Source of the DNA: Branchiostoma floridae
Lineage: Eukaryota; Chordata; Leptocardii; Amphioxiformes; Branchiostomatidae
DNA length: 64,000 nt
Assembly: GCF_000003815.2 (NCBI RefSeq)
Contig: NC_049986.1
Location: 20,866,611 to 20,930,610 of the forward strand
Direction: 5' to 3'
In this document: positions 1 to 64,000 of the stretch, in pieces
How positions within the stretch are numbered: the first letter of the stretch is position 1
How the letters are laid out: each line of letters starts with the position of its first letter
Made by a program: the position numbers and the translations under genes
Notes under the pieces: generated by a model
What the model was told of the DNA's origin: nothing
The model's database searches: none
The model's input: only the letters and a program-made list of their open reading frames with translations

Positions 1-63
1 TGGTCAAAGCTATTGTCAACACCCTGCATGGTGTCAGGCAGTGATCTAACCTGAGAAAAATTA

Positions 64-694
64 GACCCCGTTCACACTAAAAAAAAATCATTCGGATAAA
101 ACTTTTACCCGAATAAAGTTTTTTCTATCCAATCCGAAATTGCGTTCACACTGCTCTTAGGGAATCCAATTAATGCGCCCTTGAGGTCTTATCCGAATAA
201 AAAACTTTATTCCTAGTCAATGGATTTTTAGACTTCATGCTCCACAATACCTATATATTATGGAGGTATCTTTATAAATGTCCTTGTTCTTATTGACTTT
301 CCCTTGCATCTCCTCCTATCCCCAGATGGAAATGAGCAGCTTTGTCTGTTCCGGGGTCCACTTGACAAATGATGAAAATTTACTTTTCTTTTTACTGAAC
401 AAACTCATCTTTGATTGTATTACATTTTTATTTAGTTGCATCCTATTCACTTAATGTGAATGTTATCCACTTGTGCGTTCACACTGCCCGAATCGGACAA
501 ATTGGACTCCCCGCGGTGCAGTTCTATCCACTTGCCCCAGGTCCATCCAACTCCTCGAGGTGGTTCGTGAAGGTTTTGTTCTGTCGAAATCCAAGTGATT
601 TGAGAGCGCTCACACTGCAAAAACTTATTTGGATCGAGTCGTTTTATTCCGATAACATGTTTTATCCGAATCGTGAAAAAGTGTGAACGGGGTT
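64..694. mobile_element. MITE-like element with TTA target duplication (PIF/Harbinger-like)
   Basis: The ends are inverted repeats: GACCCCGTTCACAC on the left and its near-complement GTGTGAACGGGGTT on the right. TTA trinucleotides flank it at 61-63 and 695-697. Inside, the motif CGTTCACACTG recurs near 133 and 478 and a variant near 608, so the subterminal motif is repeated. A 3-bp TWA duplication with GA/GG-starting ends is typical of PIF/Harbinger MITEs, but no transposase is present and the superfamily is inferred. The two small overlapping ORFs inside are not convincing genes. Confidence 0.6.
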
Positions 695-697
695 TTA

Positions 698-1443
698 ATC
701 TCTCAAGAGAGCTGTCCCTCCCCACTTCTGTGGTTACATTTACTAGTATTAATGCTAAATGGGGGCATGAAGTGACAAACATCTGAAATATGCCGTGGTC
801 AGCTCACGATGTAATGTGTCATATTCACCTGCATACATAACTGTAGCTGTGGCGGGTGCTGTATGTCTTCTTATGCACCTTAAGAGCAAGATTTCTTCAC
901 GTTTTTGCTTGCTGTGACATTTATGTTTAGCCTTGAAAGTCATAAATTATGAATGATTTATACTACAATTTAAACTACAATTTTACAAATTTACAAAATA
1001 GAAGGAAGGATTATTTTTATTGAAAACGAAAATGCCCACTCTTTTAAAAATCACTGATTGTGTCGTGAGAGGGTTAGCATTTGGTTGGGAATCAGTATGA
1101 TTCGGCAGTCTGTGGCTAAAGGTCAGGATGGTTGGGAATAGGTCAGATGGCAATCAGGATACGGGAGCAAGTCATTTACTGGTGGCGAGATGGTTGGGAA
1201 ATGTTTGGGACATGTTCGGCGCTAAATGATAAGCATGACCTAAACTGTCCTGACAGCTCCCAAACTACTGTTGCCCTGAGTCGGCTGGTGTCTGGGAGCT
1301 AAATTCGGCTATGTGTAACCTAGGCATAACATATGTGCATTTGTTTTACATTTTACATCTATTTTTTGTTTCCACTAACAGCCAGGCCTCTGTTTGGGAA
1401 TGTGACTATTCAAGTGCCAAGCCCTTTTTACCTGCTGACGGCT
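698..1443. other. Non-coding stretch
   Basis: I see no convincing exon, repeat or RNA gene here, only AT-rich single-copy-looking sequence. Confidence 0.4.
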
Positions 1444-1447
1444 TTAA

Positions 1448-1914
1448 GGGGGGCCTAAACCTTTTTTTTTAAAGCATTCTGCGATATTTTAGATACACCA
1501 AAAAGTCCAGTTGTTACCTGTTTTACGATAGTCCACCATATATAAGCGTTTCCACAATATTTGAACTTCGTGCGGCTGCCGTTCGGTTGTCGAGCCCGGG
1601 GAAGTACTGCGACCTTTGACCTCTTTGACGTATTCCGACCTCCATACTGCTAATTGCGCCACTACGTTATACCACATCTTTGTCAGACTCTAGATGAAGA
1701 GTTTACAAGTTATGGTCCACATTGGCAAGTCCTGGATTGAGAAAGCCGGATTGGAAAACTCTTTGTATACGATAAGTTCCCGCACAGTCAAGATGTGTGC
1801 GAGCTGGGGCAGATTGGCGGTCGGATTATGTCACAGGGGTCAAATAAGTAAAAACTTGCCTTTTTGGTGTATTCAAATATTGCAGAATGCAATAAAAAAA
1901 GGTTTAGGCCCCCT
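1448..1914. mobile_element. MITE-like element with TTAA target duplication
   Basis: Inverted ends read GGGGGGCCTAAACC (left) and the complement of AGGGGGCCTAAACC (right). They are flanked by TTAA at 1444-1447 and 1915-1918. The inverted similarity continues inward for about 70 bp, including matching GCATTCTGC and TACACCAAAAAG blocks. A TTAA target is seen in piggyBac and Kolobok transposons, and I cannot decide between them. No transposase is present. Confidence 0.6.
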
Positions 1915-2039
1915 TTAAAGTCTCTTTTAAGTACAAATACCTTTGTCACTCTTGTCATTTTGTAATTGCAACATTATTCTGATAAATGAAAACTTTGTCA
2001 TTTCAGTTTACATGCATGGGTGTCCTTCTCTGCTTTTAG

Positions 2040-5000
2040 CGAATCCTACAAGGACGCACTCACAGGTGTTGCAGAAGGTACTAATTTTAATTTAATCACA
2101 TTTTGTCTGGACTGTTATAGGAATGTCTAACTCTTAATTTCTATAAATTTATGAATATTGGAATGAATGAATGAATACATTTAAAGAAAACATTTATACT
2201 GAACATTTATCTAAATGATATAGGAACAAATAGAAGTCTTGTGTCAACCATCTTGTACTAGCCACTCAAGTCAGGTGACCCAGGCGTTTCTTCAACAAAG
2301 TATTAGTAGTTTGCTTGTTTGAACCTTTATTTATTCATGAAAGCTTAAAATTGGCCTGCAGGCCACTTTTCATTGAGGTCATGAGGGAAGAGGCAAGGGT
2401 ATGCTTGTAAAAAAGGGATGGTTAATGCTTTTCGTCAGATTGTATGGAATTTGTGAGGGTCATGATGAGGTTAATGATGATGAATGTTTTTTTCTTGAGA
2501 AGACATACTCACAAAATCACACTGGCAGCCCAGAGGCTGAATTCATTGGAATTTACATGGATATAAGATCAGCGAACATGTACAAGGGAATAAAATATGA
2601 TAAACTATCAAATTATTAGAAGGACAGCTTGATTAAAATTGCTAGGCAACAAATATGGTTTAAGAGAGACCAGGCTTTTAGGTTGGATTTTATTATAGGG
2701 AGTCCGAATTTATTGGTGAGTCGCGTCAAGTGACTATTGTAGGGGGGTCCGGGGGCATCTACCTTCCATGGTGCAGAGTTTTTGATGATTTTGAATTAAA
2801 ATAGTGCATTCTAAGGTATCCTAAAAGGCAAAAATACTGTTACAGAGGTCAAAGTAGAAGACTGTGACCACAGATGACCTGGAAGCATCCCTGGTCAATC
2901 AGAATTTCATGCTTGTCAGAGGATCTGCTCCCCAGTGCAAGGGCGTCCAGCGCGTCAAATTTCTTGTTATTCTAAGAAAAGAGCGTCATCTGGATGCCTT
3001 GACGCATGCCTGGCTAAAAGCCTGAGAGAGACATCTGTATTAATAATGACTATGTATATTAGATTGTATGTTTCTTTTAGCAATCTTTACATGAGAAGAT
3101 GTGTTGGGGCGGTGCCCATCTCCGTTTCTGGCACGCTTTACACTAGGGTTTTCTGAGACCGTCCTGGCCAATACCTCTCAGCCAAGACGTCTCAAACAAG
3201 TGTAAATAGAAATTTAAGGGTTTCAAGACGTGATTCCTGCTGTGCGTTTTGAGACCACTCCAGAGGTTGACTCAAAACGCTCAGCGGGAGTGCAAAGATG
3301 CTCAGCTGGAGTGCCAAGTCACATTTATTCCTGTGTAAAGAGAACGTGTCTCAGAGGTCGCGTCTCAGTGCCTGCTTTGAGCGGTATCTGTAGGGCAAAG
3401 GGCCTATCATTGAGCCTACCAAGTGCTATCTCCACAGCATTTGGCCTGTGTTTATTAGAAGGTTGTTTTTGTTGTAATGTTTTTATTATATTTTTTTACC
3501 CCTTTTCTCACATCTTGTCTTTTCCATAGTTATGCGTTGGTAATAAGATGAACACTTAAATAAATTTCACAGGTTTGGGTAGAAAGACTGTCTCGGCAGC
3601 ATTCTTCTGGGGTGAGGTGGAGATGGAGTTACGCCGCCTGCACCTCGTGGATACATTCGTCTTTAAGACGAAGAGTTTTGAGGAAGCCCTAGACATCATA
3701 GAGGAACATCGCCAAAAGTCCATCTATCCACATGCTGATGCTGACTGCACACCAGATTGCAAAAAGAGAGGTACAATTGCCTTGCTTATTTATGCCAGCA
3801 AAAAGGAAGTTGAAAAGGGTCCTTATATAGGTGTGAGCTTTAAATAAATCATCATTACAATTTTTTGCCGGCGTGTATCGATTGTTGCGGTTCTTGGTTT
3901 GGATGGATCATTTCATAGGTCAAATTAATGTATCTCTTCAAAAAGCCCTTTCAAATGCCATAACCCAGTCTGGACGGTTTAGCTGCCTAAGATGATATGT
4001 TTTTTCTTTGTTCAACAAATCCTATGTTATGTCTTTTAAAAGAAAATAGACAAATTCAAGACTTCTGTGTTTAACTGCTCTTTTTGTGTGATTTTGTTTA
4101 AATTACACACATTTTACATTTGCCAAGAAGGTTATGTTTTGGGTAGCATTTGTATGTCTGTAGAAGACCATCATAACTCAAGGATCCTTACATGGATTGT
4201 ATTGATATTTAATATGTGGGTAGGTGTTGTTGAGGCTTGGAAACGTTAAGATGTTGCCATCATTTTACGATACTGTAGCGGGACTTCCGGGTTTGATATC
4301 TCTAGGTCTGGACATGCTGCGGCTATGATTTTTGAGTGGTACAGAGCTCTTGATGCCGAGAGTAAGTGGTACAGGTTTGGGCCCCCTAGTGGCTTGTTTT
4401 GGAACTTGCAGGGCAGGTTTACTGTCAGACTTTGAAAGGGAGTAACTCCAGGCATGTGGTTCTTTACATTGCACTGTTAGGCCCCCATTTACTACGATTC
4501 AAAAATAGAACTTAGAAGCCCTTAGCAAAAAAAAGTGAATTACAAGGCAAAAAATATCCAGTCCTAAAGGCTATGCTATGGTGCTGCCATTATCCCTGTA
4601 CAAGAACCATGATGTTTCATGTATTTTTGTAAGCCATCATAAAGTCATCACACAAATTTGTCATGTGCTCCCTAAGGCTTTCGTCACATTTCCCAACTGG
4701 GACCTGGCCGTGATGTTGAAATGAAAAAAATAAAAATGTATATCTAGAAATATACACATATCATGTCCATATATCAAATTTTAAAACTTTGTGTATGTTG
4801 ATGTCTTTAATATCATTGTTTTCGCTCCCGAAAGCTGTCCGGCCAGGCCCCTGCCGTTTGGAAATGTGAGCTTAGGTGGAGGCTAAGGCAGCTCACTTGC
4901 TTCCTAGCATGGGACATTCATTATGCTGGCATTGGTGCATTTCACCTGCTTTATGGCAGCAGGTGGCGGCACCAGAGCATGCCTGTGCTTCCAAAAATGC

Positions 5001-7392
5001 CATAGATTTAAAGATTGAGATTTCCGACATCTTGCAATTGTGGATACATGTATCTTGCAATTTTTTGACAATTGATTTTGTTTTGTCTTCTGTGCAGGTT
5101 GTGGACGTCTATATGTTGCAGATGGAATATGGAAACTAGTTTTCACTCACTGCATGATGCGAACAGAGGTGCATCCATATTTATTTCTTCTCAATGTTAG
5201 GCCATAGGAAGTATTATTTATGGATGACATCAGTGCACATACATTTTTGTCTGGTTTTGTTTTAAAAATTTCGGATTATCAACATGATGTGAAAGTAAAA
5301 GAATGTTAAGATATGCTGTATTTGTAGAAATGACTAATGTAGTTGCCAACATCAAGATTTATACTCTTTATTGCAGTTTTCCTTCCTTCAGAATTTGTTC
5401 CATGAGTTGTATGTGAAAGGGCAAAATCCCTTTAATTTTGTAAACAGTTGAATCCAATAATGGTGTGCATGTCCTGCTGGATTTCCTGACCAAAATATTA
5501 TAGCTTCACCTATGACGTCATCAAACGTTTGACCTCTCGGGAACATATTTGAGCTCAAATGAGTCAATACAAGTCAATGTACTGAACATCATTGAGATAC
5601 CTCGATACCTGTAATCCGAAAGTTAACAACTTTTAGCATATTGGGCATACATGTGCTTCTCTGTATGTGGAGCAATTGTTTGATATGGTATGTTTTGAAA
5701 TTCTTGCTGTAGATTTTAAAACTAGTAACCAAATGTTGTATGTCTCCATGGACAGATGTAGTGTAGTCTTGGCTTGGCTGAAAATGTTAAGTAGAGAAAC
5801 TGAATTATGTGTTGAATAGGAAAGAATTTACTCATGGTCTCCTCTACCCCATTTTTTTCCAGAATGTTGTCGCTGGCATACCGTTGTTGGGATATCCCGA
5901 TGTTTGTACCAATGAACTGCGACCAGGCCATGCCTTCTGCGAGGAACACTGCCACGTTATGGAGAGTCTTCAAATAAAGACAAAACTGAGGGAGTTCTTA
6001 GCCTCATGTGGCCTGTCAGAAAAAGGTTATTTACAATTTTGTAATGTCTTAACTGTAAATGTGCATTATGCTAACTTCTGTTGGTAAAATTTATTGTTTT
6101 GACATCTGGCATAAGTAAATCATAATTCCTAAATTTCTTCCAGTCTCCGTGTTGGCTTTATCTTGAAGATAGTAATGCCGACAAATGTGAGACAGATCGA
6201 AAGATAGATTTATTGTAGTAACTTGGTCCATTCATACTTTTTATCTTTAGAAGCTACCCAGGCAGAGAGTGGACAGTTGTGTGAAGAGTCGCTCAGAAAA
6301 GTCAAGGACAAAATCTCAGCTCTTGCCAAGAGCCATGGGGATTTAGGGAAAGCAGGTTCTCCTCCCATCAAAAGTCAAGGTAACCAAGCATGATTGTATA
6401 TATACCTGTATGTATGAGCACTAATCTGAATAAGCTGCTGGACCTACATGTCTGCTACACATTTTGGGTACAGTGAATGATTACAAACAATGACATCCTA
6501 TGAAAACAACGCCCTATCAATAAGCAGTTTCATCAGGTTGGCAGATCAATTAAAAAGTCAGCAGTGATTGACAATATTGCAAGAGACTTCAATGTATTAG
6601 ATTTGGGTTACCTGTAGCCAATGCCACTCAAGCAAAGGTCAAGGAGAGGACAACAAATGCAAGTTTTAAATAAGGAAGCCCTCTGGGTCAGAAAGTCTAC
6701 ACCAGTTATGAATAGAGACGAGGGGGATATAGACTCGGCCATGTTTGGGACTGCATACATGCCGCTACGTCACAGAGTGGCAAGGATGATTAATGTATCA
6801 CGTTTCAGAACATTCCAATGTCAAGTATTTACGTCACAATACAATAAGGTTAAGTTCGGATTGCAATGACTTTGTCTAGCTCATATATCACCGATAGGTA
6901 TTTGTTTCATTTTGTACTGATGAAGACGACAGATGGTCATTGAAACGTTTTCTGACGAATTGAATAAGGTTGTGTTACAAAGAAAACTTTGTCCATTAAT
7001 ATCCTATGATAGACAGTTATTAATTGTGGCAGATAAATTAGGGAACACGTGATATCATATTGTGGGAGATTCATTTGCTGAAAAAGAAAGACTGTTTTGG
7101 TTCAAACATGCTATCAAATTGCTTGTTGTGAAAATGTTTAAAATGAATGGCACTTTGATTTGTCTGTGATAATTACCACGTTACTTTCAATATATTTTTG
7201 GTTTACAGTGGGTACAGATTTCGTCAAAGACCACCCACAGGCGGTTTCTGAAGCGAGCAGCAGCGAGGTACAAGGTACCGAAGCTTGCAACAAAGATACT
7301 GGGCAACATAAGTCTCTTAACATGTTGTCTAGAGGCCATCTTGTCATCGTTGGAGGAGGAGGGATCATATCCAAGTTTGATCCGATTTACAG
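2040..7392 (+). CDS. Multi-exon gene of unknown function with a Cys/His cluster (partial model)
   Basis: Six exons can be chained with AG/GT borders and compatible phases: 2040-2077, 3573-3770, 5098-5168, 5863-6025, 6251-6379 and 7209-7392. The joined frame stays open. Conserved-looking elements include ADADCTPDCKKRGCGRLYV across the second-third exon junction, DGIWKLVFTHCM, then YPDVCTNELRPGHAFCEEH, i.e. a Cys/His-rich putative metal-binding region. The last exon contains a Gly-rich GGGGIISKFDPIY segment. The polar exon at 6251-6379 (QAESGQLCEESLRKVKDKI) may be a helical linker. A possible terminal exon starts at 7620 after a strong pyrimidine tract and adds SEQD then TGA. The 5' end is not found. 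The style reminds me of the cysteine clusters associated with KDZ transposases in invertebrate genomes, but this is memory only. Function unknown. Confidence 0.5.
6600..6995 (+). mobile_element. 5'-truncated Penelope-like element fragment, inside an intron
   Basis: The plus strand encodes KEALWVRKSTPVMNRDEG (from about 6675), which resembles the C-terminal end of the GIY-YIG endonuclease region of Penelope-like elements (pattern EA-x-W-I-R-x-x-x-P-x-x-N-R-D-x-G). It is followed by a 3' non-coding tail containing TGATGAAGACGACAGATGGTC and GAAACGTT, a tail style common in such elements. The upstream reverse transcriptase is missing. It lies between exons 6251-6379 and 7209-7392 of the host gene, in the same orientation. 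Confidence 0.45.
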
Positions 7393-7639
7393 GTGTGTCT
7401 TTAAGATGTCCTTATTTGCCAAATTTCGAATGTGGTAGGGAATTTCCTGAGCAGCCTTTTTTAAACCTGCTTCTCTTGTTAGTCATCTAACTTGTCATGT
7501 TTCTGGGAGAAGAGTGCTGCTTCAGTGGATGGTTAAGTTGCTAGTACCCACAAGTGGTACATTGCCTCACACTGAACAAACTGTTAAAAAGAATCTATCT
7601 TTTTTTTATTTAATCACAGCGAGCAGGATTGAAGGTTTT

Positions 7640-8781
7640 GCAAATTATTTCCTTTCAAAATTAACAGAATTCTGACATGATGTATGCGGTCATTCAAAAC
7701 AAATTTTCTACAGGAATATTTCCACTTGGGCACAAAGTAGCACAACATTGACGAATTTGCCAAACACATGTCCAAGCCAATGTAAGGCCACACAGACTTG
7801 ATTTTATGGATATATCATTCACTGTCCTTGGAACCATACATCTTCTAATATTGTACTTCTTTGTCAATATATTGAATATCTATTACTTCAGTTGAGTCTG
7901 TTAAGATGAACAATACAACCTACATGTGCCTCCTGAACATAAAGACTTGTTGTTTCTTTTGATACACCGCATTCTGTGGTTTATTTATTTGTTCGTTTGG
8001 CTGAAATACCAGTCAGTCAATGCTGCCCAACTGTTACAGAGGGCTGTCCTTGATGTTCTGTGGTTCAATTTATGATGTCAGCATTGTGGTCTTGGGTTTA
8101 GTCGCTTTCTTTTCATTTGCTGGATTTTTTTTTTTTGCCCTCTTGCATTATGTTTGGGGTCTTCAGAGGATGTCATCAATAAAATTAAGTCAGTGTTGCC
8201 TAATATATGTTAGATTACTTAGATTAGTTCTGAAATGGGTCATGTTTTTCTATGTCCGATTTCTTGCCATATATATATGATTTGGCCTTTATATCCACTT
8301 AGAAAGCATGTAGAGCACCAAATTTTAATAGACACAAAGGGGAAACTTCCCTGAACATGTTTGTGGTGGTGGTTTTCTCATCTGTCGCGGGCAAGTTGTC
8401 GGATAATTTTCTTTAGGGAACAATTATGTCATGTCAATTGCAGTGGACTGTACTGTCGCATGTCGCAATCACGTTCTTTTGTGGAGTTTGAATTATGTAC
8501 ATCGATATAGTATCTTTACTCACTGTTTCAAGTCAACTAATTTCCTAGTGATAGTATTAAAACTCGGCACAACATGTTAGATATCAAGGAAGCTGCAGCC
8601 CCCCCATCCCGCACCCCATTTGTTTCACCAACTTGTGGCCATGGTCCCCTCAAAAGAAAACCTACGTTCGAAGCTACTAAATTATGTTCAAATACAATTC
8701 AATCTCTACAACTGGATAAAAACGGAAGCTACTAAACGTCCCAGCACGATCCCAGCCCATCAAATTGTCAAAAAATGTCTT
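7640..8781. other. Non-coding stretch downstream of the plus-strand gene
   Basis: I see no further exon with good borders. The hydrophobic ORF at 8020-8280 is low-complexity T-rich sequence and unsupported. This interval is also where the second exon of a gene driven by the orphan promoter at 8782-8935 would be expected, and no zinc-finger sequence is present. Confidence 0.4.
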
Positions 8782-8935
8782 ACCTACCGGTTTAGTCCGC
8801 TTCCTAGTTGATATAGCGATCAAGCTAGTTGGGAATGGCGTGTAATAACGAGATTTCAAACCTCTCGCACTGCTCAAAATGGCGGACAAACTCAATCAGG
8901 GGTCAGCGGGGTAAAGGTCAAAGGTGTCGTACCTG
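8782..8935 (-). promoter_or_regulatory. Orphan ZNF-type promoter and exon 1 (no zinc-finger exon downstream)
   Basis: The minus strand has a consensus splice donor (GTAG|GTAAGAC, donor GT at 8782-8783). About 90 bp upstream is the YY1-type motif (CAAAATGGCGGACAAA on plus, 8876-8891), and beyond it a DR1-like AAAGGTCAAAGGTG at 8913-8926 followed by GTACCTGATTA. This is the same order and spacing as at the promoters of the eight zinc-finger genes. No C2H2 frame follows on the minus strand down to position 1, so the cassette is orphaned, serves another transcript, or its gene was lost. Confidence 0.6.
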
Positions 8936-9643
8936 ATTAACCAAGCAGAAACTCGAGTTACAATAATAATCTGTCTTTAAAAGAATTAAACCCCACGTAA
9001 TCATCACATATTGAAGAAGAAACGAGAAGGGGGACCAGGAATTCTAATAAACCTGACTTCACTCTAGGGTTCAGGTAAATTAACTCGTATATGATATGTT
9101 GCATATCAAATTGCCTTCATACATTGATGATATTGCAGAAAAGAAACAGGTCCCGATATATGAATTACTAGAGTTCGGGGACCTCATACCTCCATGAAAT
9201 ATTTATTGCTTTTTTGTGGATGGTATGTATGTTTATAGTCGGTTGTATTTGAGAGTAATGGTTATATAATATAAATGTTATGGGAAAGTAGTGGTGTATT
9301 TATTTAATGACACAGAGGATGTCCATCTGATTAGTAATTATCAAAATGTGACACTTAATTGTGTAATGTGCGTTTAAGAGGTCGACGGCATATGGTAGCG
9401 TGGTGTTCCTTAAGCTTGATGTTTGGCATTTAAAATGACTAAGGTTGTCAGCATTATTGAGGTTCGACTATGTGCCTCAGAGCTGTGTGGTGGGAGGAAG
9501 TTGGGAAACTTAGAAAGAAGAAGGGATGTGGCCAACTTTAGTCAGATGGTGATTTGATTTTCCACCAATATGTCATAACATCAGCTGTTCACACGGTACA
9601 AAAACGAGATGCACACTTTCCTCTGACAGCCCTACACCAACTG
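8936..9643. other. Non-coding stretch
   Basis: AT-rich sequence without a recognisable gene or repeat. It ends at the left target-site copy of the Penelope-like element. Confidence 0.35.
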
Positions 9644-9658
9644 TAAGATGAATACTTG

Positions 9659-10866
9659 TGGAAAAACTAAACTTTACTTAACCAACGCCAAGATTAATTG
9701 GGACTTACCCCAAATTTTCAGCCGACTCCGTCAGCCTTGTTCACGGAATGGACCCGTCTGCTGAACTTCCGGACGTGACGTCAGGGACACACGACTGCAG
9801 CAGAGGGTCGTAGATGCCAGATAACCTGTGTCGCCCCCCGTCTCTGTTTAGTGATGGACGGTGGGCACGAATGTACACAGCCTCCTCTTGCAAAGAACTC
9901 CGGCTCTGAGTCAAGGATTTTGACTTTTTCAAGAGACACTGAGTGTCCTGGCGACTCAATGTGTATATGTTTGGATACCTCCGAGCCCACAGAACTTGGT
10001 CGCTGGTGTTACAGGAATCTCGTTTTTAATGCGCGCTCTGTTTCTCCGATATACGATTCTTTGCACTGACCTTTGTTTGTATTACCTTGGCAACGTATAT
10101 GGTAGACTACTCCACATTTGCTCTCCCTAGGTGTTTTGTCTTTCGGTGATACAAGTACATTTCTTAGAGTCTGGGTCGGTTTGAAGTAGGTCTTTATTCC
10201 ATATTTCCCGAAGGTCCTACGTAGTGCTTCAGAAATACCCTTAGAATACGGCAAGACCACTAACCCCTTGTTAGGTTTGGAAGAGGTGGTTTTCGTAGTT
10301 TGTACTGACTGGGGTGGCTTAGGTGTAGCTGCCTTTTTGATGGCCCAATCGGGGTAACCACACCGTTTTAGGGACTGGATCACGTGATCCTTCTCCTCCT
10401 CTTTGTCCTGAGGATCAGTGATAATGGTCTCTGCCCGATGGAACAGGGTGCGAATGACCCCTAGTTTGTGGTCTAGCGGGTGGTTGGAAGAAAAGTTCAA
10501 GTACTGATCAGTGTGGGTTTTCTTTCTGTAAATTCTGATCTGCAGCGAGCCGTCCTCTTTTATAACTGTAAGGGTGTCCAAAAAAGCTACTAAGGAGTTG
10601 TTCTGCTGTTGTTCAAAAGTGAACTTAATGTCCGCGACACAGGGCGACACAGTGGGCGACACAGGTTATCTGGCATCTACGACCCTCTGCTGCAGTCGTG
10701 TGTCCCTGACGTCACGTCCGGAAGTTCAGCAGACGGGTCCATTCCGTGAACAAGGCTGACGGAGTCGGCTGAAAATTTGGGGTAAGTCCCAATTAATCTT
10801 GGTGTTGGTTAAGTAAAGTTTAGTTTTTCCACAATGTCATTTACCAACACAGATGAACTTTCATGC
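9659..10866 (-). mobile_element. Penelope-like retroelement copy, truncated, with inverted terminal repeats
   Basis: A perfect 15-bp direct repeat TAAGATGAATACTTG flanks it (9644-9658 and 10867-10881), which I read as the target-site duplication. Arms 9659-9836 and about 10654-10833 are inverted copies of the element's own 3' end: the last codons of the ORF plus the tail GAAAATTTGGGGTAAGTCCC. Such partial pseudo-LTRs in inverted arrangement are a known feature of Penelope-like elements. Only the 3' part of the coding region is retained. About 33 bp of extra sequence lies between the right arm and the right target copy. A related tail fragment occurs at 30468-30527. Confidence 0.75.
9741..10662 (-). 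pseudogene. Penelope-like reverse transcriptase C-terminus plus GIY-YIG endonuclease, broken
   Basis: The frame at 10009-10662 begins after the catalytic YxDD region, with FLDTLTVIKEDGSLQIRIYR and KKTHTDQYLNFSSNHP, typical of the end of the Penelope RT. It then has a Lys/Pro-rich linker and the start of a GIY-YIG domain (GVVYHIRC followed by SYIGETERALKTRF). A TAA at about 10009 replaces what is usually Glu. The domain continues in the same frame (SEVSKHIHIESPGHSVSLEKV), then shifts frame to EAVYIRAHRPSLNRDGGRH, the expected C-terminus. With no RT core, one stop and one frameshift, the copy is dead. The first few residues come from the attached inverted arm and are not native. Confidence 0.75.
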
Positions 10867-10881
10867 TAAGATGAATACTTG

Positions 10882-11837
10882 GTGCCAACCCCGTCTGCTA
10901 AAAAACAAGTACCATTGGCTACGAAAGAGACAACTAACAACTGTCCCTTATCGTAACAAAATCAGAACATCTGTTTCGCCCATAAAACTTCTGACACTCA
11001 ACCCAGATGAGAGGACCTAATGGCATTTTAATCACCATGTCACTCAAATCAGCAGTACAGTATGACTGTATGTGAGACATCCATACCTGTTAACAGCTGT
11101 CACCTCACCATCTGCTTGGAGCTAAGCCCATTAACAAACACATAAAGCACGATGCCTGTACCAATATATCTCAAATATAGGGGTGATTTCTGATATTATT
11201 ACATCGATTATAACGACAGATACGGCTCCCCAAATCTCATCGATTCGAGCTTTCATTACACCCCACCAACACAACAAGTATGAAACCAATCCATCCAGCC
11301 GTTCTTGAGTAATCATCTACACAGACAGAGCCACATAACAGAAAATATAACCTCCATTCCATGACATTTCATGGAGGTAATAATACATCTAAGGTCATAA
11401 CAACACACAAGTATATGCTGAAGAATACATTATAATTTTTGTTCTTTCACGTCTTCTTCAACTTTTTTTACCTTGACTATCTTGACATCATTATTATACG
11501 TTTTCCGTTTTTTTTTTCAAATCTACGACATATATTTGCTGATTTTGCAGCTGCTTTGTACGATTTACGGTATGGTTGAAAACTTATTTTTCGGGAAACG
11601 GACGAAAATTGAGGTGCGCGCGGATGATATCCGTATAATCAAATCAAATGGCCTAATCAGTCATACGAAGTGAGGCAGTTATCCATTTTACCCCATGTAT
11701 TAAATGATGCAGACATTACATAAGTGGCTGGTTATTAAAATAATTCATTCATCTTTATCACACATCTATTCAAGTTCTCTTACTCTTAAAGAAGCAGAAT
11801 ATTGGTACTTGCATTGGTGAATCGGTGCAACATCTAT
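10882..11837. other. Non-coding stretch with one repeat-like block
   Basis: No gene seen. The block at about 11179-11230 (AGGGGTGA ... ATTATTACATCGAT ...) resembles two blocks near 63407 and 63687, so it is a dispersed repeat of unknown class. The small plus-strand ORF at 11473-11673 is AT-rich and unsupported. Confidence 0.35.
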
Positions 11838-12126
11838 GATTTTTATTTATCATTTATTTATCTGGTGACTATCTGCAGCCAGTGCCATAGGCAGGTACCC
11901 AAAGTGAGTAAATGAGGCTGATTAACGTGGTCGAGGCGCCTCTTCGAGCACGGGACCCCCGTTTTACGTCCCTCCCGGAAGAAGATTTCGTGGAATGACC
12001 ATTCTTGGTCCGGTTACAGCATCCGGTCGTCCATGGTTGCCCGTCCAAGAACTGATCTGACTACGCGTAGCCTAACTTCCGAGATCGAGGGATCGGGTAT
12101 ATCCAACGCGCCACACGGCCGTAGCG
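11838..12126 (-). mobile_element. 5S rRNA-derived SINE (SINE3-like)
   Basis: Read on the minus strand from 12125, the sequence follows eukaryotic 5S rRNA: GCTACGGCCGTGTGG, then CCCGATC...CTCGATCTCGGAAG, an A-box-like AAGTTAGGC (about 12071-12079), and a C-box-like TTCTTGGACGGGCAACC (12035-12051), ending CCGGATGCTGTAACC. A non-5S body follows (GGGAGGGACGTAAAACGGGG ...) and an AT-rich tail of AATAAATGATAAATAAA type at 11840-11862. A 5S head, unrelated body and short-repeat tail define the SINE3 class. The body may be one of the conserved central domains shared by animal SINEs, but I cannot confirm which. Confidence 0.7.
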
Positions 12127-12699
12127 TATTACAATCGCAATGATAATCAATTAAGATTATGTAGCTACCAACCAAATTGCAAACTGCATTTTACATACTC
12201 TCAGCAATCCCCACACATGGTCATGTATATGTCACAGGGGAGATTGGAATCTAGGGGGATTCGGAATCCTTCTAGGGGAGATTCCAATTTCCCCTAGGGC
12301 AGATTTCATCTATTATATATAAATCTGAAGTTCTGGTAAAATCAAAGATTGTCCTGGTAGAATTCCGGATTCTCCTCTATTACTAAATGTTTGAAAATGT
12401 CATGTTTAACGAGCTATAGTATAGGATAAGATGACCTTGTACACTACAGAGAAGTATTCTTAAAGACTAGGAGAAATAGGATCGATTTTTTAATTTTTGC
12501 AAACTTTTTTAACGATCTAGAGGATCATTTCATCGCTATTAGATTGAGATATTTTTCATGTGATAATTTGGTCGGAAAGTTATGTTAAAACGTCTTTAAA
12601 AAGTGCGATTTGGGGCATCCGAGGGCGAATTCAAATGATATGCATGACGTCATTTTAGAGAGTCGCGTTCTTGTAGTAGCTCTACCCCTGTCCGCTGTA

Positions 12700-13000
12700 A
12701 TGGCGTCTTGTACTACCGGTCGTGTTAGTACAAAGTCCAGTGGACGTTATTGTGTCGCAGGAGGCCCACATGGCGTTAGCTGTAAGAATAGTCAGTCTAC
12801 CGAGGGGATATCTATGCACAGATTCCCCAAAGTTAAAAATGACAGAACTGCGGCCGACAAATTGAGAGTCTCAGCGAGCTAGAAAACAGTGTACAAAATT
12901 ATGTATCAAGTTTGTTCAGAGGCATGGTTCCTTCCGCGACATCTACGGCTCCGCACACTTCGAGCTCCGCACACTTCGAGCCCTCGTACTTCAACATGAA
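12700..13000 (+). pseudogene. THAP-domain-like fragments
   Basis: From ATG at 12700 the frame gives GRYCVAGGPHGVSCKN and EGISMHRFPKVKNDR, resembling the first half of a THAP C2CH zinc module (C..C-K-N ... G-x-S-x-H-x-F-P). About 70 bp further, another frame (12955-12998) gives SSAHFEPSYF, resembling the C-x-x-H-F-x-P-S end of THAP. The invariant Trp between them is not seen, and the spacing between the Cys residues is longer than usual. It may be exons of a degraded P-type transposase. Identification is by pattern only. Confidence 0.4.
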
Positions 13001-13440
13001 CCTTGAGATTATATTGGGGAGAGCTGTGGGAGGACCAGAAGGATTATCGCAGGAAAAGTTCCAACTATTGACACCGCTGGTCTGCCGACTCCCAGTCACG
13101 GAACGCGCGCGGAGAAGGGTGAATTCGCCACTGTTTATCACAGCTGCAGGACGTTTATCTGTCACATACTAGTAGTAATTCACCCTGTAAATTTACCTTG
13201 TATTTCGCTTGTTCTGGTCATAACTGTGTTGCCATTATTGTGAAGTACTTGTACGCTTTGACTCCGACACAAAACAGCACAAATGATTCTTGGATTTTAC
13301 ATCTTTGTCGGCGTCCGGATAGATTTCATAACAAAGTGAACCGCTTATACCGAACTCGTAACAACAATGATGCCGACGCTGTCCCAAGATTTTCAAGCAC
13401 GAAAATTTGCTGACCGTATTCAAAATACGTTGGAAAAATA

Positions 13441-14125
13441 GTCACTAGATTTTGTCATGAGTATTGTAGTTTTTGGTCTCCGTAAAACCAAGTTACGTGC
13501 GAATCTGGGATTTTTCGTCGTCGACAACAACAACTCTAAGAAAAATGGCCCCAAAAAAGATGGCGGCCGTGCGCTAAAAACCTCAGAGACTTTTCGAATT
13601 TTCTTTCACGGAAACACCAGTCTGTATGTTTTTCCTCGAATCACTAGGAGCTTACGAAATCTGTGTGTTGTTTAGTGTCTTAGCGGTGGACATGTTGTTG
13701 ATAGATGAGTTAAAATAGTTTGGTTTTGTATAAAAACTTCTAGCGTAACCTGAGCATGTAAACAAAGGAAAATATATCGAGGTTGCGGGACCACAAGCAT
13801 GTACATAACTCGTTACTATGTCATCGATAACTCGTTTTTTTTTTGCTCGTGTAGCTACAAACTTGGCACTTTTGTCGCTAGATTTTGTCATGAATATTGT
13901 AGCATTTATATGTAGTACTGATATGGTCTCCGTAAAACCTAGTTACGAGTGAATCTTGGATTTTTCGTCGTCAACAACAAAGAAAAATTCCTCACAAAAA
14001 AATGGCGGCCCCGTGCCATGCGCTATTATTTAACCACACTTTTCGAATTTTCTATCACGGAAACACCAGTCTGTGTGTTTTCCTCGAATCACTGGGAGCT
14101 TACAAAATCTGTCTGTTGTGCAGAC
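13441..14125 (+). repeat. Direct tandem duplication inside the TIR element
   Basis: The unit beginning 13441 (CACTAGATTTTGTCATGA ... GGTCTCCGTAAAACC ... GGATTTTTCGTCGTC) is repeated from 13874 with scattered differences, a period of about 433 bp. Both contain ATGGC-rich segments and the ACGGAAACACCAGTCTGT block. No coding content recognised. Confidence 0.6.
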
Positions 14126-15501
14126 AAATATGAGACAGAAAGAACAGTCACTCTCAAAATGTTTCACGGACTCGTCACAATCTGGAGGCGTTTAGCTAGC
14201 TATCGGCCGTGCTCACGACTAGAAATAGTCAGTCTACGACGTACTATCTATCCGATAAAAGCTTACAGGTTTGTAAACAAACACATACTTTGAGTGGGAA
14301 TGTATTTTGAATCGCATTTCTTGTGGCAATGAGGTTGCTTCTCATTTTAAATCCTGGCGAACTGTACGTAGTTAGTTGCTCAGCTGTTGTATATTTGTAC
14401 GCGACCGAAGCTTTAGTCCCGGTTTCGCTAGCAGACACAAGCTGAGACCGCAAAGAGGCACAAATTTCTGCGCTTCCGCTAGAAAACATCTTCAAATTAA
14501 TGTACAGCATGGCCTCCTTACTGAGGATAATGTAAGCTAATGCTATCATTTGTGTATAGAAGAAGCGATGACTGTTTGTCCCCGCTTATTCCACACGCTA
14601 CAATAATGAACTTTCTCCCCGCTTGCGTTACGCACGCTTGGTACGTGCATCAACTTCAAGTGCCTCTAAGATATATTTCAGTGGCGTGAATACGAACGAA
14701 ATTCTCTTCAAGTGAAATGAAGTATGTGTTCTTTAGTCGTGCCGAGTTTCGTCAATGAATTATGTTTCCTTTATAAGATACGGGTCTATCAAATGTATAT
14801 TATTCCCCTAGTCAACCATACCAGCTAGTAGGGACTAACTAAAATGACGTCACGGCATGTTCCTAATTAGTTCCAGCAAAGAGCTCAAAGTACACATTTT
14901 TATGTCGCTGTTTGAGGGACTTCCGGACGTACAATTGATTTGAAACTTGCATTGACTTTTTCAGAAAAGATCAAATTTTTACATTATTGGTAGAAAATGC
15001 TACAGACGATTTCATTTCAGTTACACTTTAACCTTATATTGTCAGAAAATTATAAGTGTTAGATATGAAGCGTAAGATATTATGATTTATTCTTAGAAAT
15101 AATTATAAATCCTTTGTTGCATTGTTTGAAACTATGAAGCCACTCTGGATCCTAGTAGATTCAAAGATTGTCCTGGTAGAGTTCCATTCTCTCCTAGGAG
15201 AATTCCGGATTCTCCTAGGAGAGATTGGAATTCCAGTAGAACTCCAGAAGAATTCCAATTTCTCCTAGGGGAAATTGGAATTCCAATCTCCCCTAGGAGG
15301 ATTCCGAATCCCCCTAGACTCCAATCTCCCCTGTGACATATACAAGCGACTACCAACCCAACGTTCTAATACACTGGATTCACAGTTGAAATACTTACTC
15401 CGCAACAGTAGACAGGTTTTGTTTTTCACTGTGACAGAAATGGTCTCATAATCAACCACAAAAAGTCATACGCATACAGGGAAAACAAATTTTGTCATAG
15501 A

Positions 15502-15507
15502 TTTATT
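15502..15507 (-). terminator. Polyadenylation signal of ZNF1
   Basis: AATAAA on the minus strand, about 92 bp after the ZNF1 stop codon. This is the only good signal between the stop and the TIR element at 15343. Confidence 0.5.
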
Positions 15508-15598
15508 TTGCCATTTACTAAGCTATAACAAATTACCGCTATGAACGACAATAACAAAAAAAACAACAACTTTGCAACGTTATCTATGTACATTGCCT

Positions 15599-17536
15599 TC
15601 AACCGTCGACTTGGTTATCATTGTGCTTATTCAAATGCTTGATTAAATTGTGCTTCCGTGCAGTAGAGTATCCACAGCGGTCACATTTGTAGAGTTTCTG
15701 GTTGGTGTGCTTAGCCATGTGTTGATTCAGATTGTCTTTTCTTGCAGACGAAAAGTCACAGAAGTCGCACTTGTATGGCCTTGCACCACTATGTTTGGCC
15801 ATATGTCGTACTAGGTGGCCCTTCCTACTTGCCTTATACCCACACACCTCACAGGAGTAGCGTTTCTCGCCCGTGTGTGTGAGGATGTGGCTGACTAGAC
15901 TGTTTTTTCGGGCAGTAGAAAAGTCACATTGGTCACACTTGTAGGGTTTTTCACCTGTGTGACTTCTCATGTGTTCAGTAAGGCGACGCTTAGTAGTTGC
16001 CCTGTACCCGCATTCCCCACACATGTATGGTTTCTCACCGGTGTGGGTAAGCATGTGGTCCTCTAAACTATTTCTCCAAGCTGAAGAAAAGTCACACTGC
16101 TTACACTTGTATGGCTTCTCTCCGGTATGTGTGAACTTGTGCTGCTTAAGGTGAATTTCGTATGCTGTAGAGAAGTCACACAAGTCGCACTCGAATGATT
16201 TTAAACGTTTCTCATCAGTGTGTTTTCGTGCGTGCAAGTTTAAACACTTTTTCCATGGAGTTGAATAATCACACTTATCACACTTATAACACTTGTCAGG
16301 TTTTTCGCCAGTGTGAGTTCTCATATGTCGGGATAGTCTAGACTTTTTAGCTGTACGGTACCCGCATTCCCCACAAATGAAGGGCTTCAGATGTTTGAGC
16401 AAGTGGCTGTCTAAGCTTTGTTTGCTAACAGCTGTAAACTTGCACTGGTCACATTTGAAAACTTTTGCCCTGGTGTGGATTTTCCTGTGTTTGGATAGAG
16501 ACGATCCATCAGTTGTCCTGAACCCGCACTCTCCACACATGTAGGGTTTTCCTTCTATGTAGTTGTGTTTGACCATGTGCTGGTCCAAATCTTTTTTAGT
16601 TGAGGATGTATAATCGCACTGATCACATTTGTAAGGTATTTCTGCAGTGTGCAATGATACATGTCTGAATAATTCAGACATCTTCGAGGCCATGTAGCCA
16701 CAATCCCCGCACTTGTAGGGTTTGTCACTGCACGTGTTATGCTTCTTCTTGTGATGATCCAAACTTCTTTTGTATCTAGCTGAGTAGTCGCACTGGTCGC
16801 ACTTGTAAGGTTTATCTCCCGTGTGTTTTGCCATATGTTGCACGAGAGAAGTTCTCTGAGCCGCCCTGTACCCGCACTCCCCACACATGTAGGGCTTATC
16901 GCCAGTGTGCATACGCATGTGCCCGTTTAGGCAGGATTTGTAAGCAGTAGAAAAGTCACACTGGTTACATTTAAAGCGCTTCGCCGATGCATGCTTTCCC
17001 ATATGTTTAGACAGTGCTGAAATTTTAGCCGTCCTGTAGCCACACTCTCCACACACGTACGCTTTGTTATCTTTGTAACGAACGCTGTGCGATTTAAGAT
17101 CAGTTTTCCTGGATGTAGTGACGTCACCCTGATCACTGTTGGAAGGTTTCTTATCCGTATGTTTTAACATATGCTGGGACAGGTTGCATCTGTATGCTGT
17201 CCTGAACCCGCACTCTTCACAGCTGTAGGGTTTCTCACCTGTATGCTTTCTCATATGTCGGGTTAAGCTGTTCTTTCTATCTGTCCTGTATCCGCAGTCT
17301 TTGCAAACGTAGGTCTTTTGTCGACGATTTCCAAACTGGTTCGTACCGACCTGTACATGTTGGCGTGATGGGGCAGCTCCTTCCTTTGGGGTGCTGATCA
17401 CACCGCTCATTTCCTCAAATGCGATTTCCTTATCCTTGTATCCCTTTTGTGTCCCTTTGGGTGTTGATTGGTCCTTCATATCATTTGGCTCGTTTCCTAC
17501 ATGACCGCTTGACATCTGCTTTGCAGGTTCGCCCAT
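15599..17536 (-). CDS. ZNF1: poly-C2H2 zinc-finger protein, 19 fingers plus one degenerate
   Basis: I place the start at 17536 (MGEPAKQMSSG), 2 nt after a splice acceptor (TATTAG|AAATGG), giving 645 residues. The open frame extends 23 codons further up only because the intron end is open. An N-terminal region of about 95 residues rich in polar residues precedes the array. Fingers follow C-x2-C-x12-H-x3-H with TGEKP-type linkers. The third unit (SNSDQGDVTTSRKTDL) has lost its cysteines and is degenerate. The linker after finger 12 (GEKPDKCYKCDKC) has an extra insertion, and several linkers are non-canonical (HASAKR, HNTCSDKP, HNYIEGKP, HLKP). This suggests an older array than its neighbours. 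The role is presumably sequence-specific DNA binding in the nucleus. No KRAB, SCAN or ZAD domain is seen. Confidence 0.9.
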   Translation of the reverse strand: MGEPAKQMSSGHVGNEPNDMKDQSTPKGTQKGYKDKEIAFEEMSGVISTPKEGAAPSRQHVQVGTNQFGNRRQKTYVCKDCGYRTDRKNSLTRHMRKHTGEKPYSCEECGFRTAYRCNLSQHMLKHTDKKPSNSDQGDVTTSRKTDLKSHSVRYKDNKAYVCGECGYRTAKISALSKHMGKHASAKRFKCNQCDFSTAYKSCLNGHMRMHTGDKPYMCGECGYRAAQRTSLVQHMAKHTGDKPYKCDQCDYSARYKRSLDHHKKKHNTCSDKPYKCGDCGYMASKMSELFRHVSLHTAEIPYKCDQCDYTSSTKKDLDQHMVKHNYIEGKPYMCGECGFRTTDGSSLSKHRKIHTRAKVFKCDQCKFTAVSKQSLDSHLLKHLKPFICGECGYRTAKKSRLSRHMRTHTGEKPDKCYKCDKCDYSTPWKKCLNLHARKHTDEKRLKSFECDLCDFSTAYEIHLKQHKFTHTGEKPYKCKQCDFSSAWRNSLEDHMLTHTGEKPYMCGECGYRATTKRRLTEHMRSHTGEKPYKCDQCDFSTARKNSLVSHILTHTGEKRYSCEVCGYKASRKGHLVRHMAKHSGARPYKCDFCDFSSARKDNLNQHMAKHTNQKLYKCDRCGYSTARKHNLIKHLNKHNDNQVDG

Positions 17537-17538
17537 TT

Positions 17539-18320
17539 CTAATAGGCAAGGAGAAATAGACAATCTGTAACATAAATTGTAATTGCAATAGTCCGAAAAC
17601 ACCATATTTTGTGTTAATTAGTATATGTCATTTGTAAATATTGTGATCCTGTGAACCGTTATATGTATCATTGATAACGTTGGGCTAATTTTACTGTATG
17701 AGTCGGCGCAATTCAGTTCTTACTGCCAAGCCGATGTTGTTTTTTATCAATAATAAACCATTTACTAATCTGTATCTCTGTTTTATTTCATCTGACCCTT
17801 ACCTCCCTCATGACCTCAATGAAAAGCGGCCTGCAGGTCGATTTGAGCTTCTCAGGAATAAGTTACTAGTAAAACAAACAAGCTGTAATTCTCACCATAG
17901 CAAGTTAGACAGGAACGAGTGGAGCGTTCCGAGTGGCAGCTCGCTCCAGACCCTTGCGATTTATCCCCGCCCACTTCCTGAGTTCAGCCCCTGGCTGCCA
18001 AGAGAGAGTTGCCGGCCCACCCAATTACAAAATAAGTAATCCTAGAACCAGATAACGGCCTATTTCATAGCCCTCTCCCTACTTCCTAAAGCCGACCCGT
18101 GGCCGAGAGTGTTGCCCTCCAAACACACCCCACTACTCTAGCAGCACGGACTGGGTACCTTGTACTTTCAAACACAAAACAACAAAAACATCTTACCTGT
18201 AGTTTTAGTATGCTCTATAATTGCTACAGCAACCAAATTTGTTGGAAATGGTGTCAGAAAACAAGATTAAGAAAAGTTCACACCTGCGCAAATTTAAAAT
18301 GGCGGACAAGCACAGTCAGG
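17539..18320 (-). promoter_or_regulatory. ZNF1 intron, exon 1 and promoter
   Basis: On the minus strand the exon-1 donor is CTACAG|GTAAGATG (GT at 18195-18196) and the acceptor AG is at 17539-17540, so the intron is about 658 bp. The YY1-type motif lies at about 18296-18311 (AAAATGGCGGACAAGC on plus). The nuclear-receptor element beyond it is degenerate here (GGGGCAAAGGTTA, 18328-18340). The transcription start is presumably between the motif and the donor. Confidence 0.65.
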
Positions 18321-18344
18321 GGTCAGTGGGGCAAAGGTTATAGT

Positions 18345-20117
18345 TCATCTGCCTGGTTAAAGGTCGAACCCTTGCTGTAATGTAAACCATACTTATGCAT
18401 GGCCCCCTCTCACCATCACCGCAGAAAAAAAAAAAAGAAGACATTTTGCTCTACCGTACATGTACTGACAAATTCGCACCAGACATTCTTTTCTAGAATA
18501 GAACGTGTTCAGGCATATACCTTAGTCTCCAAGCAGACAGGATCAAAAAGAGAAGAATTTAGTCAAATAGAGACAAATAACTTGCCATTGGATTTCAGTC
18601 TTTTACAGTCTATCCAGCTATCAGTTCACTCCTAGGCCAATTAACTCTAACTAGACTTTTATTCCCAACTTTTAACACCTGTTTATGCAAAATCTAGTCC
18701 TCCTTTCTAGTGTTTTTAACGTTACAAAAAAGAATGAGCAGGATCCTTACACCTGCTTGGAGATTAAAACCATTAACATACATACATTCTTATCTAAGTA
18801 CAATACCAAAGAAAGAGTTTCACTACTCTCACTGTTCAGAGTTTTACATTTATCTCTACATAGTTTCATAAATAAATTGCATTAAATGATATATTGCCTC
18901 CTATATAAATTGCAGAAAAAGGCATCCTCATATACCGTGACTGAGGATACATTTAATTGCAATGCACTATCTTCTGTCTGAATAGATAGATAAATATATG
19001 GACCTCCGATAGTTCTTTCAGTACATGTACTGTGCTTCTATAAATATAAAAAAAACATATTTCTTCAGATGACATACTTCATACTATATACGTCATGTAC
19101 ATCATTAAAGGTGTAACAGAGGTTATGTTTTCTTCATAATTAGGCCATGTTGGTTGGATTATATGGATGTCATCCATGTTCGTTTGCACAAAATTCAACC
19201 AAACTGTAAATCGTACAAAGTATCTTCAAAATGAGAAAAAATGGCAAAAAAACAGGCATTAATACTAATGTCATAGAATGCCCAAACTGTTTGCATTTTT
19301 TTTCAAATTTCCTGACACCTTAGATTTTAAGATTTTATTATGCCACATTTGTCCAAATTTTTTGTACGCGCCCATGAGTTTCACATGAGTTACCAATGGA
19401 TGTCATCCATACAATACAATCGATAACATTATAGTGTTATACTTGATAGTGTTATAATATATTGATAATATATCACATCACATAACCTACAAAACAGGAT
19501 ATCTATTCAATCAAGGGCAATTATTGTCAACCACTACAATAAATATGCACTGGAAGAGAGAAATATTTGCTTACACAAACACATTCATTTTTAAGGACAA
19601 GCTCAGATTACTTGGTATACTATGCATATGGTACTGTAAAGTTAAATAATTTGTAGTGCACTAGTGTCCTCATTTTCCTGGCCTTTGCAGTGACTTCTCC
19701 ACTACAAATATCTTGACATTGTCCATATACATTTCAATACATCTTTTCTGTACTTTGCAATTGTTTAAAGCGTGAACTTGAAATGCCAATACAAGTTAGT
19801 AGCTCCTTTTGGCTCCTACCTTGAAACACTCAAGAATAAATGAATCTTAAATACAGTATTACACTTATGGTACATAATGGGTGACTAGCAAGGTGATTTT
19901 GTACAATTGGTACAATTGCCTTCCTTTCTATGCAGTTTTACTTGTAGTACTTAACTTAAGTCTGCAAGAGACAATTAGAATTCATTATTTTGATATTAGA
20001 TAAAGTACATGTCCTGTTTGTGCTACAATACATTATCATGCACAAAACCCTAACAATAATTTACCACACTTATTCAAAACATACACCGTGTATATAAGCT
20101 TGATTTTCAATCTGAAG
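18345..20117. other. Intergenic between ZNF1 promoter and ZNF2, includes ZNF2 3'UTR
   Basis: No gene seen. The ZNF2 3'UTR must run leftward from 20117, but no clear AATAAA was identified close to the stop. The motif ATGGATGTCATCCAT occurs twice (about 19162 and 19397). Confidence 0.4.
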
Positions 20118-21419
20118 CTACAGCAAGTTGATCATCTTATGCTTTCTCTTATGTTTATTGAGGTCACTAGTATCAGCTGCCCTGTGCCCGCATTCCTCGC
20201 ACTGGTATGTCTTCCCATCGGTGTGTTTCGACATGTGTACGTCTAAATCTCGCTTCTGCACTGCCGAATAGTCACACTGGGAACACTTGTAAGGATTATC
20301 TCCAGTATGTGTTTTCATGTGTCTGTTCAGGCCATGCTTGTGAGCTGTTCTATAACCACATACGTTACACTTATGCTTCTTCTCACCGGTGTGTGTGGCC
20401 ACATGCTCACTAAGGTTGCTTTTCCTGGCTGTCGAAAATCCGCACAGTTGACACTTGTAGGGATACTGACCGGTATGGGTTATCATATGCCGCGTTAGGT
20501 GGACCCTATAGCTTGTGCTATACCCACACTCCGAACAAACGTAGGGTTTCTTACCCGAGTGCTTACGCATGTGCATGTCGATGCTAGTTTTCCATGCAGT
20601 GGAGAAGTCACACTGATCACACTTGTACGGTTTTTCGCCCGTGTGTATTCGGACATGCTCTGTCAGGCTGAAACCATTTGGCGCCCTGTAATCGCATTCC
20701 ACACATATGTATGGCGGACCTTTCAGTGGTTTTGTCACACGTTCATCCCTGTACCCTGGAGGAGCTTTTTCAGATAAATGTGAAGACGCTTCCATTCCAG
20801 CCTGGGTGGAATTCGAATTGTACGCTCCTTCAGATAGATTGCCCATTTCCTTGTCCTGCTGCCCTCCTGTGTCTGTTGTCTGGAGTTCTCCATAATTTGT
20901 TTTGTAGGTGGGCAGCGTAGAGCAGACATTGCTACAGGTTGCTTTGAATTCACATGGACTCTCACTTTTCTTTTGCTGTTGCCTTCCTGTGTCTGTTGGC
21001 TGACCTTCTGTGTTAGAAGTGTTATAGGAGGGGACAGTAGAGCCTACACTGTAGGTTTCCTCACATTCCTTGTTCTGCTGCTTTCCTGTGTCTGTCATTT
21101 GGTTCTCTCTGTAATTTGTGTTGTAAGCAGGCAGGGTAGCGCCTATACTATGGCAGGTTACTTCACAAGGACTTCTTTCTTTTTCCTTATCTTGCTGCCG
21201 TACTGTATTTGTTGTCTGGTCTTCTGTTTCTGTTTTTGCTTCACATATTTTTCCTGTGTCCTCTCTGCTGCAAATTTCTGTATCAAGATGGGTGGGGTGT
21301 ACTTCACATGATGAAATTTCTCTTTCCTCGTCCTGCTGCATTCCTGAACATGTTGCCTGGGCCTCCCTGCTCCCGGTATTGCCAAGTAGTTCCTTGACAG
21401 GAGACCCCCAGCTTTCCAT
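20118..21419 (-). CDS. ZNF2: C2H2 zinc-finger protein, 7 fingers, repetitive N-terminus
   Basis: The start ATG at 21419 follows an acceptor (CATTAG|ACATGG). The protein is 433 residues. The first ~225 residues are non-finger and contain at least four imperfect repeats of about 40 residues built on TDTGRQQ-K-E-S-P-C-E ... LP-Y-T-N-Y-E-Q. This is an expansion of the N-terminal motif that is single or double in the neighbouring genes. Seven C2H2 fingers follow, from YICVECDYRAPNG to YQCEECGHRAADT, ending KHKMINLL. It is the shortest array in the window, with standard TGEKP or close linkers. Plus-strand frames across the N-terminus are shadows. Confidence 0.9.
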   Translation of the reverse strand: MESWGSPVKELLGNTGSREAQATCSGMQQDEEREISSCEVHPTHLDTEICSREDTGKICEAKTETEDQTTNTVRQQDKEKERSPCEVTCHSIGATLPAYNTNYRENQMTDTGKQQNKECEETYSVGSTVPSYNTSNTEGQPTDTGRQQQKKSESPCEFKATCSNVCSTLPTYKTNYGELQTTDTGGQQDKEMGNLSEGAYNSNSTQAGMEASSHLSEKAPPGYRDERVTKPLKGPPYICVECDYRAPNGFSLTEHVRIHTGEKPYKCDQCDFSTAWKTSIDMHMRKHSGKKPYVCSECGYSTSYRVHLTRHMITHTGQYPYKCQLCGFSTARKSNLSEHVATHTGEKKHKCNVCGYRTAHKHGLNRHMKTHTGDNPYKCSQCDYSAVQKRDLDVHMSKHTDGKTYQCEECGHRAADTSDLNKHKRKHKMINLL

Positions 21420-21421
21420 GT

Positions 21422-22092
21422 CTAATGACAGGGAAATATAGAAAGTAGAAAATTACCATTCAGTATAATATCTGATTCTACCTAGAAATTAACAGTTTTG
21501 ACACAATGATCTAAACTAGGAATGTTTACAAAGATGTATATATGCAAATATATGGCTGACACCTAATACATATTCTTTGAAGTTTCAATTGAAACATTGG
21601 TCCATAGGTCAACATATTATGGTGTATATGATACATTGTACCTCTATTCCTGGAAATAAATGCACATAAATCTAATAGCCTACAAGAACTTGCCCTTTCT
21701 GATCTCACACAGCAAAATCTTGTACTACTTGATGTCTGCACAATTAAAGTGGTATCCAATCAACACTATGAACCGGCATGCTGGGTAGAATAATTGTGGC
21801 CAAACCCTTTACTAGGTTACACCTGTTTGCACTCACCGCCCCCTCCCCCCTCTTCTCTTCGTTCAGTCCATCAAAACAAACCCTGTTCCGAGCGAATTGT
21901 TGTACTGGTCCCAACTAGTTCGCGTTGGTTATAAGCTAATGTCTTACCTGTTTATTCTAGAATACTCTCAGGTCGTCCCGGCGATCAAGAATCTTGAAAA
22001 ATCGCTTTATTTGGGAGAAAGTGATGACGCCCTTCCTTGAATTAAATATGGCGGACAGAAAAATCTCGAGTGTCCTTAAGGTCAAAGTTTAC
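21422..22092 (-). promoter_or_regulatory. ZNF2 intron, exon 1 and promoter
   Basis: The donor AAACAG|GTAAGACAT (GT at 21946-21947) and acceptor AG at 21422-21423 define an intron of about 526 bp. The YY1-type motif AAATATGGCGGAC is at 22044-22056. The DR1-like AAGGTCAAAGTTTA at 22078-22091 is followed by ACGTACCTGATTACC. Confidence 0.7.
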
Positions 22093-23039
22093 GTACCTGA
22101 TTACCCAACTGAAACCTTGGGTCACCATAAATCTCCTGACAGGTTACGGTCTCATAACACTAAAGATGGCACACCAACAAAACACATTTATTTTCCAGCG
22201 GTATAGTGTAATTAGGACATATTTATATGTGACTATTCTACAATTAGCTATAGGATCCTCGACCCTTACTCAAAACTAAGGGTTGTAGGCTGTTTCGCTC
22301 CGAGTCCTAGGATACAAAATTCACATGTATCTGAAAGGTTTACCCCTACGTGTTTGGCCATGTAAGCTTAACTGTGAACAGCTGTAGATGGTGGCATCAA
22401 CTAACCGAGTGCAATAGCTACATAATTCAGTACAATAGAACTGAGACGCAATCAGAAATAAAACAACAGACAAGAAAGAAAGCTGAACACATTTGAGCGG
22501 TTATCACTATATTTTTTTGGTAATCCACGATGGAGTGACACTCATTTTCAATTATATCTACTTACATATACATACACATCACATTCATATATATCACATA
22601 TATTAATTCATTCATTCATTTTAGGAACGTGAAAATGGAGGCTGAAAGTTGACCCTAAACACCGCAATAAATGGCTTACAATATGGCGCCACTGAGTTTG
22701 CTGAACAGGTCTAGATATAATATACAGTGTATAATAACATATTTGAGTGTCTTTGCACGAGAATGATTGCTGCGCATACTTTATGCTTGCCTGCAATCAA
22801 TTGCATTTAGCCCCAGTTCGTTCGTCTTATCGCTACAATATGTACAGTGTCTCTAGGAACTCACAAGTAGTACGCATTATTCACATCAATAACGTTTCAC
22901 AATATGCCTTGATTATTATCAAAGACAGCCTTTTGAACCATCACATTGCCCAGCACATAACGCATGTTGGACTTGTAGGCTTTGGTTTTTGTTCATAATA
23001 TGTTTCCTATGAAAAAAATCACACTGATTAATTTTAATA
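22093..23039. other. Intergenic, includes ZNF3 3'UTR and microsatellite-like AT tract
   Basis: An AT-rich tract with ATTC repeats lies at about 22560-22622. The last ~280 bp (22750-23039) match the flank of ZNF5 (30850-31071), i.e. part of the ZNF3/ZNF5 segmental duplication. No other gene is seen. Confidence 0.5.
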
Positions 23040-24476
23040 TTAGGTTGTCATGCCAACGTGTTTTTTCTTCATGTGTGCGGAAAGGTTTGACATGTAACCC
23101 GTTCTGAACCCACATTCCCCACACAGGAAGGGTTTCTCTCCTGTATGCTTCACCATGTGTTGATTCAACTGTGCTCTTTGCAGTGCAGAAAAGTCACACT
23201 GGTCACACTTGTAAGACTTCACACCTGTGTGTAGTCTCTTATGAACAGACAGGGAAGATCTGTAAGCCGTTCTAAATCCGCACTCCTCACACATGTAGGA
23301 TTTCTCCCCAGTATGTTTAGCCATGTGCTGGTCTAGATCACTCTTTTCTGCAGAGGAATGGTCACACAGATGACACCTGTATGGTTTTTCTCCACTGTGT
23401 TTAAACATATGTCGATCTAGGTTGGGCTTTCTTGCTGTAGAATAGTCGCACTGGTCACACTTGTGAATTTTGTCGTGTGTTCTGGCGTGTTTGGATAGGT
23501 AGAACATGTTATCTGTGCTGTACCCGCACTGCCGGCACAAGTAAAGTTTATCTCCAACACCATGCTTACGCATGTGTCGATCTAGATTATTCTTTCTTGA
23601 TGCAGTATAGTTACACTGGTCACACTTGAACGGTTTCTCACCTGTATGTGTTTTTGCGTGATCTAACAGGTGAGTCCTGTTAGCTGTACTGTATCCGCAC
23701 TCCCCACACAAGTAGGGTTTCTCACCTGCATGTTCAAACATGTGTCGATCTAAATTATTCTTCTTTGCTGACGAATAGTCGCACTGGTCACACTTGAAGG
23801 GTTTCTCACCTGTATGGGTTCTCATGTGTTCTAACAGGTTAGACCTGTTAGCTGTTCGGAACCCGCACTCCCCACACATGCAAAGTTTATCACCAGTGTG
23901 TTTAGCCATGTGCAAGACTAGATTATTTTTATACGCAGAAGAAAATTCGCAGTGGTCACATCGATATGGCTTCTTGTTGATGCGCGTTGTCGAATGTTGG
24001 GATAGGTGAGACCAGTCAGCCTTCGTGAGCACAGGTTCATTACATACGTTAGGTTCATACTCAGTTTGATTGTCCTCCTGGCTACCCGTATGTTCTACGA
24101 AAGCCGGAACAATTTGATAAGGTACGGCTTCTTCGTCTGGTGGGACGTAGTTTTCCTGAAACAGCACATCATTGTCCTCGATCTGTCCTCTTCCAGTGTC
24201 TGCTGTCTGGTCTTCTCTGCTGTTTGCCTCGTCCCAATGATGTCCAGTGGCCGGTTCGTCGGTGAGACCCCTCTCTACTTTGATTGCCCTCTCTAAAGCA
24301 GGAGCAATTTGATGTTGTAAGGCTTCTACTTCGTGTTGGGAGTTTTCGCTTTTGTTCCCGGTCTGTTGCCCTTCCGTGTCGGTCGTCGGGTCCTCTCTAC
24401 TGTTCGTCTCATTTCCAGTATGTCCAGTGGCCATTTCGTCATTGAGAAACTCCTCCATTTTGTTTGCCCACTCCAT
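23040..24476 (-). CDS. ZNF3: C2H2 zinc-finger protein, 11 fingers, duplicated N-terminal module
   Basis: The start at 24476 lies 2 nt after acceptor ACTAG|AAATGG; 478 residues. The N-terminus holds two tandem copies of a module of about 60 residues (…L-x-D-E-x-A-T-G-H…NSREDxTxDT…). The close paralogue ZNF5 has one copy, so the second arose by internal duplication. Eleven fingers follow: the first YRCDHCEFSSAYKN, the last FLCGECGFRTGYMSN with a one-residue longer H-x4-H end (HMKKKH). Fingers 5 and 6 (linkers HGVGDKL and HDKI) have no counterpart in ZNF5. Presumed nuclear DNA-binding protein. Confidence 0.9.
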   Translation of the reverse strand: MEWANKMEEFLNDEMATGHTGNETNSREDPTTDTEGQQTGNKSENSQHEVEALQHQIAPALERAIKVERGLTDEPATGHHWDEANSREDQTADTGRGQIEDNDVLFQENYVPPDEEAVPYQIVPAFVEHTGSQEDNQTEYEPNVCNEPVLTKADWSHLSQHSTTRINKKPYRCDHCEFSSAYKNNLVLHMAKHTGDKLCMCGECGFRTANRSNLLEHMRTHTGEKPFKCDQCDYSSAKKNNLDRHMFEHAGEKPYLCGECGYSTANRTHLLDHAKTHTGEKPFKCDQCNYTASRKNNLDRHMRKHGVGDKLYLCRQCGYSTDNMFYLSKHARTHDKIHKCDQCDYSTARKPNLDRHMFKHSGEKPYRCHLCDHSSAEKSDLDQHMAKHTGEKSYMCEECGFRTAYRSSLSVHKRLHTGVKSYKCDQCDFSALQRAQLNQHMVKHTGEKPFLCGECGFRTGYMSNLSAHMKKKHVGMTT

Positions 24477-24478
24477 TT

Positions 24479-25770
24479 CTAGTAAAAATCAAGACAAAAA
24501 AAGGAAGTTCAGTCACTGATATGTATATTCTGGACAGCTTTCGTTTTCTATGTATCTGTGCACATGTCAATATTACATATTAGAAAAGACATACTGTCAT
24601 CATGCTGGTAACTAGTACTGAAAACATTTCCTGCATATCAAAACAAAGAGAGACATTCCGTCCTAGAAAAGCATCCAATTGCATCCTAGGAGGACACTCC
24701 CCTATATGTGAAAAACAGGTATCATAATACATAAAATATCTAGATTCTGAACGATGCGTATGTTGATTATACTGTTGCAAAATACATTTCGAGAATCATG
24801 AATCTAAAAGGCAAACAATAAAAATACCACTTCCTAAATCTGTAATCAGCATTTTACAGATCCACCTACGCGTATTTTGACTTTGCTGTTTAAAGTAGTG
24901 TTTACGACCCGGTATTCCCTTCCTTTGGCGTTTACGGTGCCATAACGCCTGGCCACTGACACTGCCATAATCAAGGGTTTATGACCCACCATTCCCTTTG
25001 GTGTTTAAATAAATTACGGTGCCAAAACCCCTGGCCAATGAGCCATACCTACTTAATAAACATTTATTCTGAGGTTATTTGTCACAGGCTTGGCATTACG
25101 TCACCAGCCATAAACATCGAAGGGAAACCGGGTCATAAACCCCTAACAAAAGCAAAAACCTTTTTTTTTTTTGCCTAAAGGCGAAATACCTGAACATTAA
25201 ATCTTTTCCAGAGGTTTATGTATTCTTCATATGGAATTCTTTGTCCCTTCTGAGTACCCCACGAATACGTTACCCTTACAGGTTTAGCTTTGTGCCCGGG
25301 CATACATACGTATACATTTACACACTATCAGCGTACGGTCATGTTATTTCATACACACAGCAAACAATAGCCTTTTTTTGCTCAATGTGAAATACTTGAA
25401 CATTCAATCTTTAAAAGAGGCTTATGTATTATTCACATTCAGATCCCTGGTCCATTCTGAGTGCACCATATTTACGTTACACAGTGATTATGCCCCAACA
25501 TAATGTAAATTTTACAAAAAAGCACTGTCCTCTTAAAAATTTGCTCGTAGGCCTAATTCTCGCTGCCGTTCTGCATAATGAGGTCATCCTTGACAGGTGT
25601 ATAAAGGTCTTACCTGTCTACATGTGCTGCTGGTAGATTTTTACGGCGAGGAACTGTTTTGAAAATCACCCGACATTTAGACAATGACACTCCCACACAT
25701 TTAAAGATGGCGGACGAGCGAGGTCACAGGTCAAAGCTTCGATAAGGGAAAGTCAAAGGTCATGTACCTG
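24479..25770 (-). promoter_or_regulatory. ZNF3 intron, exon 1 and promoter
   Basis: The donor AGACAG|GTAAGACC (GT at 25612-25613) and acceptor AG at 24479-24480 give an intron of about 1135 bp. The YY1-type motif AAAGATGGCGGACGAGCG is at 25703-25720. The DR1-like AAGTCAAAGGTCA at 25750-25762 is followed by TGTACCTGATTACC. The intron is homologous to that of ZNF5 and contains palindromic GGGTTTATGACCC-type repeats. Confidence 0.7.
24895..25150. repeat. Palindromic repeat cluster (GTTTATGACCC family) in ZNF3 intron
   Basis: Inverted copies of AGGGTTTATGACCC...TTCCCTT...GTTTA face each other at about 24973-25010 and 25108-25142. A further partial copy (TTTACGACCCGGTATTCCC) is at 24901. Related sequence occurs in the ZNF5 intron (about 32870-32930) and near 35667. 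It is probably a foldback or MITE family that predates the ZNF3/ZNF5 duplication. Confidence 0.5.
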
Positions 25771-25774
25771 ATTA

Positions 25775-27373
25775 CCATAGTTGCACCTGCGGACCGCTGT
25801 CGAATGCACTATAGATGTAATTGAGTTGATTAACATTGAACAAATCAATTTCATTTAAATAAGATACATATTGGCATCCCCTGGCTCAATATAAAACGCC
25901 AAATTGGTAACAACCTATTTCTTTGTAAATAGGTGATACATGGAATCTAATAAAAGATTAGACGTGTTGTTCCACATGTCTGTCAAAATAATGTGCATCT
26001 GGGAAATTGGAGAATGTTTTACGATACCAGACAATTTATTTAGACTACGTGTACGCTACACTGACAGTCTTGAACATTCTTGGAACAGCACGTCTAATTT
26101 TAAAGTGAAATGGCTCAGCCTGCATTATGAACTGTAAGCAATACCAAGTAAACTGCACCCGTAAATGTATACAACGAAATGATGCTTTCAAGTAGCCATA
26201 CTTTAAGAACCATGTGCCGTATAAGTTGCAAGGGTAACAAAAACAAATACGGCTAAACTATTTTATTGATTTTTCTTTCGCACATTGCTAGACAAACGGC
26301 AACGTGAGAAATTACATATATAAAACGATACACTTGGTGATCAAGGAAGACTATATAGTAAATACGGTGCAGACATTAAAAAACCTACATCTTAAAATCG
26401 ACGAACGTTACTAGATCAAGACATGAATAGAAGTTCAAGATACTGCCTGAATATAAATCTGAATACCTTTAGTTATCTTAATATAATACGTACTAGTATA
26501 CAGTAGCTTTAGTAAACATACATAGATATAAAAAAAACACAAATTGTCACTATTTGGAAGCTCACAATCTTTCAGGCAACATGAACTCAATATGTGCAAT
26601 TGAAAGCACTTTACAACAGTGCAAGTGAAAATGCTTTACAACTATGACTAAGTTAGCCTGTGTTTACACAACCTCTCGATGGCTGGAGTTAATGACCCCT
26701 TCCAGGTGGCGGCAATTGTAGGGCCGGACGCTAGGGGTGCGATTTTAGTCAGGCTAATGACCAAGTGATCTTGTAAATGGTTTTACAACAGTGAAACGGA
26801 TTTGTAATAGTGCAAAGGAAACAATGTTGTTACAGAGCAATGTAAACGAGCAAAGGCACGACACATGAAAATATATATATATCTATCTTTATCTATTTGT
26901 TAAAACACAAAACATTCATCTATCTATACATCAATCTAATACCTATTCACACAAAGCATCTGTATTACACCGTGTCCTCAAAATGACTACTATTTGTGTA
27001 CGTCTTGTGATCAGACTGCAGTGTAGCACTTGAATCGGAGCATGTAAACTTAGTCAGGTAGAAAGACAAAAAGCAACAGGTAACAAAGCTTTTCTGTCTC
27101 CCAGAATCCCATCATAAATTCTTGCAAGTCACTTTTTGTTGATGTAGAATTCGGTCGAAAAGCGTTTTCATATGACAAAGTATGTCTAAATACTCGTTGA
27201 TCGTAAATCATACAATAGCAAACACAGTTAACGTTGTCATACACATCATGAATTCATCAATATGACATTTACAAGCTTTCTCACCTGTGTGTGTCTGTCG
27301 GACCAAAAAAGATATCGTTTTCACAAGCCCCCGCGTGCATGGTTTCCAAGCTAAGGAAAAGTCTTACGTTTAG
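25775..27373. other. ZNF4 3'UTR and intergenic sequence
   Basis: A plausible AATAAA for ZNF4 on the minus strand is at 26262-26267. The segment 26600-26830 has degenerate repeats of ACAGTGCAAGTGA type, also seen at 37510-37760. A short inverted-repeat element (TTAGCCTG ... CAGGCTAA) may span about 26652-26757. No other gene is seen. Confidence 0.45.
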
Positions 27374-29362
27374 TTATATGCTGTCAGATGAGTGTCCCGA
27401 AACCGCAATGTGTTTCTTTAGACTTCCTTTTTCTGTGGCGGAATAGCAACACTGTTCACATTTGTAGGGTCTCTCTCCAGTATGTGTCATAATATGCCTA
27501 GTTAAAGAATTCCTGTTAGTTGTTTTGTACCTGCAGTACCCACAACTGTAGGGTTCCTCACCAGTGTGCCTCCTTACATGTAAGGAAAGTGTAAACTTGT
27601 CAGACGTACTATAGTCACAAGTCTCACACACAAAGGGTTTCTCACCGGTATGTGTGAGCTGATGCCGCTTTAAACTGCCTGTTGACGAACAGGAGAAGTC
27701 GCACTGGTCACATTTGTAGGGTTTCTCACCTGTATGTTTCCTCACGTGAGTACGTAGGTTAGCGAGGTTAGTTGTCGAATAGTCACACTGGCCGCACATG
27801 TAGGGCTTGTCTCCAGTGTGCTGTGCTAAGTGGTTTTTTAAATTGCCCTTCTCTGCTGCGGAATATTCGCAGAGGTGACACTTATAGGGTTTCTCGCCCG
27901 TGTGAGTCCTCATATGCCGAGAAAGTGAAACTTTTTGAGCTGCCCTGTAGCCGCACTCCCCACACATGTAGGGTCTATCACCAGTGTGTTTGAGCATGTG
28001 TCGCCTTAAGAGAGTTTTCCATGGTGTACAATAGTCACACTGGTCACATTTGTAGGGTTTCTCACCGCTGTGAATTCGCATATGAGTGGTTAGATATGAC
28101 TTGTGAGCCGTCCTGAATTCGCACTCTGAACACGCGTGGGGTTTCTCACCTCGGTGTCGTAGCAAGTGCTGGCCTAGACAGTCTTTGCGTGCCGTAGAGT
28201 AGTCACACTCATCACATTTGTATTTTTCATCTGGTTTCTCACCAGTGTGTCCAAGTAAGTGTCGGTCTAAATGGTTTTTGCGTGAGGCAGAATATTCACA
28301 TTGGTCACATTTCTAGGGTTTCTCACCTGTATGTGTTCTCATATGTCTAGAAAGGTGAGACCTTTCAACCGTCCTGTATCCACACTCCCCACACATGTAG
28401 GGTTTTTCTCCATTGTGTTTGGCCATGTGTCGGTCTAAATTACGTTTCTGCGAAGCAGAATATTCACATTGGTCACACTTGTAGGGTTTTTCACCGGTAT
28501 GTGTTCTCATGTGTGTGGTAAGGCTGGACCTGACGATAGTTCTGTATCCGCACTCTCCACACATGTAGGGTTTGTCCCCGGTGTGTGTAGCCAGGTGTCG
28601 GTCTAAATTAGCTTTCCATCCAGCAGAATAGTCACACTGGTCACACCTATACGGTCTCTCGCCTGTATGTATTCTTAAATGTTTCAACAGGTCAGAATTC
28701 CTGGCCGTCCTGTATCCACACTCTCCACATGCGTAGGGTTTTTCTCCAGAGTGTATAACCATGTGTTGGTCCAACGTGCCCTTCTGTGCAGCAGAATAGT
28801 CACACTGGTCACATTTGTAGGGTTTCTCGCCTGTATGTTTGACAATATGTCTGGAGAGATGAGACCTGTCAGCCGTCCTGTACCCGCACTCACCACACAT
28901 GTAGGGTTTCTCACCAGTGTGTCGTAGCTTGTGCTGGTTTAAATGCCATTTTTTAGCCGTTGAATACTCACACTTATCACACTTGAAGGGTTTTTCTCCT
29001 GTGTGTTTAGCCTTGTGTTGGTCTAAACGACATTTCTGTGCGGCAGAAAAGTCACAATCGTCACATATATAGGGTTTCTTGCCTGTGTGATTTGCCATGA
29101 TGTCCTTTGAACATGCTTTAAAGTCACACTTTGTAGATGCGAAGTGTCTCTCCACTGTACTTTCCACCGCAGATTTATTAGTGTGCTCTGTTTGGCTATG
29201 TACGGGAGAGTAGTGGGGTTCTAACCCACTCGGTTGCTCGGATGCAAGGTCTTCTGCCTTCTTGTTTTGCCTTCCCGTACCCGTGTCTGGTTTCTCAACT
29301 GCCTCGTTACTAAGGTGCACCGTCGGCAGTATAGATTGAATCTCGCTGCATTTCTCTTCCAT
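27374..29362 (-). pseudogene. ZNF4: 20-finger C2H2 gene interrupted by one in-frame TAG
   Basis: The start at 29362 (MEEKCSEIQ) lies after acceptor TTTTTCACAG|AAACT. Reading continues 349 residues through nine fingers to GEKP, where the next codon, normally Tyr TAC of the YKCDQC finger, is TAG (28313-28315). The frame then stays open without another stop for 312 further codons and eleven more fingers, ending HIAVSGHSSDSI as in ZNF6-8. Full span 662 sense-or-stop codons. A single base change (C at 28313 where paralogues have G on plus) explains the break. Everything downstream looks intact, so the change is recent, allelic, or a consensus error. If real, the product is a nine-finger protein. 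An ATG at 28165 could in principle start the 3' part. Confidence 0.85.
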
Positions 29363-29367
29363 AGTTT

Positions 29368-30195
29368 CTGTGAAAAACAATGAATTATTCAAAGTACGTA
29401 AAAAAAAACCATGGCTAATACTATTCATATTTTCTAATTATCTTCAACCAGTGTTATATAGTGCAATTAGCCTTCGGGCATGAACTTGCAAATAAACTTC
29501 TTCTTCTTATATATAGTCAAAGAAGAATCCAAAGTCACTGCATTCAAAGAAGAATTCAAACCCGACATTGTATCATATAGTTGATTAGACCCTAGTGTTA
29601 TGTATCACACTATTTCTATACTCTCAGTCTTTGAAACTGTATATGCATATGCAATTAGCCTTCGGGCATGGTTTTGCAAATTAAACAAATTCGTTAAGTC
29701 ATTAATCTCAAAGCAGCTCTTGCGTGGCATAAGACAGTACCATAAGCCGGCATAGGATCCGCTAGGATCCGAGTAAATTGGCCACGCGTGCACGATTTGC
29801 ACCTATCCCAAATTACACTTGTGGGTCCATCCATACTTGCTGTCAAATATGTATCAAGTCAATGAAATAATGATAATCGTCTTCAATGGATTCCTATAAA
29901 ACAGACTAGACAAGCCACGGAGCACCTCCTCTGAACTGTATCGTACAAGTCGGGAACATCTGTTAATTAATCAGAGAGCGGCCTAAACCGGAAAACCTTC
30001 CTACGTGACCGAAAGGATCTCCTCTCTACTATCTTCAATCTTACCTCTATGACGGTCCTATGTGCTGTTTGTTGGAGGATCAATGAAGGGTTGTGTTTTC
30101 GTCAAAACCGTTTTCCTTTTCGCCGTGTCGCAGTCAAAATGGCGGACAAGCGCAGAGGTCATTACCTCCTTAGGTGAAAGGTCAAAGGTGAAGTG
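29368..30195 (-). promoter_or_regulatory. ZNF4 intron, exon 1 and promoter
   Basis: The donor ATAGAG|GTAAGATTG (GT at 30043-30044) and acceptor AG at 29368-29369 give an intron of about 677 bp. The YY1-type motif CAAAATGGCGGACAAGC is at 30135-30151. The DR1-like AAAGGTCAAAGGTGA at 30178-30191 has the best two half-sites in the window. The intron contains two copies of GCAATTAGCCTTCGGGCATG (about 29464 and 29651), a dispersed repeat of unknown class. Confidence 0.7.
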
Positions 30196-30467
30196 CGTAA
30201 TTACTCCATATTGACTGGATCCACAAAGCACCGATTACATCATAGGACTAGTGTACTGTTTTTCAGTCATCGTGTCGGTGCCATCAACACCTAATGATCA
30301 ACTATTGTTGTAGTGCTTTAATTCAGTGTGACGAGGGCTGCGTACTTGCATGACTTGCGTCCAGACTTTTCATTCCAAACCTCTAAACTACATAAATCTG
30401 ATAAATCTGATCTGATTCATGCCTATTCAAACTGTACACAGAAGCAGTGGATTATTTCGTGGCAAAG

Positions 30468-30527
30468 ACAGCTGATCAGTCGAAAATTTGGGTAAGCCCA
30501 ATCTTTGTGTTGTCAGTTATAGTTCAA
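30468..30527 (+). mobile_element. Penelope-like element 3' tail remnant
   Basis: GCTGATCAGTCGAAAATTTG and GGTAAGCCCAATCTTTGTGT match the tail of the Penelope-like copy at 10768-10830 (GGCTGAAAATTTGGGGTAAG...). No coding sequence remains. Confidence 0.5.
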
Positions 30528-30770
30528 CCTGTCACAGAAAAAATAATCAATAGAAACATATCGGTACATGTGTAATAAACCCATGAGTAAATCAACAAAT
30601 AAATTACGCAAAATGTAGAAACAGAGAAATAATAATAATTCAGGTCATGCCCTTACGAGGATCGTGTGACTTGCCAACAATCAGGTCTCTTGCTCATGCA
30701 TATCTTAATTAGGTGAATAGTCATATATTAATATTAATACAAATCTTTTTTTCTCTTCTCATGGCGATGC

Positions 30771-30776
30771 TTTATT
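30771..30776 (-). terminator. Polyadenylation signal of ZNF5
   Basis: AATAAA on the minus strand about 296 bp after the ZNF5 stop. Confidence 0.45.
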
Positions 30777-31071
30777 TCTGCGTACAGACCTAGGAGATCA
30801 CATGCTGACTTGATACCACATTATGTATGACTTGATGCCTTATAATAAAGTCACCACAAATACTAGTATGTACAGCCTCTCTCGGCACTTACATGTAGTA
30901 GTGATATTAGTCACAACATTTCACAACATGCTGCAAATAGTATAGGACATAAATTGCATTGTAAACTATAATCGTGCGTCGCCATAATGCATGTTGGACC
31001 TGTACACGGATTACTTTACTTACTTTGGTTACAATAGTTTTCGTATGAAGAAGGAATGCCACAATGCAGGG

Positions 31072-32151
31072 TTAAGCTTTCTTTCCAGGGTGTTTTTTCT
31101 TCATGTGTGCGGATAGGTTTGACATGTAACCCGTTCTGAACCCGCATTCCCCACACAGAAAGGGTTTCTCTCCAGTGTGCTTGACCATGTGTTTTTCCAG
31201 TCGACATTTTTGCAATGCAGAAAAGCCACACTGGTCACACTTGTAAGATTTAAAGCCTGTGTGGATTCTCTTGTGAACAGACAGGGAAGACCTGTAAGCC
31301 GTTCTAAAATCACACTCGTTACATATGTAGGATTTCTCCCCAGTGTGTTTAGCCATGTGTTGGTCTAGATCACCCTTTCCTGCAAACGAAGTTTCACATA
31401 GATGACACCCGTATGGTTTTTCCCCACCGTGCTTGAACCTGTGTCGATCCAGGTTAGGCTTTCTTGCTGTAGAATAGTCACACTGGTCACACTTGAACGG
31501 TTTCTCGCCTGTATGTATTTTTTTGTGCGTGACTAGGTGAGTCCTGTTAGCTGTGCTGTACCCGCACTCTCCACACATGAAGGGTTTTTCCACAGCGTGA
31601 TCAAACATGTGTCGATCTAAATTACTCTTCTTTGCTGACGAATAGTGGCACTTGTCACATTTGTAGGGTTTCTCACCCGTATGTGTTCTCATGTGTTCGA
31701 ACAGGTGTGCTCTGTTACCTGTCCGGTATCCGCACTTGCCACACATATGGGGCTTCTCGCCAGTGTGTGTTGCCATATGCATGACATTTTTATAGGAAAA
31801 TGAGGAAAAGTCGCACTGGTCATATGGAAAGGGTTCCTTGTCAGTGTGTGTTGACGATTGTTGGGATAGGTCAAAACAGTCAAAAGTTCTGGACACAGAC
31901 TCATTACAAACGAAAGGTTCATCTTTAGCACGTTTGTCGTCCGGACTACCTGTCTGTTCAGTGGAAGCCTGAGCAATTTGATGCGGTACGTCAGTTGCGG
32001 AGGAGTTTTCAACAAACAAAATGCTTGTGTCCTTGGGCTGTTGTCTTCCAGTGTCTGTTGTCTGATCCTCTCTGCTGATCGTCTCGCTCTCAGGAAGTCC
32101 AGTGGCCAGTTCGTCAGGGAGAACCCCCTCCACTTTGATTGCTCTCTCCAT
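31072..32151 (-). CDS. ZNF5: C2H2 zinc-finger protein, 8 fingers plus one degenerate
   Basis: I choose the start at 32151 (MERAIKVEG), 2 nt after acceptor CTACCAG|AAATGG, giving 359 residues. The longer open frame to 32232 runs into the intron. A single N-terminal module with REDQTTDTGRQQ is present. The first finger is degenerate (FPYDQCDFSSFSYKN, one Cys replaced by Tyr and a shortened helix). Eight normal fingers follow, ending FLCGECGFRTGYMSN and KKKHPGKKA. It is a close paralogue of ZNF3, finger by finger, but lacks ZNF3 fingers 5 and 6. Confidence 0.9.
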   Translation of the reverse strand: MERAIKVEGVLPDELATGLPESETISREDQTTDTGRQQPKDTSILFVENSSATDVPHQIAQASTEQTGSPDDKRAKDEPFVCNESVSRTFDCFDLSQQSSTHTDKEPFPYDQCDFSSFSYKNVMHMATHTGEKPHMCGKCGYRTGNRAHLFEHMRTHTGEKPYKCDKCHYSSAKKSNLDRHMFDHAVEKPFMCGECGYSTANRTHLVTHKKIHTGEKPFKCDQCDYSTARKPNLDRHRFKHGGEKPYGCHLCETSFAGKGDLDQHMAKHTGEKSYICNECDFRTAYRSSLSVHKRIHTGFKSYKCDQCGFSALQKCRLEKHMVKHTGEKPFLCGECGFRTGYMSNLSAHMKKKHPGKKA

Positions 32152-32153
32152 TT

Positions 32154-33380
32154 CTGGTAGATATAAAAACACAAGTAAATTTAATGTATTCCCATTTCTA
32201 CTTTCTACACATAGATCTGTATGACGACACAACTATACATGCCGCTGCTACACAAGAAATGCTGCCCACGTCACGCTGAAAAAAATGTTCTTGACTTGAC
32301 TTTATTTAGATCCACATTTAGCTGACAACTTTATGTGGCCAGCTATTCTTCCAGTGGTCCACATAAAATACGTCAATACACAATGACACAACATTACATA
32401 CATAACATATTTACATTACATTCTGGTGGCGGTTATGCTAAATAGAATTTCTATTCTATCCTAAAATTAAGTCATTGTCTGGGGAGATAGCCCTTAGAGC
32501 TTACTGTGAAAATGGATATATATCTTAGAAGAAGTATGCACGGATACGCAGTGTTAGCGATACGTGGGTATGATGCGTAGGTCTATTTTACTATTTGCTT
32601 GTATCTATAGAAAGTACAACGTAGAAATACACTGTTCTTCATTCAATATTGTATCAATAAAGACCATACTGTGACGTAAAATTTACGTGCTCCGGTTTGC
32701 TTGCGGAAATATACTTCGAGTAGCATGGACCTCTGAAGCAAGAATAAAATACATGGACCACTTCATTTCTTTAACCATTTGAAGGGCCAGGTTCGAATTT
32801 GCTATATGATAATATGATAAAAACCACTCGCCATATCCTTTTGTATATCCTGTGCTTATGTGCCACAGGCTAGGGATTATGTCACCATAAACACCCCGGG
32901 GAAAGCGGGTCATGTCATTAACCCTTATAACATAATAATGGCAGCGCACGCTCTTGTGATTACCCCCCCCCCCCCCGCCCAAAAAAATATTTTTCTCAAG
33001 TCAAGGTGAAATATCCGAACATTCTATTTTTTCCAGGGGCTCACGTATCACCCATATGGGATTGTAGGTCCCAAACAGCAAGACCATACTTTACGATACA
33101 TAATATTATTCATATTATTCATACCCCCTCCCTTGTACACGTACACACTATTCTCTTAAAAATACGTCCGTAGGCCTATCATGCTGCCGTATTTGCACAA
33201 CGAGGTGGTTATTGATAGATGAAGAAATGTCTTACCTGTTTATTTGTGTTGCTAGTAGATTTATATGTCGATGAATTGTCCTGAAAATCACCCGAAATTT
33301 AGACAATGACAATCCCACAACATTTCAAAATGGCGGACGAGCCCAGTCACAGGTCAGTGACTTAAGGGCAAAGGTCATAA
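32154..33380 (-). promoter_or_regulatory. ZNF5 intron, exon 1 and promoter
   Basis: The donor AAACAG|GTAAGACAT (GT at 33234-33235) and acceptor AG at 32154-32155 give an intron of about 1082 bp. The YY1-type motif CAAAATGGCGGACGAGC is at 33326-33342 and the DR1-like AGGGCAAAGGTCA at 33365-33377. Intron, exon 1 and promoter are alignable with ZNF3. A poly-C tract of about 15 lies near 32965. The stretch at 32295-32390 (CTTTATTTAGATCCACATTT ... GGTCCACATAAAA) looks like a LINE 3' end. Confidence 0.7.
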
Positions 33381-34366
33381 ACCTGATCACCCTAGTGTAA
33401 CCCACGTTCTGCTTGCGAAAACACTGTACGCCCATTCCTCGTTAAAGGGGCAAATTGCTGTCGCACATAAGCAGCGGGCCACAGTTTTCTTTAAAGACAC
33501 AATGACTACGTATTTTGCCCTTTTCCGTTACAAGTACATGATAGTAATATGCTAAGCAATGTTTTCCTACCATTGTTAGTTGCCTTTTGGTCGTCCCGGG
33601 TAAGGTTTTGCTTAGAAACACGCTAAAAACACGTGTCGGAAATGCTATAAAGGTGAATATCGTGGCATTCTGATAATGAAAAGACGTTAGTTCTTTAAAT
33701 TTTCAGTCATAATTTACATCAACCACTTAGGCCGGCTTGTCACGTGTTGATGAACTTGTCCAGCAGACGACCTTTTTACGTCAGATGCCGTTTTATTCTT
33801 GTCGCCAACTTTTGTATAATTTACGTTACCGAACTTCTGTTGGGTGTAATTCGCTTACGAAAAGACATTTTCCGATAATGTTTCCACTGTTTTATCTGCT
33901 AAACAGTGGTGTTGCGTAATAAACAAATGACAGAACACATAAAACACGAATGTTGGAAACATGACTATAACCGCCAATCTCAGGCCGTTTGTCACTTTTT
34001 GGATATAATTTACGTTACCATAATAAGTCCCTTAGAATTATAGAAAGATCATTACTTTTGTACTCATAGGAAAGAATGCTCCCAGATAAGTAATTGCCTG
34101 CAGAGTTAATCTTTCCAGAGCTGTTTGTTAAAATTTTATTTATCATTAAAAGCATAAATATAATTTACGTTACCATATAATTTACGTTACCATTTTTTTC
34201 TTCAACATATCATCGGATGTTCAGCAAGAGCACATCAACCAAAGACGTATTATCTGCTGTAATGTTACTGTAGGTGGGCTTGGCTTGCCATAGAGTCACA
34301 ATGCAGTCTGTTTATATGTTCCTGTTTCAGTGAATTTTACGATGCTGGGACTTTTCATTTCTCATA
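33381..34366. other. Intergenic with repeated TAATTTACGTTACC motif
   Basis: The 14-mer TAATTTACGTTACC occurs at 33817, 34006, 34161 and 34178, and again at 36590, all on the plus strand. No gene is seen. Confidence 0.6.
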
Positions 34367-34370
34367 GGAA

Positions 34371-34827
34371 TGTAGAAATACGAGGGGCGAGTAAGAACAG
34401 AAAGAAACAACACCCCGACTCCCGGGATTCGAACCCGCGCCGAACCCGGGCAGCCGGATCACAAATCGAACGTGCAAACCGTTCGGCCAAAAGGCTTAAG
34501 CCATTAGGCGTCTTCAGTTTAGCAGTCCTTGAACACCACTGTTACACTACTCCCCCTTTTCTTTTCAAGATTCGTCCTCGAATCTCCGAGATCGACATCC
34601 CTGTGTGGCACATACTAGCCTGTTACTCACAGGGCCGGCGTGGGAACCATTGTAGAAATTCAGAGGGGCGAGTAAGAACAGAAATAAACAACATCCCGAC
34701 TCCCGGGATTCGAACCTGCGCCGAACTCGGGCAGCCGGATCACAAATCCAACGTGCTAACCACAACACCAAAAGCTCAAGAGCTGTTGGAGTGGTCAGTT
34801 TGGCAGCGCTAGAACCCCACTGTTACA
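34371..34827 (-). mobile_element. Helenus-type TRIM retrotransposon (tRNA-like LTRs), hybrid LTR pair
   Basis: In transcription sense (minus strand) the order is LTR 34827-34651 (177 bp), internal 34650-34547 (104 bp), LTR 34546-34371 (176 bp). LTRs run TGT...ACA. The 4-bp direct repeat GGAA flanks the element (34367-34370, 34828-34831). One base after the 5' LTR is a primer-binding-site-like TGGTTCCCACGCCGGCCC. Just before the 3' LTR is a polypurine tract AAAAGAAAAGGGGGAGTAG. Each LTR contains a tRNA-like segment with A box (TGGCCGAACGG in one, TGGTGTTGTGG in the other) and B box GGTTCGAATCC. The two LTRs are clearly diverged outside the B-box half. There is no protein-coding capacity. Confidence 0.8.
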
Positions 34828-34831
34828 GGAA

Positions 34832-35660
34832 CGATGTTCAAATGATAAACCTGACATGCACCAACTTGGAAAGATGCGGGTGTTTATATTGATATCTGAC
34901 GCTTCAATAATCAACATTACACGGAATGTATAGTACCAAGTTGAATAAATGTATATTGGGTTGGACTGAACCAAAATAAACCCCTGTTGTCAAAGTAGAC
35001 TCGTCCAAGTTTGTCGTCATTTTTGCGCGCTTTTTGAAGATCACACGACTGGAATGACAGAAATTCATGCTCAACACTGACTGATGAAGTAAGGTACGTT
35101 TCAAGCATGTTTGTCTTAAATAGCAACAGAGATTATGATCAGCTAATTATGAAGGTCAATGTAGTCAAGATTCGTGTCACAGAAATATTTATCGTTTTAC
35201 ACAGTGGACCCCTTTATATAAACGTACAGACGGCGGTAAATCAGCGACACTATTTACGCTAGCGCCACGTTATCTACATTGAGGATTATAAGCTCCATGA
35301 TCAAAAGCATATGGGCTGCAGAAGTTAATAGCTAACTTAAGTTAAGACTTCACTATCATTAGATGTTCCGAAGTTTTCACCTTTGCTTGTTTAGGTTGGA
35401 AATCTTGTTAATTAGAAGCAAACTACTCTTTCAACCAGTCGTGACTGCACAGAATTGATGCACAGAATTGTTTTACATGGACAGACACATGGTTCAAGGC
35501 AAAAAGCTATTTGTGAAACCAATCCCACTCTATAAAGTCAAGATCTATATAACGTCAGGCTTGTCATGTAATCATGTGGCATTAGTATAAAGGGACAGGC
35601 TGCCAGGATAACTGTAGAACAGACTGCCTTTACACATGCAGCTCTCTTTTGGAAAATTCA
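34832..35660. other. Intergenic, nothing recognised
   Basis: AT-rich sequence without gene-like frames or clear repeats. Confidence 0.35.
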
Positions 35661-35666
35661 CTTAAG

Positions 35667-35945
35667 GGTTAATGACCCGCCCCGAGGTGTATATGGTGTC
35701 ATAACGCCTGGTCCTTTGCTATAACCACCGAATAAAACCACCGATGTGAGCGAAGCGAACGAGGTGGTTTTATGAGCATCGACACTGGTGCCGGTGTCGA
35801 TGCAAATCGACACCGGTGCCGGTGTCGATTCATTCTAACCAATCAGAGGAGCAAAACCCACCTGCCTGGCCTGGATCTTTGTGTTACGGCGTCATAACCA
35901 ACGTGGAATGGGGCTTTCTGATTGGTCCGCGGCGCCTGGCTATAT
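35667..35945. repeat. Nested palindromic repeats
   Basis: An outer pair resembles the GGGTTAATGACCC / GCGTCATAAC family of the ZNF introns. Inside, ATAAAACCACC (about 35731) pairs with GGTGGTTTTAT (to 35773). Two adjacent 24-bp hairpins ATCGACACYGG-TG-CCGGTGTCGAT lie at 35778-35801 and 35806-35829, the second with perfect 11-bp arms. It looks like a compound foldback element. Confidence 0.55.
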
Positions 35946-35949
35946 GATA

Positions 35950-37305
35950 ATGTTGTTTATAGCCTTGCTCATCAACAAAAGCCTTGTTATACACATATTA
36001 CACAGTTCTTTCTGCCAGTATTATTGAACCACACGACATAAGGTGTATGGATGGACATTTTGTTAGGTAGCACATTCATTCTATATTGATGTGACATTGT
36101 GTTTGTTCCACGAACAAAGATTGTCCTGACATTAAAAAATGTTTTATAAGAAGTGCGATAACTGGTGTTTAGTTTGTTGTCTTTCCAATATCGAAAGCTT
36201 GTGCTAGAAAGGCCCAGTCCATCTGGTGCATGTTGCCATCGCATTATGTCCTGCTATTCCCAAAGACTTGATTAAAGGACGCGAGGACGAAGCGGTTCTG
36301 ACCTAGAGCGTGTGATTGCGTGAATCCTTTGTTACTTAGCATGTATTTAAATAGACCCCACCAAGATAGAGACCTTGCATATCTTGGGTGTCTTTCCGCA
36401 GAGTCCGGGTAGGTATAGGACGAACAAGATTATACGGGTATTCCGGATAACAAAGATACACTTTTTTGCTACTCTGAGTTAGCAACATGAAGATAAGAGG
36501 TCCAGCATTATAGACGAACATGACCTGATCAGTTCAAATAGAGCCAGTATGTACACTATTCGGCTTTCCTCCAAATGTTAGAGATTCTGTAATTTACGTT
36601 ACCACAGTTCATTGGCATTTACCTGTAGAATAGATATCGCCTGCTTCCAACCATTTTCATAAATATATTCTATCGCTCTTATCCCATCCTACAGGGTGAA
36701 AATTAAGGAGTATTAAACGGTTTGTCTTCATATCAGAAAAAAAAATATCATTTATTTACTTTTATACAAATGTAGCAAACTTAATAGCTAGTAATTTTGA
36801 TGATTATTCTGAAACAAATGACACGGCGGTTAAATATTTCTCATTGGCGTGTAATTTGAAGGTTTTGGGTTGGAAAATTCGCTAATTTGGCTGTTGTTAA
36901 TCCACTATTACTTGCTGGAACATTTCTCTGTGTAGTAATATGCTCTTTATTACAAAATTGTAGGAAAGATGACATGGCCTACTAAAAATCAAATATCTCC
37001 AAAATTAAGCGTGTTAGCACCAGACAAAAATAGCAAAAGATAGTCGATATAAGTGGTAACAAGTTCATACCAGCAGGTAAGCGTTTTGGACAACTTTATT
37101 TTTTACAATTTTCTACCTCCAATTTTCCCAGTTAATGAGGAATGGGCGTGTACGTGGCTTGGAGTGAATTTATGTATGTATTTATTTATTGAGATTAACG
37201 TTAAACAGTCATAAATATTTACTTGCATTTAAGGATTCTGTGAATTATTTGTAGCCCAGCGCTCACAAAACAACAAAACGACACAAGACATGAATGGAAT
37301 TTCAA
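35950..37305. other. Intergenic, nothing recognised beyond one TAATTTACGTTACCA copy
   Basis: The only noted item is the 15-mer at 36590-36604. No gene is supported. Confidence 0.35.
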
Positions 37306-37310
37306 TACAC

Positions 37311-37316
37311 TTTATT
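37311..37316 (-). terminator. Polyadenylation signal of ZNF6
   Basis: AATAAA on the minus strand (context CTTGAAATAAAGTG). It is in the position corresponding to 41487 (ZNF7) and 45594 (ZNF8) in the related copies. Confidence 0.5.
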
Positions 37317-37509
37317 TCAAGATAACCCAAGGTATATAACGTCCTTGTATAACCTAAATACATGAAATAATCATTAAATGAACTACTCATTACCATACAG
37401 TATATTTGGTAAACATATATGAAGAGAAAACATGAATTGCTACTAATTTGAAACTTAACTGGAAAAGTAAAATTTTCAGGCAACATTAACTCAATCAAGA
37501 TGTGTTACT

Positions 37510-37760
37510 GAAACGAATTTATAACAGTGTAAAGGGCTTTGCAGCAGTGCAAGTGATCTTAAATATCAAAAGTTACAACAGTGCAAGTGATCTAGAATAT
37601 TACAAGTTACAACAGTGTAAGTGAAAAAGCTTTGTGACCAGTCAAGTGAAATAACTTTGCAACAGTGTAAAGGAAAGATTGCAAATGGAAAAAAAAAAAC
37701 ATTGAAACAATACTAATGCAAGTGATCTTGGTATGCCTTTGTAACAATACAAGTGAAACG
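37510..37760 (-). repeat. Degenerate repeat in ZNF6 3'UTR (TCACTTGCACTGTTGTAA units)
   Basis: About eight variants of ACAGTGCAAGTGA / ACAGTGTAAAGGA on the plus strand in 250 bp (sense TCACTTGCACTGT). Similar copies lie in the ZNF4 3' region (26600-26830) and weaker ones near 41755. It is a 3'UTR sequence conserved between paralogues. Confidence 0.55.
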
Positions 37761-38389
37761 AGCAAGGGCTTGGGCTATATACTAGCACGCTACGTGTACG
37801 GGTCGTCATCACACACTACCATCAAAATGACCATTTTAGGTACGTCTTGTGACCTGACTGCAGTTTACTAAAACTATAGTACATAGAGGGGGGTAAGTAA
37901 GTCTGGTAAAAAAGCAACTGGCGACGAAGCTTTTCTGTCGCTCAGTTCCACATTATGTAACGAGTTCTTTTAAGTTACTTTTCCTTGAGGTAGAAATCAG
38001 TCAGCAAGCTCAAAGTAATAACTTTTCCATATATCAAACCGTGTCATTTAATCTTTCTGCTAAACAACACAAACACAGCAGAGTCCTTATGAACACCGTG
38101 AATTCTTCAACTTTCTTGTCCACCTTTCGCTGTTGCCTAATAGTACTATGAACTGTCTAGATACAGAGCTGCATTCTGCATGCACGTACAGTTCCATAGG
38201 GGTGTGTATGAATAATGTGTGCTCCGTTCTGTTGTCTTTAGTTGAGTCAGACAAGTCCCACTGGTGCTATTCACGTGGTCTCTTGCCTGGATGTGTCCCA
38301 TGATGTTAGGACAAGTCAGATGTGTCGTTTTCATAAGCCAAAAACGTGTAGGGTTTTCATGCTAAGGAATAGCTATGATACTATGTATT

Positions 38390-40284
38390 TTATATGCTGT
38401 CAGCTGAGTGTCCCGAAACCGCAATGTGTTTGTGTAGACTTCCTTTGGTTGTGGCGGAATAGCAACACTGTTCACACTTGTAGGGTCTCTCTCCAGTATG
38501 TGTCATAATATGCCTAGTTAAAGAATTCCTGTTAGTTGTCTTGTACCCGCAGTCCTCACAACCGTAGGGTTCATCACCAGTGTGTCTTTTCATATGTAAG
38601 GAAAGTGTAAACTTGTCAGACGTACTATAGTCACATGCCTCACACACGAAGGGTTTCTCACCGGTATGTGTGAGCTGGTGCCGCTTTAAACTGCCTGATG
38701 TCGAACAGGAGAAGTCGCACTGGTCACATTTGTAGGGTTTCTCACCTGTATGTTTTCTCATGTGAGTACGTAGGCTACCAAGGTAAGTTGTCGAATAGTC
38801 ACATTGACCGCACATGTAGGGCTTGTCTCCAGTGTGCTGTGCTAAGTGGTTTTTTAAATTGCCCTTCTCTGCTGCGGAATATTCGCATAGGTGACACTTG
38901 TAGGGTTTTTCACCCGTGTGTGTCCTCATATGCCGAGAAAGTGAAACTTTTTGAGCCGCCCTGTAGCCACACTCCCCACACATGTAGGGTCTGTTACCGG
39001 TGTGTTTGAGCACATGTCGATCTAAGTTAAATTTTGATGAAGTAACATAGTCGCACTCACTGTGGTCACATTTGTAGGGTTTCTCACCGCTGTGAATTCG
39101 CATATGAACGGTTAGACAGGGCTTGTGAAGCGTCCTGAATTCACATTCTGAGCACGTGTAGGGTTTCTCACCTCGGTGTCGTAGCAAGTGTTGGTTAAAA
39201 GAGCATTTGCTTGAAGTCGAAAATTCACATTGGTCACATTTGTACGGTTTCTCACCTGTATGTGTTCTCATATGTCTAGAAAGGTCAGACCTTTCAACCG
39301 TCTTGTATCCGCACTCCCCACACATGAAGGGTTTTTCTCCAGTGTGTTTGGCCATGTGTCGGTCTAAATTCTTCTTCTGTGCAGCAGAATATTCGCATTG
39401 GTCACACTTATAGGGTTTCTCACCTGTATGTTTAGCCATGTGTCGGTCTAAACTATTCTTCTGTGCAGCAGAATAGTCACACTGGTCACACTTATAGGGT
39501 TTCTCACCTGTATGTTTAGCCATGTGTCGGTCTAAACTATTCTTCTGTGCAGCAGAATAGTCACACTGGTCACATTTATAGGGTTTCTCACCTGTATGTT
39601 TTCTCATATGTAAGCTTAAACGAAACCTGTCACCCGTGCTGTATCCACACTCTCCACACGTGAAGGGTTTTTCTTTTTCTCCAGTATGTTTAACCATGTG
39701 TCGGTCTAAACTATTCTTCTGTGCAGCAGAATATTCGCATTGGTCACACTTGTAGGGTTTCTCACCTGTATGTTTTCTCATATGTAGGATAAGGCTAGAC
39801 CTGTAAGCTGTCCTGAATCCACACTTCTTCACACTTGTAGGATTTTTCTCCTGAATGTTTAGCTACTATGTGACGGTCTAAAGTGGTTTCTGTGCAGCAC
39901 ATAGTCACAATGGCCACCCTTATATGGTTTCTCACCGGGATGGTTTCCTAAAATGCCTTGAATAGGCCCTGCCTTGGAAAATCCCTTAAAAGTCACTTCC
40001 CATACATGCGAAACTTTTGTTTACACGACACTTCTCTGTATTTTCTGTTCGCTGTTGTTTGTAAGATGACAAGATTTTACCCCGCGCGTTTCCTCACATA
40101 GGATGCCCTCTTCCTTGTCCCTCTGTCTCCCTGTGTCTAATTTCTCGTTGATATTTGTCTCGTCACCCTTAGGATTTGTAGGTGACAGTTCTTCCACGTG
40201 AATTATGTCTCTGCCTCTGTCCTCCATTCCAGGATGTGTAGCTGGCAGTTCGTCCACTGGAATCTCGCTGCTTCTCTCCTCCAT
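38390..40284 (-). pseudogene. ZNF6: C2H2 zinc-finger gene with a cluster of frameshifts
   Basis: The start at 40284 (MEERSSEIPVDELPATHPG) lies after acceptor GTTTAG|AAATGG. The frame runs 87 residues and leaves the family sequence after CHL, stopping at 40021. The body frame (38390-39832) holds sixteen complete fingers plus part of another, ending HIAVSGHSADSI. Between them, 39820-40040 aligns with ZNF7 43850-44050 but has several single-base insertions or losses (extra T in the CACTTCTTCACAC stretch, CCACCCTT for CACACTT, and others). These destroy two or three fingers. The breaks are confined to about 200 bp, while the rest is intact and nearly identical to ZNF7 at its 5' side. So either very recent decay or a poor-quality consensus patch. 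Confidence 0.8.
39430..39597 (-). repeat. Two consecutive identical zinc-finger units (84 bp each) in ZNF6
   Basis: The finger YKCDQCDYSAAQKNSLDRH occurs twice in a row with base-for-base near-identical 84-bp units. The same pair is present in ZNF7 (about 43430-43600), so the duplication precedes the ZNF6/ZNF7 split or was spread by conversion. Confidence 0.75.
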
Positions 40285-40286
40285 TT

Positions 40287-41010
40287 CTAAACACGAATAA
40301 ACAAACGATTTAAATCTAAAAGGCAACGCCACGGTATGTTTGTTTATGTTATGTAGTCAGATTGACACCACTATGTTAAGTCGGTTCAGTCCTATAGTAG
40401 TTTAGTCCTACCACCGACTCGTAGAGTACAGCCATGCTGGAATAAAGGTCCTCAAGTTAGTTGTGAGACGTTCGACGTACTCTCCTAGAAACTCCTCCAA
40501 CAACTCTCAAGCACAAGGAACCAAGAGTTAAATACCAAGAGAGACTATTGACTCAAAAGCGAACCATGTGTTACTCAGCACCAAGAGACCACGTCTAGCG
40601 AAATAATAGACGTTAAATGAGGACAACAACAACAACAATTCCTTTAGCGGTCCTTCTACTGACTGGTGCAAGGTGGCATGAATTAGAAGATTAGAACACA
40701 CGCGCGTGCGCAGCGACAGAGACTTACCGTGACTACTAATTTATCATGCCCCCCCTCCCACGAAAAGCATGGGACACCAACAACAACAATAGCTACGTAC
40801 TGACGTCTTATAACCCTCATTACTGAAGTTTGTACGGCACCATTATTAAATACTGGACGTACATAAAGTATTACCTGTCGATTCACAATGTAGCCTGGTA
40901 GTTATAGCCCGAAAATCGCTGTACTTCCACGGAATTGTCTATTTTCCTTATCCAATATGGCGGACACGGAATCCAAAAGGTCGTAAAATACTGAGGCCAA
41001 AGGTGAAATT
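40287..41010 (-). promoter_or_regulatory. ZNF6 intron, exon 1 and promoter
   Basis: The donor CGACAG|GTAATAC (GT at 40873-40874) and acceptor AG at 40287-40288 give an intron of about 588 bp. The YY1-type motif CCAATATGGCGGACAC is at 40952-40967 and the DR1-like AGGCCAAAGGTGA at 40994-41006. The whole block is about 98% identical to the ZNF7 block at 44388-45115. Confidence 0.7.
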
Positions 41011-42398
41011 GATGCGCCTGATACTTCGATCGAACCGCATGTCGCTGTATGTTCGTCGGCACTGTATGGATTACTTTTAATCTTCACGCTTCGTCTCTGC
41101 AGGATGCTCACACTTTATATTTAGTTAATATTATTTTAAAAATTGAGTCCAACTTTAAATAAGTTATTCTTCACAAGTGTTAGCTTTACCTGTTTTAATT
41201 GTAATAACTTTCCTATTCTACAATCCTTATATAACATACATATACCTCGATGCCTAGCGCCCACAGTGAATTGTTTTGTTACAACTTGAATAAAGGAAAC
41301 TTTGAATTAGAATTAGGAAAATTTCCTTTTAGGTGTGTACACATACCTTTCTCATTAGTCATTTAGATGTTCAACAAGTGAATTCATCGATCCTTAAACG
41401 TAAGCATTTCTATTTGCATTGATAAACGTATACAAATGCACAGATTAAAATCGCATAAAGTAAACAATACTTCGTTTTTAAGTAGCTTTATTTCAACAAC
41501 CAAGCGTCACAATGTATACAAACATGCTAAACTAATGCGAGTGGGGTATTTTTCGTCTAAGTATCAAATAAGGGCAAGTCAAGTACAACTGTGGAAGTAA
41601 GAAAAAAGAAAGACAGCTGTGCAAAATAAGTTCTTTGCTCAAAACAAGAGTAGACACGGTGCAAAAACTGCAATGCTACATATTGACATCGCAAATAACA
41701 CAAAAATGGAAATAATCTCCAAACAATACAAGTGATCTAGATCTTGAAATGGCTCTGCAACAATATACGTGAAGCGTGTACGGGTCGTCATCACCAATGA
41801 CATCAGAATAACCAATGAAGGTACGTCTTCTGAGATTGAGTTTGACTTCAGTGTGATAGAATATACAGCAAATAGAGAGGGTCATATAAAATAAGCCACG
41901 TAAAAAAAAGCAACGGGTGACAAGTCTTTTCTGTCGCACAATGCTAAACAGAGTTTTTTTCTTAATTTAGAATTTGCTTTCCTTGAGGTAGAAATCAGTC
42001 AGAAATCGCAACGTTTCCATAAAAAGAACCATGTCATCAAATATTTGCATATGGTAAACGACACAAACACGACAGAGTCCTTATAAACACCGTGATTTTT
42101 TAAAACTATCTTGTCTATCTGTCCCTGTAGAAGCGTGTTCCCCACAAGTGCTATGGACTGTCTGGATACAAATCTACTCAGCAGTATACGCGTGTATGTA
42201 CAGTTCCATAGGGGTGTACATGTGCTTGATAATGTGTTCCTGTAAGTTTGTTGCCTTGCGTCGAGTCATACAAGTTCCACTGGTGGTATTCAAGTGGTCT
42301 GTTGCCTGAATGTGTCTCATATTATGTCGGGACAAGTCTTATGAATTGTTCTCATAAGCCAAAACATGTAGGGTTTTCATGCTAGGGTTTCAAGTGTT
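41011..42398. other. Intergenic and ZNF7 3'UTR
   Basis: The ZNF7 3'UTR runs leftward from 42398 to the AATAAA at 41487-41492 on the minus strand. The uninterrupted site equivalent to the giant-element insertion is at about 41577-41602. Beyond 41480 lies sequence between the ZNF6 promoter and this signal. No other gene is seen. Confidence 0.6.
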
Positions 42399-44303
42399 TT
42401 ATATGCTGTCTGATGAGTGTCCCGAAACCGCAATGTGTTTGTGTAGACTTCCTTTCGTTGTGGAGGAAAAGCAACATTGTTCGCACCTGTACGGCCTCTC
42501 TCCAGTATGTATCATAATATGTGTAGTCAAAGAAGCCTTGTTGGTCGTTTTGTACCCGCAGTCGCCGCAACTGTAGGGTTCATCACCAGTGTGTCTCTTC
42601 ATATGTAGGGAAAGTGCAAATTTGTCAGACGTAATATAGTCACATGTCTCACACACGAAGGGTTTCTCACCGGTATGTGTGAGCTGGTGCCGCTTTAAAT
42701 TGCCCGCTGACGTAGACGAGTAGTCGCACTGGTCACATTTGCAAGGTTTCTCACCTGTATGTATCCTCACATGAGTACGTAGGTGGCAAAGGTGAGTGGT
42801 CGAATAGTCACATTGGCCACACATGTAGGGCTTGTCTCCAGTGTGCTGTGCCAGGTGGTTGATCAAAGTATTCTTCCGTGCAGCAGAATATTCGCAGTGG
42901 TCACATTTGTAGGGTTTCTCCCCCGTGTGTGTCTTCATATGCCTAGAAAGTGAAACTTTTTGAGCTGCCCTGTAGCCGCACTCGCCACACATGTAGGGTC
43001 TGTCACCAGTGTGTTTGAGCATGTGTCGCCTTAAGTTAGTTTTCCATGAAGTAGAATAGTCGCATTGGTCACATTTGTAGGGTTTCTCACCTGTATGTGT
43101 TCTTATATGTTTGGATAGGTCAGACTTTTCAACCGTCCTGTATCCGCACTCCTCACATCTGTAGGGTTTTTCTCCAGTGTGTTTAGCCATGTGTCTGTCT
43201 ATATTCTTCTTATGTGCAGCAGAATATTCGCATTGGTCACACTTATAGGGTTTTTCACCTGTATGTTGTCTCATATGTAAGCTTAAACGATCCCTGGAAA
43301 CCGTCCTGTATCCACAATCTCCACACATGAATGGTTTTTCGCCAGTGTGTTTGGCCATGTGTCGGTCTAAAGTCTTCTTCTGTGCAGCAGAATATTTGCA
43401 TTGGTCACACTTATAGGGTTTCTCACCTGTATGTTTAGCCATGTGTCGGTCTAAACTATTCTTCTGTGCAGCAGAATAGTCACACTGGTCACACTTATAG
43501 GGTTTCTCACCTGTATGTTTAGCCATGTGTCGGTCTAAACTATTCTTCTGTGCAGCAGAATAGTCACACTGGTCACACTTATAGGGTTTCTCACCTGTAT
43601 GTTTTCTCATATGTAAGCTTAAACGAAACCTGTCACCCGTGCTGTATCCACACTCTCCACACGTGAAGGGTTTTTCTTTTTCTCCAGTATGTTTAACCAT
43701 GTGTCGGTCTAAACTATTCTTCTGTGCAGCAGAATATTCGCATTGGTCACACTTGTAGGGTTTCTCACCTGTATGTTTTCTCATATGTAGGATAAGGCTA
43801 GACCTGTAAGCTGTCCTGAATCCACACTCTTCACACTTGTAGGATTTTTCTCCTGAATGTTTAGCTACTATGTGACGGTCTAAAGTGGTTTTCTGTGCAG
43901 CAGCATAGTCACAATGGTCACACTTATATGGTTTCTCACCTGTATGTTTTCTGATATGCCTTGATAGGTCCTGCTTTGAAGATGCCTTAAAGTCACACTC
44001 CATACATGCGAAACTTTTGTTTACACGACACTTCTCTGTATTTTCTGTTAGATCCTGAACGGGAAGATGGTCAGATTTTACCCGAAATGTTTCCTCACAT
44101 ATGATGCCCTCTTCCTTGTCCCACTGTCTCCACGTGTCTAATTTCCCGCTGCTTTTTGTCTCGTCCTTAGGATTTGTAGGTGACTGTTCATCCACAGCAA
44201 TTATGTCTCTGCTTCTGTGCTCCGTTCCAGGGTGTGCAGCTGACAGTTCGTCCACTGGAATCTCGCTGCTTCTCTCCTCTAGGTGACTGTTCATCCACAG
44301 CAA
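42399..44303 (-). CDS. ZNF7: C2H2 zinc-finger protein, 19 fingers, N-terminus disrupted by 103-bp duplication
   Basis: The normal family start is at 44385 (MEERSSEIPVDELSAAHPG, 2 nt after acceptor GTTTAG|AAATGG). A 103-bp tandem duplication (44178-44280 and 44281-44383) shifts the frame, so translation from 44385 stops at 44188 after 65 residues. The open frame 42399-44303 re-enters the second copy of the same N-terminal segment (LEERSSEIPVDELSAAHPG) and continues through DTWRQWDKEEG into 19 fingers, from FACMECDFKASSK to YRCEQCCFSSTTKG, ending HIAVSGHSSDSI. It could be translated from the ATG at 44303 by leaky scanning. The duplication junction also creates a CACCTAG|AG acceptor-like site. 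All fingers are intact, with the alternating YMCGEC / YKCDQC pattern. Confidence 0.85.
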   Translation of the reverse strand: MLWMNSHLEERSSEIPVDELSAAHPGTEHRSRDIIAVDEQSPTNPKDETKSSGKLDTWRQWDKEEGIICEETFRVKSDHLPVQDLTENTEKCRVNKSFACMECDFKASSKQDLSRHIRKHTGEKPYKCDHCDYAAAQKTTLDRHIVAKHSGEKSYKCEECGFRTAYRSSLILHMRKHTGEKPYKCDQCEYSAAQKNSLDRHMVKHTGEKEKPFTCGECGYSTGDRFRLSLHMRKHTGEKPYKCDQCDYSAAQKNSLDRHMAKHTGEKPYKCDQCDYSAAQKNSLDRHMAKHTGEKPYKCDQCKYSAAQKKTLDRHMAKHTGEKPFMCGDCGYRTVSRDRLSLHMRQHTGEKPYKCDQCEYSAAHKKNIDRHMAKHTGEKPYRCEECGYRTVEKSDLSKHIRTHTGEKPYKCDQCDYSTSWKTNLRRHMLKHTGDRPYMCGECGYRAAQKVSLSRHMKTHTGEKPYKCDHCEYSAARKNTLINHLAQHTGDKPYMCGQCDYSTTHLCHLRTHVRIHTGEKPCKCDQCDYSSTSAGNLKRHQLTHTGEKPFVCETCDYITSDKFALSLHMKRHTGDEPYSCGDCGYKTTNKASLTTHIMIHTGERPYRCEQCCFSSTTKGSLHKHIAVSGHSSDSI

Positions 44304-44383
44304 TTATGTCTCTGCTTCTGTGCTCCGTTCCAGGGTGTGCAGCTGACAGTTCGTCCACTGGAATCTCGCTGCTTCTCTCCTCC
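44178..44383 (-). repeat. 103-bp direct tandem duplication in ZNF7 coding start
   Basis: Two copies differ at only one base at their ends (CTCCTCT versus CTCCTCC). The repeat starts at AGGTGACTGTTCATCC on plus (44178 and 44281). A length of 103 is not a multiple of three. ZNF6 and ZNF8 have one copy. Confidence 0.9.
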
Positions 44384-44387
44384 ATTT

Positions 44388-45115
44388 CTAAACACGAATA
44401 AACAAACGATTTAAATCTAAAAGGCAACGCCACGGTATGTTTGTTTATGTTATGTAGTCAGATTGACACCACTATGTTAAGTCGGTTCAGTCCTATAGTA
44501 GTTTAGTCCTACCACCGACTCCTAGAGTACAGCCATGCTGGAATAAAGGTCCTCAAGTTAGTTGTGAGACGTTCGACGTACTCTCCTAGAAACTCCTCCA
44601 ACAACTCTCAAGCACAAGGAACCAAGAGTTAAATACCAAGAGAGACTATTGACTCAAAAGCGAACCATGTGTTACTCAGCACCAAGAGACCACGTCTAGC
44701 GAAATAATAGACGTTAAATGAGGACAACAACAACAACAACAATTCCTTTAGCGGTCCTTCTACTGACTGGTGCAAGGTGGCATGAATTAGAAGATTAGAA
44801 CACACGCGCGTGCGCAGCGACAGAGACTTACCGTGACTACTAATTTATCATGCCCCCCTCCCACGAAAAGCATGGGACACCAACAACAACAATAGCTACG
44901 TACTGACGTCTTATAACCCTCATTACTGAAGTTTGTACGGCACCATTATTAAATACTGGACGTACATAAAGTATTACCTGTCGATTCACAATGTAGCCTG
45001 ATAGTTATAGCCCGAAAATCGCTGTACTTCCACGGAATTGTCTATTTTCCTTATCCAATATGGCGGACAAGCGGAACATTCCAAAAGTCGTAAAATACTG
45101 AGGCCAAAGGTCAAA
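44388..45115 (-). promoter_or_regulatory. ZNF7 intron, exon 1 and promoter
   Basis: The donor CGACAG|GTAATAC (GT at 44976-44977) and acceptor AG at 44388-44389 give an intron of about 590 bp. The YY1-type motif CCAATATGGCGGAC is at 45055-45068 and the DR1-like AGGCCAAAGGTCA at 45101-45113. Confidence 0.7.
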
Positions 45116-45593
45116 TTGATGCGCCTGATACTTCGATCGAACCGCATGTCGCTGTATGTTCGTCGGCACTGTATGGATTACTTTTAATCTTCACGCTTCG
45201 TCTCTGCAGGATGCTCAAACTTTATATTTAGTTAACATTATTTTAAAAATTGAGTCCAACTTTAAATAAGTTATTCTTCACAAGTGTTAGCTTTACCTGT
45301 TTTAATTGTAATGACTTTCCTATTTTACAATCCTTATATAACATACATATACCTCGATGCCTAGCGCCCACAGTGTATTGTTTTGTTACAACTTGAATAA
45401 AGGAAACTTTGAATTAGATTTAGGAAAATTTCCTTTTAGGTGTGTACACATACCTTTCTCATTAGTCATTTAGATGTTCAACAAGTGAATTCATCGATCC
45501 TTAAACGTAAGCATTTCTATTTGCATTGATAAACGTATACAAATGCACAGATTAAAATCGCATAAAGTAAACAATACTTCGTTTTTAAGTAGC

Positions 45594-45599
45594 TTTATT
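45594..45599 (-). terminator. Original ZNF8 polyadenylation signal, now separated from its gene
   Basis: AATAAA on the minus strand in the same context (AGTAGCTTTATTTCAACAAC on plus) as the ZNF7 signal at 41487. The ZNF8 stop is at 60075, so 13.8 kb of inserted DNA lies between. Confidence 0.55.
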
Positions 45600-45834
45600 T
45601 CAACAACCAAGCGTCGCAATATTTACAAACATGCTAAACTAATACGAGTGAATTTTGTTTCGTATAAATATCAATAAGGGCAAGTCAAGTACAGAATCCA
45701 AAATAATAAGGGAAAATCCATTTTATTCCCTTTTTTTGGCTTCAAAACACAAAAATTAAGCCTTTCTTTTTATAAAAATGCAGCCTTCATGACTTGGTAT
45801 TTGCATTTTTAAGAAACTTTCTTCAAAAAATCAC

Positions 45835-46400
45835 AACTAGATGAGGATATATACTCAGACAAATCAATAATAATCCAGCCTAACCGAGGATATATAATGA
45901 ATTAGAGTTTTGTCCAGCAACTTGGAGGATATATACTCCGCCTGAAGGACGATATATACTCTGATAGAGTATAAATACTCTGCATAAAGGAGGATGGATA
46001 CTCAGTCCGAAAGAATATCTATACTCAGTCGGAAGGAGTATTTATACTCTGCCTGATAGGGTAGAGTATTTATAATCTGATAGAGGATGAATACTCTGCA
46101 TAAAGGAGGATGGACCCTGTGCCTGAAAGAGTATTTATACTCTGCCTGATAGAGGATGAATACTCTACATGAAGGACAATGGTCCCTCTGCCTGAAGGAT
46201 TATTTATACTCTGCTTGGTAGGGAAGAGTATTTATACTCTGATAGAGGATGAATACTCTGCATAAAGGAGGATGGACCCTGTGCCTAAAAAGAGTATTTA
46301 TACTCTTCCTGATAGAGGAACATGAAGGAGAATGGTCCCTCTGCCTGAGGGAGTATTAATACTCTGCTTGAAAGAGTATTTGTACGCTGCCTTAAAATCT
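45835..46400. repeat. Subterminal minisatellite, left arm
   Basis: Tandem, irregular units of about 25-55 bp are built on GAGTATTTATACTC followed by TGCCTGATAGAGGATGAATA-like spacers. The core is a near-palindrome centred on TTTA. The mirror array in the right arm is 58800-59345. Confidence 0.8.
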
Positions 46401-49400
46401 CAGTAGTAGTCAGGGTGTTTTTTTTTTCTGAAAGTCTATCATTACACGATCACCAGTGATTTGATTATGATGTTGAATTTTGCGCGACACCTTTCACAAG
46501 GTAGGCGTATTCCTTTCATACATATACATACATGACACGGTGTATAGAAAGCAGCTAATGTATAATTTACTTATCAAGGTAATATGAAGGGATGATACTT
46601 TTCGCAGATGCTATCAGTAAATACATGATCATTTTATAAGCTGTGACTATCAAAAGCGGCTGGAAAGAGGGGAAATGGGCCAAACAGACGGATTAGTATC
46701 ATGCCAGAGGAGTTAGTCCAATAAAGGAGCAAACTGTACTCCTATAACGGACAAACCCCTCTGGTATGTTATCTGTCTATTTGACCGGTTTCTTTTCTTT
46801 CCAACCGCTCCAGGATTAAAGGCTGATCAAAGGAAACGTAAAACAGTTTATATTAGGCTAACACATGAAGCTAATTTTTACAGTTAAAGCTGTGTTCTGC
46901 ATAAAAGGTACGCTCTCAATTCTAGCTTCATCTTGCAGCTGCTTCTTCCCTCAGCACGAGCGAAACTAGACCATCCTCGCTCAGTACCTCCCTTCGTCCT
47001 TTCAATCCGTTGTTATTCTCTGAGCAGCAACCTGTAGCCAATGAATGAATGAAGAATGACACCTCACCCCACATATTAAGCCTACGGTTTGAGAGAAAAT
47101 ATTGCTTTATCTTCAGTGCTATAGTAGAGAAAGACACTTGAATGCATGCATTGCATGTTTTATAGTATCACATAAATACATACAACAGTGTACAAGAAGA
47201 GCTCAAATTCATGTAGTGACTGCTGAGGACAACAGTCACAAATGCATATTCGACAAACCGATATAAGAAATGGAGCAGGTTGGAGACATGTTCCTTAGAA
47301 ACATTCGATATAAACGGTCAAAAGGAACAGCCATTTATCTAAATCTGCTCAGAAAGAAAAATAGGAATTTGTTACATAAATGTAGGTGTCCAAAATCAAA
47401 GTGATTTCAATTTTTCTCTGCCCTCTATCAATCAAGTCTATCCGTCATTTTATTAACTGTGGTCTAGGTGGACATATGTTACCTATTTCTTCCATTAGAC
47501 AGCTTTCCAGACGTCCGTCGCTGACTCGAAGCGATCCGAAGATGTCTCCTAGGGGACCTGAATAAGTTTGTGGTGAGAACGCGGATACAGTAAGTCTATA
47601 ACATCCGTGGCGCTCCTAACAATGTTTGTTGATAGCAAGTCACCAACTTTGTTAACCCCTATGGCACCATTACACCATGCGATTTGAAACAAACCTACAA
47701 TTGCTTAACAAACGAGCAGGAAACGGACATTTCAAATGTAATTCAGTGTTGACCGTTGACCCTACCGAGTGACCACTAGTAGGAATAATGATTTAACAGG
47801 ACACCTGAAGAAAATTCTATGTCATCAGCTCACTATAGCTCACTTGACACTTTAAGCTGAATAAGTCTTTGAAATCAGTCTCTTTTTTTAAACTGTAGGG
47901 ATTACCCTTAGGCCTAAATGATTGAGAAAGCCCTTTGTAATAGCCATAGGCTAGTTGGGCAGCCCTGACTGTGTGTTCGGTGCAGCCAAACCAATAAATA
48001 AATAAATAAAAGATAAGAAATAAGAAATTCTGAAAAAAAAGCTACATAAGGGACCCTAATTGAAGTAATCTGTAACATATGACACAACATAAAGGTAATG
48101 ACAACAATCTCATGAAAAACACAAAAGCTCAACACACAAATAAAACAAATGTGCCACTGTTTTGGCTCTACACACTACCCCCTAATCTAGTGAACCAACA
48201 TTCCCAAACAATCGGAAAACTTCAAAACATTACAAGGCACATTAGCCGAGAATAGGCGACAAAGAAAATAGATTTTGATTCCAAAATTGAAACCCATTCA
48301 ACGTAACACTGCGATAGATCTGCCTTTTAATTAAAACTAGAGATAAATATGTGTAGTCACACATGCACACAGGGTCGCTTTTAAGTGTAATTTGTGCCAG
48401 GTGAAATTGTAGCTAGGCAATGTTAAAAAGCAGGTGTGAACATATATATACAGCCCTTGTAGTTAGAGGTCAAAGTGTGGGTGGGACAAGGGGGTGAGGC
48501 AGTTGGAAATGGTCTGTCCCAACCTGAACGCTCCATCCTTCTGCAGGAAGAAATGGACTGTCCCCACCTGAATAGACCCCCCAGAAATAAGAAATGGACT
48601 AGCCCAACCTAAATAACCCCTACTTCAGCAAGTTCTAAGTACTTGAGACACACGTACACACGAGGTACATTGTACGAGGGACGCTCGACCAAACAGTGCA
48701 CGTAATACAGCTTGCCGTCCGTTTATTTTTATTACCTACATAAGTTATGGAGATGATCGTCAAAATTTGCATTATCAACATCTTGCTACATTCCTCTTTA
48801 CTTAAGGAACATACTGTATGAATATCGAAAGTGTAACAGCTTTTTGTAATTTTGAAATTGATATGCAAATTATTACCTCATTTGCATAAATTTAACATCT
48901 CATGGTAATCTTGATAACAATTATATTGGACGAAAAGATTAAACACCTATCATTTAACAGTAATGTTTAATTAGTAGTTTTCATTGGAAGTTATGATAAT
49001 GAGCTCCCTCAGAGATACACTATATAGGAATTATAGCAATTATCTATTCAAATAAAATAACAACATATATTCCGTCAAATCAGAAAAATAACTCATATTC
49101 GTCCTTACGTATTGATAGAGAGGAGCTCCGGTGTAATTTTTCCGACCACTACTATATCTACGTGACTCAACCTCTGCTTGGAGAGTAACCCAGGCTAACA
49201 ACACCACCGCTGGACTCCTAGCTCCACATGCCGGTAGCTCATTTGGCCCAGCGGGGTGCGAACTGCTAAGTACCATTGAAGTGACACACGACTTCCAAAC
49301 AGATCTGTCTCGTCATTAGCCTCCATAGCGGGCCTTCTGGGTCTTTTTGTCTTTGGGCTCATAAAACACTTCTGCTGCATATTTGTATTTTGTTATTCTC

Positions 49401-50186
49401 TATCTTATTGCAATAAAAGCAGGCTTTGAATCCAGTATATCATCACAAACATTTATTCTATCGGACACAAAGACTATCGATCTAGTAAGTTACAGTACTT
49501 ACACACATTTAGCCCCTTAGCCTTTAGTTAGTGAACCGCCGCTGGTTGGAACCCTTCCTATCATCAACGGAACTCCCCCTTGACTGTTGCGTATGGTATG
49601 AAGCCTGGTATGAAGGTAACGCCTCCTTTCATGATGTCACGAGCTACGTTACTTCTGCCCCGGTGACCAATCACTGGTATTCTCTTTGGCACTTCAAAGT
49701 CATGCAAAGCTAACTGGTCACCAGAAAAAAACCGGTCTACTGCATACCAAACTCATATAGAGTGAGACCAACATCATGTAAATGTCCGCTGTGCTCCGAC
49801 ATGAAAGCGGACATGGCCAAATACTGAAATAGTGGAATTGTGGGAAAGCTTGGCTTGTTTACACCAGGCGATAATCTTTCAATTTCTTGGCAGGCGAAAC
49901 GGAGAGGGTAATCCACGTGACCCGATGCTGGTACCACAGCAAAGTCCCTCGAGCCCCGTACATGCTCGCGCTCAACTTGATTGCACCACCAGTCCAAATT
50001 TCAAGTAACTTGCTATGTGTTTGAATCTTGATATATATATATCCGAACGACGAGGCTTTAAAAGAAAACTGTATCCTTGAGAGTCGCCCGGAACAACTTA
50101 TAATTGTGCTGGGACTATCGCATCCTTCCAAACAGCTAAGCTTTGACTGTATCTGTTACCAAAACACTTCCAGATGCCCGCGCACA

Positions 50187-50646
50187 TGAAACAACCAGAG
50201 GGGCGAGTAAGAACAGAAAGAAACAACACCCCGACTCCCGGGATTCGAACCCGCGCCAAACCCCGGGCAGCCGGATCACAAATCGAACGTGCAAACCGTT
50301 CGGCCAAAAGGCTTAAGCCGTTAGGCGTCTTCGGTTTAGCAGTCCTTGAACACCACTGTTACACTACTCCCCCTTTTCTTTTCAAGATTCGTCCTCGAAT
50401 CTCCGAGTTCGACATCCCTGTGTGGCACATCTGCTAGCCTGTTACTCACAGGGTCGGCATGGGAACCAGTGAAACAACCAGAGGGGCGAGTAAGAACAGA
50501 AAGAAACAACACCCCGACTCCCGGGATTCGAACCCGCGCCAAACCCCGGGCAGCCGGATCACAAATCGAACGTGCAAACCGTTCGGCCAAAAGGCTTAAG
50601 CCGTTAGGCGTCTTCGGTTTAGCAGTCCTTGAACACCACTGTTACA
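50187..50646 (-). mobile_element. Helenus-type TRIM retrotransposon with identical tRNA-like LTRs
   Basis: In the minus-strand sense: LTR 50646-50470 and LTR 50363-50187, both 177 bp and identical as I read them, around a 106-bp internal region. TSD is CACA at 50183-50186 and 50647-50650. The right arm of the giant repeat shows the empty site GCGCACATAATAAC, which confirms insertion and TSD length. After one base the internal region begins TGGTTCCCATGCCGACC (primer binding site) and ends AAAAGAAAAGGGGGAGTAG (polypurine tract). Each LTR holds a tRNA-like unit with A box TGGCCGAACGG (50296-50306 in the left copy) and B box GGTTCGAATCC (50241-50251). There is no ORF, so it must be mobilised in trans by an autonomous LTR element. 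Confidence 0.9.
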
Positions 50647-52113
50647 CACATAATAACTGTCATCTGAAGTCAGAAATTCAGGTCAAGATTCGACAAGTAA
50701 ATGGAATCACAACCGCACTCTACAACTAGAAAGTGTTAGAAAACCCACAAAGGCAAACAGTGACAATCAACTGATGAGAGACCGTCCAAACTTGGAACTC
50801 AGAAGTCCTACCTGCCTTGTAACGATCTACACAACCCAACTCGACCCCCCCCCCCCCTTCTCCAGCTTAACAACATATCGTCTCCCCAAAGAACATGTCC
50901 ATAAGTTTTATATACATCAAGAGGATCACTGTATAATTTCAGAAAGGAGTTCTACATACCAAAGAACATTGGGGAGCTGTCCATTCAGAAGCAGGCGTGT
51001 ATCGCTAGAAATGTCTTTTCCCATGAAGATAAGGCGCCAGCGCGCCTGCTGACCGTTGATCAAATGTTCTCCATATTTGTTACAGCGGGGTTTGTCCGCT
51101 CAAGGTACGCCCTCGTCTCTCCGTTGCCAGGATGCAATTTTGGCACGAAGATACTGCAGTAGGCCACGAAATAAGTTGAACTCGGATCAACATAACTCTT
51201 TTAACTGTGAGAAAGGATATGGACCCCATGGCTTGACCTGTAGCTTATCTGCACTGTTGATCACTGTTTCACCGTACCAGTTCGGCCCCCTAGCTTGTTG
51301 ATGACCCCGGCCCGCCAGATGTTGGCCCGCCCGCCGCCGTGTCACACTGAAAGGTGACCCAGGCTTGTCTTACAAGACCCTATTCTTCAAGCAGATGTTG
51401 GGTTAGTGAGGAGGAAAAGCGCTGGTCGGGATTTCGGAGACAGCGGCTACTGCTATACTCCGACCCGATCCCCGATTGGATATTATGTGTGAAGCGTTTC
51501 TGCAGGTTTCTGTTTGCCCGGTGTTTATTTTTCCGACAGGTGAATGTTCAATTCTACAGTTAAGCCTACCCGAATAAACTCTACTCTACGCTACACATAT
51601 AAGACATATAAGATCATATAAAGTAAATAGGAGAAGGTGAGGACGGAAACAGATTGAAGTGTCGGAGGGAAACATAGACATTACCTTATTGTTACAACAC
51701 GGCTGATATCTATTATCAAATGTCATGGTCAAGCCCTGTACGTGTATTTTTACTTGTCGACATGTGTACACTTCACACATTTCCAAACGTACACATCTGA
51801 ACTGTACCCATTACTAAAAAGCGTCGTGGTGGGTTATCTGTTGCGGTTAGACGACCTTAGACGTTAGAACTCACGTTGAAAAATTACCGTGAATCTCAGA
51901 GCCAGCTTTATGAGAAGCTCCGGTTGGTTTTGTCATACTAAAATTTATAAGGGGAGGTTTGGCTCTCAAATTTTTGCTGGTTTTGTCATACTAAAATTTA
52001 TGAGGGGTGGTTTGCAATTGGTTGTTGCAGATTTTTAACTTGGTCGGTCCTCCTGTTAATTATTCAACCTGTACATTGCGGTTAGACGCTATATGTATGC
52101 CTACCAGCATAAC

Positions 52114-53707
52114 TCTTTAACCAGAGGTTTGACTCTGAGTGGGGACTAATGCTAGGAGGCATAAGGCCGCAGCAAGTTAATTTTTATTGATGACATCCTC
52201 TGCAGACTGGAAAAAAACTCAAGATGGGAAATGTTCAAGATCGACACGATAAACGTTGTAACAAGAATTAAAGTGACAAAATATGGCATTAAAACCAACA
52301 AGGCATTCGTCCCTCTAAGTCGTTCACTATAGTTTAGTCAAAGTGACACTAGTGTGATGCGGTAGACAAGTATTAATAACCATGTTGGCAACTACACTCG
52401 TTACTTTTATGAATGTTGGTGCCACTGTTACAACTATAATCCATCATGTTTCACATCTACAACTACAGTCAGGGCTCTAGTGTCGATTCTAGTCCCAATT
52501 CTACATACAATTTATAGGTTACAACACAACTTATTTGCCCATTTTGGTCTGTCTGCGGTCTGACCATCCCTAAAACCAGGCGAAGACTAACGAGCCCGTC
52601 GATGTCATCCATAAAATTTACTTGCTGTGGCCTGGAAAACAGGCACCCAATACAGGGCGGATAGACGGCCGGTGACACCAGTAAAAAGCCAGACCCGAAA
52701 CCAAACCTAGCATTACTTCCCACGCAGAGGTTCGGCTCCGGCACAAGTGGTCGACTTATTTTCGGCCCCGGATTTTCCCTGAATAGTTTGGTCGACAACA
52801 CCTTAAAGAAAAGGAGCCGAACTTCTACTTCGAGAGTAGGAAATGATTTTTTTTGTCAATTCTTAAAAGTGTGGAAATGACTTATGTAGTTTGCAGCCCA
52901 ACGGAGGAACTCTAGTCTTCCCCAAGGGCAGGTCAAATTTCCTTGGCTTCTTTTATTCCAAGGTGTTTATGCTGCATGGTAGCCAGACTTTTTCAGGGGT
53001 TGTACAGCCCAGCCACCAAATTGAACAGGAATTCAGCATAGCCTTCTGGGTACAAATGACTTCAGTCAAGGGTCATTACTCTCCAGCTCGGCTGTTTTTT
53101 TTTTACGTTTTGTATAAGTCGTTTTTATCGGGCTTGCTATTGAAACACTAGAGGCAAGTAGAACAGTTTTTTTTAAACCCCAAACTCGCTCCCGGGATTT
53201 AAAACCGTGACCTATCGCGACCAAATTCTAAGCATTAAGTTCATGTAAATATGGTAGAAACGTTTGAATGTTGTCGTCTTAAATTAGGACGGTATCTTTC
53301 TCGCGAGTGCCAGCTTGCTTGGGTGCTTCGCAACAGCTGTTTACTGAATTTTCCGGGGTTTTTTTTTTTTGCAATAAAAAGATAACAGCAATTCCCTCAG
53401 GCCTATTTCCCGTGGTCAAACGACAACAATACCTTGGCCTAACGCCTGTTGTACAACCCCTGAAAACGTCCAACACAGCCGTGAGCAGCCTATGAATGTC
53501 CTGCCACTAGGGAAAACAAGTTCTTCTGTTGGGGCTGCCATCAGCCGTCCCTGGATGTTCAATATTAGCCCCCAAAAGATCCTTTCCTCCTTTTCAAACA
53601 GAAGTTCAACTTAGGCTGGTTTTGACGTGTTTCTGTTTGACCTTTGAATCATTTTGTCCCAGTCGGCCACGGTATGTTTCCTTTGATTTTATAAACAAGT
53701 AAGAAAA
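52114..53707. other. Spacer between the arms of the giant inverted repeat
   Basis: Single-copy within the window. It holds an internal inverted pair, TTTTCAGGGGTTGTACA near 52991 facing TGTACAACCCCTGAAAA near 53450, possibly a small hAT-like MITE, but no direct repeat flanks it. The longest frame (52469-52801 minus, 110 residues) resembles nothing I know and is probably not coding. Confidence 0.5.
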
Positions 53708-56700
53708 ATGCTGGTAGTCATACATATAACGTCTAACCGCAATGTACAGGTTAAACAGAGGACCGACCAAGTTAAAAATCTGCCACAGCCAAACCTCCCC
53801 TTATAAATTTTAGTATGACAAAACCAGCCGGAGCTTCTCATAAAGCTGGCTCTGAGATTCACGGTAATTTTTCAACGTGAGTTCTAACATCTAAGGTCGT
53901 TTAACTGCAACAGATAACCCACCACGATGCTTTTTAGTAATGGGTACAGTTCAGATGTGTACGTTTGGAAATGTGTAAAGTGTACACATGTCAACAAGTA
54001 AAAATACACGTACAGGGCTTGACCATGACATTTGATAATAGATATCAACCGTGCTGTAACAATAAGGTAATGCCTATGTTTTCCTCCGACGCTTCAATCT
54101 GTTTCCGTCCTCACCTTCTCCTATTTACTTTATATGATCTTATATGTGTAGCGTAGAGTAGAGTTTATTCGGGTAGGTTTAACTGTAGAATTGAACATTC
54201 ACCTGTCAGAAAAACAAATACCGGGCAAACAGAAACCTGCAGAAACGCTTCACACATAATATCCAATCGGGGATCGGGTCGGAGTATAGCAGTAGCCGCT
54301 GTCTCCGAAATCCCGACCAGCGCTTTTCCTCCTCACTAACCCAACATCTGCTTGAAGAATAGGGTCTTGTAAGACAAGCCTGGGTCACCTTTCAGTGTGA
54401 CACGGCGGCGGGCGGGCCAACATCTGGCGGGCCGGGGTCATCAACAGGCTAGGGGGCCGAACTGGTACGGTGAAACAGTGATCAACAGTGCAGATAAGCT
54501 ACAGGTCAAGCCATGGGGTCCATATCCTTTCTCACAGTTAAAAGAGTTATGTTGATTCGAGTTCAACTTATTTCGTGGCCTACTGCAGTATCTTCGTGCC
54601 AAAATTGCATCCTGGCAACGGAGAGACGAGGGCGTACCTTGAGCGGACAAACCCTGCTGTAACAAATATGGAGAACATTTGATCAACGGTCAGCAGGCGC
54701 GCTGGCGCCTTATCTTCATGGGAAAAGACATTTCTAGCGATACACGCCTGCTTCTGAATGGACAGCTCCACAATGTTCTTTGGTATGTAGAACTCCTTTC
54801 TGAAATTATACAGTGATCCTCTTGATGTATATAAAACTTATGGACATGTTCTTTGGGGAGACGATATGTTGTTAAGCTGGAGAAGGGGGGAGGGGGTCGA
54901 GTTGGGTAGTGTAGATCGTTACAAGGCAGGTAGGACTTCTGAGTTCCAAGTTTGGACGGTTTCTCATCAGTTGATTGTCACTGTTTGCCTTTGTGGGTTT
55001 TCTAACACTTTCTAGTTGTAGAGTGCGGTTGTGATTCCATTTACTTGTCGAATCTTGACCTGAATTTCTGACTTCAGATGACAGTTATTATGTGCGCGGG
55101 CATCTGGAAGTGTTTTGGTAACAGATACAGTCAAAGCTTAGCTGTTTGGAAGGATGCGATAGTCCCAGCACAATTATAAGTTGTTCCGGGCGACTCTCAA
55201 GGATACAGTTTTCTTTTAAAGCCTCGTCGTTCGGATATATATATATCAAGATTCAAACACATAGCAAGTTACTTGAAATTTGGACTGGTGGTGCAATCAA
55301 GTTGAGCGCGAGCATGTACGGGGCTCGAGGGACTTTGCTGTGGTACCAGCATCGGGTCACGTGGATTACCCTCTCCGTTTCGCCTGCCAAGAAATTGAAA
55401 GATTATCGCCTGGTGTAAACAAGCCAAGCTTTCCCACAATTCCACTATTTCAGTATTTGGCCATGTCCGCTTTCATGTCGGAGCACAGCGGACATTTACA
55501 TGATGTTGGTCTCACTCTATATGAGTTTGGTATGCAGTAGACCGGTTTTTTTCTGGTGACCAGTTAGCTTTGCATGACTTTGAAGTGCCAAAGAGAATAC
55601 CAGTGATTGGTCACCGGGGCAGAAGTAACGTAGCTCGTGACATCATGAAAGGAGGCGTTACCTTCATACCAGGCTTCATACCATACGCAACAGTCAAGGG
55701 GGAGTTCCGTTGATGATAGGAAGGGTTCCAACCAGCGGCGGTTCACTAACTAAAGGCTAAAGGGCTAAATGTGTGTAAGTACTGTAACTTACTAGATCGA
55801 TAGTCTTTGTGTCCGATAGAATAAATGTTTGTGATGATATACTGGATTCAAAGCCTGCTTTTATTGCAATAAGATAGAGAATAACAAAGATACAAATATG
55901 CAGCAGAAGTGTTTTATGAGCCCAAAGACAAAAAGACCCAGAAGGCCCGCTATGGAGGCTAATGACGAGACAGATCTGTTTGGAAGTCGTGTGTCACTTC
56001 AGTGGTACTTAGCAGTTCGCACCCCGCTGGGCCAAATGAGCTACCGGCATGTGGAGCTAGGAGTCCAGCGGTGGTGTTGTTAGCCTGGGTTACTCTCCAA
56101 GCAGAGGTTGAGTCACTTAGATATAATAGTAGTGGTCGGAAAAATTACACCGGAGCTCCTCTCTATCAATACGTAAGGACGAATATGAGTTATTTTTCTG
56201 ATTTGACGGAATATATGTTGTTATTTTATTTGAATAGATAATTGCTATAATTCCTATATAGTGTATCTCTGAGGGAGCTCATTATCATAACTTCCAATGA
56301 AAACTACTAATTAAACATTACTGTTAAATGATAGGTGTTTAATCTTTTCGTCCAATATAATTGTTATCAAGATTACCATGAGATGTTAAATTTATGCAAA
56401 TGAGGTAATAATTTGCATATCAATTTCAAAATTACAAAAAGCTGTTACACTTTCGATATTCATACAGTATGTTCCTTAAGTAAAGAGGAATGTAGCAAGA
56501 TGTTGATAATGCAAATTTTGACGATCATCTCCATAACTTATGTAGGTAATAAAAATAAACGGACGGCAAGCTGTATTACGTGCACTGTTTGGTCGAGCGT
56601 CCCTCGTACAATGTACCTCGTGTGTACGTGTGTCTCAAGTACTTAGAACTTGCTGAAGTAGGGGTTATTCAGGTTGGGCTAGTCCATTTCTTATTTCTGG

Positions 56701-59503
56701 GGGGTCTATTCAGGTGGGGACAGTCCATTTCTTCCTACAGAAGGATGGAGCGTTCAGGTTGGGACAGACCATTTCCAACTGCCTCACCCCCTTGTCCCAC
56801 CCACACTTTGACCTCTAACTACAAGGGCTGTATATATATGTTCACACCTGCTTTTTAACATTGGCTAGGTACAATTTCACCTGGCACAAATTACACTTAA
56901 AAGCGACCCTGTGTGCATGTGTGACTACACATATTTATCTCTAGTTTTAATTAAAAGGCACATCTATCGCAGTGTTACGTTGAATGGGTTTCAATTTTGG
57001 AATCAAAATCTATTTTCTTTGTCGCCTATTCTCGGCTAATGTGCCTTGTAATGTTTTGAAGTTTTCCGATTGTTTGGGAATGTTGGTTCACTAGATTAGG
57101 GGGTAGTGTGTAGAGCCAAAACAGTGGCACATTTGTTTTATTTGTGTGTTGAGCTTTTGTGTTTTTCATGAGATTGTTGTCATTACCTTTATGTTGTGCC
57201 ATATGTTACAGATTACTTCAATTAGGGTCCCTTATGTAGCTTTTTTTCAGAATTTCTTATTTATTTCTCAATCATTTAGGCCTAAGGGTAATCCCTACAG
57301 TTTAAAAAAAGACTGATTTCAAAGACTTATTCAGCTTAAAGTGTCAAGTGAGTTATAGTGAGCTGATGACATAGAATTTTCTTCAGGTGTCCTGTTAAAT
57401 CATTATTCCTACTAGTGGTCACTCGGTAGGGTCAACGGTCAACACTGAATTACATTTGAAATGTCCGTTTCCTGCTCGTTTGTTAAGCAATTGTAGGTTT
57501 GTTTCAAATCGCATGGTGTAATGGTGCCATAGGGGTTAACAAAGTTGGTGACTTGCTATCAACAAACATTGTTAGGAGCGCCACGGATGTTATAGACTTA
57601 CTGTATCCGCGTTCTCACCACAAACTTATTCAGGTCCCCTAGGAGACATCTTCGGATCGCTTCGAGTCAGCGACGGACGTCTGGAAAGCTGTCTAATGGA
57701 AGAAATAGGTAACATATGTCCACCTAGACCACAGTTGATAAAATGACGGATAGACTTGATTGATAGGGGGCAGAGAAAAATTGAAATCACTTTGATTTTG
57801 GACACCTACATTTATGTAACAAATTCCTATTTTTCTTTCTGAGCAGATTAAGATAAATGGCTGTTCCTTTTGACTGTTTATATCGAATGTTTCTAAGGAA
57901 CATGTCTCCAACCTGCTCCATTTCTTATATCGGTTTGTCGAATATGCATTTGTGACTGTTGTCCTCAGCAGTCACTACATGAATTTGAGCTCTTCTTGTA
58001 CACTGTTGTATGTATTTATGTGATACTATAAAACATGCAATGCATGCATTCAAGTGTCTTTCTCTACTATAGCACTGAAGATAAAGCAATATTTTCTCTC
58101 AAACCGTAGGCTTAATATGTGGGGTGAGATTTCATTTTTCATTCATTCATTGGCTACAGGTTGCTGCTCAGAGAATAACAGCGGATTGAAAGGACGAAGG
58201 GAGGTACTGAGCGAGGATGGTCTAGTTTCGCTCGTGCTGAGGGAAGAAGCAGCTGCAAGATGAAGCTAGAATTGAGAGCGTACCTTTTATGCAGAACACA
58301 GCTTTAACTGTAAAAATTAGCTTCATGTGTTAGCCTAATATAAACTGTTTTACGTTTCCTTTGATCAGCCTTTATTCCTGGAGCGGTTGGAAAGAAAAGA
58401 AATCGTTCAAATAGACAGATAACATACCAGAGGGGTTTGTCCGTTGTAGGGGTACAGATTGCTCATTTAGCGGACTAACTCCTCTGACATGATACTAATA
58501 CGTCTATTTGGCCCATTTCTCCTCTTCCAGCCGCTTTTGATAGTCGCAGCTTATCAATTGATCATGTATTTACTGATAGCATCTACGAAAATTATCATCC
58601 CTTCATATTACCTAGATGAGTAAAATATACATTAGCTGCTTTCTATACACCGTGTCATGTATGTATATGTTTGAAAGGAATACGCCTACCTTGTGAAAGG
58701 TGTCGCGCAAAATTGAACATCATAATCAAATCACTGGTGATTGTGTAATAATAGACTTTCAGAAAAAAAAACACCCTGACTACTACTGAGATTTTAAGGC
58801 AACGTATAAATACTCTTTCAAGCTGAGACTGAGTATAAATACTCCTTCAGGCAGAGGGACCATTCTCCTTCATGTTCCTCTATCAGGAAGAGTATAAATA
58901 CTCTTTTTAGGCACAGGGTCCATCCTCCTTTGTGCAGAGTATTCATCCTCTATCAGAGTATAAATACTCTTCCCTATCAGGCAGAGTATAAATACTCCTT
59001 CAGGCAGAGGGACCATTCTCCTTCATGTAGAGTGTTCATCCTCTATCAGGCAGAGTATAAATACTCTTTCAGGCACATGGTCCGTCCTCCTTTATGCAGA
59101 GTATTCATCCTCTATCAGAGTATAAATACTCTACCCAATCAGGCAGAGTATAAATACTCCTTCAGGCAGAGTATAAATACTCTTTCGGACAGAGTATCCA
59201 TCCTCCTTTACGCAGAGTATTTATACTCTATCAGAGTATATATCGTCCTCCAGCCGGAGTATATATCCTCCAAGCTGCTGGACAAAACTCTAATTCATTA
59301 TATATCCTCGGTTAGGCTGGATTATTATTGATTTGTTTGAGTACATATACTCATCTAGTTGTGATTTTTTAAAGAAAGTTTCTTAAAAATGCAAATACCA
59401 AGTCATGAAGGCTGCATTTTGATAAAAAGAAAGGCTTAATTTTTGTGTTTTGAAGCCGAAAAAAGGGAACAAAATGGATTTTCCCTTATTATTTTGGATT
59501 CTG
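53708..59503 (-). repeat. Right arm of the giant inverted repeat
   Basis: Complementary to the left arm; lacks the Helenus insertion and the ~95-bp insertion, and so serves as the pre-insertion state for both. No convincing gene. Confidence 0.8.
58800..59345. repeat. Subterminal minisatellite, right arm
   Basis: At least ten GAGTATAAATACTC cores separated by CCTTCAGGCAGAG-like spacers and GAGTATTCATCCTCTATCA units. The 133-residue plus-strand frame at 58930-59331 is only this repeat translated. Confidence 0.85.
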
Positions 59504-60074
59504 TTAGTTACTGTAGAAGTAAGAAAAGACAAAGACAGCTGTGCAAAATAACTTTCTTGCCCAAAACAATAGAGAGGGTGACATAAAATAAGCCAAGTAA
59601 AATAGCCACGGTTGAGAAGGCTTTTCCGTCGCACAATGCTAAACAGAGTTTTTTTTCTTAATTAAGAATTTGCTTTCCTCGAGGTAAAAATCAGTCAGAA
59701 ACCGCAACTTTTCCATCTATAGAACCATGCGCGTAATTAAATATTTGCATATGGTAAACAACACAAACACTAAAGAAGCCTAATGAACAACGTGAAGTCC
59801 TTAACTTTCTTGTCCATCTGTCCCTGTGGAAGCGTGTTCACTACAAGTGCTATGGACTGTCTGGATAAAAAGCAGCATTCTGTATGCATGCACAGTTCCA
59901 AAGGATTGTGTTTTGATTATGTGTAAGTACCATTACGTCGAGTCATACAAGTCCCACTAGTGGTATTCACGTGGTCTCTTGCCTGAATGTGTCTCATGAT
60001 GTCGGGACAAGTCAGATGTGTTGGTCTCATAAGCCACAGACATGCAGGGTTTTCATGCTATGGTTTTAAGTGTT
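59504..60074 (-). other. ZNF8 proximal 3'UTR
   Basis: Alignable with the ZNF7 3'UTR (41590-42398) and the ZNF6 3' region. It ends abruptly at the giant element, and no AATAAA is seen before the border. Confidence 0.6.
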
Positions 60075-61877
60075 TTATATGCTGTCAGGTAAGTGTCCAG
60101 AAACAGCAATATGTCTCTTTAGACTTCCTTTTTCTGTGGCGGAATAGCCACACTGTTCACATTTATATGGTCTCTCTCCAGTATGTATCCTAATATGCCT
60201 AGTTAAAGAATTCCTGTTAGTTGTCTTGTACCCGCAGTCCTCACAACCGTAGGGTTCATCACCAGTGTGTCTCTTCATATGTAAGGAAAGTGTAAACTTG
60301 TCAGACGTACTATAGTCACATGTCTCACACACGAAGGGTTTCTCACCGGTATGTGTGAGCTGGTGCCGCTTTAAGCTGCCTGTTGACGAACACGAGAAGT
60401 CACACTGGTCACATTTGTAAGGTTTCTCACCTGTATGTTTCCTCACGTGTACACGTAGGCTACCAAGGTGAGTTGTCGAATAGCCACATTGGCCGCACAT
60501 GTAGGACTTGTCTCCAGTGTGTTGTGCTAAGTGGCTGATTAAATTGCCCTTCACTGCTGCGGAATATTCGCAGAGGTGACACTTGTAGGGTTTCTCACCC
60601 GTGTGTGTCCTCATATGCCGAGAAAGTGAAACTTTTTGAGCCGCCCTGTAGCCGCACTCCCCACACATGTAGGGTCTGTCACCAGTGTGTTTGAGCATAT
60701 GTCGCCTTAAGTGAGTTTTCCATGAAGTAGAATAGTCGCATTGGTCACATTTGTAGGGTTTCTCACCGCTATGAATTCGCATATGACTGGTTAGATCTGG
60801 CTTGCGAGCCGTCCTGTATTCGCACTGTGGACACGTGTAGGGTTTCTCACTTTGATGTCGTATCGCGTGTTGGACTAGGCAGCCTTTGCGTGCAGTACGA
60901 TAGTCACACTCATCACATTTATATTTCTTATCTTCTTTCTCACCCGTGTGCCCTAGGAAGTGTCGGTCTAAATGGTATTTGCGTGAGGTGGAATATTCAC
61001 ACTGGTCACATTTGTAGGGTTTTTCACCTGTATGTTTCACCATATGTCGGGACAGATGAGACCTGTCAGCCGTCCTGTATCCGCACTCCTCGCACATGTA
61101 GGGTTTTTCTCCATTATGTTTAGCCATGTGTCGGTCTAGATTCCTCTTCTGTGTAGCAGAATATTCGCATTGGTCACACTTATAGGGTTTCTCACCTGTA
61201 TGTTTTCTCATATGTACACTTATTTGAGACCTGACAGCCGTCCTGAATCCACACTCTTCGCACATGTAGGGTTTTTCTCCATTGTGTTTAGCCATGTGTC
61301 GGTCTAGATTCCTCTTCTGTGTAGCAGAATATTCGCATTGGTCACACTTATAGGGTTTCTCGCCTGTATGTTTTCTCATATGTACACTTATTTGAGACCT
61401 GACAGCCGTCCTGAATCCACACTCTTCACACATGTAGGGTTTCTCTCCAGTGTGTTTAGCTATTATGTGTTTGTCTAAGCTGCTTTTTTGTGCAGCAGCA
61501 TAGTCACACTGGTCACACTTATATGGTTTTTCACCTGTATGTTTTCTGATATGTCTTAATAGGAAACATTTTGAAGATGCCCTAAAGTCGCAGTCCGAAC
61601 ATGCAAAGCGTTTATCCACTTTACGCTTTACCGCATTCTCTGTTTGATCCTGAACGGGAAGATGGTCAGATTTTACCCCAAATGTTTCCTCACATGGGAC
61701 GCCCTCTTCCTTGTCCTGCTGCCTCCCCGTGTCTAATTGCTCGCTGCTGTTTGTCTCGTCCTTGGGATGTGTAAGTGACTGTTCAGTCATAGGAATTATG
61801 TCCCTGCTTCTGTCTTCCATTCCAGGATGTGTAGCTGGCAGTTCGTCCACTGGAATCTCACTGCTTCTCTCCTCCAT
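60075..61877 (-). CDS. ZNF8: C2H2 zinc-finger protein, 18 fingers
   Basis: The start at 61877 (MEERSSEIPVDELPATHPG) lies 2 nt after acceptor TTTAAG|AAATGG; 600 residues, fully open. The N-terminus of about 90 residues includes DTGRQQDKEEGVPCEETFG. Eighteen fingers alternate between YMCEEC/YMCGEC and YKCDQC types. Fingers 3-4 and 5-6 are the same two-finger pair (YMCEECGFRTAVRSQ and YKCDQCEYSATQKRN), repeated with only silent differences as a 168-bp unit. The long linker HTGEKEDKKYKC after finger 8 is shared with ZNF4. It ends HIAVSGHLPDSI. It is the only intact member of the ZNF6-8 group. Its 3'UTR is interrupted by the giant inverted repeat. Confidence 0.92.
   Translation of the reverse strand: MEERSSEIPVDELPATHPGMEDRSRDIIPMTEQSLTHPKDETNSSEQLDTGRQQDKEEGVPCEETFGVKSDHLPVQDQTENAVKRKVDKRFACSDCDFRASSKCFLLRHIRKHTGEKPYKCDQCDYAAAQKSSLDKHIIAKHTGEKPYMCEECGFRTAVRSQISVHMRKHTGEKPYKCDQCEYSATQKRNLDRHMAKHNGEKPYMCEECGFRTAVRSQISVHMRKHTGEKPYKCDQCEYSATQKRNLDRHMAKHNGEKPYMCEECGYRTADRSHLSRHMVKHTGEKPYKCDQCEYSTSRKYHLDRHFLGHTGEKEDKKYKCDECDYRTARKGCLVQHAIRHQSEKPYTCPQCEYRTARKPDLTSHMRIHSGEKPYKCDQCDYSTSWKTHLRRHMLKHTGDRPYMCGECGYRAAQKVSLSRHMRTHTGEKPYKCHLCEYSAAVKGNLISHLAQHTGDKSYMCGQCGYSTTHLGSLRVHVRKHTGEKPYKCDQCDFSCSSTGSLKRHQLTHTGEKPFVCETCDYSTSDKFTLSLHMKRHTGDEPYGCEDCGYKTTNRNSLTRHIRIHTGERPYKCEQCGYSATEKGSLKRHIAVSGHLPDSI
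61105..61440 (-). repeat. 168-bp two-finger tandem duplication in ZNF8
   Basis: Units 61105-61272 and 61273-61440 differ by only a few bases (for example CTTCGCACATG versus CTTCACACATG), all silent. This is direct evidence of growth by two-finger steps. Confidence 0.85.
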
Positions 61878-61879
61878 TT

Positions 61880-62422
61880 CTTAAACAATAATAAATAAAC
61901 GTTGAATGAGGAGCGGTTTCAACAGAAGCGAGACCCCTACCTAACTGATGAGCTCTACTTTACTCTACTCTAAAGAGATTTATTAGTGACATGTATGTAC
62001 ACAGTCAATAAATAAACGGTTTAATCTAAAGGGAAGGTGCCATGAATTAGAATACACACGCGCGCGCAGCTACAGCTGTATGCACACACGCGCACACGCG
62101 CACACGATTTTAATACCGTGACTACCAATTCATCATGCCCCCCTCCCACATTGTGGAGCGGAACAATAGACGTAAAATCTGGGCATCAACAACAACATTC
62201 GCTACTGACGTTTTATAACCCTCATTACTGATATTCATAAGTTCTTACGGCACCATTATCAAACACTTGACGTAAAAAAGGTATTACCTGTCGGTTTATA
62301 ATGTAGCCTGGTTGATATAGCCCCCAAATCACAGTAGTTCCAAGGAATTGTCTATTTTCCTTATCCAATATGGCGGACACGCGGAATTCCAAAGTCATAA
62401 AATAATGAGTCCAAAGGTCAAA
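61880..62422 (-). promoter_or_regulatory. ZNF8 intron, exon 1 and promoter
   Basis: The donor CGACAG|GTAATACC (GT at 62286-62287) and acceptor AG at 61880-61881 give an intron of about 408 bp, the shortest in the group. The YY1-type motif CCAATATGGCGGACAC is at 62365-62380 and the DR1-like AGTCCAAAGGTCA at 62408-62420. The intron carries a CG/CA alternating tract (62060-62105). Confidence 0.7.
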
Positions 62423-62626
62423 CTGATGCGCCTGATACTTCGAACCACATGTCGTTGTATGTTCGTCGGTACTGTATGGGTTACTTTTAATCATAAACGC
62501 TTCGCCCCTACAGAATGCTAAAACTTAAAAGTTAAAATTATCCAAATGGGGTCCACTTTTGAATTCGAAAAAGTTATTTTTGTATACATGTACCTTTCTC
62601 AGTAGTCATTTAAATATTTAACAAGT

Positions 62627-63895
62627 GACCGTAGGTAACAAACTCTGTGACGTAATAATGGTTTGTTAATGATGAGGATAAGCAGGTAAATGCTTCTGTA
62701 TTTGTTTGTACGGTTGGTTTACAGACATAACAATCTGTGTGTACGGTTCAAATATAATCACCGTTCATAACAGTCCCGTTCTGTTCCTGATCATAACGCC
62801 TTTCTTTCGGTGAGCCGGAACGAAACATACTCAACCTATGTCGTATACAACGCACACGCTCCTCCAAGTCCTACAAATATAAGGTACAGAAATAATTTCC
62901 TAAAGTTTGAGTTCCCACCGACAATGGTCTAATTCTGTGTATATGCGAAATATATAATTTCCATTCATGAAAACTACCCTTCAATCCCTGGTGTAAAATA
63001 TAATTTCCCTCCAAGATCATACCCCTTCTGTCCCTTCTAATTCCCTCTACTTTCGGTGTTCCGATCACAAAAGACACGTTCCTACCCGACAGATTAAGAG
63101 CATGGCCACCCCACCTATATAGTAGTGAATCGCATACAAGACACATCACATTAGCTAATACAAAAAAAACTTACTTAAAAGCTACGATACCTATCACTGC
63201 CAAATTTAAAACACAGCTAAGTCAACGTCTCAATCGAACGACACAAATGAAACAACAACAGCGCCTCACAATGGATACTTGAGACGTACACCACGTTAAA
63301 AAGTAGGTCAACCACAGCTGTGGAAATAACCCCATATCTGCTTCGAGATAAGTAATTGCCAGACCCCAGCGTCTATAAGCCAGCTGGTCTACAATAGCAG
63401 GGAAATAGGGGTGACATCTCAAATTATTACATCGATAATGAAAATAGCTACCGCGAAAAAAAAGGCTCCAAAAGATCAAACACATTTTAACCATAACATG
63501 CATATGACTATCAACCGCGCAAAATGTTAACAGTATGCTATGTCAAACCAACCTCAATATTGGAAACGCAAAGCCCGAACGAGATGGCATATTCCGACGA
63601 GGCCAACATCTGCTTGACGTTATCAAATAACTACAACGCTTAAGACACAATCATAAGGAAGACCTGAACCACTATACCGGACGGCGTAGGGGTGAAAACT
63701 GAAATTATTACATCCATAATAAAAACAGCTACGGCGAAAAAAAAAAACGCGCATCATTTCCTAACCGAGTACAGACGACATGCCAATCCACATGCGATTG
63801 CGGCATACGGAACATAGAGATATAGGTGCGAACAGCCAACGCACAAAGTGATTACAATACTCTGTTACTGGAGGTTACCCTCCAGTGTCACAGAG
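62627..63895. mobile_element. 1.27-kb insertion with 8-bp direct repeats, class unknown
   Basis: TAACAAGT flanks it at 62619-62626 and 63896-63903. The flanks are contiguous in the paralogous segment (about 41374-41402, TCAACAAGTGAATTC). An 8-bp duplication fits hAT- or P-type transposons, but the ends lack clear terminal inverted repeats; only CTCTGTGAC (62643-62651) faces GTCACAGAG (63887-63895). The right end forms a hairpin (63860-63895). Two related blocks at about 63407-63460 and 63687-63740 lie inside. No coding capacity recognised. Confidence 0.5.
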
Positions 63896-63903
63896 TAACA
63901 AGT

Positions 63904-64000
63904 AGACTTCAGTAATCCTCAAACATAAGCGTCTAACATTGAATTTTATTGATATCCTTTTAATCGTATACAAACGTGCAGATTCAAGAAACGAATACCG
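63904..64000. other. Resumption of ZNF-cluster flank at the window edge
   Basis: It matches 41390-41460 (ATCCTTAAACGTAAGC ... CGTATACAAATGCACAGATT) with differences. In the other copies this flank leads into the 3' end of the next zinc-finger gene, so another gene probably lies to the right. Confidence 0.5.

Follow-up and report, generated by a model that had tools for sequence, protein, structure and literature searches.

Polintons or Mavericks are large elements with inverted ends and 6-bp target duplications, and foldback-like elements have in published cases been related to transposases of the Mutator/Phantom or P type. Galileo, of the P superfamily in Drosophila, is described as having non-autonomous copies made almost entirely of long, internally repetitive terminal inverted repeats (TIRs) of up to ~1.25 kb with 7-bp flanking sequences; its TIRs are reported to grow through recruitment of inverted internal sequence and to be longest in copies without a transposase, its central regions are common to subfamilies with different ends, and chimeric copies with diverged TIRs and unmatched target duplications occur (PMC3573991). 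Tetris (PMC4079207) and Tm1 (PMC3169594) are likewise presented as foldback-like, with long TIRs that contain tandem repeats and with non-autonomous derivatives, Tm1 making 9-bp target duplications. For Sola2, 4-bp target duplications in AT-rich targets (AWWT and similar) and TIRs of 12-21 bp are given (PMC3627910), and Teratorn is reported as a giant herpesvirus-piggyBac composite with long inverted repeats and 18-bp TIRs (PMC6431247).

The stretch of DNA that we analysed (the window) comprises 64,000 nt of the forward strand of Branchiostoma floridae (GCF_000003815.2, NC_049986.1 positions 20,866,611-20,930,610). The original prediction had described in it a 13.8-kb inverted repeat with arms of about 6.4 and 5.8 kb, a spacer of about 1.6 kb and many stretches identical between the arms. 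Both a repeat search and BLAST of the window against itself bore this out, with collinear inverted blocks running from 45691/59504 inwards to 52117/53701 (E = 0.0 for the main blocks) and a spacer of 1583 bp. Comparison with other copies left the structure as proposed and moved its ends, placed before at 45692..59503, two bases outward (Table 1); the other copies read AACAG...CTGTT and the window copy TACAG...CTGTT. There are exactly two occurrences of CAGAATCCAAAATAATAAGG in the window, one at each end and in inverted orientation. In a global alignment the arms differ at 107 of 5794 columns (98.15% identity), and their longest identical run is 799 bases; shuffling the difference positions 5000 times never gave a run of this length (mean 279), which is a measure of how the differences cluster and not of the existence of the repeat. 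The earlier description had overlooked a later insertion in the left arm, which with its target duplication (CACA at 50183-50186 and 50647-50650) takes up 464 bases (50183-50646) and is due to a TRIM-like element with a second copy in the window at 34382-34827. The dispersed repeat present in both arms must either predate the arm duplication or have been copied across since. No Pfam match was found in six frames of the left arm and spacer, in agreement with the predicted lack of a transposase of its own, and Rfam at gathering threshold gave no match inside the element and one elsewhere in the window.

Table 1. Features of the inverted-repeat element and its empty site (window coordinates).
Feature	Position	Strand	Description
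Paralogous empty site in adjacent zinc-finger unit	41560..41620	+	Junction ~41587/41588
Whole element	45690..59505	.	Ends TACAGAATCC...GGATTCTGTT; AACAG at most other ends of the group
Left arm	45690..52117	+	~6.4 kb, including nested 460-bp TRIM-like element and 87-bp insertion
Left terminus	45690..45718	+	29-bp pattern AACAGAATCCAAAATAATAAGGGAAAATC, 1 mismatch
Outer left arm	45691..46942	+	1.25 kb; 4.6-5.1% from seven other arms compared
Left subterminal array	45843..46364	.	10 matches to 14-bp palindrome GAGTATWWATACTC (up to 1 mismatch), ~23-bp register
Middle of left arm	46943..51500	+	26 differences in 4003 aligned bases vs right arm
Left-arm-only insertion	47928..48014	+	87 bp; not present in either arm of three further copies
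Dispersed repeat within arm	48335..49118	.	Found in both arms
Nested TRIM-like element	50187..50646	.	Left arm only; 460 bp, identical terminal repeats (178 bp as aligned)
Inner end of left arm	51501..52117	+	24 differences in 541 vs right arm; falls with left arms from two further copies
Spacer	52118..53700	.	1583 bp; internal inverted repeats
Dispersed repeat nested in spacer	~52160-52633	.	Among the matches listed, many genome relatives at 70-75% identity
Right arm	53701..59505	-	~5.8 kb, reverse complement of left arm
Right subterminal array	58831..59352	.	11 matches to 14-bp palindrome GAGTATWWATACTC
Right terminus	59477..59505	-	Inverted copy of left terminus; exact AACAGAATCCAAAATAATAAGGGAAAATC

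We consider it likely that six closely related non-autonomous cut-and-paste copies, this element among them, owe their movement to a DUF7869 protein acting in trans, and that their arms were formed by inverted duplication and are kept alike by conversion. Foldback elements had been set aside as not clearly fitting. However, the structure is foldback-like: the long inverted ends are internally repetitive, rich in tandem repeats, and little of the element lies outside the arms. The resemblance to Galileo extends to the diverged TIRs and unmatched target duplication of the window copy, whereas the arms are several times longer (5.8-6.4 kb) and the AACAG-ended group has 4-bp duplications; moreover, arms of kilobases with nested dispersed repeats set the element apart from the other foldback-like elements. 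Neither the left arm and spacer nor the frames scanned in the giant relatives treated below gave a Pfam match to Mutator/Phantom or P-type transposases, DNA polymerase B or a retroviral-type integrase, and piggyBac was not matched in the B. floridae frames scanned.

The element sits in a tandemly duplicated zinc-finger region and is a clean insertion relative to the empty site in the adjacent unit; its flanks, CAAG and AGTT, form no exact target duplication. Such surroundings and flanks would suit a local inverted segmental duplication of the zinc-finger cluster without any transposon, but the probability of this is negligible, since it is already refuted by same-ended copies on other chromosomes, together with the empty site. 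Mid-arm DNA (88-100% identity) matches both arms, in inverted orientation, at 6/6 loci. Four copies, of 12.5-16.7 kb, have both ends, and in the three besides the window copy the arms measure 5.3-5.7 kb. A seventh palindrome (C3:3440961-3454921, 13.96 kb, arms ~5.8 kb) has a window-type interior between ends of another type, and its arms are 96-97% identical to each other and 76-86% identical to the window arm in the longer matches. As the two-armed structure recurs at six loci and at this diverged seventh, the palindrome is not an assembly accident. Head-to-head fusion of two alleles is thus extremely improbable: the heterozygosity of 3.2-4.2% given for amphioxus genomes in one report (PMC12500494) is comparable in size to the arm divergence and a 103-bp exact tandem duplication lies in the left flank (44177-44382), yet both junctions are clean against the empty site and the arms bear insertions of their own, one of them with its own target duplication. 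Weaker one-sided mid-arm matches (67-82% or partial) lie at C3:3450179-3452017, C6:6092937-6094498 and C9:15794600-15795615. The first was considered as a single-armed progenitor and rejected when the locus turned out on inspection to be two-armed; the opposite side of the C9 match reads N, and the C6 or the C9 locus could be a single-armed relative.

The terminus AACAGAATCC... has at least 74 matches in the genome at up to 3 mismatches (34 plus, 40 minus), and the reversed-pattern control has none. With further copies sharing these ends, and the left arm and spacer free of any Pfam transposase, the proposed long-TIR, non-autonomous transposon family was upheld. A search with the ends for other copies and target duplications had also been proposed; it yielded the copies and exact 4-bp duplications in 17 of 25 end pairs (mismatched left and right flanks agree in 2/600), these being absent from the window copy, E2 and six other pairs. 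The 4-bp length recalls Sola2, but AWWT accounts for only 1/17 of the duplications and the TIRs of the group run from hundreds of bases to kilobases; the 6 bp of Polintons are not approached, a 5-bp match occurring in 0/25 pairs. A Tc1/mariner-like TA target, to which the left TA of the window copy had pointed, was ruled out because other ends read AA and the duplications lie outside AA/TT. Arrays of 14-bp palindromes are subterminal in 8/8 left ends examined and also at C3:3440961; the palindrome types include GAGTATWWATACTC (the window type), GAGTCATATGACTC and GGGGCGATCGCCC. All 21 matches of GAGTATWWATACTC in the window fall within its two arrays, against a whole-window expectation of 0.07. 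The end arrays contain TATAAATA-like cores, and two arms of 5.8 kb would give dsRNA if transcribed through, as expected of a locus maintained for hairpin RNA and serving as a source of siRNAs. Such a role is very unlikely, given that the element behaves as a mobile family and that PMC6396948, where it treats B. lanceolatum small-RNA libraries, finds no siRNA class; the window locus is unmentioned there.

As for the enzyme, two larger elements that share these ends, of 33.6 and 59 kb, carry a gene with the Pfam domain DUF7869, whose exons inside these end pairs reach 5e-12 and 5.5e-14 in their best pieces, and both end pairs have exact target duplications. The N-terminal exons of the two genes are 46% identical, and in both giant elements this exon lies ~10 kb from an element end and is directed toward it. 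Judged by its sequence, DUF7869 has acidic motifs that fit a DDE-type enzyme; the motif GHTHED occurs only in other DUF7869 genes of the genome and is absent from the two end-paired genes. Two accessory genes are common to both giant-element lineages, and the ParB-like gene of the 59-kb element has two stops. The 29-kb twin on C19 gave no DUF7869 match, the relevant stretch probably lying inside a run of N. The Pfam scan of the giant relatives covered four stretches on one strand (one in part) and one stretch on both, and no other transposase family appeared in these frames. Sub-cut-off matches in a giant element were to RFX_DNA_binding (0.029), Glutenin_hmw (0.0036) and Ig_TR130_2nd (0.08). 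A profile search of solved structures with DUF7869 returned a single match at E 0.13, which we took as chance, and searches with the accessory genes, as two single proteins, returned none and one at 0.84. A viral contig collection held relatives of neither the terminus nor DUF7869. The original prediction had named a known autonomous family with these ends as an outcome that would overturn it. This outcome was borne out in part: larger same-ended elements do exist, two of them with a transposase-like gene, but in the literature searched no match to a named family emerged. Our literature search found no paper on DUF7869 and, mostly among titles and abstract openings, no description of these ends; the family may be undescribed, as had been predicted.

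Similarity between the window arms and the 33.6- and 29.2-kb elements is confined to the outer 95-113 bp (80-82%), and relics of the genes of those elements were not found in the window arms at E 1e-3. Since the DUF7869 gene is absent from the left arm and spacer by Pfam, the window copy is at most a non-autonomous member. A DUF7869-domain protein from the same-ended giant relatives would then mobilise it in trans, with the outer TIR and the subterminal 14-bp palindrome array as its binding sites. It is also possible, although unlikely, that the transposon family is the same and its transposase a different one, the DUF7869 gene being a passenger of the giant elements. No DUF7869-bearing element with the window palindrome type was found among the end pairs seen, and any of the other conserved genes of the giant elements could participate. 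On the other hand, DUF7869 is present in both divergent lineages of giant element, with its N-terminal exon pointing at the nearby end, its motifs suit a DDE enzyme, and the scanned frames offer no competing transposase family.

Regarding the arms, C7 and C14 each contain, in either arm, a relic of an exon that lies upstream in the DUF7869 gene. E7 likewise has a second gene represented by a relic in each arm, and a six-frame Pfam search over most of its left part gave no match. The presence of gene relics in both arms points to arm growth by inverted duplication of internal sequence, which may have proceeded by fold-back synthesis leading from one TIR onto the other or by template switching in post-excision gap repair. 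Ends would also be exchangeable between families, which would account for the divergence of the outermost 1.25 kb on the left of the window copy and for the composite C3:3440961-3454921. More tentatively, and with somewhat less than even confidence, we propose an unassigned group of animal DNA transposons, giant (29-59 kb) and multi-gene, that have DUF7869 proteins as their transposases. Every lineage would possess a subterminal palindrome code of its own and a transposase that reads it, and giant palindromes would have arisen from the group repeatedly by inverted duplication, as parasites of a parasite that swap ends between families and keep their arms alike by conversion. A domain of unknown function would gain a probable one, that of transposase, and the 17 natural pairs of ends flanked by exact target duplications are material for testing it. 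In this family, palindromes whose arms approach 6 kb persist and spread.

Divergence along the arms bears on how they are kept alike. In the outer 1.25 kb the seven arms other than the window left arm are 0.5-1.8% apart, and no branch of the outer tree is well supported. An edge effect, with conversion failing near both ends, was dropped for this zone because the divergence comes from the window left arm alone, and was kept for the inner zone only. In the inner tree (470 bp, six arms of three copies) left and right arms separate with support 100/99, at 3.5-4.3% between sides; label shuffles matched the observed value in 51/500 and 40/500, the tree having only six rows. The grouping by side across three copies implies a palindrome older than these copies. 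In the middle tree (3.2 kb, eight arms) the two arms of a copy pair in E2 and E3 (100/99) and in the window (91/88), and those of E5 do not; within-copy distances of the four copies are 0.10, 0.16, 0.64 and 0.64%, against 0.61-0.99% between copies. Together, the arm trees indicate a palindrome older than the copies, with exchange of sequence between the two arm middles of a copy. Gene conversion from arm to arm would thus keep the arms similar, the innermost 0.5 kb of the window copy not being reached. That the arms are alike from youth of the palindrome, or from remaking of the arms of each copy in one step, and not from continuing conversion, is distinctly improbable. Only four copies were compared, the window and E5 pair less well or not at all, and the arm stretch 4957-5800 shows no clean grouping by copy (the E2 arms are 1.48% apart there, above the distance of either from several copies). 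However, inner ends follow side while the middles of E2 and E3 differ by 0.10-0.16% within a copy and 0.6-1.0% between copies, and the C3 palindrome keeps its own arms alike at 14-24% from the window arms in the longer matches. One-step remaking of part of an arm, itself a kind of conversion, could still have a share. Because inner ends keep to their side and some middles follow their copy, exchange between arms could become measurable in a dispersed multi-copy family. E3 was omitted from the inner tree since its right arm ends short; in the inner matrix its left arm is nearest to the window right arm (3.05%).

The original prediction of a giant inverted repeat with arms of about 6 kb was recovered by window-against-window BLAST and a repeat search: the inverted blocks are collinear between 45691/59504 and 52117/53701, and the arms align end to end. 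Our verdict is that the window element behaves as a non-autonomous cut-and-paste element of foldback type, its arms probably kept alike by conversion; a foldback had earlier been thought not to fit clearly. Of 5794 aligned columns, 107 differ between the arms, and they are unevenly distributed: the outer 1250 account for 57 of them, the middle 4003 for 26 and the inner 541 for 24. None of 5000 shuffles equalled the longest stretch of identity, which is 799 bases. An 87-bp insertion is confined to the left arm, as is a 464-base gap corresponding to a TRIM-like element of 460 bp, whose terminal repeats are identical, plus its CACA target duplication; both insertions are absent from both arms of the three other copies compared. 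The window also holds a second copy of the TRIM-like element and a separate 181-bp inverted repeat, 99% identical, with its halves about 0.8 kb apart.

The window element is a discrete insertion. A neighbouring zinc-finger unit retains the unoccupied site at about 41587/41588, where the left flank GGGCAAGTCAAG runs on into TACAACTGTGG and the right flank resumes at the same place. Similarity to this unit is 97% for the left flank and 81-87% for the right, a gap that may be due to conversion having stopped at the 13.8-kb heterology. Where similarity to the unit goes from 85% to 97% lies an exact 103-bp tandem duplication, which may be genuine or an error introduced where contigs were joined. 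The window element lies between two members of an array of related minus-strand ORFs, which we take to be zinc-finger-type from their HTGEKP linkers. A minus-strand 5S rRNA match (40.6 bits, barely over threshold) is perhaps a 5S-derived SINE or pseudogene.

Searching the 513-Mb assembly with the arm ends, as had been suggested, returned further copies on contigs C8, C15, C3 and C9. Both ends are present in four copies, the window element and E2, E3 and E5, the latter three with arms of 5.3-5.7 kb, and two C3 copies have one recognisable end apiece. Among 40 of 791 candidates, a 2-kb mid-arm probe at 88% match or better found both arms, inverted, in six of six loci, and gave weak one-sided matches at three more. 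One of these three, on C3, is a palindrome of 13.96 kb whose arms, about 5.8 kb each, are 96-97% alike; both of them match the window arm, with 76-86% identity in the longer matches. Since two-armed copies, this one included, exist at other loci, it is very unlikely that the window palindrome arose as an assembly artefact. The ends of the C3 palindrome carry a GGGCGATCGCCC array of the C16 type, and thus interiors and ends appear to have been exchanged between families. This locus makes an old origin of the arrangement more credible and brings end-swapping into the picture, with our overall weighing unchanged.

Coordinates of elements and other features (window positions unless a contig or stretch is named)
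Feature	Location	Target duplication	Remarks
E2	C8:3163590-3180288		
E3	C15:3770711-3783245		
E5	C8:24238384-24251316		
C3 palindrome (L081-L082)	C3:3440961-3454921		
33.6-kb element (L021)	C8:22788281-22821852	CTGT	Pfam DUF7869 exon by exon
59-kb element	C16:3519922-3578932	ATTG	second, diverged DUF7869-type gene; exons at 3570088, 3571005, 3573929
29.2-kb twin	C19	TCAG	N-terminal exon at 99%
Apparent extra N-terminal exon, 59-kb element	L040:5892-6101		near right end
Relative of C16 genes	C4:28.69-28.72 Mb		
Gene-fragment cluster	C6:~19.5-28 Mb		
Miniature 1.07-kb element	C12:15037887-15038952	ATAT	smallest end pair
Second TRIM-like copy	34382-34827		
181-bp inverted repeat	9656-9836 / 10654-10834		
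103-bp tandem duplication	44177-44382		
Zinc-finger-type ORFs	15602-44303 (several), 60078-61880		minus strand
5S rRNA match	12011-12126		minus strand

The eight arms of the four two-ended copies suggest how the palindrome evolved. In the inner 470 bp (six rows, the two of E3 being left out as its right arm ends early), left arms group together and right arms group together with support of 100/99, the sides being 3.5-4.3% apart; label shuffles matched these groupings in 51 and 40 of 500, owing to the few rows. In the matrix the closest arm to the left arm of E3 is the right arm of the window element (3.05%), and the E3 right arm stands 6.7-9.6% away from the others. In the middle 3.2 kb (eight rows) arms pair by copy in E2 and E3 at 100/99 and in the window element at 91/88; within-copy distances are 0.10% for E2, 0.16% for E3 and 0.64% for both the window element and E5, against 0.61-0.99% between copies. 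The E5 arms are unpaired there, its right arm being 0.61% from the E2 left arm. Positions 4957-5800 (0.84 kb) do not group by copy, with within-copy distances of 0.83% (window), 1.48% (E2), 0.59% (E3) and 0.47% (E5). As inner ends sort by side and the E2 and E3 middles by copy, the trees indicate that the palindrome predates the spread of these copies and that arms have since exchanged sequence within at least E2 and E3, with weaker support for the window element itself. In its outer 1.25 kb the left arm of the window element differs by 4.6-5.1% from each of the seven other arms; the tree of this segment has no well-supported branch and the eight arms offer no donor. This diverged end and the missing target duplication recall the chimeric copies of Galileo (PMC3573991).

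By its termini, the window element belongs to a AACAGAATCC-ended group present in this genome. At three mismatches or fewer, 74 sites match the 29-bp terminus and none the reversed pattern. Pairing by eye gave 25 facing end pairs, spaced 1.07-59 kb, and 24 unpaired ends. The target duplications sought at the ends were found in the group and not exactly at the window copy: an exact 4-bp duplication flanks 17 of the 25 pairs (mismatched left and right flanks agreed in 2 of 600), 5-bp agreement occurs in none of the 25, and the window flanks, CAAG and AGTT, do not match. The other pairs lacking an exact duplication are E2, C2, C3:3440961, C5:3583500, C11, C4:31167856 and C166, the last spanning 47.4 kb. 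On target length, Sola is a possible placement for the group.

As had been noted, no transposase is visible in the window element: a six-frame scan of its left arm and spacer found no Pfam domain. Candidate transposase genes, of the DUF7869 type, occur in giant relatives with the same ends (table). The best pieces in the 33.6-kb element score 5e-12 and 5.5e-14 (Pfam), and its N-terminal exon is 46% identical to that of the C16 gene. The C19 twin gave no DUF7869 match in the genome profile search; that stretch probably falls in a 5.3-kb run of N. LSLIVDG and RENKN are common to the 33.6-kb and C16 genes, DNC occurs in the former, and GHTHED is found in three other DUF7869 genes of the genome and in neither of these; by motif shape, not structure, we take the motifs to fit a DDE-type enzyme. 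DUF7869 has 70 exon matches in this genome versus none in 14 control genomes, and no mention in the literature searched. Both giant lineages share accessory gene 1 (C16 version 40% identical, two stops), with a presumably ParB-like motif, and accessory gene 2, without known match (C16 version 36%, E 7e-7). A C4 relative of the C16 genes showed no matching ends in the genome terminus search. The DUF7869 exons of the 33.6-kb element are separated by long repeats, CT-rich and microsatellite-like, and by a run of N, and what looks like an extra N-terminal exon of the gene lies in the 59-kb element itself.

All eight left ends examined have a tandem array beginning about 200-270 bp from the terminus, with a period of 23-28 bp and a 14-bp palindrome. 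The palindrome is GAGTATWWATACTC in the window element and E6, GAGTCATATGACTC with near variants in the 33.6-kb and 29.2-kb elements and E7, and GGGGCGATCGCCC in C16, C14 and C7, with the same type in C3:3440961. On this basis E7 falls in the 33.6-kb lineage, and the C16 lineage takes in C14, C7 and C3:3440961; none of the end pairs yielded a DUF7869-bearing partner for the window's type.

The 33.6- and 29.2-kb elements have TIRs of 0.77-0.80 kb. Those of the derivatives are longer: C7 has about 3.2 kb, C14 has 1.5 kb with patches as far as 2.7 kb, E7 has 5-6 kb in patches, and E6, itself 3.7 kb in size, has 1.7 kb. Both arms of C7 and C14 carry a relic of an exon upstream of the DUF7869 exons (in C7, 59% over 69 residues, E ~1e-22), taken to be the N-terminal part of that gene. 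Both arms of E7 carry a relic of accessory gene 2 at about 1.2-1.3 kb from their ends; the identity is 43% and each relic has three stops (E 2.8e-6 and 6.3e-4). Internal sequence was therefore duplicated in inverted form more than once in this group. The window family's arms hold no relic of giant-element genes at E 1e-3; they may have originated in the same way. Many fragments of DUF7869 and the accessory genes are clustered within C6, in a segment that may be a graveyard or heterochromatin.
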